Positions 1 through 46,402 of a stretch of 46,402 nt of DNA are shown piece after piece (within the stretch, counting starts at the first letter, position 1; every line of letters starts with the position of its first letter). The stretch is from the NCBI GenBank assembly GCA_903902325.1, contig CAIUUO010000182.1, forward strand, positions 1 to 46,402. Reading direction: 5' to 3'. The translations under genes and the position numbers were made by a program. The notes under the pieces were generated by a model, which saw nothing but the letters and a program-made list of their open reading frames with translations, searched no databases and was not told the DNA's origin. This stretch comes from an uncultured Bacteroidia bacterium. Lineage in GTDB: Bacteria > Bacteroidota > Bacteroidia > Bacteroidales > Prolixibacteraceae.

Positions 1-2019
1 CCCCCTGCTGCATACGGGCGACATCGGTTTGGATTCATGGATTTTACCTGTCAGTTTATCCGTCAGAAAGATACGGCTCAGCGAATCTACGCTGGTATTG
101 AGCAAAGGCTGACCGCCATTTGCCGTTACAATTACTTTATTTTCGGGATTGGTCTTCCGTAAGCCGGCAATCATCAGTGATTCACGATCCGGAAGTTTCC
201 CCAGAACCATGGCATTCGGTTCGCCGGAAGGGTGGCAGTCGATACATTGGACTCTGACTGCATCCTCCTTGTGGATGTGGTGTTTTCCATCCCCCATAAT
301 TTCGTAAGATCCGTGACAATCGATGCACCCCATTCCCTTTTGATGGTGGATATCTGCTCCGATGAATTCAACCACGCGGTCATCAGGTAAAATCCTGAAT
401 CTGGTCGTATCCGAAACTTCAGAAGTCTTTAACGTCGTCTCGCACCATCCTTCATAACTGAGCGATATCCTTCCAGAACGGCTGTGGCAACTCTTGCACC
501 GGTCGTTGGTAACCCGGATGTCGATGGCAGGATGGGTTTCATCTCCCTTATCCAGGATTTTGGATTGCATCTGTTTCATGGTGGCGGTAGCCTTATCGGT
601 GTATTGCAGGTGACAGGCATTGCACCCTCCTCCCCTTTCGAGCCAGACTGCCTGTCCTGTTGAATGCTTTTCATTTCCAAGGTGACAACCGGCACATAAG
701 CTCCTAAAATGGGTATCTGCGGCAGATTGACAAATGTAATTTACACTACAAGTATCATTGAGTGAGAATGTTTCCCCAAAAACGAATCTATCGATTCCGA
801 CAATCCCGCTTAGTGTTGTCATTTGTGAATTCAGGATCCTGTCAGTGATCTCGGAGTGGCAGTTTTGGGTTCCGCAGGTTTGGCGAACATTCGAAAAGTT
901 GCCCGGTATCAGTATCATATTCCTGTGCGCCATCCGTTTATCGGATGAAAAAGGATCTCCATGATGGCAGGCATAACAACCCGTTGATGCAGGATTGTGT
1001 GAATCGGACAATCCTTTCATTGCACCATGGCAAACCAGGCAGCCCTCCGTTTTCGTGTTTTCAGGCATGGATACCGGCACCTTTCGTTCAAACAAATGGA
1101 TGGGATCGAAGACAACCGCCGGTTCCCCTGAAAATCTGTTTCCGGATCCATACCGCCAATCCCAGTTTTCACCCCGGAAAAGGAATACCAGAAGGGTCAC
1201 AAAAAGGTAAAGGATGCCAACCAATAAAAAAGTCCATTTAATCATTGATCTTCCTTTTTTGCCGAATCGCGGCAGGAAAATCAACAATAAAAACAAAACC
1301 AGGATAAGAAAAATAACCAGGAAAGGATAGCTAGTCCAATGCAGCATCTCCTGGATACCAAGGAAAAACCAGGGTCCTTTGAGCTCGTTGCTGTCCGAAA
1401 GACCGAATGGCGCCCTGAAAATCAGGCTGATCAGAAACAATCCGGCAAATACAACCACTAAGGTTTTCATTCGTAGCCGAAAGGTTCTCACATGCTCGTA
1501 AACGGCAATGATCAGGATGATCGTTCCTGTGGCGATGTGCTGAACATAAACTATCTGCCTGTGATCCTCGCTACCTGTAAACGCGGAACGTAACATCTTA
1601 CCGAATACCGGCACGGATTCCAGCAGCGAAGACAGTATCCTGGCGGCCTGAAGTCCGGCGGCATCGCCCTTCAGGATAAAACCTGAAATCATTTCATAGC
1701 CAAGAAACAACAAAGCCATACAAAGAATCAGCCAGGTTCTGTAATTCCGGATATTGGACTCAGTTGATTTGCTAAAATGGTCGTAGATGTGGAGAATGGC
1801 GAACAGGAAGAACAATTGGGCGCTCCAGTAGTGGAAATTGCGGACTAAACTACCGACCGGATTGAAAAGTAGCAACTCAAAAATGGATGGATAAGCCCTG
1901 AAAAAGTCAAATGGGATGGCAAGCAGCGCTCCGCTTAGCCCGCAAAGAATGAGTGAGGCTGCCGCGATCCATCCTGCGGTATCAAGTTGTACGAATTTTT
2001 TAAAACTTAACTCCTTCAT
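1..2019 (-). CDS. Cytochrome b fused to a multiheme cytochrome c domain (partial, C-terminus off the left edge)
   Basis: The minus strand reads open for 673 codons from an ATG at 2019 to base 1 with no stop. The N-terminal ~280 residues are a polytopic cytochrome b. It has two His pairs: FHYW...ILH (14 apart) and QHIA...YEH, with 14 residues between the ligands, a spacing known from b6-type proteins. The motif KGPWFFLGIQEML lies where the PEWY region of subunit IV normally sits. A further membrane segment follows, then a c-type domain with CXXCH sites (CLVCH, CYACH, CAGCH, CNACH, CKSCH, CIDCH twice) and one CX4CH site (CGTQNCH), so eight candidate hemes are visible. The start codon lies inside the end of the Rieske gene (20-base overlap), which suggests translational coupling. 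Likely role: quinol-oxidising bc-type complex passing electrons to the attached periplasmic hemes. The fusion is clear; the direction of electron flow is inferred. Confidence 0.88.
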   Translation of the reverse strand, partial: MKELSFKKFVQLDTAGWIAAASLILCGLSGALLAIPFDFFRAYPSIFELLLFNPVGSLVRNFHYWSAQLFFLFAILHIYDHFSKSTESNIRNYRTWLILCMALLFLGYEMISGFILKGDAAGLQAARILSSLLESVPVFGKMLRSAFTGSEDHRQIVYVQHIATGTIILIIAVYEHVRTFRLRMKTLVVVFAGLFLISLIFRAPFGLSDSNELKGPWFFLGIQEMLHWTSYPFLVIFLILVLFLLLIFLPRFGKKGRSMIKWTFLLVGILYLFVTLLVFLFRGENWDWRYGSGNRFSGEPAVVFDPIHLFERKVPVSMPENTKTEGCLVCHGAMKGLSDSHNPASTGCYACHHGDPFSSDKRMAHRNMILIPGNFSNVRQTCGTQNCHSEITDRILNSQMTTLSGIVGIDRFVFGETFSLNDTCSVNYICQSAADTHFRSLCAGCHLGNEKHSTGQAVWLERGGGCNACHLQYTDKATATMKQMQSKILDKGDETHPAIDIRVTNDRCKSCHSRSGRISLSYEGWCETTLKTSEVSDTTRFRILPDDRVVEFIGADIHHQKGMGCIDCHGSYEIMGDGKHHIHKEDAVRVQCIDCHPSGEPNAMVLGKLPDRESLMIAGLRKTNPENKVIVTANGGQPLLNTSVDSLSRIFLTDKLTGKIHESKPMSPVCSRG

Positions 2020-2461
2020 GTTCCTTCCCATCATATCTGTTTTTACCCTTCAGGACCTGCAATTTCACTACCCATTGATTATTGTTTGAATCAAAACGGC
2101 AATCCAATTGCTGCAAAGGATGGAGGGCCGGCCCCTGCATCGGTTTGCCTGTAGCGGCTTCAAACCTGGACCCGTGGCATCCACACCGGAGTATATCGTT
2201 TCCGGCTTTGCCTATTCTGCATCCGGCATGGGTACAAGTGGTCGAAAAGGCAAGCACAGTATCTCCCTTTCGATACAAATAATACTTTCCAAAATGATTA
2301 ACCCCCAATGGAATATCTACGCTATGCCTGAATTCCACCTGACTCTCCTGCAATTCCTGGCTTTCACCCAAACGGTACCATGTCCAAAGGAAAAGTCCGG
2401 TTCCCAGGCCGGTTATCAGTTTTAGAAATGAGTTACGGGAAAGCAGTGTTTGTTTGTCCAT
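2000..2461 (-). CDS. Rieske [2Fe-2S] protein
   Basis: This 153-residue protein has one N-terminal hydrophobic anchor (about residues 13-28) and a Rieske domain. The cluster motifs CTHAGC (His and Cys ligands plus a disulfide Cys) and CGCHGSRF are intact, then the GPAxxPLxxxxC-like loop follows. The leader reads SRNSFLKL, close to a Tat motif but without the twin arginine, so Tat export is uncertain. The gene is followed by the overlapping cytochrome b/c fusion, so the two probably form one Rieske/cytochrome b quinol-oxidising complex at the outer face of the inner membrane. It is divergent from the molybdoenzyme operon. Confidence 0.92.
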   Translation of the reverse strand: MDKQTLLSRNSFLKLITGLGTGLFLWTWYRLGESQELQESQVEFRHSVDIPLGVNHFGKYYLYRKGDTVLAFSTTCTHAGCRIGKAGNDILRCGCHGSRFEAATGKPMQGPALHPLQQLDCRFDSNNNQWVVKLQVLKGKNRYDGKEHEGVKF

Positions 2462-2875
2462 GAATTAATTCTTTCAGGTATTCAAAGCTACGACATTTTA
2501 TTTTTGTGCTGTTCTTACCGGTTTTTCACAAACTGCTTTGTGTCATGTTTTTTTATGTCTGACATCATGATTTTTAATGATATTTTAATTCAAATTTTAT
2601 ACTATTGATATTCAATGACTTAACTGTGCAATTCTAAATATCTACATTATTATGATTTAATGATTATATAATTATATATCAATAACTTAATATTTCCTGA
2701 ATTTAAAAGGTCTAAATAAAAATTATTTATTTAACTGAATTTCTGTAAGTTACAAATATTTGAATTTTTCGGTCCATTTGTCAATCAGCTAATAATCATA
2801 TACTTTTATAGGGATTGAGACTTATTCTCACGGCTACGATCAGAAATATCCTGGAAAATTCTAATTATCAACAGA
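2462..2875. other. Divergent AT-rich intergenic region
   Basis: These 414 bases separate the Rieske gene (minus) from the molybdoenzyme operon (plus) and must hold both promoters. The stretch is very AT-rich. It contains a short inverted repeat ATTGA-TAT-TCAAT (near 2605-2617) and a TATACTTTTA stretch near 2800 that weakly resembles a Bacteroidota -7 box. I found no 14-base TTGAY-N4-GTCAA box here like those near 38-42 kb, and no convincing small gene. Confidence 0.5.
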
Positions 2876-5119
2876 ATGCATACACGGAGAAAATTCATCA
2901 AAATTGGCGTACTTGGTCTGGGAGCGACGGCAGTTACTGCCGGTGCTGCAAACTGGGTGGTCGGCGCTTCCAGTAATAAAACACTTTTGTCGGATTACAA
3001 AGGAGCATCCGGATGGCGCAAGGTCCCTACCTATTGTGAAGTCTGTTTCTGGAAATGTGCCGGCTGGACCTATGTTTCGCCGGAAGGCAATATCCAGAAG
3101 ATCACTGGCAATGCCGACGACCCGCAATGCAACGGACGACTTTGTCCGCGGGGAACTGGCGGTGTAGGCATGTATTCAGATCCCGACAGGCTGAAAACAC
3201 CTTTGATCCGGGTCACAAAAAATGGGGTGCAAACCTACCGGGAAGCCAGTTGGGATGAGGCGCTTGACTTTGTAGCCCAAAAGATGAAGGAAATTGCCGC
3301 CAAGCATGGTCCGGAGAGCATGGCACTCTTCAACCATGGTACTCCAGGCAAGTATTTTACCCATTTACTCAATGCTTTCGGCTCCAACAATGTTGCCGCG
3401 CCCTCTTTTGCACAGTGCAGGGGACCACGTGACACAGGATTTGAACTTACCTTTGGCGAATCAGTAAGCAGTCCGGAAGTAACGGATATCCGCGATACCA
3501 GATGCCTGGTCCTGATTGGTTCCCACATCGGCGAGAACATGCACAACGGTCAGGTACAGGAAATGTCTGAAGCCATCGACAAGGGCGCTGTGATCATTAC
3601 AGTTGATCCAAGACTTTCCACTGCTGCGAGCAAATCCAAATACTGGCTGCCCATCAAGCCCTCCACCGATCTGGCGCTCCTCCTTGCCTGGATTCATGTC
3701 CTGATTTATGACGACCTCTACAACAAGGAATATGTAACTCAGTATGCCGAAGGTTTCAATGAGCTGAAGGAACATGTCAAAGATTTTACCCCTGAATGGG
3801 CATACGGCATCACCACCATCAAACCTGAACTCATCCGCCAAACTGCAAGGGAGATGGGCAATGCGGCACCCTCCGTCATCATCCATCCCGGTAGGCATAC
3901 TACCTGGTATGGCGACGATGTACAGCGCTCCCGTGCCATGGCCATCCTGAACGGCCTTTTGGGAGCCTGGGGTAACAGGGGAGGAATTTTCTTCAAGGAA
4001 GGGATCAAAATTCCCGACTTCCCGCGTCCCGATTATCCGAAACCGGCATGGTCGTGGCAGGATACACTCAACGGAAGATATCCTTTTGCCAAAGAAGCCG
4101 TTACCAACACAATCATAGAAGCCTCCATTCCCAAACCTGGTATGGAACATGTCATCAAAGGGTGGTTCGTCGCAGGTACCAACCTGGTGGTTTCGATCCC
4201 GCTGAAGGATCAACTGATGCAAGCCATGCAATCACTTGACTTGCTGGTAGTTGTAGATACCATGCCAATGGAAATTACCGGATATGCCGATGTAGTGCTG
4301 CCCGAATGCACCTACCTTGAGCGATATGACGACCTGCGTGCTACTGCCCACCGCGAGCCAACCATTGCATTGCGCATGCCGGCAGTGGAACCCAAATACC
4401 AGTCGAAACCTGCCTGGTGGATTTCCAAGCAGATCGGCGAGCGGCTTGGACTAGGAGCATATTATAACTACAAGGACTTTAAGGAGGTGCTTGAATGGCA
4501 ATTGAAGCAGGTTGGTTCCTCGCTCGAAGAGATGGAGCGGATCGGGTTGAAAAAATATCCGCGCAAGACACCTGTTTACATCGAAACGGGAGCTGCTCAT
4601 CAATTCAAGACAGCTTCCGGGAAAATCCAGCTGAAATCCTCTGAACTGCAAGCAGGAGGATTTGATGCCATGCCCCTCTACACGCCGCATCCGCAACCCG
4701 AAGATGGCTATTACAGGCTGATATACGGCCGTGCGCCGATGCATACTTTCAGCCGCACCGCCAACAACCGGAACCTGGTGGCCCTGATGCCAGAAAACTC
4801 CGTGTGGGTGAATCCGCAGGTTGCCGAATTGTGGGGATTGAGGAAAGACCAGCACGTCTGGCTGAAGAACCAGGCAGGAGTCATCTCCAATTTCTCCGTC
4901 AAGGTCAGGATTACGGAACGCATCCGTTGGGATTCCATTTACATTGTCCATGGATTCGGGCACCATCACAAACCACTGACTTATGCCTTCGGCAGAGGGA
5001 TCAACGATACCGAACTGATTTCGCGGGTGGCGACTGATCCGATCATGGGTGGAACCGGAATGCGCGGAAATTTTGTCACGTTTGTTAAAACTGAACCGAA
5101 GAAGGAGGCAAAAATATGA
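2876..5119 (+). CDS. psrA: Polysulfide/thiosulfate reductase-like molybdopterin catalytic subunit
   Basis: This 747-residue member of the DMSO-reductase family begins with a twin-arginine leader (RRKFIKIG, hydrophobic to about residue 30), so it is exported folded to the periplasm. A [4Fe-4S] site follows as C54-x2-C57-x3-C61-x28-C90. The expected Mo-bis-MGD protein ligand is Cys181 in SFAQCRGP, which fits Psr/Phs-type enzymes better than Ser-type DMSO or TMAO reductases. The C-terminal molybdopterin-dinucleotide-binding domain includes the GFGHHHKP stretch near residue 693. The stop overlaps the ferredoxin subunit start (ATGAG). With an NrfD subunit, YeeE/YedE permeases and rhodanese-like proteins downstream, a sulfur substrate (polysulfide, thiosulfate or tetrathionate) is the best guess. 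Family membership alone does not fix the substrate. Confidence 0.85.
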   Translation: MHTRRKFIKIGVLGLGATAVTAGAANWVVGASSNKTLLSDYKGASGWRKVPTYCEVCFWKCAGWTYVSPEGNIQKITGNADDPQCNGRLCPRGTGGVGMYSDPDRLKTPLIRVTKNGVQTYREASWDEALDFVAQKMKEIAAKHGPESMALFNHGTPGKYFTHLLNAFGSNNVAAPSFAQCRGPRDTGFELTFGESVSSPEVTDIRDTRCLVLIGSHIGENMHNGQVQEMSEAIDKGAVIITVDPRLSTAASKSKYWLPIKPSTDLALLLAWIHVLIYDDLYNKEYVTQYAEGFNELKEHVKDFTPEWAYGITTIKPELIRQTAREMGNAAPSVIIHPGRHTTWYGDDVQRSRAMAILNGLLGAWGNRGGIFFKEGIKIPDFPRPDYPKPAWSWQDTLNGRYPFAKEAVTNTIIEASIPKPGMEHVIKGWFVAGTNLVVSIPLKDQLMQAMQSLDLLVVVDTMPMEITGYADVVLPECTYLERYDDLRATAHREPTIALRMPAVEPKYQSKPAWWISKQIGERLGLGAYYNYKDFKEVLEWQLKQVGSSLEEMERIGLKKYPRKTPVYIETGAAHQFKTASGKIQLKSSELQAGGFDAMPLYTPHPQPEDGYYRLIYGRAPMHTFSRTANNRNLVALMPENSVWVNPQVAELWGLRKDQHVWLKNQAGVISNFSVKVRITERIRWDSIYIVHGFGHHHKPLTYAFGRGINDTELISRVATDPIMGGTGMRGNFVTFVKTEPKKEAKI

Positions 5120-5649
5120 GATACGCGATGGCGATTGATACCCGGAAATGCGTAGGCTGCAGCGACTGCGTGGTAGCCTGCCAAACCGAAAATGACGTGC
5201 CACTGGGCTTTTGCAGGGACTGGGTGAAGGAAGTTGTAGATGGAACCTATCCAAATGTCAGCATTGAATTGCGGTCGGAGCGTTGCAACCATTGCGCCAA
5301 TTCTCCCTGCGTGCGATGCTGCCCAACGGGTGCAAGCCATTTCGAGGATGGCGGAATTGTACTTGTTGAGCACAACAAATGCATCGGCTGTGGCGCCTGC
5401 ATTGAATCTTGCCCTTACGAGGCAAGATACTCGCATCCCGACGGATATGTGGACAAGTGCACTTTTTGCATCCACAGGGTGCGCCAGGGTTCCGACCCTG
5501 CTTGCGTGAGTGTCTGCCCAACCCGCTGCATGTATTTCGGCGACCTTGAAGATCCCAATTCCAGGCTTGTCAATGTGCTGAAAAACAGAAAATTCAAGTC
5601 GCTGGCACCGGAAGCTGGGACCAAACCCCAAATATTTTACCTTTTATAA
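5116..5649 (+). CDS. psrB: Four-cluster ferredoxin-type electron-transfer subunit (PsrB/PhsB-like)
   Basis: The 177-residue protein carries four Cys groups typical of the [4Fe-4S]x4 subunits that pair with molybdopterin oxidoreductases: CVGCSDCVVAC, CNHCANSPCVRCC, CIGCGACIESC and CTFCIHRV...CVSVC. It has no leader, so it is probably carried out with the Tat-exported catalytic subunit. It overlaps that gene by four bases and lies 24 bases before the membrane subunit. Role: relays electrons between the quinone-site membrane subunit and the molybdenum site. Confidence 0.92.
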   Translation: MRYAMAIDTRKCVGCSDCVVACQTENDVPLGFCRDWVKEVVDGTYPNVSIELRSERCNHCANSPCVRCCPTGASHFEDGGIVLVEHNKCIGCGACIESCPYEARYSHPDGYVDKCTFCIHRVRQGSDPACVSVCPTRCMYFGDLEDPNSRLVNVLKNRKFKSLAPEAGTKPQIFYLL

Positions 5650-5673
5650 ACCCGCGAAAAATCACCATATATT

Positions 5674-6615
5674 ATGAAGGAAGAATTATTCGTCAGCGGG
5701 CGGAATATCCCGAACATCGACCCCACCCTCAACATCTGGCACTGGCAGATTCCCAGCTACCTTTTCCTGGGTGGTCTGGCAGCCGGCATTCTCTTCTTTG
5801 CCGGAATATTTACCATCATGGGCAAGGAGGATAAAATGGCGGCAACAGTAAAGAAAGCGCCGATGCTGGCTCCCATTGCATTGATCCTTGGACTATTCCT
5901 GCTCTTCATGGATTTGAAGCACAAACTCTGGTTCTGGCAGCTATACACCACCATCAGGCTCGAGAGTCCAATGGGATGGGGTGCCTGGGTTTTGATGATC
6001 ATGACACCGATTTCACTGGTCTGGTCGGCAAGTTACATGACCGAATTGTTCCCGAAATGGGACTGGAAATTTAAAATCCTGAAGACTTTTGAAGCCTGGG
6101 TAATTAAAAACAGGATCCTTATCGCGTGGCCAATGGTCATTTATGCAGTGATCCTCGGAATTTACACAGGAATATTGCTCTCTGCCTTCAATGCAAGACC
6201 GTTGTGGAACACCTCCATCCTGGGTCCCCTTTTCCTGGTATCAGGGATGTCGACAGGGGCTGCAGTGATCCTGCTGATCAGCAAGGACCACAAGGAGCGG
6301 AAGATCATGGGCAAAATTGACATATTGCTCATTGTCATTGAGTTGTTCTTTATCACCCACCTGTTTATGGGCTATAAGGCCGGATCTGAGGCACAGATCG
6401 ACGCTGTAAACCTCTTTCTGGGTGGCAGCTTTACCGCTCCATTTTTCGCCTTTGTGGTGGTCCTCGGACTGATTTTCCCAGCTCTCCTTGAAACCATGGA
6501 ACTCAGGGGATACAAGATTCCCATTGTCGTGCCGGCGGTACTGATACTACTTGGCGGACTCATTTTCAGATTCCTGATTGTGGAGGCCGGGCAGATTACG
6601 AGGTATTTGTATTGA
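5674..6615 (+). CDS. psrC: NrfD/PsrC-type membrane quinol oxidoreductase subunit
   Basis: This 313-residue polytopic protein has about eight hydrophobic segments and no heme or Fe-S motif. The start (NIDPTLNIWHWQIPSYLFLGGLAAG) matches the usual opening of NrfD/PsrC proteins. It would anchor the complex and exchange electrons with menaquinol. It closes the psrABC-like set and is followed by a 213-base gap with short tandem repeats before the permease genes, so the downstream genes may have a separate or additional promoter. Confidence 0.92.
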   Translation: MKEELFVSGRNIPNIDPTLNIWHWQIPSYLFLGGLAAGILFFAGIFTIMGKEDKMAATVKKAPMLAPIALILGLFLLFMDLKHKLWFWQLYTTIRLESPMGWGAWVLMIMTPISLVWSASYMTELFPKWDWKFKILKTFEAWVIKNRILIAWPMVIYAVILGIYTGILLSAFNARPLWNTSILGPLFLVSGMSTGAAVILLISKDHKERKIMGKIDILLIVIELFFITHLFMGYKAGSEAQIDAVNLFLGGSFTAPFFAFVVVLGLIFPALLETMELRGYKIPIVVPAVLILLGGLIFRFLIVEAGQITRYLY

Positions 6616-6620
6616 GAAGA

Positions 6621-6655
6621 GCATGGAGCATGGAGCATGGAGCATGGAGCATGGA
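6621..6655. repeat. Five tandem copies of the 7-mer GCATGGA
   Basis: Five perfect head-to-tail copies lie six bases after the NrfD-subunit stop codon, followed by a partial repeat of GGGGAAAC (about 6669-6686). This is an intergenic microsatellite of period 7. No coding role is apparent. Confidence 0.95.
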
Positions 6656-6756
6656 GTGAGGAGTGTAACGGGGAAACGGGGAAACGGAGAGTCGGTCCCG
6701 GCGCGAAGCCGAAGGGCATGTTTGAGGAATTTATGATTGAAGCGTTCTTTACTTTT

Positions 6757-6784
6757 GCCTTTATCCTTTAGCCTTTATCCTTGA
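6757..6784. repeat. Two tandem 14-mers GCCTTTATCCTT(T/G)A
   Basis: A direct repeat with a single mismatch between copies lies 45-72 bases upstream of the first permease gene. It is a simple tandem duplication, possibly within the promoter or leader of the permease/rhodanese genes. Confidence 0.9.
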
Positions 6785-6828
6785 AATGCTGCTTATTATT
6801 GAAATTTAGAAACTGAAAAAATATAAAC

Positions 6829-7356
6829 ATGAAGAAGAATAAATATGACGGATCCTTCTACCTCAACCCATACCTGGGAGGGGTGATACTGGGAACAGTC
6901 CTTTTGCTTTCTTTTTACATTTCGGGAAGAGGACTGGGTGCCAGCGGTGCGGTAAAAAACAGTGTAGCGGCAACAGTTAATGCCATTGCACCCACACATG
7001 TCGAACAATCAGCCTATTACAGCCAATTCGCAGGCGGCGACAAGAAACCAATGAACAACTGGCTGGTTTATGAAGTGCTTGGCGCCCTGGCTGGTGCCTT
7101 CCTTTCCGGAATTATCTTTAACAGGCTGAAATTGAAGGTGGAACATTCACCCAAAATCACCTCACGCAGGCGACTCATCTTCGCACTGCTCGGCGGACTG
7201 ATTTTTGGCTTTGGCTCGCAACTGGCGAAAGGTTGCACAAGTGGTGCGGCTTTGAGTGGTATGGCAGTGCTCTCACTCGGAGGATACATTACCATGATTG
7301 CCATATTTGGTACTGCCTTCGTCGCTGCCTGGATATTCCGCAAAAACTGGATTTGA
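6829..7356 (+). CDS. YeeE/YedE-family half-permease 1
   Basis: This 175-residue membrane protein has four to five hydrophobic segments and the family signature AKGCTSGAALSG near residue 135. In YeeE-type thiosulfate importers this conserved Cys lies along the substrate path. The protein is about half the size of classic YeeE and is followed 20 bases later by a second half with its own Cys signature, so the two probably pair. An N-terminal loop of about 45 residues between the first two membrane segments (around residues 37-75) is likely periplasmic. Proposed role: uptake of thiosulfate or another reduced sulfur species linked to the Psr-like enzyme. Substrate is inferred. Confidence 0.85.
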   Translation: MKKNKYDGSFYLNPYLGGVILGTVLLLSFYISGRGLGASGAVKNSVAATVNAIAPTHVEQSAYYSQFAGGDKKPMNNWLVYEVLGALAGAFLSGIIFNRLKLKVEHSPKITSRRRLIFALLGGLIFGFGSQLAKGCTSGAALSGMAVLSLGGYITMIAIFGTAFVAAWIFRKNWI

Positions 7357-7376
7357 ACCTTTAAAACTATCAAATT

Positions 7377-7970
7377 ATGATCGGTCCAATTATATCTTCA
7401 GGATTAGTTTCCTCAGCTTGGGACAACGTTTTTGCCGTATTTCTCGGCATGGGATTTGGTTTTGCGCTTGAATCATCGGGATTTTCCTCCTCACGAAAGA
7501 TCATCGGCACCTTTTTTGGCTATGATTTTGTGGTGGTCAAAGTGTTCTTCACAGCAGCCATCGTAGCCTCCCTCGGCCTGCTTTACCTTAGCTACATGGG
7601 GTTGGTGGATTATTCCCTGTTGTATATTCAGCCAACATTCATAACATCTGCCATCGTAGGCGGCATCATCATGGGAATCGGCTTTGCGATGGGCGGTTTC
7701 TGTCCGGGCACGAGCGTATGTGCAGCAGCCGTAGGCAGGATAGACGGCCTGGTATTCTTTGGAGGCATGTTTATTGGAGTTTTCCTCTTCTCCGAGGCAT
7801 TCCCATTGTTTGAAAATATGTATTACAGTGGTTCCCTGGGACCTAAAATGATTAATTCTGTATTCGGAATTTCACCTGAACTGTTCACCTTCCTGCTTGT
7901 TCTTATGGCCATCGGCATGTTTTATGGAGCCGGATGGGTACAGGGCAAGGTCAAAAAAATTGATTATTAA
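7377..7970 (+). CDS. YeeE/YedE-family half-permease 2
   Basis: The 197-residue polytopic protein carries the second YeeE-type signature, GGFCPGTSVCAAAVGRIDG, with two cysteines near residues 110-117. An 'FGFALESSGFSSSRK' segment near the N-terminus is also typical of the family. It is 20 bases downstream of the first half-permease and 11 bases upstream of the first rhodanese-like gene, so it is almost certainly co-transcribed with both. Together the halves would supply the three cysteines expected of a sulfur-relay permease. Confidence 0.87.
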   Translation: MIGPIISSGLVSSAWDNVFAVFLGMGFGFALESSGFSSSRKIIGTFFGYDFVVVKVFFTAAIVASLGLLYLSYMGLVDYSLLYIQPTFITSAIVGGIIMGIGFAMGGFCPGTSVCAAAVGRIDGLVFFGGMFIGVFLFSEAFPLFENMYYSGSLGPKMINSVFGISPELFTFLLVLMAIGMFYGAGWVQGKVKKIDY

Positions 7971-7981
7971 GCTTTCTGATT

Positions 7982-8605
7982 ATGGAAAAAAAATACACCA
8001 TCCTGTCTGTCATTTTGGTGATCCTGGCCCTGGGACTCGTTATTCTGCCCGGCAAAAATGAGCGGAAGGAAGCGGATCCCAAAATTCTGCTTGGTTCAAT
8101 CGTGGAAAAATCACGCTATCTCTCAGTGGATCAGATAACCCATCGGATTATCGAAAATGATCCAACCCTTTTACTTATTGATCTCCGTCCGGCGGATCAG
8201 TTCAAAACATTTGCACTACCGGGTGCGATCAATATTCAACCGGATTCGTTGCTGAGCAAATCAATTGTCGATCTCTTTACTCAACCCGGCAAGGATAAAG
8301 TCCTGTATGCCAATGCAGACCTGATTTCCGAACAGGGATGGCTGATGTGCACACGCTATTCCCTCACAAGGATTTATATCATGAAAGGCGGACTCAACGA
8401 ATGGTACAACACCATCATTCAGACACAGGTTGTCAAACCAACAGCTTCCTCCACTGATCTCGACCTGGTCAGTTTCAGGAATGCCGCCCGCATGTATTTC
8501 ACAGGAGCCGGAAACACACCTGAAGCTCGCCCTACCGCCAGTACCGGTGAAAAAATTGAGGTATCCCGGAAAGCACCTGCTGCCAAATCAGGCGGAGGCT
8601 GCTGA
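7982..8605 (+). CDS. Membrane-anchored rhodanese-like protein without catalytic Cys, GGGC tail (copy 1)
   Basis: The 207-residue protein has an N-terminal membrane anchor (residues 6-24) and a rhodanese fold (LLLIDLRPADQFKTFALPGAINI and later IMKGGLNEW). At the active-site loop the usual YC becomes LYANADLISEQG, so the persulfide-forming Cys is absent. A Ser/Pro/Ala-rich linker leads to a C-terminal tail ending AKSGGGC, where the last residue is Cys. The only other cysteine is in WLMCTRY. The gene sits between the permease genes and a second protein of the same design. I infer a periplasmic sulfur carrier whose terminal Cys replaces the lost active site. Standard thiosulfate sulfurtransferase activity is unlikely. 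Confidence 0.8.
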   Translation: MEKKYTILSVILVILALGLVILPGKNERKEADPKILLGSIVEKSRYLSVDQITHRIIENDPTLLLIDLRPADQFKTFALPGAINIQPDSLLSKSIVDLFTQPGKDKVLYANADLISEQGWLMCTRYSLTRIYIMKGGLNEWYNTIIQTQVVKPTASSTDLDLVSFRNAARMYFTGAGNTPEARPTASTGEKIEVSRKAPAAKSGGGC

Positions 8606-8650
8606 ACCTCACTTTTTGAAATTATTGTATCAATTCAAAAATATCGAGAC

Positions 8651-9247
8651 ATGAACCGTTTCCTGAAAAATAACTCAACGTGGATTGGATTGTCGGCATT
8701 GGCACTCTTAATAATTATACTTGCCTATATTTTCAAGCCAAATCCGCCGGATTATAAGCTCAATGCCGGTCAGTCACTGAAACTGATGAATGATAGAACA
8801 CTGACGATATCGGTAAAAGAAATGGAAGGAAAACAAGCCATTGATATCCGGTCGGCAGAATTGTTCGCCCGCGGACATATCGACAATGCCATCAATATCC
8901 CGGGCCGGCAAATCCTTGACAAGGAATCCATCCAACTATTCAGGCAACTGAAATCAGAGGGTAAAGTCGCAGTAATATACGGAAGTGATGAATTGCAGGC
9001 CATTTCGCCCTGGCTACTGTTGCAGCAACTTGGGTATAAAAATATTTTGCGCCTGAAAGGTGGTTTCACCTCTGACAATAAATTGGCAGAAACAAATCTT
9101 CAATCAACGGAATCATCCGTGTTGGATACGTCTGTGCTTCATGCTAACCTAGGCGTTTCAACGGTTTCGAAACCCCTTACGGACAAACCAAAACCGGAAA
9201 GCATCAATTTGGGGAAAAAGGCATCAGCTGCAGGAGGGGGTTGCTGA
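8651..9247 (+). CDS. Membrane-anchored rhodanese-like protein without catalytic Cys, GGGC tail (copy 2)
   Basis: The 198-residue paralogue of the preceding protein has an N-terminal membrane segment (residues 12-28) and a rhodanese fold (QAIDIRSAELFARGHIDNAINIPGR, then LRLKGGFTSD). Here the active-site loop reads VIYGSDELQAISP, Gly in place of Cys. After a Ser/Thr/Pro-rich linker it ends AAGGGC, and that terminal Cys is the only cysteine in the protein. It is the last gene of the sulfur cluster; a strong hairpin and T-run follows 50 bases later. Shared loss of the catalytic Cys with a retained GGGC end argues for function and not decay. Confidence 0.8.
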   Translation: MNRFLKNNSTWIGLSALALLIIILAYIFKPNPPDYKLNAGQSLKLMNDRTLTISVKEMEGKQAIDIRSAELFARGHIDNAINIPGRQILDKESIQLFRQLKSEGKVAVIYGSDELQAISPWLLLQQLGYKNILRLKGGFTSDNKLAETNLQSTESSVLDTSVLHANLGVSTVSKPLTDKPKPESINLGKKASAAGGGC

Positions 9248-9296
9248 GAGGAAAACTATCCAGAAATATTACAACTTCTCATAATACTGAACTACA

Positions 9297-9329
9297 AAAG
9301 GTTAAACACAAATGTTTGACCTTTTTTTA
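9297..9329 (+). terminator. Rho-independent terminator of the sulfur operon
   Basis: The arms AAAGGTTAAACA and TGTTTGACCTTT (one internal mismatch) flank a CAAA loop and are followed by a run of T. It lies 50 bases after the second rhodanese-like gene. Confidence 0.85.
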
Positions 9330-9548
9330 TGATTCCTACTCAAAATATTTGAACCAAAAAAAATATGCAGCATTAGCAGGTTTGTTTTCGAAACAAAACA
9401 TTATCTTTATCATTATTAAGTCTAAATAAATATTGGTGGATATAATTCTGATATTCAGATTATAAATAAATAAGAACCATCAATAATATATTGAATCCGT
9501 ACAATTATCTGACGATTTGCGGATCAAACGAAAGGATAAAAGCTGGTT
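9330..9548 (+). promoter_or_regulatory. Upstream region of the leucine/mevalonate operon with an inverted repeat
   Basis: This is the non-coding remainder between the terminator and the first gene of the 13-gene run, so the operon promoter should be here. A perfect inverted repeat, TTTGTTT-TCG-AAACAAA (9381-9397), is a candidate operator. Further on the sequence is AT-rich with no clean TAnnTTTG box. An AAAGGATAAA stretch just before the TTG start may act as the ribosome site. Confidence 0.4.
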
Positions 9549-11108
9549 TTGAAAAGACTAAAATCAAATATAGATCACACAGAAGCAAAGTTTAAGGAGA
9601 AGGTCGAGGTATACAAGGAGTTGATGGACATTTTCCATGCTGAAATCGACAAAGTTCTGAGGAGAGATGATGATCCATCTGTAATAAGACACAGGACGCG
9701 CGGAAAGCTGGATGCACGCAGCAGGATTGACCTGCTGATCGATGAAAAGACCCCTTTCCTTGAACTTTCAACCCTTGCGGCATTCGGTCAGTACGACAAC
9801 AACTTTCCTTCGGCAGGCTTAGTTACGGGCATAGGTAAGATCCATGGCAAACTTTGCATGGTTATAGCCAATGATGCCACTGTAAAAGGCGGAACCTATA
9901 TCAGCGAAACCCTGAAGAAACACCTTCGGGCTCAGGAGGTCGCCTTACGATGCCATTTGCCATGCATTTACCTGGTCGACTCTGGAGGAATATTTCTTCC
10001 CGAACAGGTAAGGATTTTTCCCGATCGTGACGGTTTCGGCCGCATATTTTACAATCAGGCTCAAATGTCGGCTGCAGGAATACCGCAGATATCCATTATC
10101 ATGGGATCGTGCACCGCCGGTGGCGCCTATGTTCCGGCCATGAGCGATGAAACCATCATTGTCAGGAATCAGGGTACTGTATTTATCGGAGGTCCGCCAC
10201 TCGTAAAAGCGGCAACGGGTGAAGAAGTAACAGCAGAGGAACTTGGAGGCGCTGTTGTACATACAGGAATATCGGGTGTCGCCGATCATCTGGCAGAAAA
10301 TGAACCGCATGCAATGCAGATTTGCAGGAACATCCTTGAATTCATTCCATCCAATGAATCTCAAACGCTGGAGATGGCACCCATTGAGGAGCCTGCTTAC
10401 GACACCGGGGACATTTACGGATTGGCGCCGGTAGACCTGCGAAAACCAGTAGACATTATTGAAATTATTGCAAGGATTGTCGATGGAAGCAAGTTCGAAG
10501 AATTCAAGCAGAGCTATGGCCAGACCATTGTAACAGGTTATGCGCGGATACTGGGATTTCCGGTCGGTATTGTTGCAAACAACGGATTTCTCACCTCCGA
10601 GGCATCCCTGAAAGCCGCACATTTTATTGAACTTTGCAACTTTCGCAAAATACCGCTCCTCTTCCTTCAAAATATATCCGGATTTATAGTGGGCAAGAAA
10701 TATGAGCACGAAGGCATTGCGCGAAACGGGGCAAAATTGATTCATGCCGTAGCCACATCCGTTGTACCCAGGATTACTGTTATCATCGGAGGATCATTTG
10801 GAGCCGGCAATTATGCAATGTCAGGCAGGGCTTACGATCCGGATTTTCTTTTCATGTGGCCCTGTGCCAAGATCGGGGTAATGGGAGGACAGCAGGCTCA
10901 GGATGTGCTTGACTCTGTCAATGGAAACAATCAGCAGGATTTGATCAACAGGTTTGAAAGCGAGAGTTCTGCCTATTACAGCACATCTAGACTATGGGAT
11001 GACGGAATCATTGATCCGGCAGATACCAGGACCGTAGTCGGACTGGCAATATCAATAGCTTCCAACAAGAAAACCGCTTCTCCAAAAAATGGGGTGTACA
11101 GAATGTAA
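9549..11108 (+). CDS. liuB: Methylcrotonyl-CoA carboxylase, carboxyltransferase (beta) subunit
   Basis: The 519-residue carboxyltransferase carries the family blocks [47 protein letters not shown] and [16 protein letters not shown]. These match methylcrotonyl-CoA carboxylase beta subunits more closely than propionyl- or acetyl-CoA types. With the biotin subunit it converts 3-methylcrotonyl-CoA to 3-methylglutaconyl-CoA in leucine breakdown. The start chosen is TTG at 9549, because the next in-frame ATG (codon 27) would remove part of the conserved N-terminal helix. It is the first gene of a 13-gene same-strand run with gaps of at most 48 bases. Confidence 0.88.
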
Positions 11109-11147
11109 ATGAAAAATGAAAAATTAGTTGGAATTAGATTGAAATGA

Positions 11148-11933
11148 ATGGAAATTAATTATCAAAATATTGAAGTTGAGCTGGATGGATCGGTGGCCAC
11201 ATTATGGCTTTCGAGGCCAGAAGTTCACAATGCCCTTAACGCCGAAATGATACGCGAAATCAGCGGATTTTTTTTGTGGGCGGAGGATAAATTGGAAATA
11301 CAGGCTGTTGTTGTCATGGGCAGGGGAAAATCATTCTGCGCAGGTGCGGACCTGCAATGGATGAAAGATGCAATTAACCTGGATCGGGATGAGAATCTGA
11401 AGGAAAGCGAAGAATTGTCGTCCATGTTCAAATCTGTTTTTGAAAGTAGTAAAATCGTGGTAGCCGCCATTCATGGCAATGTCTACGGCGGAGGAAACGG
11501 TCTGGCTGCTGCATGCGATCTGGCCTTCAGCACCACAGATGCCCGGTTTTCATTGAGTGAAATGAAGATCGGAATGGCTGCAGCCTCCATAACCCCCTAT
11601 TTGCTGAACAAAATAAGAGCGTCAGAGCTGAAGGAACTGATTTTCACCGCAAGAATCTTCAACAGTGATGAAGCGGTAAGATATGGATTAATCAATCAAA
11701 CTTTTCCAACAAAGGAAGTAATGGATTCCCATGTTGCCGGACTGTTGAAGCAGATTCTGGCAAACGGCAGACAGGCATTGATCGCTTCGAAACAACTGAT
11801 CAACAAAATTGCAATGCAGGGTTCGCCGGAAATAATGGCGCAAATACCGGGCATGCTGGCAAAGATCAGGGTTTCAGCGGAAGCGCAGGAGGGGTTTGCT
11901 GCATTCCTGGAAAAAAGAACACCCAAATGGTAA
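11148..11933 (+). CDS. liuC: Methylglutaconyl-CoA hydratase (enoyl-CoA hydratase family)
   Basis: This 261-residue crotonase has the CoA/oxyanion block KSFCAGADLQWM and the segment GGGNGLAAACDL...FSLSEMKIGMAAASITPYLL. In classical enoyl-CoA hydratase the first of two catalytic Glu sits at the position that is Gly here (GGGxGL), and the second (SEMKIG) is kept. The GGGxGL plus SExKxGxxxAxISPY pattern is that of bacterial LiuC proteins as I recall them. It would hydrate 3-methylglutaconyl-CoA to HMG-CoA. Its place between the two carboxylase subunits strongly supports this. Confidence 0.85.
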   Translation: MEINYQNIEVELDGSVATLWLSRPEVHNALNAEMIREISGFFLWAEDKLEIQAVVVMGRGKSFCAGADLQWMKDAINLDRDENLKESEELSSMFKSVFESSKIVVAAIHGNVYGGGNGLAAACDLAFSTTDARFSLSEMKIGMAAASITPYLLNKIRASELKELIFTARIFNSDEAVRYGLINQTFPTKEVMDSHVAGLLKQILANGRQALIASKQLINKIAMQGSPEIMAQIPGMLAKIRVSAEAQEGFAAFLEKRTPKW

Positions 11934-11981
11934 TTCAAAATTTTGGTTTATATCAACAAAACATAGTTAGTCAATCATAAA

Positions 11982-13976
11982 ATGGCATTTCCGGATAAAT
12001 TATTGGTGGCAAACAGGGGTGAAATAGCGTTGCGGATTATCAGTTCGGCAAAGCTGTTGGGGATAAAGACTGTCGCCATATTTTCGGAATCAGAAAAAGA
12101 ATCGGGATACGTAAGCCTGGCCAATGAGAAAATTTCGCTGGGTGACGGAGATCTTGCTGCCACTTTCCTGAATATCGGCAGGATCATTGATATTGCTGTT
12201 TCTACGGGTTCTGATGCCATTCATCCGGGGTACGGGTTCTTGTCTGAGAATCCCGACTTTGCCGCTGCATGCAGTGAAAATAAAATCATTTTCGTTGGTC
12301 CGGAACCTGAAGTACTCAGGTTGATGGGTAACAAGCCCGATGCCAAAAAATTAGCTGCATCACTAGGAATTCCGATTATTTCAGGCTTTACCATCAATCA
12401 TCAGACTGAAACCTCCAACTTCGAGTTTGATTTTCCGTTAATGGTAAAGGCGTCCTATGGCGGCGGCGGAAAAGGAATGAAAATTGTCGGGAACAAGGAA
12501 GAGTTGAGCTTTCAGTTAAATCGATCCGCCCGCATGGCCCGGGAATATTTCGGGAATGGCGAAATCTTTGTAGAAAAATACATTCGGAATGCCCGTCATG
12601 TTGAAGTCCAGATTCTCGGCGACAAGTTCGGGAATGTGATCCATTTGTACGAACGGGAATGTTCCATCCAGCGCAACCATCAAAAATTAATAGAGGAGGC
12701 TCCTGCCCTATTCCTTTCGCCGGATTTGCGGGAAAAAATTTTGTCGGATGCCTTGGTAATCGCAAAGGCCGTCAAGTATTCGGGAGCAGGAACCGTTGAA
12801 TTTTTAGTGGATCAGGCAGGAAACCATTATTTCATGGAAATGAATCCGAGAATTCAGGTGGAACATGCTGTCACTGAGCAAGTCACCGGAATTGACATCA
12901 TAACTGAACAGTTGAAAATAGCCTCAGGCTTAACACTTTCGTATGTACAGGAAGAGGTGGTTGTCGTTGGTCATGCCGTTGAAATAAGGATCTATGCGGA
13001 AAATCCAGAACGGGATTTTCGTCCTTCGTCAGGGCAAATATTATCAATAAATCTTCCTGTAAATCAGGATGTAAGGATTGAAGCAGATTTGGAGAACAAG
13101 CATCTTGCGTGCAATAATTTCGACCCTCTCCTGCTGAAACTGATAAGCACTGGGAAAAACCGTGAAAATGCCGTCAATCTGCTCCAGACTAGTATACGGA
13201 ATTTGAATATAATTGGACCGGAAACCAACGTCAAATACCTTGAAACGATTCTTGAACATGAGTTATACAGGCAAAATGCAATTTCAGTCGAATTTTGCCG
13301 GACTCACCACGATCAACTGACTTCTTATGCAAAAGGTCAGGCGGATGCTTCCCTCCTGCCCTTTCTCCTGGCTTTTGGAATTGAAAAATCATACAGGGAG
13401 AAAAATGAAACAGTATTGAACGATCCATGGAATTATCAGGGCTACTGTCGTTTGTCGGCACAAGCCATATCCTTATCCGTTGACAATACTATTCACAGGA
13501 TTTACCTTGCATATCAAGACAGGTCAATTCCGAATTTCAGCCTGAATGGATGTACAACCAGCTATCACACTGAGAAAGTCGGCAATGATGGCATCCAAAT
13601 CACTATCAACGGTGAATCCAAGGTAATTCAACACCATCAGGGACCAGACAGGGAAATAATCGCAAGTTGTGAGAATATTCGGCACTCTATCAACTTTCCG
13701 GGGTCGCTGAGGTATTATCCGGAAACCGGATTACCACCGGTACAAGAAACATCCAATCAATCAGCCGAGATCGTCTCCCCCTTGCATGGGAAGATTCTGG
13801 ATATATACATCTCAGAGAACCAGCTGATTAAGAAAGGAGATCCGTTGCTCGTCATAGAGGCCATGAAAACAGAAAACCACATTCTTGCGCACAGGGATGC
13901 CAGGGTTAAAAAAATTAAAGTCAAAGTAGGAGCTCAGGTCACCGACCGGATGCCCCTGATATTATTGGAGGATTAA
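11982..13976 (+). CDS. liuD: Methylcrotonyl-CoA carboxylase, biotin carboxylase/biotin carrier (alpha) subunit
   Basis: The 664-residue protein begins with a biotin carboxylase core (KLLVANRGEIALRI, the glycine-rich KASYGGGGKGMKIV ATP loop, ECSIQRNHQKLIEEAP, EMNPRIQVEHAVTEQVTGID). A linker domain follows, then a biotinyl domain with the EAMKTENH motif, where Lys629 would carry biotin. The length and domain order fit MCC alpha. It lies 48 bases after the hydratase and one base before the acyl-CoA dehydrogenase. Confidence 0.9.
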   Translation: MAFPDKLLVANRGEIALRIISSAKLLGIKTVAIFSESEKESGYVSLANEKISLGDGDLAATFLNIGRIIDIAVSTGSDAIHPGYGFLSENPDFAAACSENKIIFVGPEPEVLRLMGNKPDAKKLAASLGIPIISGFTINHQTETSNFEFDFPLMVKASYGGGGKGMKIVGNKEELSFQLNRSARMAREYFGNGEIFVEKYIRNARHVEVQILGDKFGNVIHLYERECSIQRNHQKLIEEAPALFLSPDLREKILSDALVIAKAVKYSGAGTVEFLVDQAGNHYFMEMNPRIQVEHAVTEQVTGIDIITEQLKIASGLTLSYVQEEVVVVGHAVEIRIYAENPERDFRPSSGQILSINLPVNQDVRIEADLENKHLACNNFDPLLLKLISTGKNRENAVNLLQTSIRNLNIIGPETNVKYLETILEHELYRQNAISVEFCRTHHDQLTSYAKGQADASLLPFLLAFGIEKSYREKNETVLNDPWNYQGYCRLSAQAISLSVDNTIHRIYLAYQDRSIPNFSLNGCTTSYHTEKVGNDGIQITINGESKVIQHHQGPDREIIASCENIRHSINFPGSLRYYPETGLPPVQETSNQSAEIVSPLHGKILDIYISENQLIKKGDPLLVIEAMKTENHILAHRDARVKKIKVKVGAQVTDRMPLILLED

Positions 13977-13977
13977 A

Positions 13978-15126
13978 ATGAACGAATTATTAGACAAGGC
14001 TACAATAGAATACAGGAAGATGATCAGGGTTTTTGCCGAACAAGTGATCAAACCCATCGCTATCGAGCAAGATGAAAAGGAGGAATTTCCTGTACTTCTG
14101 GCAAAACAGATGGGCGATGCCGGACTTTTCGGGATCACACTACCACGGGAGTACGGTGGTCAGGGCCTCGATTACCTTTCCTATATTATTGCCATAGAAG
14201 AAATTGCGAGGGTCGACAGTTCCCCTGCGGCAACAGTCGCAGCCCACAACTCGCTGGGAATTGCCCCTATTTATACCTTCGGCACTGAGGATCAGCGGTT
14301 AAAATACCTGCCTGGATTGTGCACCGGGGAAAAATTGTGGGCTTTTGGCCTCACGGAAGCCAACGCAGGATCAGATGCCAAAGGCGTTGAGACAGCAGCA
14401 AAACAGGAAGGCGAAAAATGGATCATCAACGGTTCAAAAATATTTATCACCAACAGCGCCTCTGCCATTGCCTCAGGTATAACGCTTCAATCCATCACGG
14501 ATGTAAAAAATGGGGAGAAGGAGCTGTCTGTCATCCTGGTCGAAAGGGATACACCTGGTTATTCTGCAACACCAATCAAAGGGAAACTGATGTGGAGGGC
14601 CGTTGACAATGGAAAACTAAATTTTGAAAATTGCGAAGTTCCGGCTGCAAGCCTTCTGGGCAAGCGCGGAGAAGGCATGAAAATCATGCTATCCACCCTC
14701 GATTCCGGAAGACTTTCCATTGCCGCCATGGGACTCGGACTCGCCCAGGGAGCCTTCGAAATGGCCCTGGATTACGCGCAAAAACGCAAACAATTCGGAA
14801 AACACCTGTTTGAATTTCAGGCAATCTCGTTTAAACTGGCTGAAATGGCCACAAAAATTGAGCTGGCCAGGAACACGCTTTACCATGCTTGCCGTCTCAG
14901 GGACGCCGGATTACCCTTTGCCAAACAGGCAGCCATCTCAAAACTATATTGTTCTGAAATTGCCAAGGAGGTATCTGATGAGTCCCTTCAGATTCATGGT
15001 GCATACGGCTTCCTGCGTGAAAACCATATTGAGCGGTTCTATCGCGACCAGCGGTTGCTCCAGATTGGAGAAGGCACTTCCGAAATATTGAAAATGGTCA
15101 TCTCCAGAAATATTATCCAGCCATAA
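13978..15126 (+). CDS. Acyl-CoA dehydrogenase, short/branched-chain type
   Basis: The 382-residue flavoenzyme has LWAFGLTEANAGSDA (FAD/substrate region), RKQFGKHLFEFQ and IHGAYGFLRENHIERFYRD. The catalytic base appears to be Glu365 in QIGEGTSE, the short-chain/butyryl-type position. True isovaleryl-CoA dehydrogenases have Ala there (IGAGTSE) and place the Glu in the LDLER segment, which reads LDSGR here. So although the operon calls for an isovaleryl-CoA dehydrogenase, the residue pattern says SCAD-like. It may act on isovaleryl-CoA, another branched acyl-CoA, or butyryl-CoA. Confidence 0.85.
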   Translation: MNELLDKATIEYRKMIRVFAEQVIKPIAIEQDEKEEFPVLLAKQMGDAGLFGITLPREYGGQGLDYLSYIIAIEEIARVDSSPAATVAAHNSLGIAPIYTFGTEDQRLKYLPGLCTGEKLWAFGLTEANAGSDAKGVETAAKQEGEKWIINGSKIFITNSASAIASGITLQSITDVKNGEKELSVILVERDTPGYSATPIKGKLMWRAVDNGKLNFENCEVPAASLLGKRGEGMKIMLSTLDSGRLSIAAMGLGLAQGAFEMALDYAQKRKQFGKHLFEFQAISFKLAEMATKIELARNTLYHACRLRDAGLPFAKQAAISKLYCSEIAKEVSDESLQIHGAYGFLRENHIERFYRDQRLLQIGEGTSEILKMVISRNIIQP

Positions 15127-15137
15127 TCCCATCGGTC

Positions 15138-16190
15138 ATGGAAATCGTAAAAAAAGCAGATAAAAGCCTCAATCAAGAGTTAATGGCATCTTCAGACCGG
15201 AAATCTGACCACATCAATCTGTCCATTCAGTCGCGGACTTCCGTCAGGGAACTGGACAACCGATTTTATTATGAACCCATGATTTCCGGTTTCCCACAAG
15301 AGAATCCCAAGGAAATCCAATTTGCAGGCAAAGTACTGAAGGTACCTATCTGGGTCTCCAGTATGACAGGCGGCCATGCCCTGTCGGGAACCATCAACAG
15401 AAACCTTGCACAGGCCTGCAATGAATTTGGAATGGGCATGGGCCTTGGTTCCTGCCGCAGACTACTCGAGGATGATACCTGTTTCAACGATTTTAATTTG
15501 CGACCAATAATCGGAGACAATCAGCCACTTTTTGCCAATCTGGGAATTGCACAGGTAGAGGAGATTGTCGAAAAAAAGGAGACGGATAGCTTACGCCGCC
15601 TGGTTGACAGATTGCAAGCAGATGGTTTGATCATCCATGTCAACCCGCTGCAGGAATTTTTTCAGCCGGAGGGCAATATCATTCACTATCCACCCGTCGA
15701 AACAATCGAGAAACTTTTGGAATATGTTGATTTTCAGATAATAGTCAAGGAGGTTGGCCAGGGATTCGGTCCACAGAGTATCCGCAGGCTAATGCAGCTG
15801 CCGCTTGCCGCGATTGAGTTTGGAGCTTTCGGAGGAACAAATTTTTCGAAGGTAGAAAACAGTCGCCAACCTGAAAGACAAAAATCGAAATTCCAACCAT
15901 TTGTGAATGTAGGTGTTAGTGCCCTGGAAATGGTTGAACTGATCAACGGTATGGTACAGAATGGGGAACAGTTTGCCTGTAACCAATTGATTATTTCAGG
16001 TGGCATCCAAAATTTCCTGGACGGCTATTACCTGACTGAGAAATCAATCTTACCGGCAATTTATGCCCAGGCATCCCTTTTCCTTCAAAATAGTCGCGGG
16101 GAATATGCAGAATTGCAGCAGTTTATTAGCGACCAGATAGAAGGTTACAAAATGGCCTGTAGTTACCTGACATTGAAAGCAAAACATTAA
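15138..16190 (+). CDS. fni: Type 2 isopentenyl-diphosphate isomerase (FMN-dependent)
   Basis: This 350-residue protein shows the IDI-2 blocks WVSSMTGG, INRNLAQACNEFGMGMGLGS, IIHVNPLQEFFQPEGN (containing the conserved Gln region) and FGGTNFSKVENSR. It interconverts IPP and DMAPP using reduced FMN. It sits 11 bases after the acyl-CoA dehydrogenase and 20 bases before HMG-CoA reductase. It is therefore physically the junction between the leucine-type genes and the mevalonate genes. Confidence 0.93.
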   Translation: MEIVKKADKSLNQELMASSDRKSDHINLSIQSRTSVRELDNRFYYEPMISGFPQENPKEIQFAGKVLKVPIWVSSMTGGHALSGTINRNLAQACNEFGMGMGLGSCRRLLEDDTCFNDFNLRPIIGDNQPLFANLGIAQVEEIVEKKETDSLRRLVDRLQADGLIIHVNPLQEFFQPEGNIIHYPPVETIEKLLEYVDFQIIVKEVGQGFGPQSIRRLMQLPLAAIEFGAFGGTNFSKVENSRQPERQKSKFQPFVNVGVSALEMVELINGMVQNGEQFACNQLIISGGIQNFLDGYYLTEKSILPAIYAQASLFLQNSRGEYAELQQFISDQIEGYKMACSYLTLKAKH

Positions 16191-16210
16191 AACGATTAAG
16201 GTTCAGAATC

Positions 16211-17518
16211 ATGACGATTGTATCCGGATTTTCAAAACTTAACAGGGCCCAAAGGATCAAATACCTCGTGGAACATTCAAAATTGAATGAAGATGATGGC
16301 ATTGGCTTTGGCGAATTTGATGCTGCCGGATTGGAAGATCAACAGGTATTATCAGATATGACAGAAAATTATCTCGGCAACTTTCCAGTTCCGATGGGTG
16401 TGGTAACAAATTTGGTGCTCAATGGAGTGATTATTTCGGTTCCATTTGTGACGGAGGAAAGTTCAGTAGTAGCTGCGGCCTCCAAGGCAGCAAAATTCTG
16501 GGCCTCCAGGGGAGGATTCAGGGCAGTTGTCTTATCGACAATCAAAAAGGGACAGGTTCACTTTACCTGGAATGGCAAACCGGAGACCATCTCGGCTTTA
16601 TTTCCGGCAATCAGGGAAAAACTAATTCTTTCAGTAACCGATCTGACAGCAAAAATGAGAAAACGAGGGGGCGGTATCACAGAAATACATCTCCTTAACA
16701 AAACTTTAGAACTAACTGACTATTATCAAATTGATGTTTCCTTCGAAACCGCAGAGGCGATGGGAGCCAATTTCATTAACAGCTGCCTGGAGACTTTTGC
16801 CTCTGTACTGCGAAATATTCCGGAATTGAATTCGGGAGAGCAGAAGGTTGAAATCATCCTTTCCATCCTTTCCAATTATACACCTGATTGCAGGGTAAAA
16901 TGCCACGTGGAATGTCCTGTAGAAGATCTGGCAGGTTGGAATAAGAACTTGACAGGCAAAGCTTTTGCGGTCAAATTCAAACAAGCCGCTGACATTGCCA
17001 ACCTTGATGCTTCCAGGGCTGTTACCCACAACAAAGGAATCTTCAATGGTATAGATGCCGTGTTGGTGGCAACAGGGAACGACTGGAGGGCAGCCTCATC
17101 CTCCGCACATGCATATGCGTCCAGGGAAGGCCGGTACAAGAGTCTTACCTGGATTGATAGTTCGGATCAGATTTTCCGCTACGAGCTCGAACTTCCCCTG
17201 GCAATTGGTACCGTTGGCGGAATCACGCACATTCATCCCGGGGTGAAGAGAGCCATGGCCATGATGAACGATCCCGACGCCCGACAACTGATGATGATTG
17301 CCGCCGCTTCAGGCCTTGCCAGCAATTTTTCCGCAGTAGCTTCTCTGATTACGACAGGCATACAGGAGGGACACATGCGGATGCACCTGACAAATATTTT
17401 AAGCCAGTTGAATGCAAGCCAGGCTGAACGCGAATATGCCGTGAGCCATTTTCAAAGAAATGCGATAAGTTATGCAGCCGTCGGGGATTTAATCGCTCAA
17501 ATCAGAAAAGAGCCATGA
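16211..17518 (+). CDS. mvaA: HMG-CoA reductase, class II (bacterial)
   Basis: The 435-residue protein has the full catalytic set when laid on the Pseudomonas mevalonii enzyme: Glu in VTEESSVVAAAS (residue 82/83), Lys275 in HNKGI, Asp291 in ATGNDWRA, and His388 in GHMRMH. Soluble class II enzymes can run either way. Given mevalonate kinase and decarboxylase genes directly downstream, the synthetic direction (HMG-CoA to mevalonate) is likely. No HMG-CoA synthase lies in the window; HMG-CoA could come from the leucine genes upstream. The stop overlaps the next start by four bases. Confidence 0.93.
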   Translation: MTIVSGFSKLNRAQRIKYLVEHSKLNEDDGIGFGEFDAAGLEDQQVLSDMTENYLGNFPVPMGVVTNLVLNGVIISVPFVTEESSVVAAASKAAKFWASRGGFRAVVLSTIKKGQVHFTWNGKPETISALFPAIREKLILSVTDLTAKMRKRGGGITEIHLLNKTLELTDYYQIDVSFETAEAMGANFINSCLETFASVLRNIPELNSGEQKVEIILSILSNYTPDCRVKCHVECPVEDLAGWNKNLTGKAFAVKFKQAADIANLDASRAVTHNKGIFNGIDAVLVATGNDWRAASSSAHAYASREGRYKSLTWIDSSDQIFRYELELPLAIGTVGGITHIHPGVKRAMAMMNDPDARQLMMIAAASGLASNFSAVASLITTGIQEGHMRMHLTNILSQLNASQAEREYAVSHFQRNAISYAAVGDLIAQIRKEP

Positions 17519-18516
17519 AGAATCCTGAAACAAGTACATTTGAATCAAGGGCCAAACTGATGGTATCAGGCGAATACCTGGTGCTGAAAGGTGCGCTTTC
17601 AATGGCGTTGCCACTGAAATTCGGCCAAAAACTGAAGGTGATGACCCAGAAAGGAATTCCTGTTGTAAAATGGGAATCATTTAATAAAAACGAACATTGG
17701 TTCTCGGCAACCTTGCAATTACCGGATCTCAAGGTAACAGATTCCAATTTACCGCTAATTTCCGAAACACTTCGTCAAATTTTGATGGCAGCACGTGAAT
17801 TGAATCCTGAATTCCTTCAAATCGGGCAGGAATACCATATCATATCGGAAATGGATTTTGATCCAAACTGGGGAATCGGATCCGGCAGTTCCCTGATATC
17901 CAACATTGCTTATTGGGCAGAATGCGATCCGTTCCTCCTCAACAAAATAATTTTCAACGGATCGGGCTACGATATTGCCTGCGCAAGATCCTCCTCTCCG
18001 ATTATCTACAAAACGACGGAAGATAAACCTGTGTGGAGAGAAGCCAATTTTCATCCCGGTTTTCACAAACATCTCTATTTCGTGTACCTGAATCAAAAAC
18101 AAAATACGAAGAAGAGCATCCATGAGACCGATCTTTCAGCAGTTTCATCCGCCGAGATAGCGCTGATATCATCCATTACCAAAGAACTCGAAAAGGCTGA
18201 CAATCTGCAGGATTTTCAACTGTTGATGAATGAGCACGAAGAGATTATAAGCAAAATCATCTGCAAAACGCCTATTAAACCATTACTATTCAATGATTTC
18301 AACGGTTCTGCAAAATCGCTTGGTGCATGGGGAGGTGATTTTATCCTGGCAGCGTCCAGTGCTTCGGAACAATATGTAAAAAAATACTTTGCCGGGAAAA
18401 ATCTTTCAACAATTTTCCGATACGATGAGATCGTTTTGCAAAGGGAATCTACTAAAACGGCTCTATCCCGAAGCTTTAACTCTTCGGGTATCCTGCAAAT
18501 GCAGAATAGCAAATGA
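17515..18516 (+). CDS. GYDIA-family GHMP kinase, probable phosphomevalonate kinase
   Basis: The 333-residue GHMP-fold protein has the ATP loop WGIGSGSSLI and the GYDIACARSSSPIIY signature that gives this Bacteroidota kinase family its name. A C-terminal GAWGGDFILA glycine segment is also present. It overlaps both HMG-CoA reductase and diphosphomevalonate decarboxylase by four bases. Since the pathway needs a phosphomevalonate kinase and none of the usual type is present, this protein is the obvious candidate. The activity is inferred from context. Confidence 0.82.
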   Translation: MKNPETSTFESRAKLMVSGEYLVLKGALSMALPLKFGQKLKVMTQKGIPVVKWESFNKNEHWFSATLQLPDLKVTDSNLPLISETLRQILMAARELNPEFLQIGQEYHIISEMDFDPNWGIGSGSSLISNIAYWAECDPFLLNKIIFNGSGYDIACARSSSPIIYKTTEDKPVWREANFHPGFHKHLYFVYLNQKQNTKKSIHETDLSAVSSAEIALISSITKELEKADNLQDFQLLMNEHEEIISKIICKTPIKPLLFNDFNGSAKSLGAWGGDFILAASSASEQYVKKYFAGKNLSTIFRYDEIVLQRESTKTALSRSFNSSGILQMQNSK

Positions 18517-19592
18517 CAACAAAGATGAATGATCAAACAATTAAAATAGGCTGGAAAGCCCCTTCAAACATCGCCCTCGTCAAGTATTGGGGAAAAAGGG
18601 CAGGACAATTGCCGGTCAACGGATCACTCAGCATTACCCTGGAAAAATCCACCACTACGACCTTTCTCACATTTAGTCGGAAGCTAAAATCCGGTGGAGC
18701 AATTGAAATGGAGTACTTCTTTCATGGAAATAAACAGGAGAAATTCAGTGAAAAAATACTCAGCCTGTTAAACAGCCTGATTGCTGAACTGCCTTTTCTG
18801 ACAGATTTCAGGCTCGTCATCGAAAGCGAAAACAATTTTCCGCATTCGGCAGGGATTGCTTCCTCTGCTTCGTCCATGGCTGCGCTGGCGCTCTGCCTTG
18901 TAACTATGGAAGAGATTGTTACGAATGTTTACCTACCGGAAGCTGATTTTTTCAAAAGGGCCTCCACCCTGGCACGGCAAGGATCAGGCAGTGCTTGCCG
19001 TTCGGTGTACGGCGGAATCGTTAGCTGGGGGAAAATTGCCTCCATACGCACGTCGTCCGACCAATATGCCTCACCCTTTCCGGTAAACAGTGAAAGCAGG
19101 ATCAACCATCTGCGGGATACAATCCTGATTGTTAGCTCAGAAGAAAAATCACTATCCAGCAGCTCCGGACATGCTGCCATGGCTGACCATCCCTACTGGG
19201 AAGGCAGAAGGGTGCAAGCCAATGGAAATCTTGAATTGATTACTGATGCCATTCGGAATGATGATTATCAGTTACTCTCCAAAATATCTGAAAATGAAGC
19301 CCTTTCGTTGCATGCCCTGCTACTCTCCTCCTCCCCTGGTATTGTGTTGCTCAAACCGAATACCCTCCGGATTATCGAAGAAATCAGACGATTCAGGGAG
19401 GCAACAGGACTCGACCTGCTTTTTACCATCGATGCAGGGCCGAATGTCCACCTGATTTACTTTGAGGATCAGCGCGAAATGATAATGCCCTTTGTCAGCA
19501 AGACGCTCAGCCAATTCTGCGAGAACGGAACCTGGATTGACGATAAAATCGGAACCGGGCCCCGGTTATTAACCCCTAAAGTTGAATTATGA
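18513..19592 (+). CDS. mvaD: Diphosphomevalonate decarboxylase
   Basis: The 359-residue protein has the hallmarks of the family: APSNIALVKYWGKR near the N-terminus, PHSAGIASSASSMAALA (ATP loop), RQGSGSACRSVYGGIVSW, MADHPYWEGRR and TIDAGPNVHLI with the catalytic Asp. It makes IPP from diphosphomevalonate. ATGA overlaps on both sides tie it to the neighbouring kinases. Confidence 0.94.
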   Translation: MTTKMNDQTIKIGWKAPSNIALVKYWGKRAGQLPVNGSLSITLEKSTTTTFLTFSRKLKSGGAIEMEYFFHGNKQEKFSEKILSLLNSLIAELPFLTDFRLVIESENNFPHSAGIASSASSMAALALCLVTMEEIVTNVYLPEADFFKRASTLARQGSGSACRSVYGGIVSWGKIASIRTSSDQYASPFPVNSESRINHLRDTILIVSSEEKSLSSSSGHAAMADHPYWEGRRVQANGNLELITDAIRNDDYQLLSKISENEALSLHALLLSSSPGIVLLKPNTLRIIEEIRRFREATGLDLLFTIDAGPNVHLIYFEDQREMIMPFVSKTLSQFCENGTWIDDKIGTGPRLLTPKVEL

Positions 19593-20548
19593 TTGATTTC
19601 CCGGGTAAAATACTTCTTTTTGGCGAATATGGAATCCTTCTGAATTCCAAGGCATTGACCGTCCCATTTTACCGCTTTTCCGGAAGATTCAGATTCGCTG
19701 ATGCTTCAATGGGTAGATCCCTGAAAACGGAAGCCGTGTCGAGGGTTGAGTTGGGAAAATTGCTCCGTTACCTGAAATCAGGGATGGAAAATTGCAGCTT
19801 TCTGGATCTGGAAAAATTTGGGGATGACCTAAAACGTGGACTTTATTTTGACTCGTCGATCCCACATGGCTCAGGGCTGGGCAGTTCCGGTGCCTTAACG
19901 GCTGCCGTTTATGCAAGGTATGCCGGGACACTGCCCACAGACGAATTTCTGAAAACAAAAAAAAATCTGGCATTCATTGAAGCTTGTTTTCACGGAGTAA
20001 GTTCAGGTATTGATCCATTGACATCCTTCTATACTAAGCCTGTACTGCTTGAGAATGCAACGTCCAAATTCGAAATCGCAGATCTTTCCCTATTCCTCGA
20101 AAAATATTCTCTTTTTTTGATCAACACGCATCAAAAAGGCAATACAGGCGAACTGGTAAGCCATTTTATGGAAAATTGCCAGGAGCCGGTATACAGAAAA
20201 AAAATTGAGTCTGAATACCTGCCACTGATCAATCAAACCATTGAGGCCATTGTTTCGGAGGATTTTGAATCTTTTGAATCCTCTATGAAAAAATACTCAA
20301 CGTTTCAACTTTCCTGGTTTGATAGGATGGTTCCGAAATTGCTAAAAAAACACATGGATTATGGAACAAAATCATCTGATTTCTATATAAAACTATGTGG
20401 ATCCGGAGGGGGTGGGTATATGCTCGCTATTACCCGAAACAGACAAAAGGCTGAGCACTATTTCAATTCAAATCAACTGGACTTTTCCATTGTCGAAAAA
20501 AATGAAATAAACAACCAGGTTTTAATCAATAATTACGCAAATATCTGA
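19589..20548 (+). CDS. Mevalonate kinase (GHMP family)
   Basis: The 319-residue GHMP kinase opens with FPGKILLFGEYGIL and has the ATP loop PHGSGLGSSGALTAAVYARY, a GVSSGIDPLTS motif (catalytic Asp) and LCGSGGGGYMLAITR at the C-terminus. GID in motif 2 and the context favour mevalonate kinase. The alternative is that it and the GYDIA kinase swap roles. It overlaps mvaD by four bases. Confidence 0.85.
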   Translation: MIDFPGKILLFGEYGILLNSKALTVPFYRFSGRFRFADASMGRSLKTEAVSRVELGKLLRYLKSGMENCSFLDLEKFGDDLKRGLYFDSSIPHGSGLGSSGALTAAVYARYAGTLPTDEFLKTKKNLAFIEACFHGVSSGIDPLTSFYTKPVLLENATSKFEIADLSLFLEKYSLFLINTHQKGNTGELVSHFMENCQEPVYRKKIESEYLPLINQTIEAIVSEDFESFESSMKKYSTFQLSWFDRMVPKLLKKHMDYGTKSSDFYIKLCGSGGGGYMLAITRNRQKAEHYFNSNQLDFSIVEKNEINNQVLINNYANI

Positions 20549-20553
20549 ATATC

Positions 20554-21492
20554 ATGAAACAACAAAGCAAAATAGTCGTCTGGCTCAATCAAATCAGGGC
20601 CAATTTTCTGGTACTAGCAGTTCTTCTGGTGCTTATCGGCATCGCCCTGGCTTATAAATATGTGCCTGCACACCATGCCATCAGATGGTTTGATATAGGG
20701 CTGATTATCTTCGGAACAGTGGTGTCACATGCTTCCGTCAACCTGTTCAACGAATATTCGGATCACATCACAGGAATCGACAAGAATACGAACAGAACCC
20801 CTTTCAGTGGCGGGAGCGGAATGATGAATTCCGGACTGACAAAACCTGCCGAAGTATTGGCAGCGGCCATACTGACCCTTCTTATTGCCGGTTCTATTGG
20901 TATTTATTATGGAATGACGGCGCACTGGAGTCTGTTTGCAATCATGCTGACAGGCGCTTTCTCCATTGTTTTTTACACGCCATTATTGACAAAATTGATG
21001 CTTGGAGAACTCTTTTCAGGATTGACCCTCGGAACACTCGTTGTTTTGGGAACATTTATTGCCCTGACAGCAACTCCCGGTCAGCCGGTTGGCACATTAC
21101 TTCCCATAGAAGTAGTCATGGTATCCATTCCTCCGGGAATTCTGACCGCGTTGCTTCTCTTCCTGAACCAGTTTCCGGATACGGAAGCCGACCGAAAAGG
21201 CGGAAGGAAGCACCTGATCATCAAATTTGGATACAGAAATGCTTCCTACATCTATACTGCAGGTGTCATTGCCACATTTGCCATTATTTTCCTCCTTCCG
21301 ATTTTAGGAGTTTCATCCTTCTGGCTTTACCTGGGGTTGCTGCCATTGCCGATTATCTTCAAGGCAACTTCTACAACCCTTAAATTCTACAACAAGACCG
21401 AAAAACTAATTCCGGCTCTCGGAGAAAATATTGCAACCGTTTTACTTACGGATGCATTGCTTGCAGCTGCCATTTTTATCACATTATTCTGA
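20554..21492 (+). CDS. UbiA-family prenyltransferase, MenA-like
   Basis: This 312-residue polytopic protein has about eight hydrophobic segments and the two Asp-rich prenyl-diphosphate motifs: NLFNEYSDHITGID near residue 63 and NQFPDTEADRKGGRKHL near residue 208. The best guess is 1,4-dihydroxy-2-naphthoate polyprenyltransferase for menaquinone. Its position five bases after mevalonate kinase fits use of the operon's isoprenoid product. Another aromatic acceptor cannot be excluded. Confidence 0.8.
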   Translation: MKQQSKIVVWLNQIRANFLVLAVLLVLIGIALAYKYVPAHHAIRWFDIGLIIFGTVVSHASVNLFNEYSDHITGIDKNTNRTPFSGGSGMMNSGLTKPAEVLAAAILTLLIAGSIGIYYGMTAHWSLFAIMLTGAFSIVFYTPLLTKLMLGELFSGLTLGTLVVLGTFIALTATPGQPVGTLLPIEVVMVSIPPGILTALLLFLNQFPDTEADRKGGRKHLIIKFGYRNASYIYTAGVIATFAIIFLLPILGVSSFWLYLGLLPLPIIFKATSTTLKFYNKTEKLIPALGENIATVLLTDALLAAAIFITLF

Positions 21493-21498
21493 TTTCAC

Positions 21499-22353
21499 AT
21501 GACAATCGCCACCCGACGCCTTCCTTCCTGGATGAAAACTCCCCTCCCCTCTGGAAAGGAGTATATATCACTGAAGAATCTTGCGTCCGCCCAGAAATTG
21601 AATACGATATGCGTAAGCGGAAATTGTCCGAACAAGGCGGAATGCTGGGGTGCGTCCACGGCGAGTTTTATGATTTTGGGTGAAAAATGCACCCGAAACT
21701 GTCGGTTTTGCGACGTTAAGAACATGATTCCTGATCCTGTTGACATGGATGAGCCTCAACGGTTGACAGAAACAATCCGGGCACTTGGGATCAAACACTG
21801 CGTGATCACCTCGGTCACGAGGGATGACCTCGAAGACGGAGGAGCTGCTTTTTGGGCGCTGACCATCCAAACCATCAGGAAAATGAATCCAGGCGTGACC
21901 ATCGAAACCCTGATACCGGATTTCCATGCGAGGGCTGAACTAATCGGTAAAGTTGTGGATGCCGCTCCCGAGGTAATTTCCCACAACATGGAAACTGTGA
22001 GGAGGCTAACTCCAAAGGTAAGGGACATCGCCCGTTATGACAGAAGCCTGAAGGTAATTGAAATCATAGCCTCTTCAGGCATTGTACCCAAATCGGGAAT
22101 CATGGTTGGTTTGGGTGAAACTGAAGCAGAGGTTTTGGAAACCATGGATGATCTTCTCGCTGCAGGTTGCAGGGTGCTGACGATCGGACAATATCTGCAG
22201 CCTTCGCCACACCATCTGAAGATTGAGGAGTACGTACAACCCGAAATATTTATCAAATACCGTGAGGCAGCGCTTGCAAAGGGATTCAGCATGGTAGAAA
22301 GCAGTCCGCTGGTACGTTCCTCCTACCACGCAGAAAGACATATTCACGCTTAA
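21499..22353 (+). CDS. lipA: Lipoyl synthase (radical SAM)
   Basis: The 284-residue protein has both LipA cluster motifs: CVSGNCPNKAEC (CX4CX5C, auxiliary cluster) and CTRNCRFC (CX3CX2C, radical SAM cluster). It ends with the conserved RSSY. It inserts sulfur into octanoyl domains. Lipoate is needed by branched-chain 2-oxoacid dehydrogenase, the step that forms isovaleryl-CoA from leucine, which may explain its place in this operon. Confidence 0.96.
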   Translation: MTIATRRLPSWMKTPLPSGKEYISLKNLASAQKLNTICVSGNCPNKAECWGASTASFMILGEKCTRNCRFCDVKNMIPDPVDMDEPQRLTETIRALGIKHCVITSVTRDDLEDGGAAFWALTIQTIRKMNPGVTIETLIPDFHARAELIGKVVDAAPEVISHNMETVRRLTPKVRDIARYDRSLKVIEIIASSGIVPKSGIMVGLGETEAEVLETMDDLLAAGCRVLTIGQYLQPSPHHLKIEEYVQPEIFIKYREAALAKGFSMVESSPLVRSSYHAERHIHA

Positions 22354-22364
22354 AATTTCAGAAA

Positions 22365-23093
22365 ATGAATCAAAACATGCATATCGCTGCGCAACCTGTT
22401 AAGTTGCGGCACAAAAAAAATTCATACTATACCCGAATGAAGAAAATTTCACACTGTAAGCTATTGGATATTAGAAATCTGACCGAATCTACCTATGTCC
22501 TTAGAATCGAAAAAAATGATTTTGAGTTCAGGGCAGGACAGTACCTGGTTTTAAACATTCCTGGCGAAAACAATGCGCGTGAATATTCAATTTACAGTCC
22601 GGAGAATGTGCCCTATATTGATCTTCTCATCAAGGAGGTTACGGAAGGAGATGTATCCGTCAAATTGAAATCTCTGAAACCTGGTACAAAACTCGAAATT
22701 TCGGGTCCATTTGGTTTTTTTATTTTGAGGGATAACAGGAACAGCGAAAACAACCATTTCACTTTCGTGGCTACAGGCACTGGCATCTCCCCTTTCAGAA
22801 GCATGATCCTTTCGAATCCCGATCTGAAATATAACCTGATCCATGGCGTAAAATTCAACCATGAAGCCTATGAATCTGGGGATTATCCGGCTGAACGCTA
22901 TACCGTTTGCACATCGCAGGAAGAGGGAATCGGTTATTCCGGAAGGGTAACCCAATACCTGGAAGAAAAAGGGATCAGGAAAGATTCCGTTTATTATATC
23001 TGCGGGAATTCAGGAATGGTAAATGAAGTAACCGGTTACCTGGAAAAAAACGGAATCCTGCCCGAGAACATCCGGACCGAGATTTTCTTTTGA
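22365..23093 (+). CDS. FAD/NAD(P)-binding ferredoxin-reductase-like oxidoreductase
   Basis: The 242-residue FNR-superfamily protein has the FAD motif REYSIYS (near residue 70), the pyridine-nucleotide motif ATGTGISPFRSM and a C-terminal YYICGNSGMV segment. It has no fused ferredoxin or membrane part. It could recycle electrons to a ferredoxin or flavodoxin for LipA or the FMN isomerase. The partner is unknown. The start at 22365 gives an N-terminal extension of about 24 residues; an internal ATG at 22437 is an alternative. Confidence 0.85.
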   Translation: MNQNMHIAAQPVKLRHKKNSYYTRMKKISHCKLLDIRNLTESTYVLRIEKNDFEFRAGQYLVLNIPGENNAREYSIYSPENVPYIDLLIKEVTEGDVSVKLKSLKPGTKLEISGPFGFFILRDNRNSENNHFTFVATGTGISPFRSMILSNPDLKYNLIHGVKFNHEAYESGDYPAERYTVCTSQEEGIGYSGRVTQYLEEKGIRKDSVYYICGNSGMVNEVTGYLEKNGILPENIRTEIFF

Positions 23094-23105
23094 TCCACTC
23101 AGGCC

Positions 23106-23297
23106 ATGCAAACACAAATGTATTCAAAATACGAGCCCAGGGAGTGTGCACGATGTCACAAGACACATATCTGCACACTTACTATTCATTGTTCCTGTAT
23201 GGAAGCAGAGATTTCGGAGGAGACAATGGATAAGATTTCGTACCATTTCGACGACTGCCTTTGTGCGGATTGTCTGAAAGAGCTGGAAAAAAATTAA
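23106..23297 (+). CDS. Small cysteine-rich CWC-family protein
   Basis: The 63-residue protein has eight Cys in the order C14xxC17-x5-C23-x5-C29xC31-x19-C51xC53xxC56, resembling the 'cysteine-rich CWC' family, which usually carries CWC where this one has CSC. It probably binds a metal; no function is known. It begins 12 bases after the flavin reductase and is the last gene of the operon, followed by an 85-base convergent gap without a clear hairpin. Confidence 0.75.
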   Translation: MQTQMYSKYEPRECARCHKTHICTLTIHCSCMEAEISEETMDKISYHFDDCLCADCLKELEKN

Positions 23298-23382
23298 TTT
23301 CAGACATATGATGAAAAACCTGGGATGGAAGCTGTTTTAATCACCCTACGCAGAAATATATCATTGTCAGCTTAGATACATT

Positions 23383-25689
23383 CTATCTGCCGCTCATAAA
23401 ATTATTATACATCTCCATTACCTGCCGGTCGTTCGGAAATTTGGATTTTAATTGTTCGATGTAAATGGCTGCTTTGGATTTGTTGTGATGGTTCACGTGA
23501 AAAGCGAACAAGGCATAGAGCAGGTCGAAATTACCGGGATCCTGACCGAGCCCCTTCTCCAGGGTTGCTTGGCATTTTTCGTTCTGACCGCTCATCTGAT
23601 AAAGCAAACCAAGATTGTATAAAATCCGGGGATTGCCGGCGCCTTTCACCATAGCGGTTTCAAGCAGGGCAATCGCCTCGGGATATTTTTTCTGTTCGCC
23701 ATACAATAAGGCAAGATAGTAGTATCCGTCTGAAACCTCGGGATGGTTCTTAACCAGGTCCCTGAATAGTTCTGTGGCACGGTCAAGTTTACCCTCATTG
23801 TAATAGATCATGGCCAGGTTGGTTTTGGCCGGATAAAAAAGGTTGTCTGCCGCGATAGCCTCCCTGAAATTCAGCTCTGCCTGTGCAAAGTCTTTCAATT
23901 TGAAATAGTAGTTGCCAAGATTGTATCTTCCGGTAGGAAAATCAGCAACATATTCAAGCGATTTCCTGTATTCCCCGAGTGCAATTTGGAATGCCTTGTA
24001 TTGTATTTCGTCGAAAAACTGCCTCTTGCAGGTAGCAAGCCTGTTGGCAGCCTCAATACGTACGGATTTTATGGGATCGCTGATTAATGGAATCAACGCA
24101 CTGAACAACCCGGATGAATCGGCATCCGAATAATTCTCAACCGCAGCATGCCGCAGCAAAGGAGAAGGATCGTTCAATGCCCTTCTAACCGCATTCTGTG
24201 CACCGGGGTTCTGATAAGCCGACAAGTATCCAATGGCGGTTGACCTGATTATTTCGGGATAAAGGTTGCTGCCGATCATCCTGATCAATCCTGAATCGAC
24301 TCCGGCTTTGCCGGCATTCGCATCTGCGAAAATAGTGCCCCAATGCGGCTTCTTCCTATCCCCATACCATTTATTTACTGCCAGAAGAGCCCAATCATTT
24401 GTTTTATCGTCGTGACAGTTGGTGCAGGCATTCGGGGTACCCAGTTTTACTGATAAGTCGGGTCGCGGAATTCGGAGACTGTGGTCGAACCTTTTGTCAA
24501 CCCCCATGTAATAGCGGCCTGGCATATGGCAATCCCGGCAGAGTGAGCCATCTCCCGGACCAACTCTTTCTCCGCGTTTATTGACAAAGGAGGTACCCGC
24601 TTCTTCTTTGTATTTATGAAAATGATGTTTGTAGGTATCGTAATTGCCGGCAATGTGACAACGGGTACAGAGTGCGTTCCCCTCAAATCTCCTTTTCAGG
24701 CTGTGCGGATCATGACAATCACCGCACCGGACATCCTTCGTGTACATTTTACTCTGGGTAAACGAGCCATATTCATAATCCTCATCCTTGATCTGCCCGT
24801 CAACATAGTAAATCGGAGTTACTGGCAACTGGGGATTGGCATAATTCAGGAATTCGCCGTGACTGTGATCATAATCCCCGAGTGAACCCCGACGTGCGTG
24901 ACATATGGCACACGATTCGACATACTGGTGCGAGCTGATTTTGCTGGTTTTTACAATAAGTCCAGAATTATTGTCCTGTGGCCTTTGATTTTCAGGCAAT
25001 TTGGCCCATTCATTATGCAGTGAACCCGGCCCATGGCATGCCTCGCAATTGATGCTGATATCGCTCCAGGTGGTGTTGTAGGTTTTATTATTCAAATCGT
25101 AGTTTTTCTTCAGGTTGGTTGAATGACATTCCGCACACATGCTGTTCCAGTTCTGTGCCTGGTTTGTCCAGTAAAGCCAGTTGTCGGGTGCAAGGTCTTC
25201 CGGCTTGTAAATCATTCCGGCCATGTTGAACCATTTTTTGGTCAGGGCATTCCAGGCAATAGGCAAACACTGGAATTTTCCATTTTCAAAAGGAACCAGA
25301 TATTGTTGCAAGGGTCGGACACCAAAAGTGTAGGAAATCATCATCTCCTTCCTGATGCCACCAACTCCTTCGGTCTCCACAAAGTATTTTCCTTCACGCT
25401 TGTAAAATCTGGCAGTTTTTCCGTTGGCAGAGAATATCGCATTGTTGAAATCACCAACCACGGAGGAATCCGATGCAATAGCCATGGCGTTGCTGTGGTC
25501 GGATCCCTTCCACAAACCATACTCTTTCTGGTGACATTCAATACAGGATTTACCACCGGCAAAAACAGCAATTTTCTCAGGTACAATTCCAGAATTTCTT
25601 TTCAGAATCAGTGAAAGAAGAATGGCTAGCACGATAACGAAGGAGGCAGCAAGTCCTGCAATTTTCCGGTTTTGGTGGTTCATGGTCAT
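23383..25689 (-). CDS. Octaheme cytochrome c with C-terminal TPR domain
   Basis: The 768-residue protein starts with a signal/anchor segment (about residues 9-28) and has eight CXXCH sites: CIECH, CAECH, CEACH, CAICH, CGDCH, CTRCH, CRDCH and CTNCH, all in the first ~430 residues. A HEAT-like stretch (SPLLRHAAVENYSD, DPIKSVRIEAANRLA) follows, then about five TPR units with YNLG, TNLAMIYY, YYYLALLYGE and YNLGLLYQMSG. Periplasmic redox protein with a protein-binding tail. The partner and redox substrate are unknown; some octaheme relatives are nitrite, hydroxylamine or tetrathionate enzymes. It stands alone on the minus strand. Confidence 0.88.
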   Translation of the reverse strand: MTMNHQNRKIAGLAASFVIVLAILLSLILKRNSGIVPEKIAVFAGGKSCIECHQKEYGLWKGSDHSNAMAIASDSSVVGDFNNAIFSANGKTARFYKREGKYFVETEGVGGIRKEMMISYTFGVRPLQQYLVPFENGKFQCLPIAWNALTKKWFNMAGMIYKPEDLAPDNWLYWTNQAQNWNSMCAECHSTNLKKNYDLNNKTYNTTWSDISINCEACHGPGSLHNEWAKLPENQRPQDNNSGLIVKTSKISSHQYVESCAICHARRGSLGDYDHSHGEFLNYANPQLPVTPIYYVDGQIKDEDYEYGSFTQSKMYTKDVRCGDCHDPHSLKRRFEGNALCTRCHIAGNYDTYKHHFHKYKEEAGTSFVNKRGERVGPGDGSLCRDCHMPGRYYMGVDKRFDHSLRIPRPDLSVKLGTPNACTNCHDDKTNDWALLAVNKWYGDRKKPHWGTIFADANAGKAGVDSGLIRMIGSNLYPEIIRSTAIGYLSAYQNPGAQNAVRRALNDPSPLLRHAAVENYSDADSSGLFSALIPLISDPIKSVRIEAANRLATCKRQFFDEIQYKAFQIALGEYRKSLEYVADFPTGRYNLGNYYFKLKDFAQAELNFREAIAADNLFYPAKTNLAMIYYNEGKLDRATELFRDLVKNHPEVSDGYYYLALLYGEQKKYPEAIALLETAMVKGAGNPRILYNLGLLYQMSGQNEKCQATLEKGLGQDPGNFDLLYALFAFHVNHHNKSKAAIYIEQLKSKFPNDRQVMEMYNNFMSGR

Positions 25690-26137
25690 TCTGCGTATTG
25701 AAGTTGATCCTTTCGGAAAGAATTCCTTTCCATCAGTTTGCCGATATCCACTTTCAGCATGCCATATTCGGATTACAACGGATTTTGATCAATTGCTCCA
25801 AAGGCAAACGGTTCAAGATTCTCCAGCAAGGCTGTTATTCGATCGTATTGATAAAAGTAGATATATATTCATAAACACCTGGTACCAGGGAAGCCGAAAC
25901 CTCTCAATATCCTTTAAATAGTAACATTCTAAATAACAGGCAACATTATCTCTAATCCTTAAATACCATTCCCAATTTTAAAAGCCGGCCTTGAAAATGA
26001 ACCTCTTTCTCCAAGCCAAAATCATGTTATTGCGATAGTTTTTCAACAAATAGATATTCCCGTAAAAAAATCAGGAATTAACGGTTTTTGTCATTGTATT
26101 TAAATATCAAATCAATACATTTATTGCCGGGTTTCTA
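25690..26137. other. Divergent intergenic region between octaheme-TPR gene and TonB receptor gene
   Basis: These 448 bases must hold promoters for both divergent genes. I see a TTGATCAA palindrome near 25786 but no TTGAY-N4-GTCAA box, and no convincing ORF or RNA. Short ORFs crossing into the cytochrome gene are antisense shadows. Confidence 0.45.
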
Positions 26138-28939
26138 ATGCGGTGTTTTCACCGGACTATGACTTCCTTCTTTTTCTATTATTTACTTCCTTGTAAAGCG
26201 TTTACAGTGAATCATCGTCCCATATTTAATCTGTATAAAGTTATCGTTCTGTTTGTTGTAATTTTCGCATCCTTTCTTTCTGCCAAATCACAGGAAATAC
26301 AGGAGATAGGCATATCAGGCAATTATACAAAGCTGCCACTCAGGGAATTCTTCGTTTCGCTTGAAAAAAATTACGGGATCAGGTTCTTTTACAAGGTAGA
26401 ATGGATCAAATCGATAGAAGTTACTGGCAAATTCGAAAACACTCCGCTCGCCCAGGTTCTCAACCAGGCATTTGGCGGCAAAGACCTTAATTTTAAATTT
26501 TTTCAGAATAATTCAGTTTTTGTATTTCCAAAAACTGCTGACAAACAACCTGGTTCCGGAGTTGAGGCAACCAAGAGCCTCGTTGTAGGTGACCCGCTTA
26601 ATCAGGGACGCTTCAAAAGAGCAAAAATTCATGGAAGAGTACTGGAAGGAAAAACTGGCGAACCGCTGCAGGGTGCCGTTGTTTACAATCCAGAAACAAA
26701 AGTTGGAATTGCCACTGACGCAAAGGGGCGTTATACCCTTGATCTTCCTACCGGGGATATTCACCTGAAAGTTTCATTTATGAGTTTTGAAAATCAATAT
26801 TTCTCCATCAATCTGATCCAGGATGGGAAAGCCGATTTCGAACTTTTTGAAAAATCTTTTGCCATCGCTGAATTGACTGTGGTTGGTGAGAGTTCAAAAG
26901 CCTCCAAAGCCCAAATGAGCATGATCAAGATGAGTTCCATTTCGGTGAAGGAATTACCGGTTCTCATGGGTGAAGCCGACCTGATCAAGAGCATGGTCAT
27001 GATGCCTGGTGTCCAGAGTACGGGTGAAATGTCGTCCGGATTCAACGTGCGCGGCGGAAATACGGATCAGAATCTTGTATTGTTGAACGGTGCACCAGTC
27101 TTCAATATCACCCATATGTTCGGATTCTTTTCGATGATCAATCCCGATGCCGTTGAAGATGTAACACTCTACAAAGGAGGAATTCCAGCTCAGTACGGTG
27201 AGCGCATTTCTTCAGTTATGGACGTACAACTCAAACAGGGTGACTACAAAAATCTCAGCGTTAACGGAGGAATCGGACTGGTCGACAGCCGCCTTACTAT
27301 CGAAGGGCCGTTGACAAAGAAGAAGAAAAGCACTTTTTTGATTGGTGGCAGAACCACTTATTCAGACTGGATGCTGCATCAATCAAGGAACCCTACATTC
27401 ATGTACAGCATTGCGAGGTTTTATGATATCAACGGAACCCTTGACTTTGAATTGGGCCCAAAAAACCATTTGAAATTGATGGGCTATATGAGTTCCGATG
27501 CTTTCAATTTCAACTCCAACACACTATATAACTATGGCAATGCGCTTGGTTCACTGAACTGGAAAGTGAATGTCTCAGACAAGGTCATTTCGAATCTCAT
27601 TCTTTCTTACTCAAAATACAACGTGACAGTCGATCAGAAAGATCCGCTCCAACCGCAGACTGATTTCACACTGAAATCGGATGTACAATACGGCAACATG
27701 AAATATGCACTTTCGATTTATCCGAACGACAAACATCGCATCAGTGCAGGTTTACAGACCACTGGATATATGATCAATCCTGGCGAAATTAAACCTGGCC
27801 AGGCCATTTCCGGGGTAGTTGCCAAATCCATGACATTGGACAGATCCGGTGAAGCAGCTCTTTTTGCAGATGATGACTTTGATCTTTCCAATAAACTGGC
27901 CTTCAATATCGGTTTACGCTACGCTTATTTTTCAAAATTCGGGCCTGGCATGGTTTACAAGTATGCTCCCGGATTACCTATGAGTACAGAAACCATCATT
28001 GATTCGACAACTTACAAGTCGGGTGAGGTCATGAAAAAATATAGTGGACTCGAACCACGGTTCTCTTTGAAATACACTCTGCTGAATGGTGGATCTATCC
28101 GTTTCAGTTACCAGCGAATCCATCAGTTCTACAGTCAGATTTCAAACAATGCCGTCATCTCCCCCGCAGATTACTGGAAATCTGCCGATAAGTTCCTTCT
28201 TCCTTTGATCAATGACCAGGTCGCCTTCGGATATTTTAAAAATTCAACAAACGGAAAATTTGAAACATCCGTTGAAGTCTATTACAAGAATCTCCAGAAT
28301 TTGATGGAATATAAGAACGGAGCAATACTGATGATGAATCCGCATGTGGAAACTGATCTCATGACCTCAAAGGGGTTCTCATATGGTATCGAACTTCTGG
28401 CAAAAAAGACATCCGGACGGTTGAACGGCTGGCTGGCATACACCTTTTCGAGGACCATGAGAAAAGGCGACAGCTCATTTCCAGATGAACAAATCAACGG
28501 AGGAGCCTATTATCCCTCGGTATATGATAAACCGCACGACCTTTCGGCTGTTATGAATTACAAGATCAGCCGTAGATGGAGGTTTTCGAGCAATTTCGTC
28601 TATTCCTCCGGCAGACCGATTACTCTTCCGGAGCAGAAATATATGTTTCAGGGCAGTCAGGTAGTGGTTTTCTCCGACAGGAACAAATACCGGATGCCGC
28701 CCTACCACAGGATGGATGTAAGTATCACGCTGGATCAAAACCTTCGGACAAAACATATGTGGAAAGGAAGCTGGACATTTTCCATTTACAATGTCTATGG
28801 AAGGGATAATACCTATTCTGTCTTTTACAAAAAAGGAGGTCAATCCGGTTATGGTACCAATGAAAGCCGATACGACATTTACAGGATGTCGATCATTGGC
28901 ATGCCGGTTCCATCGGTCACCTATAATTTCAAATTCTGA
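26138..28939 (+). CDS. TonB-dependent receptor with STN and carboxypeptidase-D-like domains
   Basis: The 933-residue outer-membrane receptor has a late hydrophobic signal (about residues 33-50, ending AKSQ) and an STN domain (about 55-130). A CarboxypepD_reg-like domain (IHGRVLEGKTGEPLQGAVVYN, about 163-250) is followed by the plug (FNVRGGNTDQNLVLLNGAPVFN), a 22-strand-type barrel and a terminal aromatic residue (YNFKF). An STN domain usually couples such receptors to an anti-sigma/sigma pair, but none is adjacent. The gene overlaps the DUF4249 lipoprotein by one base, so the pair likely works together in uptake of an unknown substrate. The first 32 residues are unusual for a signal peptide, so the start may be wrong. 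Confidence 0.88.
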   Translation: MRCFHRTMTSFFFYYLLPCKAFTVNHRPIFNLYKVIVLFVVIFASFLSAKSQEIQEIGISGNYTKLPLREFFVSLEKNYGIRFFYKVEWIKSIEVTGKFENTPLAQVLNQAFGGKDLNFKFFQNNSVFVFPKTADKQPGSGVEATKSLVVGDPLNQGRFKRAKIHGRVLEGKTGEPLQGAVVYNPETKVGIATDAKGRYTLDLPTGDIHLKVSFMSFENQYFSINLIQDGKADFELFEKSFAIAELTVVGESSKASKAQMSMIKMSSISVKELPVLMGEADLIKSMVMMPGVQSTGEMSSGFNVRGGNTDQNLVLLNGAPVFNITHMFGFFSMINPDAVEDVTLYKGGIPAQYGERISSVMDVQLKQGDYKNLSVNGGIGLVDSRLTIEGPLTKKKKSTFLIGGRTTYSDWMLHQSRNPTFMYSIARFYDINGTLDFELGPKNHLKLMGYMSSDAFNFNSNTLYNYGNALGSLNWKVNVSDKVISNLILSYSKYNVTVDQKDPLQPQTDFTLKSDVQYGNMKYALSIYPNDKHRISAGLQTTGYMINPGEIKPGQAISGVVAKSMTLDRSGEAALFADDDFDLSNKLAFNIGLRYAYFSKFGPGMVYKYAPGLPMSTETIIDSTTYKSGEVMKKYSGLEPRFSLKYTLLNGGSIRFSYQRIHQFYSQISNNAVISPADYWKSADKFLLPLINDQVAFGYFKNSTNGKFETSVEVYYKNLQNLMEYKNGAILMMNPHVETDLMTSKGFSYGIELLAKKTSGRLNGWLAYTFSRTMRKGDSSFPDEQINGGAYYPSVYDKPHDLSAVMNYKISRRWRFSSNFVYSSGRPITLPEQKYMFQGSQVVVFSDRNKYRMPPYHRMDVSITLDQNLRTKHMWKGSWTFSIYNVYGRDNTYSVFYKKGGQSGYGTNESRYDIYRMSIIGMPVPSVTYNFKF

Positions 28940-30036
28940 TGCGCAAAGAACTATACTGCCTGATTTTTCTTATGCCACTTTTGGTATCCTGCGAAAAGCT
29001 GTACCATCCTGCAATCGATACGGTCAGCGGACTGCTTGTCGTTGATGCACAGATTACAAATGATATCACCAGAAATATGGTTCATCTCACAAGAACCCGA
29101 AGTTTTTATGACGACCAGGCTGTCAGGGAAGTAACCGGAGCCGTCGTAACATTGAATGAACTTGGAACAAAAGTTGTTTTGAGAGCCTATGAACAAACCA
29201 CTGGCCACTATGTATTTACAGAAGTTCCCACCATCGGGAAAAAATACTTTTTGCGGATTGTGATTCAAAACGACACCTATGAATCCAAGGTGGCGACTAT
29301 GCCACCCATGCCCAAACTGAATAATTTCTATACAACAAAAGTTACCATCACGTACAACCAGGATAGCGGAGAAGGCACCCCCAGAACCTATGAAAAACCC
29401 GGAAGGGAAATTGATGCTGACCTTGCCGTCTCCGATTCATTGTCGCATTATCGCTTCTCCGTGAAATCCCTGATCGAATGGACCTTGTCTCAAACTCCCG
29501 GCAGTCTACTTCCTGATTCCTATGGATGGTTTTCCTATCAAAACAATGAACGGTTTATTCTTGCTGGTCCTCCTGATGTTACAGAACCTGGGAAGATCAT
29601 CAAATATCCATTGCTTACACTTTCATACAATTCCTATGATTATTTTCATTCCAGCCTGCTTCCTTTAATCGCTACTGGTTGGATCCTGTTTATAGAACAA
29701 TATGGTATTTCACAGGAGTCCTATGACTTACACCAACGGCTTAACAGCCAGTTTGCCGCAAGTGGCAGCCTGTTTGATCCGATTCAGACTCAAGTCTACG
29801 GCAATATTCTTTGTAAAACCAAAACATCGGAAATTGTCTATGGATATTTTGATTTGTACACCTTCAAGGAGTACCGCTATTTTTTAATAATGCCATTGCC
29901 TCCTCTGGAAATTACGCTTCGTCCAATCTACCGTTATCCAGACATCCCATTCGACGGTGAGGTCAAGGCGATACCGCCCAGTGCCAGCAATCCTCATCCT
30001 GATCCGATTGAAAAACCCACCTGGTGGGAAGATTAA
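28939..30036 (+). CDS. DUF4249-type lipoprotein
   Basis: The 365-residue protein has a lipoprotein signal (LIFLMPLLVSC, lipidated Cys16) followed by the DUF4249 pattern: LLVVDAQITND...HLTRTRSFYD...GAVVTLNELG, then YFLRIVIQNDTYES. Members are coded next to TonB receptors with carboxypeptidase-like domains, as here, with the start overlapping the receptor stop. Probable surface-exposed partner of the receptor; ligand unknown. Confidence 0.85.
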   Translation: MRKELYCLIFLMPLLVSCEKLYHPAIDTVSGLLVVDAQITNDITRNMVHLTRTRSFYDDQAVREVTGAVVTLNELGTKVVLRAYEQTTGHYVFTEVPTIGKKYFLRIVIQNDTYESKVATMPPMPKLNNFYTTKVTITYNQDSGEGTPRTYEKPGREIDADLAVSDSLSHYRFSVKSLIEWTLSQTPGSLLPDSYGWFSYQNNERFILAGPPDVTEPGKIIKYPLLTLSYNSYDYFHSSLLPLIATGWILFIEQYGISQESYDLHQRLNSQFAASGSLFDPIQTQVYGNILCKTKTSEIVYGYFDLYTFKEYRYFLIMPLPPLEITLRPIYRYPDIPFDGEVKAIPPSASNPHPDPIEKPTWWED

Positions 30037-30103
30037 ATAAAATACTGATAGTCAATGTATAACAAGGCAGACATTGTAAAAGCATAATAGAAACAGACGT
30101 ATC

Positions 30104-31705
30104 GTGAGAATAATAATTATCCTATTCATTCTTTTAGTTGCATTCCAGAGCAAAGCCCAGGAAAGAGATCATTTCAGCCTCTTTACGGACCGTGATGTTT
30201 ATACCAGTGGCGAGACAATCTTGTTCAAGTTCTTCGCTCCTGAAGAAGAACATTCGGGCATCGTTAAAGTCGAACTGATCAATACCGGAGGAAAAATTAT
30301 CTCAGCAGTAAATAAAAAAATATCTGATCATCAGGCTGATGGATTCCTGTACATCCCTGATTCATTAACAACGGGTTCCTATCTGCTTAGTACGTCTTCC
30401 GAAACAACTCAAACCGTAACTTTCAGGGAGGTACTGATATGCAACAGATTCACAGGCTTAGCTGAAACCACTTCACTTCTCAGGATAAAGGGTCCATTGA
30501 ATGATTCTGTAAATACAGCAGACATTCAACTGGCAGGCATCGGAGAAAAACTCAAACCCAGGGAAAATGTCCAACTGACGATGAATTTGTCACCGGAAAA
30601 GTTAAGCCAAATAAAAGATAATTTGATTTTGGAGGTAGTAAATATCACACCAGGCTATGAGTCCCGGACTTTCACACGGCACACCCCGAAAACAGTAAAC
30701 CGGAAAAACGACTCAAATGGCATTGCAGTTCAAGGCATTGCAAATGATCTGGATACTGGGGCGCCCTTTAAAAACGGTTGCATCTTTCTATCCATACCAG
30801 ACAGTGTGCCCGCTCTGCAATATTACATTACAGGAGAGGATGGCCATTTTAATTTTGAAATTGAAAATTTCTATGGGAAAATTCCCGTGGTTGTTCAAGG
30901 ATCTGATATGGGAAAGAAACGGCTTCTTAGAATAACCATCAGTCGCGACAGCCTTGCTATAGGACTACCGGAATTTGAAAACAGTTCTGTTTCTTCAGAT
31001 CTTCAGAAAACGACTGGCAACCAAATTGAGGCTACCACTTTAAGCAAAATATTTAACTATCAAGAACTTAATATCAAAACCCCTGCTGGAAAGAAGCTGG
31101 ATTATCCGTTCTACGGAGTTCCTACTGAAATTGTCCGCCCCGCATTATTCATTGATCTTCCAGACTTTACGGAAATTTCCCGGGAACTTTTATCTGGTGT
31201 TAAATTCAGGGCCTACAACCGAATACCAACTTTACAGATTTTGAATCCCAGTACACTCAACTTTTACAATGACCAACCATTGGTCCTGTTGGACGGTGTC
31301 CCGGTTCAGGATCTCAATATCATCAAGAATATGGGATCCAAAGATATCAGCAGAATTGAAATATGCCGGAAGGAAAGGTTTTATGGAGATCTCAGTTTCA
31401 CCGGTGTGATAGCCATCTATTCAACAAAACAGAATTTTCAACATTTGGCGGAATCCAGCGATCTGGTCAAACTCAATCTCGACGCCTTACAGCCAGATGC
31501 TTCCCTTGTGATTCAGGGAAACCGGCCTGAAAATGAACCCGATCTGCGAAAGGTATTACTCTGGCAACCAAATTTGAAACCCTCAAATACCGTTCAGTTG
31601 GATTTTAAAACTTCAGATATAAAGGGAAATTATCGACTCATTGTGCGTGGAAAGACGATGGACGGATCTGCGATATTCAAAGTTCAAAATTTTGAAGTAT
31701 ATTGA
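30104..31705 (+). CDS. Secreted protein with MG2-like domain and TonB-plug-like domain
   Basis: The 533-residue protein starts at GTG (30104) and has a signal peptide ending SKAQ. Residues ~25-115 resemble a macroglobulin MG2 domain (SLFTDRDVYTSGETILFKFF). Residues ~380-450 resemble a TonB plug without a barrel (DQPLVLLDGVPVQDLNIIKNMGSKDISRIEI...FYGDLSFTGVIAIYST). This combination occurs in Bacteroidota near TonB receptors. Function unknown; it may be an accessory of the receptor pair upstream. Confidence 0.65.
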   Translation: MRIIIILFILLVAFQSKAQERDHFSLFTDRDVYTSGETILFKFFAPEEEHSGIVKVELINTGGKIISAVNKKISDHQADGFLYIPDSLTTGSYLLSTSSETTQTVTFREVLICNRFTGLAETTSLLRIKGPLNDSVNTADIQLAGIGEKLKPRENVQLTMNLSPEKLSQIKDNLILEVVNITPGYESRTFTRHTPKTVNRKNDSNGIAVQGIANDLDTGAPFKNGCIFLSIPDSVPALQYYITGEDGHFNFEIENFYGKIPVVVQGSDMGKKRLLRITISRDSLAIGLPEFENSSVSSDLQKTTGNQIEATTLSKIFNYQELNIKTPAGKKLDYPFYGVPTEIVRPALFIDLPDFTEISRELLSGVKFRAYNRIPTLQILNPSTLNFYNDQPLVLLDGVPVQDLNIIKNMGSKDISRIEICRKERFYGDLSFTGVIAIYSTKQNFQHLAESSDLVKLNLDALQPDASLVIQGNRPENEPDLRKVLLWQPNLKPSNTVQLDFKTSDIKGNYRLIVRGKTMDGSAIFKVQNFEVY

Positions 31706-31706
31706 A

Positions 31707-32414
31707 ATGATCTACAAGAAACTTTATACAATCCTTCTTTTTGCGATGGTTTCCACCGCAACCCTTTTTGCCCAGGAAGTTGGACAGAATAACCCGAATA
31801 CAGCGAAAATCAGAGGAACACGTTTTATTCCTTATCCCAACTATACAGGGAAACCCTATCTGAACGACAAATTCGTTTTGGGAGAGATTCAATTGAACGA
31901 TGGGATGATTATTGGAAATATTGGCATTAATTACAGCTCCTATCGGGATGAACTGATTTACTACAATTCGGCTATTTCTGCACAGATCCAAATTGACAAA
32001 ATTAGTCTTAAAGGGTTCTCATTCACAGATAAGTTCGGAAAGAAAAGAGTATTTCACCGTCAGTATGGTTCTGCTTCCCTGCATGATGAATGCTATTTTG
32101 AAGTTCTGGGTGAAGGCGCCACTTCACTTCTTGTCTACAGGAAAGTGAACCTGGAGTCATGCGACACCTATCAAAGCAAGTCAGGACTTGCATATCAGCC
32201 TGCCTACTTGTATTACCTCTATTCGGCACAAAAAGGGTACTTACCCGTCAACTTAACCCGGGGATCACTTCTGTCAAAATTTTCTAAACCCAACCAGAAA
32301 GTGGTAAAAAAACTTTTGCGCAAGAACGGAATCATGCTTGCGGACGAATCCGGATTTGTGAAAGCATGGAATCTAATAGAGGAAAAAGGTATCGAAGTTG
32401 ACTTTAAAAACTAG
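31707..32414 (+). CDS. Secreted protein of unknown function
   Basis: I place the start at ATG 31707, one base after the previous stop. This gives 235 residues and a clean signal peptide (MIYKKLYTILLFAMVSTATLFAQ at the N-terminus), whereas an upstream in-frame start would bury it. The mature part is rich in Tyr and Lys, with the stretch VLGEIQLNDGMIIGNIGINYSSYRDELIY and two Cys (CYFEVLG and SCDTY). I do not recognise the family. Tight linkage to the MG2/plug-like gene suggests a shared cell-surface role. Confidence 0.75.
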   Translation: MIYKKLYTILLFAMVSTATLFAQEVGQNNPNTAKIRGTRFIPYPNYTGKPYLNDKFVLGEIQLNDGMIIGNIGINYSSYRDELIYYNSAISAQIQIDKISLKGFSFTDKFGKKRVFHRQYGSASLHDECYFEVLGEGATSLLVYRKVNLESCDTYQSKSGLAYQPAYLYYLYSAQKGYLPVNLTRGSLLSKFSKPNQKVVKKLLRKNGIMLADESGFVKAWNLIEEKGIEVDFKN

Positions 32415-32590
32415 CCTTTGACAAACATTAATTTCTGTAGTCAAATTATATACAAAGATAAATTTGTTGCTTTTTTCATAAAACATTGGTAATGAATTAA
32501 AATATTTTCATATATTTAAGGTTCATTTGGTGGAAAAATTATTTATTTCCCCTTAAATAAATTAATCATCTCCCCTAAAATCAATTTCTT

Positions 32591-35500
32591 ATGAAAAATT
32601 CACCGAAAGAACCAGTCCGAATTCCAGTGTCGTTTTACAGGAATTTCTTTCTGCTGTTGGCCCTGTCCTTTAATTTAAACTTGAATGCACAGACAACATG
32701 TCCAGTCGCTGAAAGCGTCGCCGTCAGCACGATCACCTCGACTTCCGTTCGAATCAATTACAATCTTTCTGCGAATGTAAGCAGCGCCGCGATCGAGTAC
32801 GGTACCACTACTTCATTTGGCGACTGGAAATCAGTTCCTATTTACAAGACAGCCACCTACTGGGATCTTACGAATTTGAACCCCGGCACCAAATACTATT
32901 ACCACATTAAATCCATCTGTAATAACACAGAGGTCAACATTACTCCGGGTGTTTCAGGTCTTAAAGACTTTACAACCTATCCGGTTACCACCTGTCCTGC
33001 AGCGACCAATCTTTCTGTTACAGAAATAACTGCAGCAACTGCAAGAATAAACTATAGCCTTTCACCAAATATCGGAAGCGCTGCGCTTGAGATTAGCAGT
33101 ACAAATAACTCAAGCATAAGGACCATTAATTTAGAGGTCAGATCCACCTATTACGATCTCGCAGACCTTGCGGCTTCAACCACCTATTATTTCAGGATCA
33201 AAACCGTATGCACCAACACTCCTGGTATTTATTCTCCCGTTTATACCAATAACATTACATTTAAGACATTAGCCCTTCCTGTATGCGCTGCAGCGACCAA
33301 TCTTTCTGTCACGGACATCACTGCGGTTAGTGCCGGGGTTCATTACACCCTTCCCTCCGATCTGAGCAGTGCGACTTTCGAGATACGCCCTTCAACCAGT
33401 ACAGCATATTCCTCCCCAATTCCATTATCCCCAACTGCTACTTCCTCCCTCTGCGATGGACTCACTGCCATGACCAAATATTCTGTGCGGATCAAGACTG
33501 TTTGTAAAAATGGTGGTACAAATGTAGCCGAGACAACATTTACCACACTTGCTACTCCAGTTTGTGCGGCGGCGACTAATCTTTCCATCAGCGATATCCT
33601 TAGCACAGGAGCCATTGTTAGCTACAAGTTACCCACAGAAATTAATCATGCCACGCTTGAGATCACTTCCGCCAATAGCACAACAGTTACCGGCAGTAAC
33701 CAGACCTGGAAATCTATCCCTATTACCAATATATCAACAACCTACCAATTCTTAGACCTTGCTCCCGGAACAAGATATTATACAAGGGTCAGGACCGTCT
33801 GTGCAAACGGGTCTGAAAACATCTCAAGCGTTCTCTACTTTACCACGCTTGCGGTTCCTAACTGCACTGCTGCGACCGGCCTTTCAGTTACAGATATTTC
33901 TGCAATCAGTGCACGAATCAACTTTACCCTTCACGGGGAGGTCAAAATAGCTACATTGCAAATACGTCCGGTCTCCAGTACTGCCTATCTCAACATTAAT
34001 ATCCCAATTCCTTCTGTTTACCTCCTTCGTAATGAACTAACAGCACTGACTAAATATTACTACAAGATCAAAACAGTATGTGCAGACGGTACCATTTTAT
34101 ATACGGATGAGACCTCATTCACTACCTTAGCTGCACCAACCTGTGTTGCGGCAACCAATCTTACTGTTAGCGGTATCAGTTCAGTCGGAGCTGTAATCGG
34201 TTATACCCTTCCCAGAGAGATAAAAAGCGCTACCCTTGAAATTCTTGCTGCGAATACGGCATCTCCTACCGCGAATACTGCAAACTGGCAGACCTTCCCC
34301 CTGGGCTTGACTTCAACAACATACGATTTAAAGGGACTTACTCCTCTGACGCTGTATTATTTCCGTATCAAGACTGAATGTGCCAACGGTTCATTTATCT
34401 ATTCTGCTGTTCCTAAGTTCACAACGCTCGCCACTCTTACCTGTACCGCCGCGACCAACGTTTCTATCAGCAATATTACCTCTTCCACGGCAAGGTTCAA
34501 TTTCAAACTTCCTGCAGGGATTTTAGGCGCTTTCGTCGAAATTCAGGTCCCCGGTTCCACAACCTGGCTCTCAAGAACCATCACCAGTCTCACATCAACA
34601 TATTACGACCACAACGAACTCACACCGTTGACCAATTATTACTACAGAATCAGAACTGTCTGTTCCAATGGTGCTGTCAACTATTCTGAACCCGGCAACT
34701 TCGCAACTATTGCGGAATCAGCCTGCACGCCAGCCACCAATGTTACGGCCAGCAACATTACAGCCGTAAGTGTCAGGATTAACTTCACGCTACCGCAAAA
34801 CATAAGCAGTGCTGCCGTTGAAATCAAAGCTCCTAATTCTACTTGGGTTACCTATCCTCTATCAAGTCTTACTCTGACACTTTTGGATCGCGGTGATTTG
34901 CTTCCTTCGACTCTGTACGCCTACCGAATCAGAACTACTTGTGCCGGGACAGCTGCCACAATTTCGCCAGTCTATTCTCCGGAAGCCCATTTCACTACGC
35001 TTGCAGCTGCTCCGTGTGCCGCAGCCACCATTGTTTCTGTTGGTAACATTTCACAAAATGGAGCATATGTCGTCTATACGCTTCCAAAAGAGATAAAAAG
35101 CGCCACGCTTGAACTAATTTCGGCCAATACGACTACCTTGACAGGAAGCAGTTCGACCAGGTCTATTATTTTAATTCCCGGTACAACTTCTTATGAATTA
35201 AAAGAGCTGACACCATCGACAAGATACTATGTAACGATCAGTATCGTGTGTCCACAGGGTTCAACAAGTATATCCAATTCATTAGGATTCAATACCTTAG
35301 CGGCCACAACTTGTACAGCTGCAACCAATTTGTCTGTCAGCAACATCTACTCTGCCAGCGTACGCATTAATTTTACACTTCCACAGGGAATTACCAGTGC
35401 AGCGGTTGAAATTGTGCCTCCTGGCACGACCACATGGTCGTCTTATGGTATTACAAACCTATCAGCCACCTATTACGACAGGAGAGAGTTGTCACCTCTG

Positions 35501-36463
35501 ACCAGGTATTCTTACCGAATCAAAACGGTGTGTACAAATGGTACCGTTACTTATTCGACTCCTGGAGATTTCACTACCATCGCAGAATCATCCTGTATAC
35601 CGGCGACCAATTCTGTCAGCAATATCACTGCTACCGGTGCGAAAATAAACTTTACCCTGCCGAAAAACACAAGCAACGCAGTGCTTGAGATCAACAGTTC
35701 CAATTATCCCAATTGGCAACCTATCACACTACCACTTGCTTCGACCGTTTATGAACTGACGCAGTTGTATTCTGCCACCAGGTACGCATTCAGGATCAAA
35801 ACGGTTTGTGTCAATGGAACCGGTACAGATCAGATCATGTATTCGACAGAGGGCAATTTTTATACGCTTTCAGCCACCGCATGTGGTGCCGCCACCAATG
35901 TGTCCTATAGCATTGTGAGCAATACCAACGTCCATATTTATTTTACGCTTCCTAAAAATATCAGCAGTGCTGCGTTAGAAATTACGTCTCTCAACCATAC
36001 TGACGTCTGGAGCGATCTCGCGATAATAGATTTAACATCTGCGTATTACAACCTCGAAGGTCTGACTGCCGGAACTACATATTATTTCCGAATCAAAACC
36101 GTATGCTCCGACATGCTGAGTCCAAATTCAGTAAATTATACACCGGCAGCAACATTTACAACATCCAATAACAAGGACGCGGTTGTTGACGTTACAGTAC
36201 CAACAACTCAATCTCCGGGAGACCTGGGTGTATCCTGCTACCCCAATCCTGCATCCACCGATATTTCTATCACAATAACTGGTGTGAGCGGTGAACTCGT
36301 TGATTTAAAAATCAGCAACATTTATGGCCTGATCGTATACCAGGGTAAATATCCAGAAAATACAGTCCAGAAAATTGATGTTCAAAGTTACCCTCGGGGT
36401 ATCTATGTTATACGAGTAAGTCAATCTGGCAAAACCAATGCAATAAAGGTTGCAATAAAATAA
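32591..36463 (+). CDS. Large T9SS-secreted protein with 12 fibronectin-III-like repeats
   Basis: The 1290-residue protein has a signal peptide (FFLLLALSFNLNLNAQ), 12 tandem Ig-like/FN3-like repeats of about 93-100 residues, and a C-terminal Por-type sorting domain (SCYPNPASTDISITI...YPRGIYVIRVSQSGKTNAIKVAIK). Each repeat opens with a Cys (C-x-A-AT-N-[LV]-[ST]-V-x-x-I) and has a second Cys near the end (YY-x-RIKTVC), which suggests an intra-domain disulfide. Most repeats close with FTTLA. There is no catalytic domain, so an adhesin or surface scaffold is likely. It stands alone, with a 177-base AT-rich upstream gap. Confidence 0.9.
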   Translation: MKNSPKEPVRIPVSFYRNFFLLLALSFNLNLNAQTTCPVAESVAVSTITSTSVRINYNLSANVSSAAIEYGTTTSFGDWKSVPIYKTATYWDLTNLNPGTKYYYHIKSICNNTEVNITPGVSGLKDFTTYPVTTCPAATNLSVTEITAATARINYSLSPNIGSAALEISSTNNSSIRTINLEVRSTYYDLADLAASTTYYFRIKTVCTNTPGIYSPVYTNNITFKTLALPVCAAATNLSVTDITAVSAGVHYTLPSDLSSATFEIRPSTSTAYSSPIPLSPTATSSLCDGLTAMTKYSVRIKTVCKNGGTNVAETTFTTLATPVCAAATNLSISDILSTGAIVSYKLPTEINHATLEITSANSTTVTGSNQTWKSIPITNISTTYQFLDLAPGTRYYTRVRTVCANGSENISSVLYFTTLAVPNCTAATGLSVTDISAISARINFTLHGEVKIATLQIRPVSSTAYLNINIPIPSVYLLRNELTALTKYYYKIKTVCADGTILYTDETSFTTLAAPTCVAATNLTVSGISSVGAVIGYTLPREIKSATLEILAANTASPTANTANWQTFPLGLTSTTYDLKGLTPLTLYYFRIKTECANGSFIYSAVPKFTTLATLTCTAATNVSISNITSSTARFNFKLPAGILGAFVEIQVPGSTTWLSRTITSLTSTYYDHNELTPLTNYYYRIRTVCSNGAVNYSEPGNFATIAESACTPATNVTASNITAVSVRINFTLPQNISSAAVEIKAPNSTWVTYPLSSLTLTLLDRGDLLPSTLYAYRIRTTCAGTAATISPVYSPEAHFTTLAAAPCAAATIVSVGNISQNGAYVVYTLPKEIKSATLELISANTTTLTGSSSTRSIILIPGTTSYELKELTPSTRYYVTISIVCPQGSTSISNSLGFNTLAATTCTAATNLSVSNIYSASVRINFTLPQGITSAAVEIVPPGTTTWSSYGITNLSATYYDRRELSPLTRYSYRIKTVCTNGTVTYSTPGDFTTIAESSCIPATNSVSNITATGAKINFTLPKNTSNAVLEINSSNYPNWQPITLPLASTVYELTQLYSATRYAFRIKTVCVNGTGTDQIMYSTEGNFYTLSATACGAATNVSYSIVSNTNVHIYFTLPKNISSAALEITSLNHTDVWSDLAIIDLTSAYYNLEGLTAGTTYYFRIKTVCSDMLSPNSVNYTPAATFTTSNNKDAVVDVTVPTTQSPGDLGVSCYPNPASTDISITITGVSGELVDLKISNIYGLIVYQGKYPENTVQKIDVQSYPRGIYVIRVSQSGKTNAIKVAIK
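32699..36165 (+). repeat. Array of 12 diverged ~290-bp coding repeats
   Basis: Repeat starts, marked by the Cys codon of the C-x-AAT-like motif, fall near 32699, 32993, 33284, 33562, 33862, 34141, 34441, 34723, 35014, 35311, 35593 and 35881. The DNA is diverged but still shows shared blocks such as gcgaccaatctttctgt, so internal recombination is possible. Confidence 0.85.
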
Positions 36464-36552
36464 ACAACCGGATTATGCGCTGTTATGATGAATGATTAAA
36501 TTTCAAAAGATTACAACAAAAAGGAAAAACTTTCTCCAATTTGGAAATTTAC

Positions 36553-36560
36553 TATATTTG
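36553..36560 (+). promoter_or_regulatory. Candidate -7 box TATATTTG
   Basis: It fits the Bacteroidota -7 consensus TAnnTTTG, with a weak TTTC upstream at a fitting distance. A transcript starting ~6 bases later would meet the hairpin at 36600 after about 35 bases, so this may drive a short RNA or an attenuated leader of the sulfatase gene. Confidence 0.45.
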
Positions 36561-36599
36561 AACAATCATCTAAAGAAAATTCGACTTGGAAACAGAATA

Positions 36600-36624
36600 G
36601 GCGGGGGAAAACCTCCGCCTTTTT
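36600..36624 (+). terminator. Rho-independent terminator between FN3-like gene and sulfatase
   Basis: An 8-bp stem GGCGGGGG/CCTCCGCC (one G-T pair) with loop AAAA is followed by TTTTT. It lies 137 bases after the FN3-like gene and 73 bases before the sulfatase start. It could end the former or attenuate the latter. Confidence 0.85.
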
Positions 36625-36697
36625 GCTGATGTTCATTTGGGTTGATTTTGTACATCGGATCCATGCACCAATAACAATTTCAAGTATATAAAATTCA

Positions 36698-38212
36698 ATG
36701 AATAAATTTCCGTTACTCATTCTCGGATCAATAGCGCTTTCAGCCAACGGCCAGCAGCATATGCCCGACAAACCGAATATCATCTTTATCCTTTCAGATG
36801 ATGTCGGGTATGGTGATCTTTCATGTTATGGGGCCAAGGCAGTGCAAACACCCAGTATCGACAATCTCGCAAGCAAGGGTATTCGGTTCACCCATGCCTA
36901 TGCTTGTTCTTCTACCTGTACACCATCGCGTTACGGACTGTTAACGGGCCAGTATCCATGGAGACGGAACGACACGGGTATTGCCCGCGGGGATGCACCC
37001 ATGATAATCAGTCCGGATCAAAAAACTGTTGCTTCTGTTTTGAAGGACGCAGGCTATGAGACCGGTGTTGTCGGAAAATGGCACCTCGGACTTGGTGAAG
37101 GTGGTTTCAACAACCAGGCTTGGAACGATTCCATAACCCCGGGTCCAAAACAGATTGGTTTCGATTACTCCTTCATCATGGCAGCGACAGGCGACCGGGT
37201 GCCATGCGTCTTCGTCGAAAATCAGCGCGTGGCCCGCCTCAATCCCAAAGACCCCATCCAGGTTAGTTACACAACACCATTTGAGGGCGAACCTACCGGG
37301 AAAGCCAACCCCGAACTTTTAAAGCTGCATCCAAGCCATGGCCACGATCAGGCAATCGTGAACGGCATTAGCAGGATCGGATTCATGAAAGGAGGAAAAT
37401 CGGCCCTTTGGGTGGACGAGAACATTGCGGATACCATTACCACGAAAGCCGTAAATTTCATTGAAAGAAACCGTAATCATCCATTCTTCCTCTATTTCTG
37501 CACCCAGGATATCCACGTGCCGAGGGTTCCGCATCCCCGCTTCAGGGGAAAGACAACCATGGGAGCGCGTGGTGATGCCATTGTCGAATTTGACTGGTCG
37601 GTTGGCAGGATTACTGAAACCTTGAAACGTTTGGGACTGGATAAAAATACACTTATCATTGTGAGCAGCGACAATGGTCCGGTGGTGGATGACGGATACA
37701 AGGACGAAGCCCGCGAAAAGCTTGGAAACCATACTCCCTGGGGTCCGCTCAGGGGTGGAAAATACAGTGCCTTTGAAGCAGGAACGAGGGTTCCGTTTAT
37801 ACTTTCCTGGCCGGGAAATGCCCGAAAGGGAACCTCTGAGGCAATGGTAAGTCAGATCGATCTGATGGCTACACTCTGCGGTCTTGTTGGTCAGCCCGTT
37901 CCGCCAGGTTCAGCGCCTGACAGCTACAATCAACTCGAAGTATGGTTGGGAAAATCCAGCAAAAACCGTTCCTGCATCATCGAACAGTCAACCGGCACAC
38001 TCTCTTTGGTGGACGGCATCTTTAAATACATACAACCCTCCAACGGACCCAAAACGGACGATTTCACCCATACTGAACTCGGGAATGATCCTGAACCGCA
38101 ACTGTATAACCTCCGCGATGACCAGGATGAGAAAAACAATCTGGCCAGGCAACATCCTGAGATGGTCAAAAAACTATCCGATCAACTGACAAAATCAAAA
38201 TCCAATCCCTGA
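36698..38212 (+). CDS. Sulfatase (arylsulfatase A-like, Cys type)
   Basis: The 504-residue protein has a short signal (ALSANGQQ) and the sulfatase N-terminal block NIIFILSDDVGYGDLSCYG (metal-binding Asp pair). The formylglycine motif is C74-T-P-S-R, followed by YGLLTGQYPWRR, and GKWHLG and SSDNGPVVDD supply further metal and sulfate contacts. Maturation needs a formylglycine-generating enzyme such as an anaerobic radical-SAM maturase; none is in the window. Periplasmic or exported hydrolase of a sulfated organic compound, substrate unknown. No carbohydrate-utilisation genes surround it. Confidence 0.93.
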   Translation: MNKFPLLILGSIALSANGQQHMPDKPNIIFILSDDVGYGDLSCYGAKAVQTPSIDNLASKGIRFTHAYACSSTCTPSRYGLLTGQYPWRRNDTGIARGDAPMIISPDQKTVASVLKDAGYETGVVGKWHLGLGEGGFNNQAWNDSITPGPKQIGFDYSFIMAATGDRVPCVFVENQRVARLNPKDPIQVSYTTPFEGEPTGKANPELLKLHPSHGHDQAIVNGISRIGFMKGGKSALWVDENIADTITTKAVNFIERNRNHPFFLYFCTQDIHVPRVPHPRFRGKTTMGARGDAIVEFDWSVGRITETLKRLGLDKNTLIIVSSDNGPVVDDGYKDEAREKLGNHTPWGPLRGGKYSAFEAGTRVPFILSWPGNARKGTSEAMVSQIDLMATLCGLVGQPVPPGSAPDSYNQLEVWLGKSSKNRSCIIEQSTGTLSLVDGIFKYIQPSNGPKTDDFTHTELGNDPEPQLYNLRDDQDEKNNLARQHPEMVKKLSDQLTKSKSNP

Positions 38213-38268
38213 TTGTCTCATCTTTTGTCCTAATTTATTTCTTTTTATGTTACACGACTTAAACCATT

Positions 38269-38290
38269 TTAATTGACATTTGTCAATTAA
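38269..38290. promoter_or_regulatory. Perfect 10-bp inverted repeat with FNR-like core (TTGACATTTGTCAA)
   Basis: The arms TTAATTGACA and TGTCAATTAA are exact reverse complements separated by TT. The core TTGAC-N4-GTCAA (38272-38285) is an FNR/DNR-type box. It sits five bases upstream of a TATATTTG box and about 34 bases from the start of the Crp/Fnr gene, so it is probably an autoregulatory operator. Confidence 0.8.
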
Positions 38291-38294
38291 ATCA

Positions 38295-38302
38295 TATATT
38301 TG
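38295..38302 (+). promoter_or_regulatory. -7 box TATATTTG of the Crp/Fnr gene
   Basis: This exact TAnnTTTG match lies 22 bases before the ATG at 38324. The FNR-like palindrome covers the region where the -33 element would be, so bound protein could either block or replace that contact. Confidence 0.65.
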
Positions 38303-38323
38303 TATCAGATTTTATTACTGTTT

Positions 38324-39058
38324 ATGTCAGAATCGCAGGATAATCCCAATTGTGGAAATTGTTTGGAATGCAGGTATGATTGCTGCTTTAGCAACCGTAA
38401 CTGTGGTGATTCACATATCTTTGGAATTCTCACACCGGATGAACTTCATTCGCTGATGGACAATAAACGGCAGATTCACTTCAGGTCAGGCGAAACCATC
38501 ATGAAGCAGAACACACCCCTCACCCATCTCGTATGCATAAAAAACGGATTGGCCAAGGTAGTATCCGAGGGTCCAAAAGGTAAAAACCTGATCCTCCAGA
38601 TTATTAAGTCGAACAGTATTTTTACAGGTGGTGGTGCGATCGTGGATGATTTCAGACATTTCACAGTTGCTGCCATAACAGATATCGATTGCTGTTTTAT
38701 TGATACAAGCCGGTTGTATAATCTATTGACTAAAAACAGTACCTTCTCGATTGAATTGCTCAAGCACTCCAACGATCAGCACATGAAGATGCTTGGCACC
38801 CTCATTAATTTAACGAACAAGTACATGCCCGGTCGTGTGGCCGACACACTTCTTTACCTCAAAAACAGCGTCTTTGAAACAAATCCCTACAACTTTGTGC
38901 TCTCCAAGCAGGAACTTGCAGACATGTCAGGCATGACCAAGGAAAGCTTTATCCGAAGCCTGAAAGAATTCGAAGATTCGGGTTTGATCCGCCAAACCCG
39001 AAATGCCATAGAAATCCTGAAAGAAAACGAATTGATTGAAATTAGTCGCAACGGATAA
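38324..39058 (+). CDS. Crp/Fnr-family regulator with N-terminal Cys cluster
   Basis: I choose ATG 38324 because the longer reading would start inside the -7 box. The 244-residue protein has an unusual Cys-rich N-terminus with C10, C13, C16, C20, C21 and C27. A cyclic-nucleotide-binding-fold domain follows (about 35-150) with C71 and a CC pair at 123-124, then a C-terminal HTH (LSKQELADMSGMTKESFIRSLKEFEDSGLI). The HTH keeps the Glu and Arg (E-x3-R) that contact the TTGA half-site in FNR/CRP proteins. An N-terminal Cys set plus an internal Cys near 123 recalls the E. coli FNR [4Fe-4S] layout, so oxygen or redox sensing is plausible. Likely targets are its own promoter and the two cytochrome cassettes downstream. 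Confidence 0.87.
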   Translation: MSESQDNPNCGNCLECRYDCCFSNRNCGDSHIFGILTPDELHSLMDNKRQIHFRSGETIMKQNTPLTHLVCIKNGLAKVVSEGPKGKNLILQIIKSNSIFTGGGAIVDDFRHFTVAAITDIDCCFIDTSRLYNLLTKNSTFSIELLKHSNDQHMKMLGTLINLTNKYMPGRVADTLLYLKNSVFETNPYNFVLSKQELADMSGMTKESFIRSLKEFEDSGLIRQTRNAIEILKENELIEISRNG

Positions 39059-39072
39059 TTGATCTATGTCAA
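39059..39072. promoter_or_regulatory. FNR-like box TTGATCTATGTCAA upstream of cassette 1
   Basis: A TTGAT-N4-GTCAA match begins at the base after the Crp/Fnr stop codon and ends 178 bases before the hexaheme lipoprotein ATG. The same core occurs at 38272 and 42513. Confidence 0.7.
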
Positions 39073-39250
39073 TATTTTAATTGATATGGAGCAGATTATT
39101 GAGTGATTAATGTATGTATTAGCATGTCGACATATCAACATATATTCTTTTTGGCATATTTAACATTTATTAATCTTTACAGCGTGAATTTTTAAACGAA
39201 TAGTTATGTTCGTTAAACAATATTTTTTCAATCTAATTTTTTTTTACAGC

Positions 39251-40513
39251 ATGAAAATTCAAAGATTTTTTAAACTATCAATTTTTGCAGTTGCTTTAAT
39301 GGCATTTGGTGCCGCTTGTGTAAAAGAAGGCCCTCCGGGACAAACTGGAGCCGCTGGTACAAACGGTACAAATGGCAAAGATGCCAATTCGACCTGTCTA
39401 ACCTGTCATACTACAGCCAACATGACTGCCAAGGAGACTCAGTATGAGTTGTCCAAACACTTCTTCGGTACATCCAGTGCAAGAAATACAAAATATTGTG
39501 CCAGATGTCATACAAGCGAGGGATTTAAGGAAATTACCTCACAAAATAAATATGTAGCATCCAACGATATTCCAAATGGTACACGCGTTACCTGCGAAAC
39601 TTGCCATGCTCATACAACTTTTGAATTTGGATCGGATCCTGCTTCCCTGATTTTAACTGTCAATGATCCGGTATATCTGAACTATTTCAACAATCTGAAA
39701 GCGGTAGATTTTGGCAAAAAGAGCAATCTTTGCTCAACTTGTCACCAGATTCGCGGAGTCACAAGTGTCAATTATACGGATGCTGCTGGTAAAGTACAGA
39801 CATTCAATCAGCTTCCCTACTTCCCATTGGATGTGACAAAGCAAAACACAACTGTTAAATATACGATAGGTACCAGTTTCGCTGTTCACGACGGGAACCA
39901 GTCAAACGAATTTGCCGGAATCAACGGATATGAATTTTCGGGTCAAACTTATACCAGGACCTGGCAGCATTCGTCATTCAATTGCACGGATTGTCACATG
40001 AATGAGTATGATGCAACAACAAAAACTGGTGGACATACGCTGATCGTTAACAAGGCAAAATGTACAGCCTGCCATGGTTCCGATAAGTTAACTCCTATTC
40101 AGAACAACATCAAAGCCAAATTAACAGAATTGGCAGAAGCTCTTTCGGCCAGAAAAGTATTCAAGAAAACCGTCAATGCTTCAACAGGAGCTGTTTCCTA
40201 CAGCGCTGAGCCAACACACGATTTCTTCGGCACACTTTTCCCAACCACAGCCTCGGCAACCTTATTTGGAACAGCATTGGCTTCAGCAAATACAGTATCA
40301 CCAACAACCGGTCTGGTTATTCCTGCAAATACAGTAACAATGGCTACTGATACCGATTGGGCAAACAGATTGGGTCGTGAATGGAAATATGGAGAGCTGG
40401 GAGCCGCATACAACTACGGTTGGGTGAATTTTGGAACTTCCATGGGTGTCCATAATCCAAAATATACCCTTCAGTTGCTTCAAACATCTATTGATTGGTT
40501 GAAAGCCAACTAA
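39251..40513 (+). CDS. Hexaheme cytochrome c lipoprotein with collagen-like linker (cassette 1)
   Basis: ATG 39251 is preferred over an upstream start (39206) because it gives a clean lipoprotein signal, matching the paralogue at 42709. The leader ends AFGAAC with a lipidated Cys, followed by VKEG and a Gly-X-Y run (GPPGQTGAAGTNGTNGKDA). Six CXXCH sites follow: CLTCH, CARCH, CETCH, CSTCH, CTDCH and CTACH. Probably an outer-membrane electron-transfer protein, inside or outside face unknown. A hairpin terminator follows at once, then the monoheme lipoprotein and the barrel gene. Apart from leader, linker and first heme, it is poorly alignable by eye with its partner in cassette 2. Confidence 0.88.
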   Translation: MKIQRFFKLSIFAVALMAFGAACVKEGPPGQTGAAGTNGTNGKDANSTCLTCHTTANMTAKETQYELSKHFFGTSSARNTKYCARCHTSEGFKEITSQNKYVASNDIPNGTRVTCETCHAHTTFEFGSDPASLILTVNDPVYLNYFNNLKAVDFGKKSNLCSTCHQIRGVTSVNYTDAAGKVQTFNQLPYFPLDVTKQNTTVKYTIGTSFAVHDGNQSNEFAGINGYEFSGQTYTRTWQHSSFNCTDCHMNEYDATTKTGGHTLIVNKAKCTACHGSDKLTPIQNNIKAKLTELAEALSARKVFKKTVNASTGAVSYSAEPTHDFFGTLFPTTASATLFGTALASANTVSPTTGLVIPANTVTMATDTDWANRLGREWKYGELGAAYNYGWVNFGTSMGVHNPKYTLQLLQTSIDWLKAN

Positions 40514-40528
40514 GCTAAGAAAGGATAT

Positions 40529-40559
40529 AAAAAAGACTTCCGAATGCGAAGTCTTTTTT
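40529..40559 (+). terminator. Terminator after hexaheme gene, cassette 1
   Basis: AAAAAAGACTTC and GAAGTCTTTTTT arms flank the loop CGAATGC, beginning 16 bases after the stop. It lies inside the cassette, so the downstream genes need readthrough or a separate promoter. Confidence 0.88.
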
Positions 40560-40662
40560 ATATTGAATGAAAAAAGCCTCCTCAAAGAGAAGAACATTGG
40601 CCTGATCTTACGTGAATAATAGCAAAAGAATTCATGCAAAAGTTCTGATAATCAATATTTAA

Positions 40663-40670
40663 TATATTTG
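40663..40670 (+). promoter_or_regulatory. -7 box TATATTTG just before the monoheme gene
   Basis: An exact TAnnTTTG match ends six bases before ATG 40677. If used, transcription would begin at or next to the start codon, giving a leaderless or nearly leaderless mRNA for the two downstream genes. Confidence 0.45.
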
Positions 40671-40676
40671 TTTCGA

Positions 40677-41054
40677 ATGAAAAAATCATATGTTTATTTT
40701 CTTCTGGTTATGTTTGGGCTGCTGCTCAATGCCTGCAAATACGATTTTATCGTACCTGAGGTTACGACGCCGGTAGATCCTACGGTACCAGTTTCATTTT
40801 CAACGCAAATTGCACCTATTTTCAATACGGAGACTTGTGTTTCCTGCCACAAAACGGGAGGACAGGCACCGGATCTTACTACGGCCAATGCCTACAACAG
40901 TATCAAGACCATGAATCTTGCCAATACGACTACTCCTGAATCCAGTATTATCTATGCTTTCCCGGGTTCTTCTTCACATTCATGGAAAGGATACACGGCT
41001 TCAGAAGCACAATTGATTCTGACCTGGATAAAACAAGGAGCATTAAACAATTAA
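40677..41054 (+). CDS. Monoheme cytochrome c lipoprotein (cassette 1)
   Basis: Starting at ATG 40677, this 125-residue protein has a lipoprotein signal (FGLLLNAC, lipidated Cys), a Pro/Thr-rich linker and one CVSCH site in a small c-domain of the type that begins FSTQIAPIFNTETCVSCHKTGGQAPDL. A Met in KTMNL may be the axial ligand. It ends WIKQGALNN. A likely small electron shuttle between the hexaheme partner and a periplasmic donor. It lies 25 bases before the barrel gene. Confidence 0.87.
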   Translation: MKKSYVYFLLVMFGLLLNACKYDFIVPEVTTPVDPTVPVSFSTQIAPIFNTETCVSCHKTGGQAPDLTTANAYNSIKTMNLANTTTPESSIIYAFPGSSSHSWKGYTASEAQLILTWIKQGALNN

Positions 41055-41079
41055 TCAGGAGAAATTTAGAAATTACATT

Positions 41080-42015
41080 ATGAAGAAAACCATTATATTC
41101 CTCACTTTAGGTCTTTTAACTTTCACCTGTCAATTTGCCAGTAGTCAAACTGATTCCACGGCAACAGCACCAGAGGTTGTTGTCAACAAACCAGTTCGCT
41201 TCGTATGGGAAAGTGGTTACCTGATTGATCAGCAAACAGGTAAGATGGGTCCGGTCAATACACTTGAAGCTGCTATAGAGCATAAATTCGGAACCATGGA
41301 TAAGGGTTTTAAGGACCTCTACGGTATTTATGCACCGGGAGCAAACATTCGTCTCGCCCTTGATTATGTTGTAGCAAAAAACGTTCAATTGGGTTATGGT
41401 ATCCAGAAGAAAAACATGTACAGCGATTTCAATGCGAAATGGACACCGCTGCAACAGATGAATACGGGAATGCCGGTCACAGTCTCTTTTTATGGTAATG
41501 TGGGTATTGATGGCAGGGACCAGTCTGTTTGGACCGCCAATCAGTATTATCATTCTTCTGATCCATTTCCTTACAGTACCTACAGTTTCAAATTTTCAAA
41601 CCGACTTTCCTATTTTGGTCAAATGATGGTTGCTCGAAAGGTCTGCAATGCCTTCACGTTGCAGGTAGGAGCCAGTTTTTCCCACTTCAATACAGCACCA
41701 TGGCATCTCGATCACGATAAGGTTGGACTGCATGCCGGTGGCCGTGTGAAGATTTCACCGCAGGGATCTATCATCTTCAATTATGATATGCCGCTGCAAA
41801 TACAATCCATCTCGGAACAAGCTGACCAGTCAATACATTCACAACCGGTAATAGCTTTTGGATTCGAGGTTTCAACAAGTACCCATGCTTTCCAGATCTA
41901 TGCAGGAAACAATCAAACATTCCTTCCACAGGATGCAATGCTGAATAACCAGCAGAAAGTTATCTGGGAAAATTTTTGTCTGGGTTTCGCCATTACTAGA
42001 TTATGGGGGTTCTAG
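41080..42015 (+). CDS. DUF5777-type outer-membrane beta-barrel protein (cassette 1)
   Basis: The 311-residue protein has a signal peptide (ending FASSQ) and repeated amphipathic strands ending in a C-terminal aromatic (RLWGF), as for outer-membrane barrels. It contains VNTLEAAIEHKFGTM, GANIRLALDYVVAKNVQLGYG and ASFSHFNTAPWHLDHDKVG; several His and Asp lie in likely loops. DUF5777 barrels occur next to small c-type cytochromes in Bacteroidota. Possible sheath or pore for cytochrome electron transfer, by analogy only. Nearly identical to the copy at 44651. Confidence 0.82.
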   Translation: MKKTIIFLTLGLLTFTCQFASSQTDSTATAPEVVVNKPVRFVWESGYLIDQQTGKMGPVNTLEAAIEHKFGTMDKGFKDLYGIYAPGANIRLALDYVVAKNVQLGYGIQKKNMYSDFNAKWTPLQQMNTGMPVTVSFYGNVGIDGRDQSVWTANQYYHSSDPFPYSTYSFKFSNRLSYFGQMMVARKVCNAFTLQVGASFSHFNTAPWHLDHDKVGLHAGGRVKISPQGSIIFNYDMPLQIQSISEQADQSIHSQPVIAFGFEVSTSTHAFQIYAGNNQTFLPQDAMLNNQQKVIWENFCLGFAITRLWGF

Positions 42016-42162
42016 CTAATCGCATAAATGATACTGGTATCAAAGATCAAGTAAAAGAGATTATGAATGTAGAATTATAATCAAGCAAAAGGCAAGATTA
42101 GAAGAATTACAAAATTGTCCTGAAATCAATCTTTGGTCTTAATTTGAAGGCCTAATAAAAAG

Positions 42163-42193
42163 AAAACCACTTCCTCATCCGAAGTGGTTTTTT
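42163..42193 (+). terminator. Terminator of cassette 1
   Basis: AAAACCACTTC and GAAGTGGTTTT form a perfect 11-bp stem around CTCATCC, followed by T residues, 148 bases after the barrel gene. Confidence 0.88.
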
Positions 42194-42512
42194 GTTGAAC
42201 CCGGAAAAAATGCACTGTTTTTAACTAATCCAAATACAGATTCATTGAAACAAAAATTTGAAATTTTCATTTATGAAGCATATACCGCAAAATTCGATTT
42301 TATGATAAAAAAATTGAAAAGCCGTTTCAAAATACGGATAAAATAAAATATTTCATCAAATTTATTCGGGTATCCCCCTTTAAAAATACCTTCTTCTAAT
42401 TTAATAGGATAAATAAATTACAATAGCCTCTACTTTGTGTACTACTAAAATTTTAACTAAAAATTAGAGAAAATATAATTGTTGAATTTTTCTACACATA
42501 TTTCGATATTGA

Positions 42513-42526
42513 TTGATATATGTCAA
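42513..42526. promoter_or_regulatory. FNR-like box TTGATATATGTCAA upstream of cassette 2
   Basis: An exact TTGAT-N4-GTCAA box ends 182 bases before the ATG of the second hexaheme gene, almost the same distance as in cassette 1 (178 bases). Confidence 0.72.
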
Positions 42527-42708
42527 CATATTTTAAGATGCGCATTCTCAATTATCATGATTCAGACACATATATATCTGTCAATCTATCAACATCTTTC
42601 TATTTGTTTTGAGAATTTACAATTTTTAACTTTACAATCGTGTCTTTTTAGACTAATTGATGATTCAATTAAAAAATACTGTTTTTATTCTTAAAACTTT
42701 CAAAATCT

Positions 42709-44064
42709 ATGAAACTACAGAAATTCTTTAAACTTGCGATTTTTGCTCTTGCCCTTATGGCTTTTGGTGCAGCCTGTGTAAAAGAAGGCCCTCCCGGGAA
42801 AAATGGGACTGATGGTGCCAATGGCGCAACAGGTGCAGCAGGTAAAGATGCAAATGAGACTTGTAAAATGTGTCATACTCCTGCAAAAGTTGACATTATT
42901 GCCGTTCAATTTCAATATTCCAAACATGAAACAGGTGAAGCAGCCATTTCTGAAAGTGGAAATGCAGGTTGCAGTCCATGTCATACCCAGGGAGGCTTCC
43001 AGGATGTAGTTGCCAGAAAAGTGCCTTCAACATTCACAGTAGGTTCCAATGGTAAATTTGCAAATGATTATGCTTGCGATGTAACCAAGGCCTATGGAGA
43101 ATTGTTGTGCAGAACCTGCCACAGTTCCATCCACGAAACCTATACATCAACTGATCTTCCAAAACTGACCACAACGGCACCAGTTTCATTGACCTTCCTT
43201 GGAGGTAAAAAATCTGTAAACCTCACACAAGACAGTGGTAACAGCAACCTTTGCATCAAATGTCACCAACCACGTCCTTTCACTTTCAACAATACCAAGA
43301 ATGCTGCCTATACAGGCGACGTACTTAATTATGCCGGTCTTGCTGCAAAACCAACCGACGTATTCTTTGACGGAACTTCTGCTGCTACCATTGCACAAGC
43401 ACAGATTATTCCAGGATATCGTACACATACACACTACGGTACTGTAGGTGCAATTGTATCTGGAACCTGCGGTATTGAATTTACAGGACCTATGGCTTAC
43501 GCCCAGGCAGTTCACGTTACCAAGGCTTCCTGCCCTGATTGCCACATGGCATCCATGGTTGGCGGAACTGGTGGTCACAGCTTTAATGCAAAGGGAAATT
43601 TTGCAGGTTGTAACATTTCAGGATGCCATACAGGTGTCGATGCAACGAGTGCAAAATATTGGGTGAACCCAAGAGCTGCCATCAAAGGTTTGCTTGAGCA
43701 ACTTGCTGCCAAATTAAAATACAACGGTGTTGAGTTCATGAACAGGAATACTGATGCCACAACCAATTTATGGGCAGGTATTACAACCAACAACTATGAT
43801 GGTTATATGAACGTTTATGACCCTGCAACCAATCCAACAGGACAAGCCATGAATCCTATACAATTCCAGAACCCAAGCCCTGCTGCTTCCTGGACACCGG
43901 AACAAAAGGCTTATAACCTGACATTGCAAGTGTTAAAAATGACAAATGCCCAGTTTGGTGCCATGATTAACTTCCAGCTTTGTCTGCGCGAATACTCATT
44001 GGGTATTCACAACCTGGATTACACAAAAGCGTTGCTGACCAACTCTCTTGCTATTATCCCTTAA
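42709..44064 (+). CDS. Hexaheme cytochrome c lipoprotein with collagen-like linker (cassette 2)
   Basis: The 451-residue protein has a leader nearly identical to that of cassette 1 (LMAFGAAC lipobox, VKEGPPG). A longer Gly-X-Y run follows (GPP GKN GTD GAN GAT GAA GKD). Heme sites are CKMCH, CSPCH, CRTCH, CIKCH and CPDCH, plus one CX4CH (CNISGCH), so six candidates. From the second heme on it differs strongly from the cassette 1 protein while its flanking genes are nearly identical. Likely the substrate-specific or terminal electron carrier of this cassette. Confidence 0.88.
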   Translation: MKLQKFFKLAIFALALMAFGAACVKEGPPGKNGTDGANGATGAAGKDANETCKMCHTPAKVDIIAVQFQYSKHETGEAAISESGNAGCSPCHTQGGFQDVVARKVPSTFTVGSNGKFANDYACDVTKAYGELLCRTCHSSIHETYTSTDLPKLTTTAPVSLTFLGGKKSVNLTQDSGNSNLCIKCHQPRPFTFNNTKNAAYTGDVLNYAGLAAKPTDVFFDGTSAATIAQAQIIPGYRTHTHYGTVGAIVSGTCGIEFTGPMAYAQAVHVTKASCPDCHMASMVGGTGGHSFNAKGNFAGCNISGCHTGVDATSAKYWVNPRAAIKGLLEQLAAKLKYNGVEFMNRNTDATTNLWAGITTNNYDGYMNVYDPATNPTGQAMNPIQFQNPSPAASWTPEQKAYNLTLQVLKMTNAQFGAMINFQLCLREYSLGIHNLDYTKALLTNSLAIIP

Positions 44065-44085
44065 TTGGATGGCAGGATACTATAT

Positions 44086-44118
44086 AAAAAAGGCTTCTCT
44101 CGATTGGAAGTCTTTTTT
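44086..44118 (+). terminator. Terminator after hexaheme gene, cassette 2
   Basis: The stem GGCTTC/GAAGTC (one G-T pair) is flanked by A6 and T6 runs, 22 bases after the stop. It matches the position and sequence style of the terminator at 40529. Confidence 0.82.
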
Positions 44119-44252
44119 ATATTGAGTCCTGAAATCTTCACGATGAAACGAACATGAGCCAGTACATGCAATGAAATGTTGCAGGTTCTCCCGGATAAAA
44201 AAGGGAAAAGCGTAACGTTCTAATATTCATTATCTAACAAAGAAATTTCAGA

Positions 44253-44627
44253 ATGAAAAAAACAAAAATATATTTTCTCCTGGTTCTGTTTGGGCTTATG
44301 CTCAATGCATGTAAATACGATTTTATCGTGCCGGAGGAGTTGCCACCGATAGATACAACAGTACCTGTTTCGTTTTCGACACAGATAGTACCTATATTTA
44401 CCAGTGGTTGTGTTTCATGTCACAAGACGGGTGGTCAGGCACCTGATCTTTCTGCTGCCAATGCCTACAGCAGCATCAAAACCATGAATCTAGTCAACTC
44501 AACAACTCCTGAAACCAGTATTATCTATGCATTCCCGGGTTCTTCCTCCCATTCCTGGAAAGGATACACAGCCTCTGAAGCACAACTGGTTCTGACCTGG
44601 ATAAAACAAGGCGCATTAAACAATTAA
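44253..44627 (+). CDS. Monoheme cytochrome c lipoprotein (cassette 2)
   Basis: This 124-residue paralogue of the protein at 40677 shares the lipobox LNAC, the YDFIVPE segment, the CVSCHKTGGQAPDL heme region and the identical end WIKQGALNN. Differences cluster in the linker and just before the heme, where one residue is missing. It lies 23 bases before the second barrel gene. Confidence 0.87.
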   Translation: MKKTKIYFLLVLFGLMLNACKYDFIVPEELPPIDTTVPVSFSTQIVPIFTSGCVSCHKTGGQAPDLSAANAYSSIKTMNLVNSTTPETSIIYAFPGSSSHSWKGYTASEAQLVLTWIKQGALNN

Positions 44628-44650
44628 TCAGGAAATTTAAGAAACTAGAG

Positions 44651-45586
44651 ATGAAAAAAACCTTTATATTCCTTATTCTGAGTATTTTGCCCTTCACTTA
44701 TCAAATAGCACAAGGTCAAACAGACTCAACAGCAACTGCGCCTGAGGTGGTTGTCAATAAACCCGTCCGATTTGTTTGGGAAAGCGGTTACCTGATCGAT
44801 CAGCAAACAGCGAAGATGGGTCCCGTCAATACGCTTGAAGCTGCAATTCAACATAAGTTTGGTACCATGCAAAACGGTTTCAAAGACCTTTTCGGTATCT
44901 ATGCACCAGGGGCAAACATCCGTCTAGCCCTGGATTATGTAGTTGCAAAAAACGTTCAGTTGGGTTATGGTATCCAGAAGAAAAACATGTACAGCGATTT
45001 CAATGCAAAATGGACACCATTCCAGCAGATGAATACCGGAATGCCTGTCACACTCTCCTTATATGGTAATGTAGGCATTGACGGCAGGGATCAATCGGTT
45101 TGGACTGCCAATCAGTATTATCATTCTTCAGACCCTTATCCTTACAGTACTTATAGTTTTAAGTTTTCAAACCGCCTTTCCTATTTTGGACAAGTGATGG
45201 TTGCTCGTAAGTTCTGCAATGCATTCACTATGCAGGTAGGTGCCAGTTTTTCACATTTCAACACGGCACCATGGCATCTTGATCATGATAAGGTCGGACT
45301 GCATGCAGGAGCCCGCGTGAAGATTTCACCGCAGGGATCTATCATCTTCAATTATGATATGCCGCTGCAAATACAATCCATTTCAGAACAAGCCGATCAA
45401 TCGATTCATTCACAACCTGTTGTTGCTTTCGGTTTTGAAATCTCAACAAGTACACATGCTTTCCAGATCTATGCAGGAAATAATCAAACATTCCTGCCTC
45501 AGGATGCGATGTTGAATAATCAACAGAAGGCCATCTGGGAAAACTTTTGTGTTGGTTTCGTTATAACCAGGTTATGGGGATTTTAA
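44651..45586 (+). CDS. DUF5777-type outer-membrane beta-barrel protein (cassette 2)
   Basis: The 311-residue paralogue has the same length as the barrel at 41080 and, by eye, about nine in ten residues the same. Differences are mostly in the signal peptide and conservative exchanges. A 65-base block (45317-45381) is identical in DNA to 41746-41810, so the duplication is recent or gene conversion keeps the copies alike. Confidence 0.83.
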   Translation: MKKTFIFLILSILPFTYQIAQGQTDSTATAPEVVVNKPVRFVWESGYLIDQQTAKMGPVNTLEAAIQHKFGTMQNGFKDLFGIYAPGANIRLALDYVVAKNVQLGYGIQKKNMYSDFNAKWTPFQQMNTGMPVTLSLYGNVGIDGRDQSVWTANQYYHSSDPYPYSTYSFKFSNRLSYFGQVMVARKFCNAFTMQVGASFSHFNTAPWHLDHDKVGLHAGARVKISPQGSIIFNYDMPLQIQSISEQADQSIHSQPVVAFGFEISTSTHAFQIYAGNNQTFLPQDAMLNNQQKAIWENFCVGFVITRLWGF

Positions 45587-45652
45587 TTCCTTCATTCATA
45601 GAAGTGAATAGACTTATTTCAATCGAATCAGGTATGATTTAATGAGATGTGC

Positions 45653-45697
45653 AATAAGAAGCCGCAATCTGAAATGATGTGGCTTCTTATTTTTTTC
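45653..45697 (+). terminator. Terminator of cassette 2
   Basis: AATAAGAAGCCGCA pairs with TGTGGCTTCTTATT (one G-T pair) around an 11-base loop and is followed by a T run, 66 bases after the barrel gene. Confidence 0.85.
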
Positions 45698-45776
45698 GTT
45701 TCAGACCTGTAAAAAGTTACATAGCTCAATTTATCATAGAAATAAACGCAACGCTAATTACAAATTCAGATCAAAT

Positions 45777-46402
45777 ATGAAGTACCTTGTTAAGCTGATC
45801 AGAGGTTTCATGCTGTTTTTCCTGCTTTTCGGCTATTACGGAATAAGGGCAGAAGAAAAGCCAGTGCCGCCCAAAACTGATAACCAGAAAACCAATGACC
45901 ATTGCTTAAAGTGCCATGCACATAACTATTTCAGTTACGACAATACGATTGAAAAAAAACAGGTAAAGCACAAAATGGAGCCGGGAATGCGGATCGATAC
46001 AATTTTATTTTACCAATCCAATCATAAAAATTTTAAATGTACAGACTGCCATTCCGAAGATTTTGCCAAGTGGCCCCATACTGCGGAAGTCAGAATGGAA
46101 CCTAAAATGATCTGTATTGATTGCCATGGCGGAGATGAAAAATATGCCAAATTTCAGTTTGAAAAAATTGAAGCAGAATTTGCCCTAAGTACACATGCCA
46201 CGAGACATGCCGGTGAATTTACCTGCTGGAGCTGTCACGAACCGCATACTTACAAAATCAGCGCCAGAAGTGACTCTGTGATCAATAAAATAATCGCCTA
46301 TGACAATAATATATGCCTGAGTTGCCACAACAATATCAATAAATTTGAATTAATCAGCGACAAGGAAAAACCAAATATCATTGCCAAACACGACTGGTTG
46401 CC
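45777..46402 (+). CDS. Multiheme cytochrome c (partial, C-terminus off the right edge)
   Basis: An ATG at 45777 opens a frame that stays open for 208 codons to the window end. A signal or anchor segment (about residues 8-23, FMLFFLLFGYYG) is followed by five CXXCH sites: CLKCH, CTDCH, CIDCH, CWSCH and CLSCH. Additional His residues (CHEPHTY, STHATRHAG) could be distal ligands. The pattern resembles NapC/NrfH-unrelated periplasmic multiheme proteins; family not resolved because the end is missing. It follows the cassette 2 terminator, so it is probably a separate transcript. Confidence 0.85.
   Translation, partial: MKYLVKLIRGFMLFFLLFGYYGIRAEEKPVPPKTDNQKTNDHCLKCHAHNYFSYDNTIEKKQVKHKMEPGMRIDTILFYQSNHKNFKCTDCHSEDFAKWPHTAEVRMEPKMICIDCHGGDEKYAKFQFEKIEAEFALSTHATRHAGEFTCWSCHEPHTYKISARSDSVINKIIAYDNNICLSCHNNINKFELISDKEKPNIIAKHDWL

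What the first reader, a model, noticed from the sequence alone, without database searches (positions are those of the whole stretch)
9549..23297. One 13-gene operon appears to join leucine breakdown to the mevalonate pathway at HMG-CoA
Seen: methylcrotonyl-CoA carboxylase beta and alpha, a LiuC-type hydratase and an acyl-CoA dehydrogenase are followed, with gaps of 1-48 bases or 4-base overlaps, by IPP isomerase, HMG-CoA reductase, a GYDIA kinase, diphosphomevalonate decarboxylase and mevalonate kinase. A prenyltransferase, lipoyl synthase, a flavin reductase and a CWC protein complete the run. Known: the leucine path normally ends with HMG-CoA lyase, and the mevalonate path normally starts with HMG-CoA synthase. 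Neither is here. Inference: leucine carbon enters isoprenoids without passing through acetyl-CoA, as reported for leucine use in trypanosomatid sterol synthesis. The tail genes fit too: lipoate for branched-chain oxoacid dehydrogenase, and the prenyltransferase for menaquinone.
Basis: partly seen in the sequence, partly recalled or inferred. Interest (0 to 1): 0.82.

Follow-up and report, generated by a model that had tools for sequence, protein, structure and literature searches.

The report
Operon feeding leucine into isoprenoid synthesis
A group of Bacteroidota bacteria appears to have wired the breakdown of the amino acid leucine straight into the making of isoprenoids (the building blocks of quinones and carotenoids), by swapping the enzyme that normally finishes leucine breakdown for the start of the mevalonate pathway.

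Summary
The 13-gene run is real: mccB-hydratase-mccA-ACAD-idi2-HMGR-GYDIA kinase-mvaD-mvk-menA-lipA-flavin reductase-CWC, gaps -4 to +48 bases. The window's draft genome (98% complete) shows no HMG-CoA synthase by two models and no HMG-CoA lyase: its HMGL-like proteins are LeuA and a CimA-like protein. The core order recurs, with a few losses, in 44 HMGR neighbourhoods of at least 16 family codes; all 44 genomes lack both enzymes by profile. In relatives with HMGR elsewhere, the mccB-hydratase-mccA-ACAD block can carry a lyase. In 8 of 11 close relatives a 2-oxoacid dehydrogenase E1 precedes mccB. Best reading: leucine or ketoisocaproate becomes HMG-CoA, whose only recognised exit is mevalonate and IPP. 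Limits: DXP reductoisomerase is also present; no flux was measured; few independent events underlie the pattern. None of 80 HMGR-bearing genomes tested in this order has a recognisable synthase: leucine feeds mevalonate throughout, or an unknown synthase exists. The chemistry is known from trypanosomes and myxobacteria.

The parts
9296..9325 (+). terminator-like stem (13 pairs) plus T run between the upstream rhodanese genes and mccB
   Evidence: consensus match only; 21 such sites found in the scanned region against a mean of 15.0 in shuffles
9549..11108 (+). mccB, 3-methylcrotonyl-CoA carboxylase beta (519 aa, TTG start)
   Evidence: chains named MCC 549-608 bits, AccD1 625; geranyl-CoA carboxylase 410; most propionyl-CoA carboxylases 280 or less (one chain so named, 9tps, 615)
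11148..11933 (+). 3-methylglutaconyl-CoA hydratase candidate (crotonase fold, LiuC-like)
   Evidence: below the cut-offs of all models shown; one of the two crotonase Glu positions (recalled) kept in LSEMKIG, the other is Gly
11982..13976 (+). mccA, biotin carboxylase plus biotin carrier domain (664 aa)
   Evidence: EAMKT biotin motif read from the sequence
13978..15126 (+). acyl-CoA dehydrogenase, proposed isovaleryl-CoA dehydrogenase of short-chain ancestry
   Evidence: a relative of it (63-64% identical) sits in the lyase-carrying leucine clusters
15138..16190 (+). idi2, type 2 isopentenyl-diphosphate isomerase
   Evidence: TIGR02151 192.9 bits (below its cut-off of 281.3), the only family matched
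16211..17518 (+). HMG-CoA reductase, class II-like
   Evidence: TIGR00532 236 bits, cut-off 259.95; 7n7s 416 bits; E, K, D and H of the motifs EESS, NKG, GND, GHM kept
17515..18516 (+). GYDIA-family GHMP kinase, proposed phosphomevalonate kinase
   Evidence: NF040656 336 bits, cut-off 225; function inferred by elimination
18513..19592 (+). mvaD, diphosphomevalonate decarboxylase
   Evidence: TIGR01240 183 bits, cut-off 171.35
19589..20548 (+). mvk, mevalonate kinase
   Evidence: TIGR00549 86.5 bits (below cut-off 163.05), best family
20554..21492 (+). menA-like 1,4-dihydroxy-2-naphthoate prenyltransferase
   Evidence: best 106.4 bits; below the models' cut-offs
21499..22353 (+). lipA, lipoyl synthase
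   Evidence: TIGR00510 336.8 bits, cut-off 310.25
22365..23093 (+). FAD/NAD(P)-binding flavin reductase-type protein
23106..23297 (+). cysteine-rich CWC protein (63 aa)
   Evidence: PF14375 29.7 bits, cut-off 24

Best explanation
The operon encodes a leucine-fed mevalonate pathway. A branched-chain 2-oxoacid dehydrogenase (an E1 is encoded just upstream in most close relatives; lipoate supplied by LipA) makes isovaleryl-CoA; the operon's acyl-CoA dehydrogenase makes 3-methylcrotonyl-CoA; MccAB carboxylates it to 3-methylglutaconyl-CoA; the hydratase gives HMG-CoA. With no HMG-CoA lyase recognised, HMG-CoA is not split to acetyl-CoA and acetoacetate but reduced by HMGR to mevalonate, which Mvk, the GYDIA kinase (as phosphomevalonate kinase) and MvaD turn into IPP, and Idi2 into DMAPP; MenA uses part of the product for menaquinone. 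With no HMG-CoA synthase recognised, leucine or its keto acid is the only recognisable source of HMG-CoA. Shown here: gene content, order, conservation, genome-wide absence of both enzymes by profile search. Inferred: substrate specificities, direction, flux, and that the co-existing MEP pathway makes this a second IPP supply, not the sole one.
For: (1) 13 tightly packed genes. (2) No HMGS in the own genome: PF01154 and profile A1. PF01154 finds HMGS in 21 of 46 HMGR-bearing Bacteroidota genomes; A1 finds 3 of 3 positive controls at 692-881 bits, of which two (G103, G225) had given rows to A1 and one (G031, 692 bits) had not. (3) No lyase: PF00682 and NF004283 find only LeuA (733 bits, cut-off 532) and a CimA-like protein (667 bits, under that model's cut-off of 950). 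(4) mccB and HMGR lie 3.0-5.4 kb apart in 28 of 108 HMGR-bearing genomes of the order, in 16 family codes. (5) Of 44 linked genomes tested, 0 have HMGS over the cut-off (A1) and 0 have a lyase-like protein of about 300 aa (best linked score 60 bits, in longer frames), while 10 of the 18 unlinked HMGR genomes of the order that I tested (of 80) and 14 of 14 tested f5-f7 genomes of the same class do. (6) In five unlinked HMGR genomes (picked because a lyase hit lay on the MccB contig) and in one genome without an HMGR match, the same mccB-hyd-mccA-acad set carries a lyase, with acetoacetate-CoA ligase in two and a 3-oxoacid CoA-transferase subunit identified beside one. (7) A 2-oxoacid dehydrogenase E1 fusion directly precedes mccB in 8 of 11 close relatives with enough upstream sequence (L004, L005, L007, L008, L010-L016). 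(8) 100 of 108 HMGR genomes have MCC beta against 51 of 285 without HMGR.
Against: DXP reductoisomerase is intact in the own genome and present in 41 of 44 linked genomes, so the route is not needed as the only IPP source. Absence rests on profile searches of a draft genome (304 contigs, 98.44%). 25 of 46 HMGR-bearing Bacteroidota genomes, 11 near-complete DXR-less f6-f7 ones among them, also show no HMGS: this fits leucine feeding there too, but equally a synthase family that both models miss. 8 of 108 HMGR genomes show no MCC at my threshold. 8 of 18 unlinked HMGR genomes of the order also lack a lyase, so lyase loss is not confined to the linked state. The link between linkage and lyase loss rests on few events: the best HMGR tree needs 4 changes of linkage, supported branches force only 1, and only one independent pair lies on supported branches. 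The ACAD is not of the classical isovaleryl-CoA dehydrogenase type. E1 is not next to the operon in this window, nor in 3 of the 11 close relatives, nor was it seen in the other linked neighbourhoods. E1, aminotransferase and other ACADs were not sought in the rest of the own genome.
Confidence: 0.8

Rival explanations
1. An unrecognised, non-homologous or very divergent HMG-CoA synthase supplies HMG-CoA from acetyl-CoA; the leucine genes share the operon only for joint regulation, or HMG-CoA is pooled from both sources.
For: HMGS is missing from all 80 HMGR genomes of this order tested with PF01154 and from 25 of 46 in the phylum draw, including 11 near-complete genomes without DXR for which some HMG-CoA source is presumably essential. 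8 of 108 HMGR genomes have no MCC by my threshold.
Against: PF01154 rings in 7 of 14 control genomes, Lactococcus and four archaea among them; it and A1 find the f5-f7 synthases. An archaeal-type synthase does occur in this order (G704, L193) and scores 524 bits. A lyase is missing from all 44 genomes in which MCC sits beside HMGR, which this rival does not predict.
Confidence: 0.12
2. The upper genes run in reverse: HMG-CoA or mevalonate is turned into isovaleryl-CoA for iso-branched fatty acids, as in the alternative isovaleryl-CoA route of myxobacteria.
For: Bacteroidota make iso-branched fatty acids (recalled); a myxobacterial HMGS-dependent route to isovaleryl-CoA is cited in PMC7321100 and PMC9636800 (passages seen).
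Against: It needs HMGS, which was not found; it would not need mevalonate kinase and mvaD in the same operon; a 2-oxoacid dehydrogenase E1 sits upstream in relatives.
Confidence: 0.03
3. The carboxylase set acts on another substrate (for example terpene-derived acids, as in the Atu pathway) and the operon recycles isoprenoids.
For: The hydratase's second-best NCBIfam model is gamma-carboxygeranoyl-CoA hydratase (207.6 bits, cut-off 426); AtuA-family proteins sit in the same kind of MCC operon in five other genomes of the order.
Against: MccB scores 549-608 bits with chains named MCC against 410 with geranyl-CoA carboxylase. No AtuA lies in the window's operon. The same four genes occur with a lyase and acetoacetate-activating genes, as in ordinary leucine breakdown.
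Confidence: 0.05

Closest known systems
Trypanosomatid leucine-to-sterol route (T. brucei, PMC5993337; abstract and passages seen)
   Same: Leucine carbon reaches HMG-CoA through isovaleryl-CoA dehydrogenase, MCC and hydratase and enters mevalonate; deletion of isovaleryl-CoA dehydrogenase abolished leucine incorporation into sterols.
   Different: Eukaryote; T. brucei also has a thiolase/HMG-CoA synthase bridge from acetyl-CoA, whereas no synthase was recognised in the window's genome. No operon is mentioned in the passages seen.
Myxobacterial leucine-dependent isoprenoid supply (PMC7321100; passages seen)
   Same: Bacterial; feeding of dimethylacrylic acid, tied by the authors to the leucine degradation pathway, labels a terpenoid while 13C2-acetate gave no significant shift.
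   Different: Myxobacteria have HMG-CoA synthase MvaS and an alternative isovaleryl-CoA route (cited); no single MCC-HMGR-mevalonate operon is described in the passages seen.
Leucine degradation (liu-type) operon
   Same: mccB-hydratase-mccA-ACAD block in the same order in lyase-carrying clusters of this order.
   Different: HMG-CoA lyase is replaced by idi2-HMGR-GYDIA-mvaD-mvk.
Mevalonate pathway with diphosphomevalonate decarboxylase
   Same: HMGR, mevalonate kinase, mvaD, type 2 Idi present.
   Different: No HMG-CoA synthase and no thiolase in the operon; the phosphomevalonate kinase would be a GYDIA-family protein of unproven function.

Membership tests
Leucine degradation operon (leucine to acetyl-CoA and acetoacetate) | MCC beta and alpha subunits | tested here: met
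   (by homology)
Leucine degradation operon (leucine to acetyl-CoA and acetoacetate) | 3-methylglutaconyl-CoA hydratase | tested here: inconclusive
   crotonase family by sequence; below every cut-off among the 25 models shown; activity not testable
Leucine degradation operon (leucine to acetyl-CoA and acetoacetate) | classical isovaleryl-CoA dehydrogenase | tested here: inconclusive
   ACAD of short-chain type; Glu in IGEGTSE kept in 22 of 22, no Glu in the D-x-GRL stretch; the Glu positions of MCAD and IVD are recalled
Leucine degradation operon (leucine to acetyl-CoA and acetoacetate) | HMG-CoA lyase in operon or genome | tested here: not met
Classical mevalonate pathway | HMG-CoA synthase | tested here: not met
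Classical mevalonate pathway | HMGR with catalytic motifs | tested here: met
   (catalytic residues recalled)
Classical mevalonate pathway | mevalonate kinase and diphosphomevalonate decarboxylase | tested here: met
   (mvaD over its cut-off; mevalonate kinase best family but below cut-off)
Classical mevalonate pathway | phosphomevalonate kinase | not testable with these tools
   GYDIA-family kinase in the right place, activity unproven
Leucine-fed mevalonate route (trypanosomatid type) | leucine label in isoprenoids | not testable with these tools
   needs isotope tracing
Leucine-fed mevalonate route (trypanosomatid type) | enzyme set from isovaleryl-CoA to mevalonate | tested here: met
   as homologues only

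The most novel reading that the evidence does not exclude
In several Bacteroidota lineages leucine (or its keto acid) is the obligatory source of all isoprenoids. In one family-level group (f143: G578, G407, G695, G501; 99-100% complete) I found HMGR and MCC beta but no HMG-CoA synthase, no lyase and no DXP reductoisomerase. Eleven f6-f7 genomes of the same class likewise show HMGR, no synthase and no DXR, though they keep a lyase and their MCC was not tested. In the window's lineage the operon is a dedicated junction whose only recognised exit for HMG-CoA is isoprenoid synthesis, so past isovaleryl-CoA leucine breakdown is an anabolic pathway.
Probability: 0.45. Interest if true: 0.87.

Novelty: new variant of a known kind. 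Interest (0 to 1): 0.73.

Why it matters
Textbook bacterial isoprenoid synthesis starts from pyruvate plus glyceraldehyde phosphate (MEP) or from acetyl-CoA (mevalonate through HMG-CoA synthase). [quoted passage not shown] An operon that replaces HMG-CoA lyase by HMG-CoA reductase, in genomes without a recognisable synthase, would make amino-acid breakdown a real isoprenoid source in a bacterial order. It would also explain how HMGR-bearing genomes that look incomplete in mevalonate synthesis work, and would offer an acetyl-CoA-independent mevalonate module.

Tried and rejected
Reverse flow to isovaleryl-CoA, terpene recycling (Atu-like) and a hidden synthase were considered; see rivals. The HMGL-like hits in the own genome looked like possible lyases at first; they are LeuA, beside ilvC, and a CimA-like protein. 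Weak synthase hits are short matches at 15.6-18.3 bits: E 0.0017-0.009 in G343, G149, G085 and G497 (frames of 316-357 aa), 0.0036 in G466 (219-aa frame) and 0.0074 in G359 (1235-aa frame). I treat them as noise or beta-ketoacyl-ACP synthase relatives. I tried to correct the lyase association for shared ancestry on an HMGR tree; it gave one usable pair on supported branches, so the Fisher value of 4e-7 must not be read as independent evidence. A simple Bacteroidota-type promoter pattern (recalled motif) was not found upstream of mccB. Paper searches for a synthase-less or leucine-fed mevalonate pathway in Bacteroidota gave no such report: (open-licence library only; listings, with passages of PMC9636800 and PMC10663253 seen).
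Full report
What is there. The window lies on contig 182 of a 4.79 Mb draft genome (304 contigs, 98.44% complete, 1.83% contamination). Between 9549 and 23297 thirteen genes run on the + strand with gaps of -4 to +48 bases. Searches identify them as listed under parts. MccB is MCC-type. HMGR is nearest the class II model, just under its cut-off; the E, K, D and H of its motifs EESS, NKG, GND and GHM are kept in all 60 HMGRs aligned (their catalytic role is recalled). The crotonase keeps one of two Glu positions. The acyl-CoA dehydrogenase is closest to short-chain/butyryl enzymes (351 bits against 229-251 for chains named isovaleryl-CoA dehydrogenase) and has Glu in the IGEGTSE motif in 22 of 22 aligned copies. 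That this is the MCAD/SCAD and not the isovaleryl position is recalled knowledge. A relative of the same ACAD gene is found in lyase-carrying leucine clusters, which is why I still take it to be the isovaleryl-CoA step. A terminator-like stem separates the operon from the rhodanese genes upstream.

The rest of the genome. No HMG-CoA synthase: PF01154, 0 matches at E <= 0.001; profile A1, built from eight synthases of f5-f7 genomes, 0 matches at E <= 0.01. No lyase: PF00682 finds two proteins of about 510 aa, which are LeuA, next to ilvC, and a CimA-like protein; NF004283 finds the same two at 48 bits or less. DXP reductoisomerase is present and intact (389-aa frame). So the genome carries the mevalonate enzymes from HMG-CoA on and at least the marker enzyme of the MEP pathway.

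Are the negative searches credible? PF01154 rang in 7 of 14 control genomes, four archaea among them; E. coli rang too, which has no such synthase (recalled), so the model also catches relatives. It found synthases in 21 of 46 HMGR-bearing genomes drawn from the phylum (20 at 70-85 bits, one truncated copy at 49). All 21 belong to the codes f5, f6 and f7 of the same class, which I take to be flavobacterial (names are not given). A1 found 3 of 3 positive controls at 692-881 bits, but G103 and G225 had given rows to A1; only G031 was independent. One order member, G704, has an archaeal-type synthase that scores 524 bits against NF003274, so recognisable synthases occur in this order; that genome is not among the HMGR-positive ones.

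Conservation. One scan of named genomes returned 34 loci, 19 of them Bacteroidota (L004-L022). Titles name Prolixibacteraceae, Mariniphaga and Tangfeifania MAGs among the nearest, so the window probably comes from that neighbourhood (inference). In the order of the window's genome 108 of 393 genomes have HMGR and 151 of 393 have MCC beta at E <= 1e-140; 100 of 108 HMGR genomes have MCC beta against 51 of 285 without HMGR. In 28 of the 108 the two genes lie 3.0-5.4 kb apart on one contig, in 16 family codes. I read 44 linked neighbourhoods including the window. The core order mccB-hyd-mccA-acad-idi2-hmgr-gydia-mvaD-mvk is near constant. Exceptions: mccA absent from the stretch in L140 and L141; hyd absent in L016; idi2 absent in L142 and L203; an insert and no idi2 in L017; mvk not recognised in L205 and L209, mvaD not recognised in L201; L006, L009, L017, L198 and L208 cut by contig ends. 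Genomes G001-G019 and the order draw may overlap in species, but all 88 HMGR rows of the tree differ.

The swap. Of 44 linked genomes tested, none has HMG-CoA synthase (PF01154; A1: with two weak hits, G343 and G497, at 15.6-17.8 bits) and none has a lyase-like protein of about 300 aa: at E <= 1e-10 their best NF004283 score is 60 bits, in longer frames like those of LeuA. I tested 18 of the 80 unlinked HMGR genomes of the order for a lyase; 10 have one and 8 do not. All 14 f5-f7 genomes tested and the Saprospiraceae genome G017 have one. Only G017 exceeds the curated cut-off of NF004283; the others score 176-202 bits, so 'lyase' is a family assignment. I then read 16 chosen MCC neighbourhoods outside the linked set (five were picked because a lyase hit lay on the MccB contig). 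In six (L188-L192, L195; the last from a genome without an HMGR match) the block mccB-hyd-mccA-acad carries a lyase, with acetoacetate-CoA ligase in L188 and L189 and a 3-oxoacid CoA-transferase subunit identified beside L190's. In five (L186, L187, L194, L196, L197) an AtuA-family protein of about 600 aa lies between mccA and acad. In L193 an archaeal-type synthase, a thiolase and an OB-fold protein lie there. The other four are the f143 loci described below. The window's operon is therefore one of several versions of the same leucine module, the one whose exit is HMG-CoA reductase.

Upstream. In 8 of 11 close relatives with enough upstream sequence (L004, L005, L007, L008, L010-L016), a gene of about 806-812 aa directly precedes mccB. 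It is a fused alpha-beta E1 of a 2-oxoacid dehydrogenase (PF00676, PF02779, PF02780; L005's copy). Its sequence does not separate branched-chain from pyruvate dehydrogenase (best PDB scores 129 and 147 bits). It was not seen beside mccB in the window or in the more distant linked neighbourhoods. In a Saprospiraceae genome the same kind of gene precedes HMGR by about half a kilobase (L020). LipA follows mvk or menA in all 11 close relatives whose contig reaches that far (L004, L005, L008-L016).

Mechanism. I take the pathway to be leucine or ketoisocaproate, isovaleryl-CoA, 3-methylcrotonyl-CoA, 3-methylglutaconyl-CoA, HMG-CoA, mevalonate, IPP/DMAPP. The gene content and absences are shown; direction and flux are inferred. 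The genome also encodes LeuA and IlvC, so ketoisocaproate could be made in the cell as well as taken from outside leucine (inference). Since 41 of 44 linked genomes have DXR (G005, G008 and G010, whose completeness is not told, do not), the route is most likely a second IPP supply and at the same time the only recognised outlet for HMG-CoA. What selects for it is open.

How general. 80 HMGR-bearing genomes of the order (27 linked and 52 unlinked, checked, plus the window's own) were tested with PF01154, and none exceeds the cut-off; 28 of the 108 were not tested. In group f143 (G578, G407, G695, G501) HMGR and MCC beta are present and synthase, lyase and DXR were not found. Three of the four f143 MCC neighbourhoods carry hyd, mccA and acad (L182-L184); a phosphate butyryltransferase gene follows acad in L182 and L184, and a butyrate kinase gene follows it in L184 (L184's transferase by eye only). 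Eleven f6-f7 genomes lack synthase and DXR but have the lyase; MCC was not tested there. Either leucine feeds mevalonate in all these, or a synthase family unknown to both models exists.

Statistics and limits. The association of linkage with lyase loss is strong by count (lyase in 0 of 44 against 10 of 18) but rests on few evolutionary events: the best HMGR tree needs 4 changes of linkage, supported branches force only one, and only one independent pair lies on supported branches. The better argument is that the order has been kept through long divergence (median end branch 0.34 changes per site).

Literature. Leucine feeding of sterols through HMG-CoA is established in T. brucei (PMC5993337; abstract and passages). 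Leucine-pathway feeding of a myxobacterial terpenoid is reported in PMC7321100 (passages). PMC9636800 states that the mevalonate pathway is not dependent on branched-chain amino acid degradation because it has a synthase (passage). Searches for a synthase-less or leucine-fed mevalonate pathway in Bacteroidota found no report in this open-licence library; subscription journals are mostly missing, so priority is not settled.

Corrections made on rereading the calls: names and scores of the PDB chains nearest MccB, the dependence of two A1 controls, the cut-off of the CimA model, lyase score ranges, the selection of the neighbourhoods, and the wording on tree changes.

Noticed in passing
L193 (G704) 2552-5193, - strand: A leucine operon that holds an archaeal-type HMG-CoA synthase (524 bits), a thiolase and a Zn-ribbon/OB-fold protein between mccA and acad, in a genome without an HMGR match: possibly the archaeal thiolase/synthase complex run in reverse to finish leucine breakdown.
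   Followed up: partly
L186, L187, L194, L196, L197: An AtuA-family protein of about 600 aa sits between mccA and acad in five MCC operons; two of these genomes (G466, G342) were tested for a lyase and have none by profile, so it could be another HMG-CoA exit.
   Followed up: partly
L182, L184 (group f143): MCC/ACAD clusters followed by phosphate butyryltransferase (and butyrate kinase in L184), in genomes where DXR, HMGS and lyase were not found: suggests that isovaleryl-CoA is split between isovalerate fermentation and isoprenoid synthesis.
   Followed up: partly
phylum draw, results: 25 of 46 HMGR-bearing Bacteroidota genomes (the window's own included) show no recognisable HMG-CoA synthase; 11 f6-f7 ones tested also lack DXR.
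   Followed up: partly
G085 C89 (L225) and G178, G246, G254, G285: HMGR lies in open frames of 755-779 aa, so it may be fused to another domain, unlike the 435-aa HMGR of the window.
   Followed up: no
L005 4440-4799 and L007 4531-4890: A small 119-aa protein (SnoaL-like in L005) is inserted between mccB and the hydratase in two relatives.
   Followed up: no
window 2876-9247: Upstream of the operon: molybdopterin oxidoreductase, 4Fe-4S and NrfD subunits, two sulphur-transport (PF04143) genes and two rhodanese-like proteins, a sulphur/polysulphide-metabolism-like set.
   Followed up: no
window 23383-25689, - strand: A 768-aa protein that joins a multihaem cytochrome region to TPR repeats.
   Followed up: no
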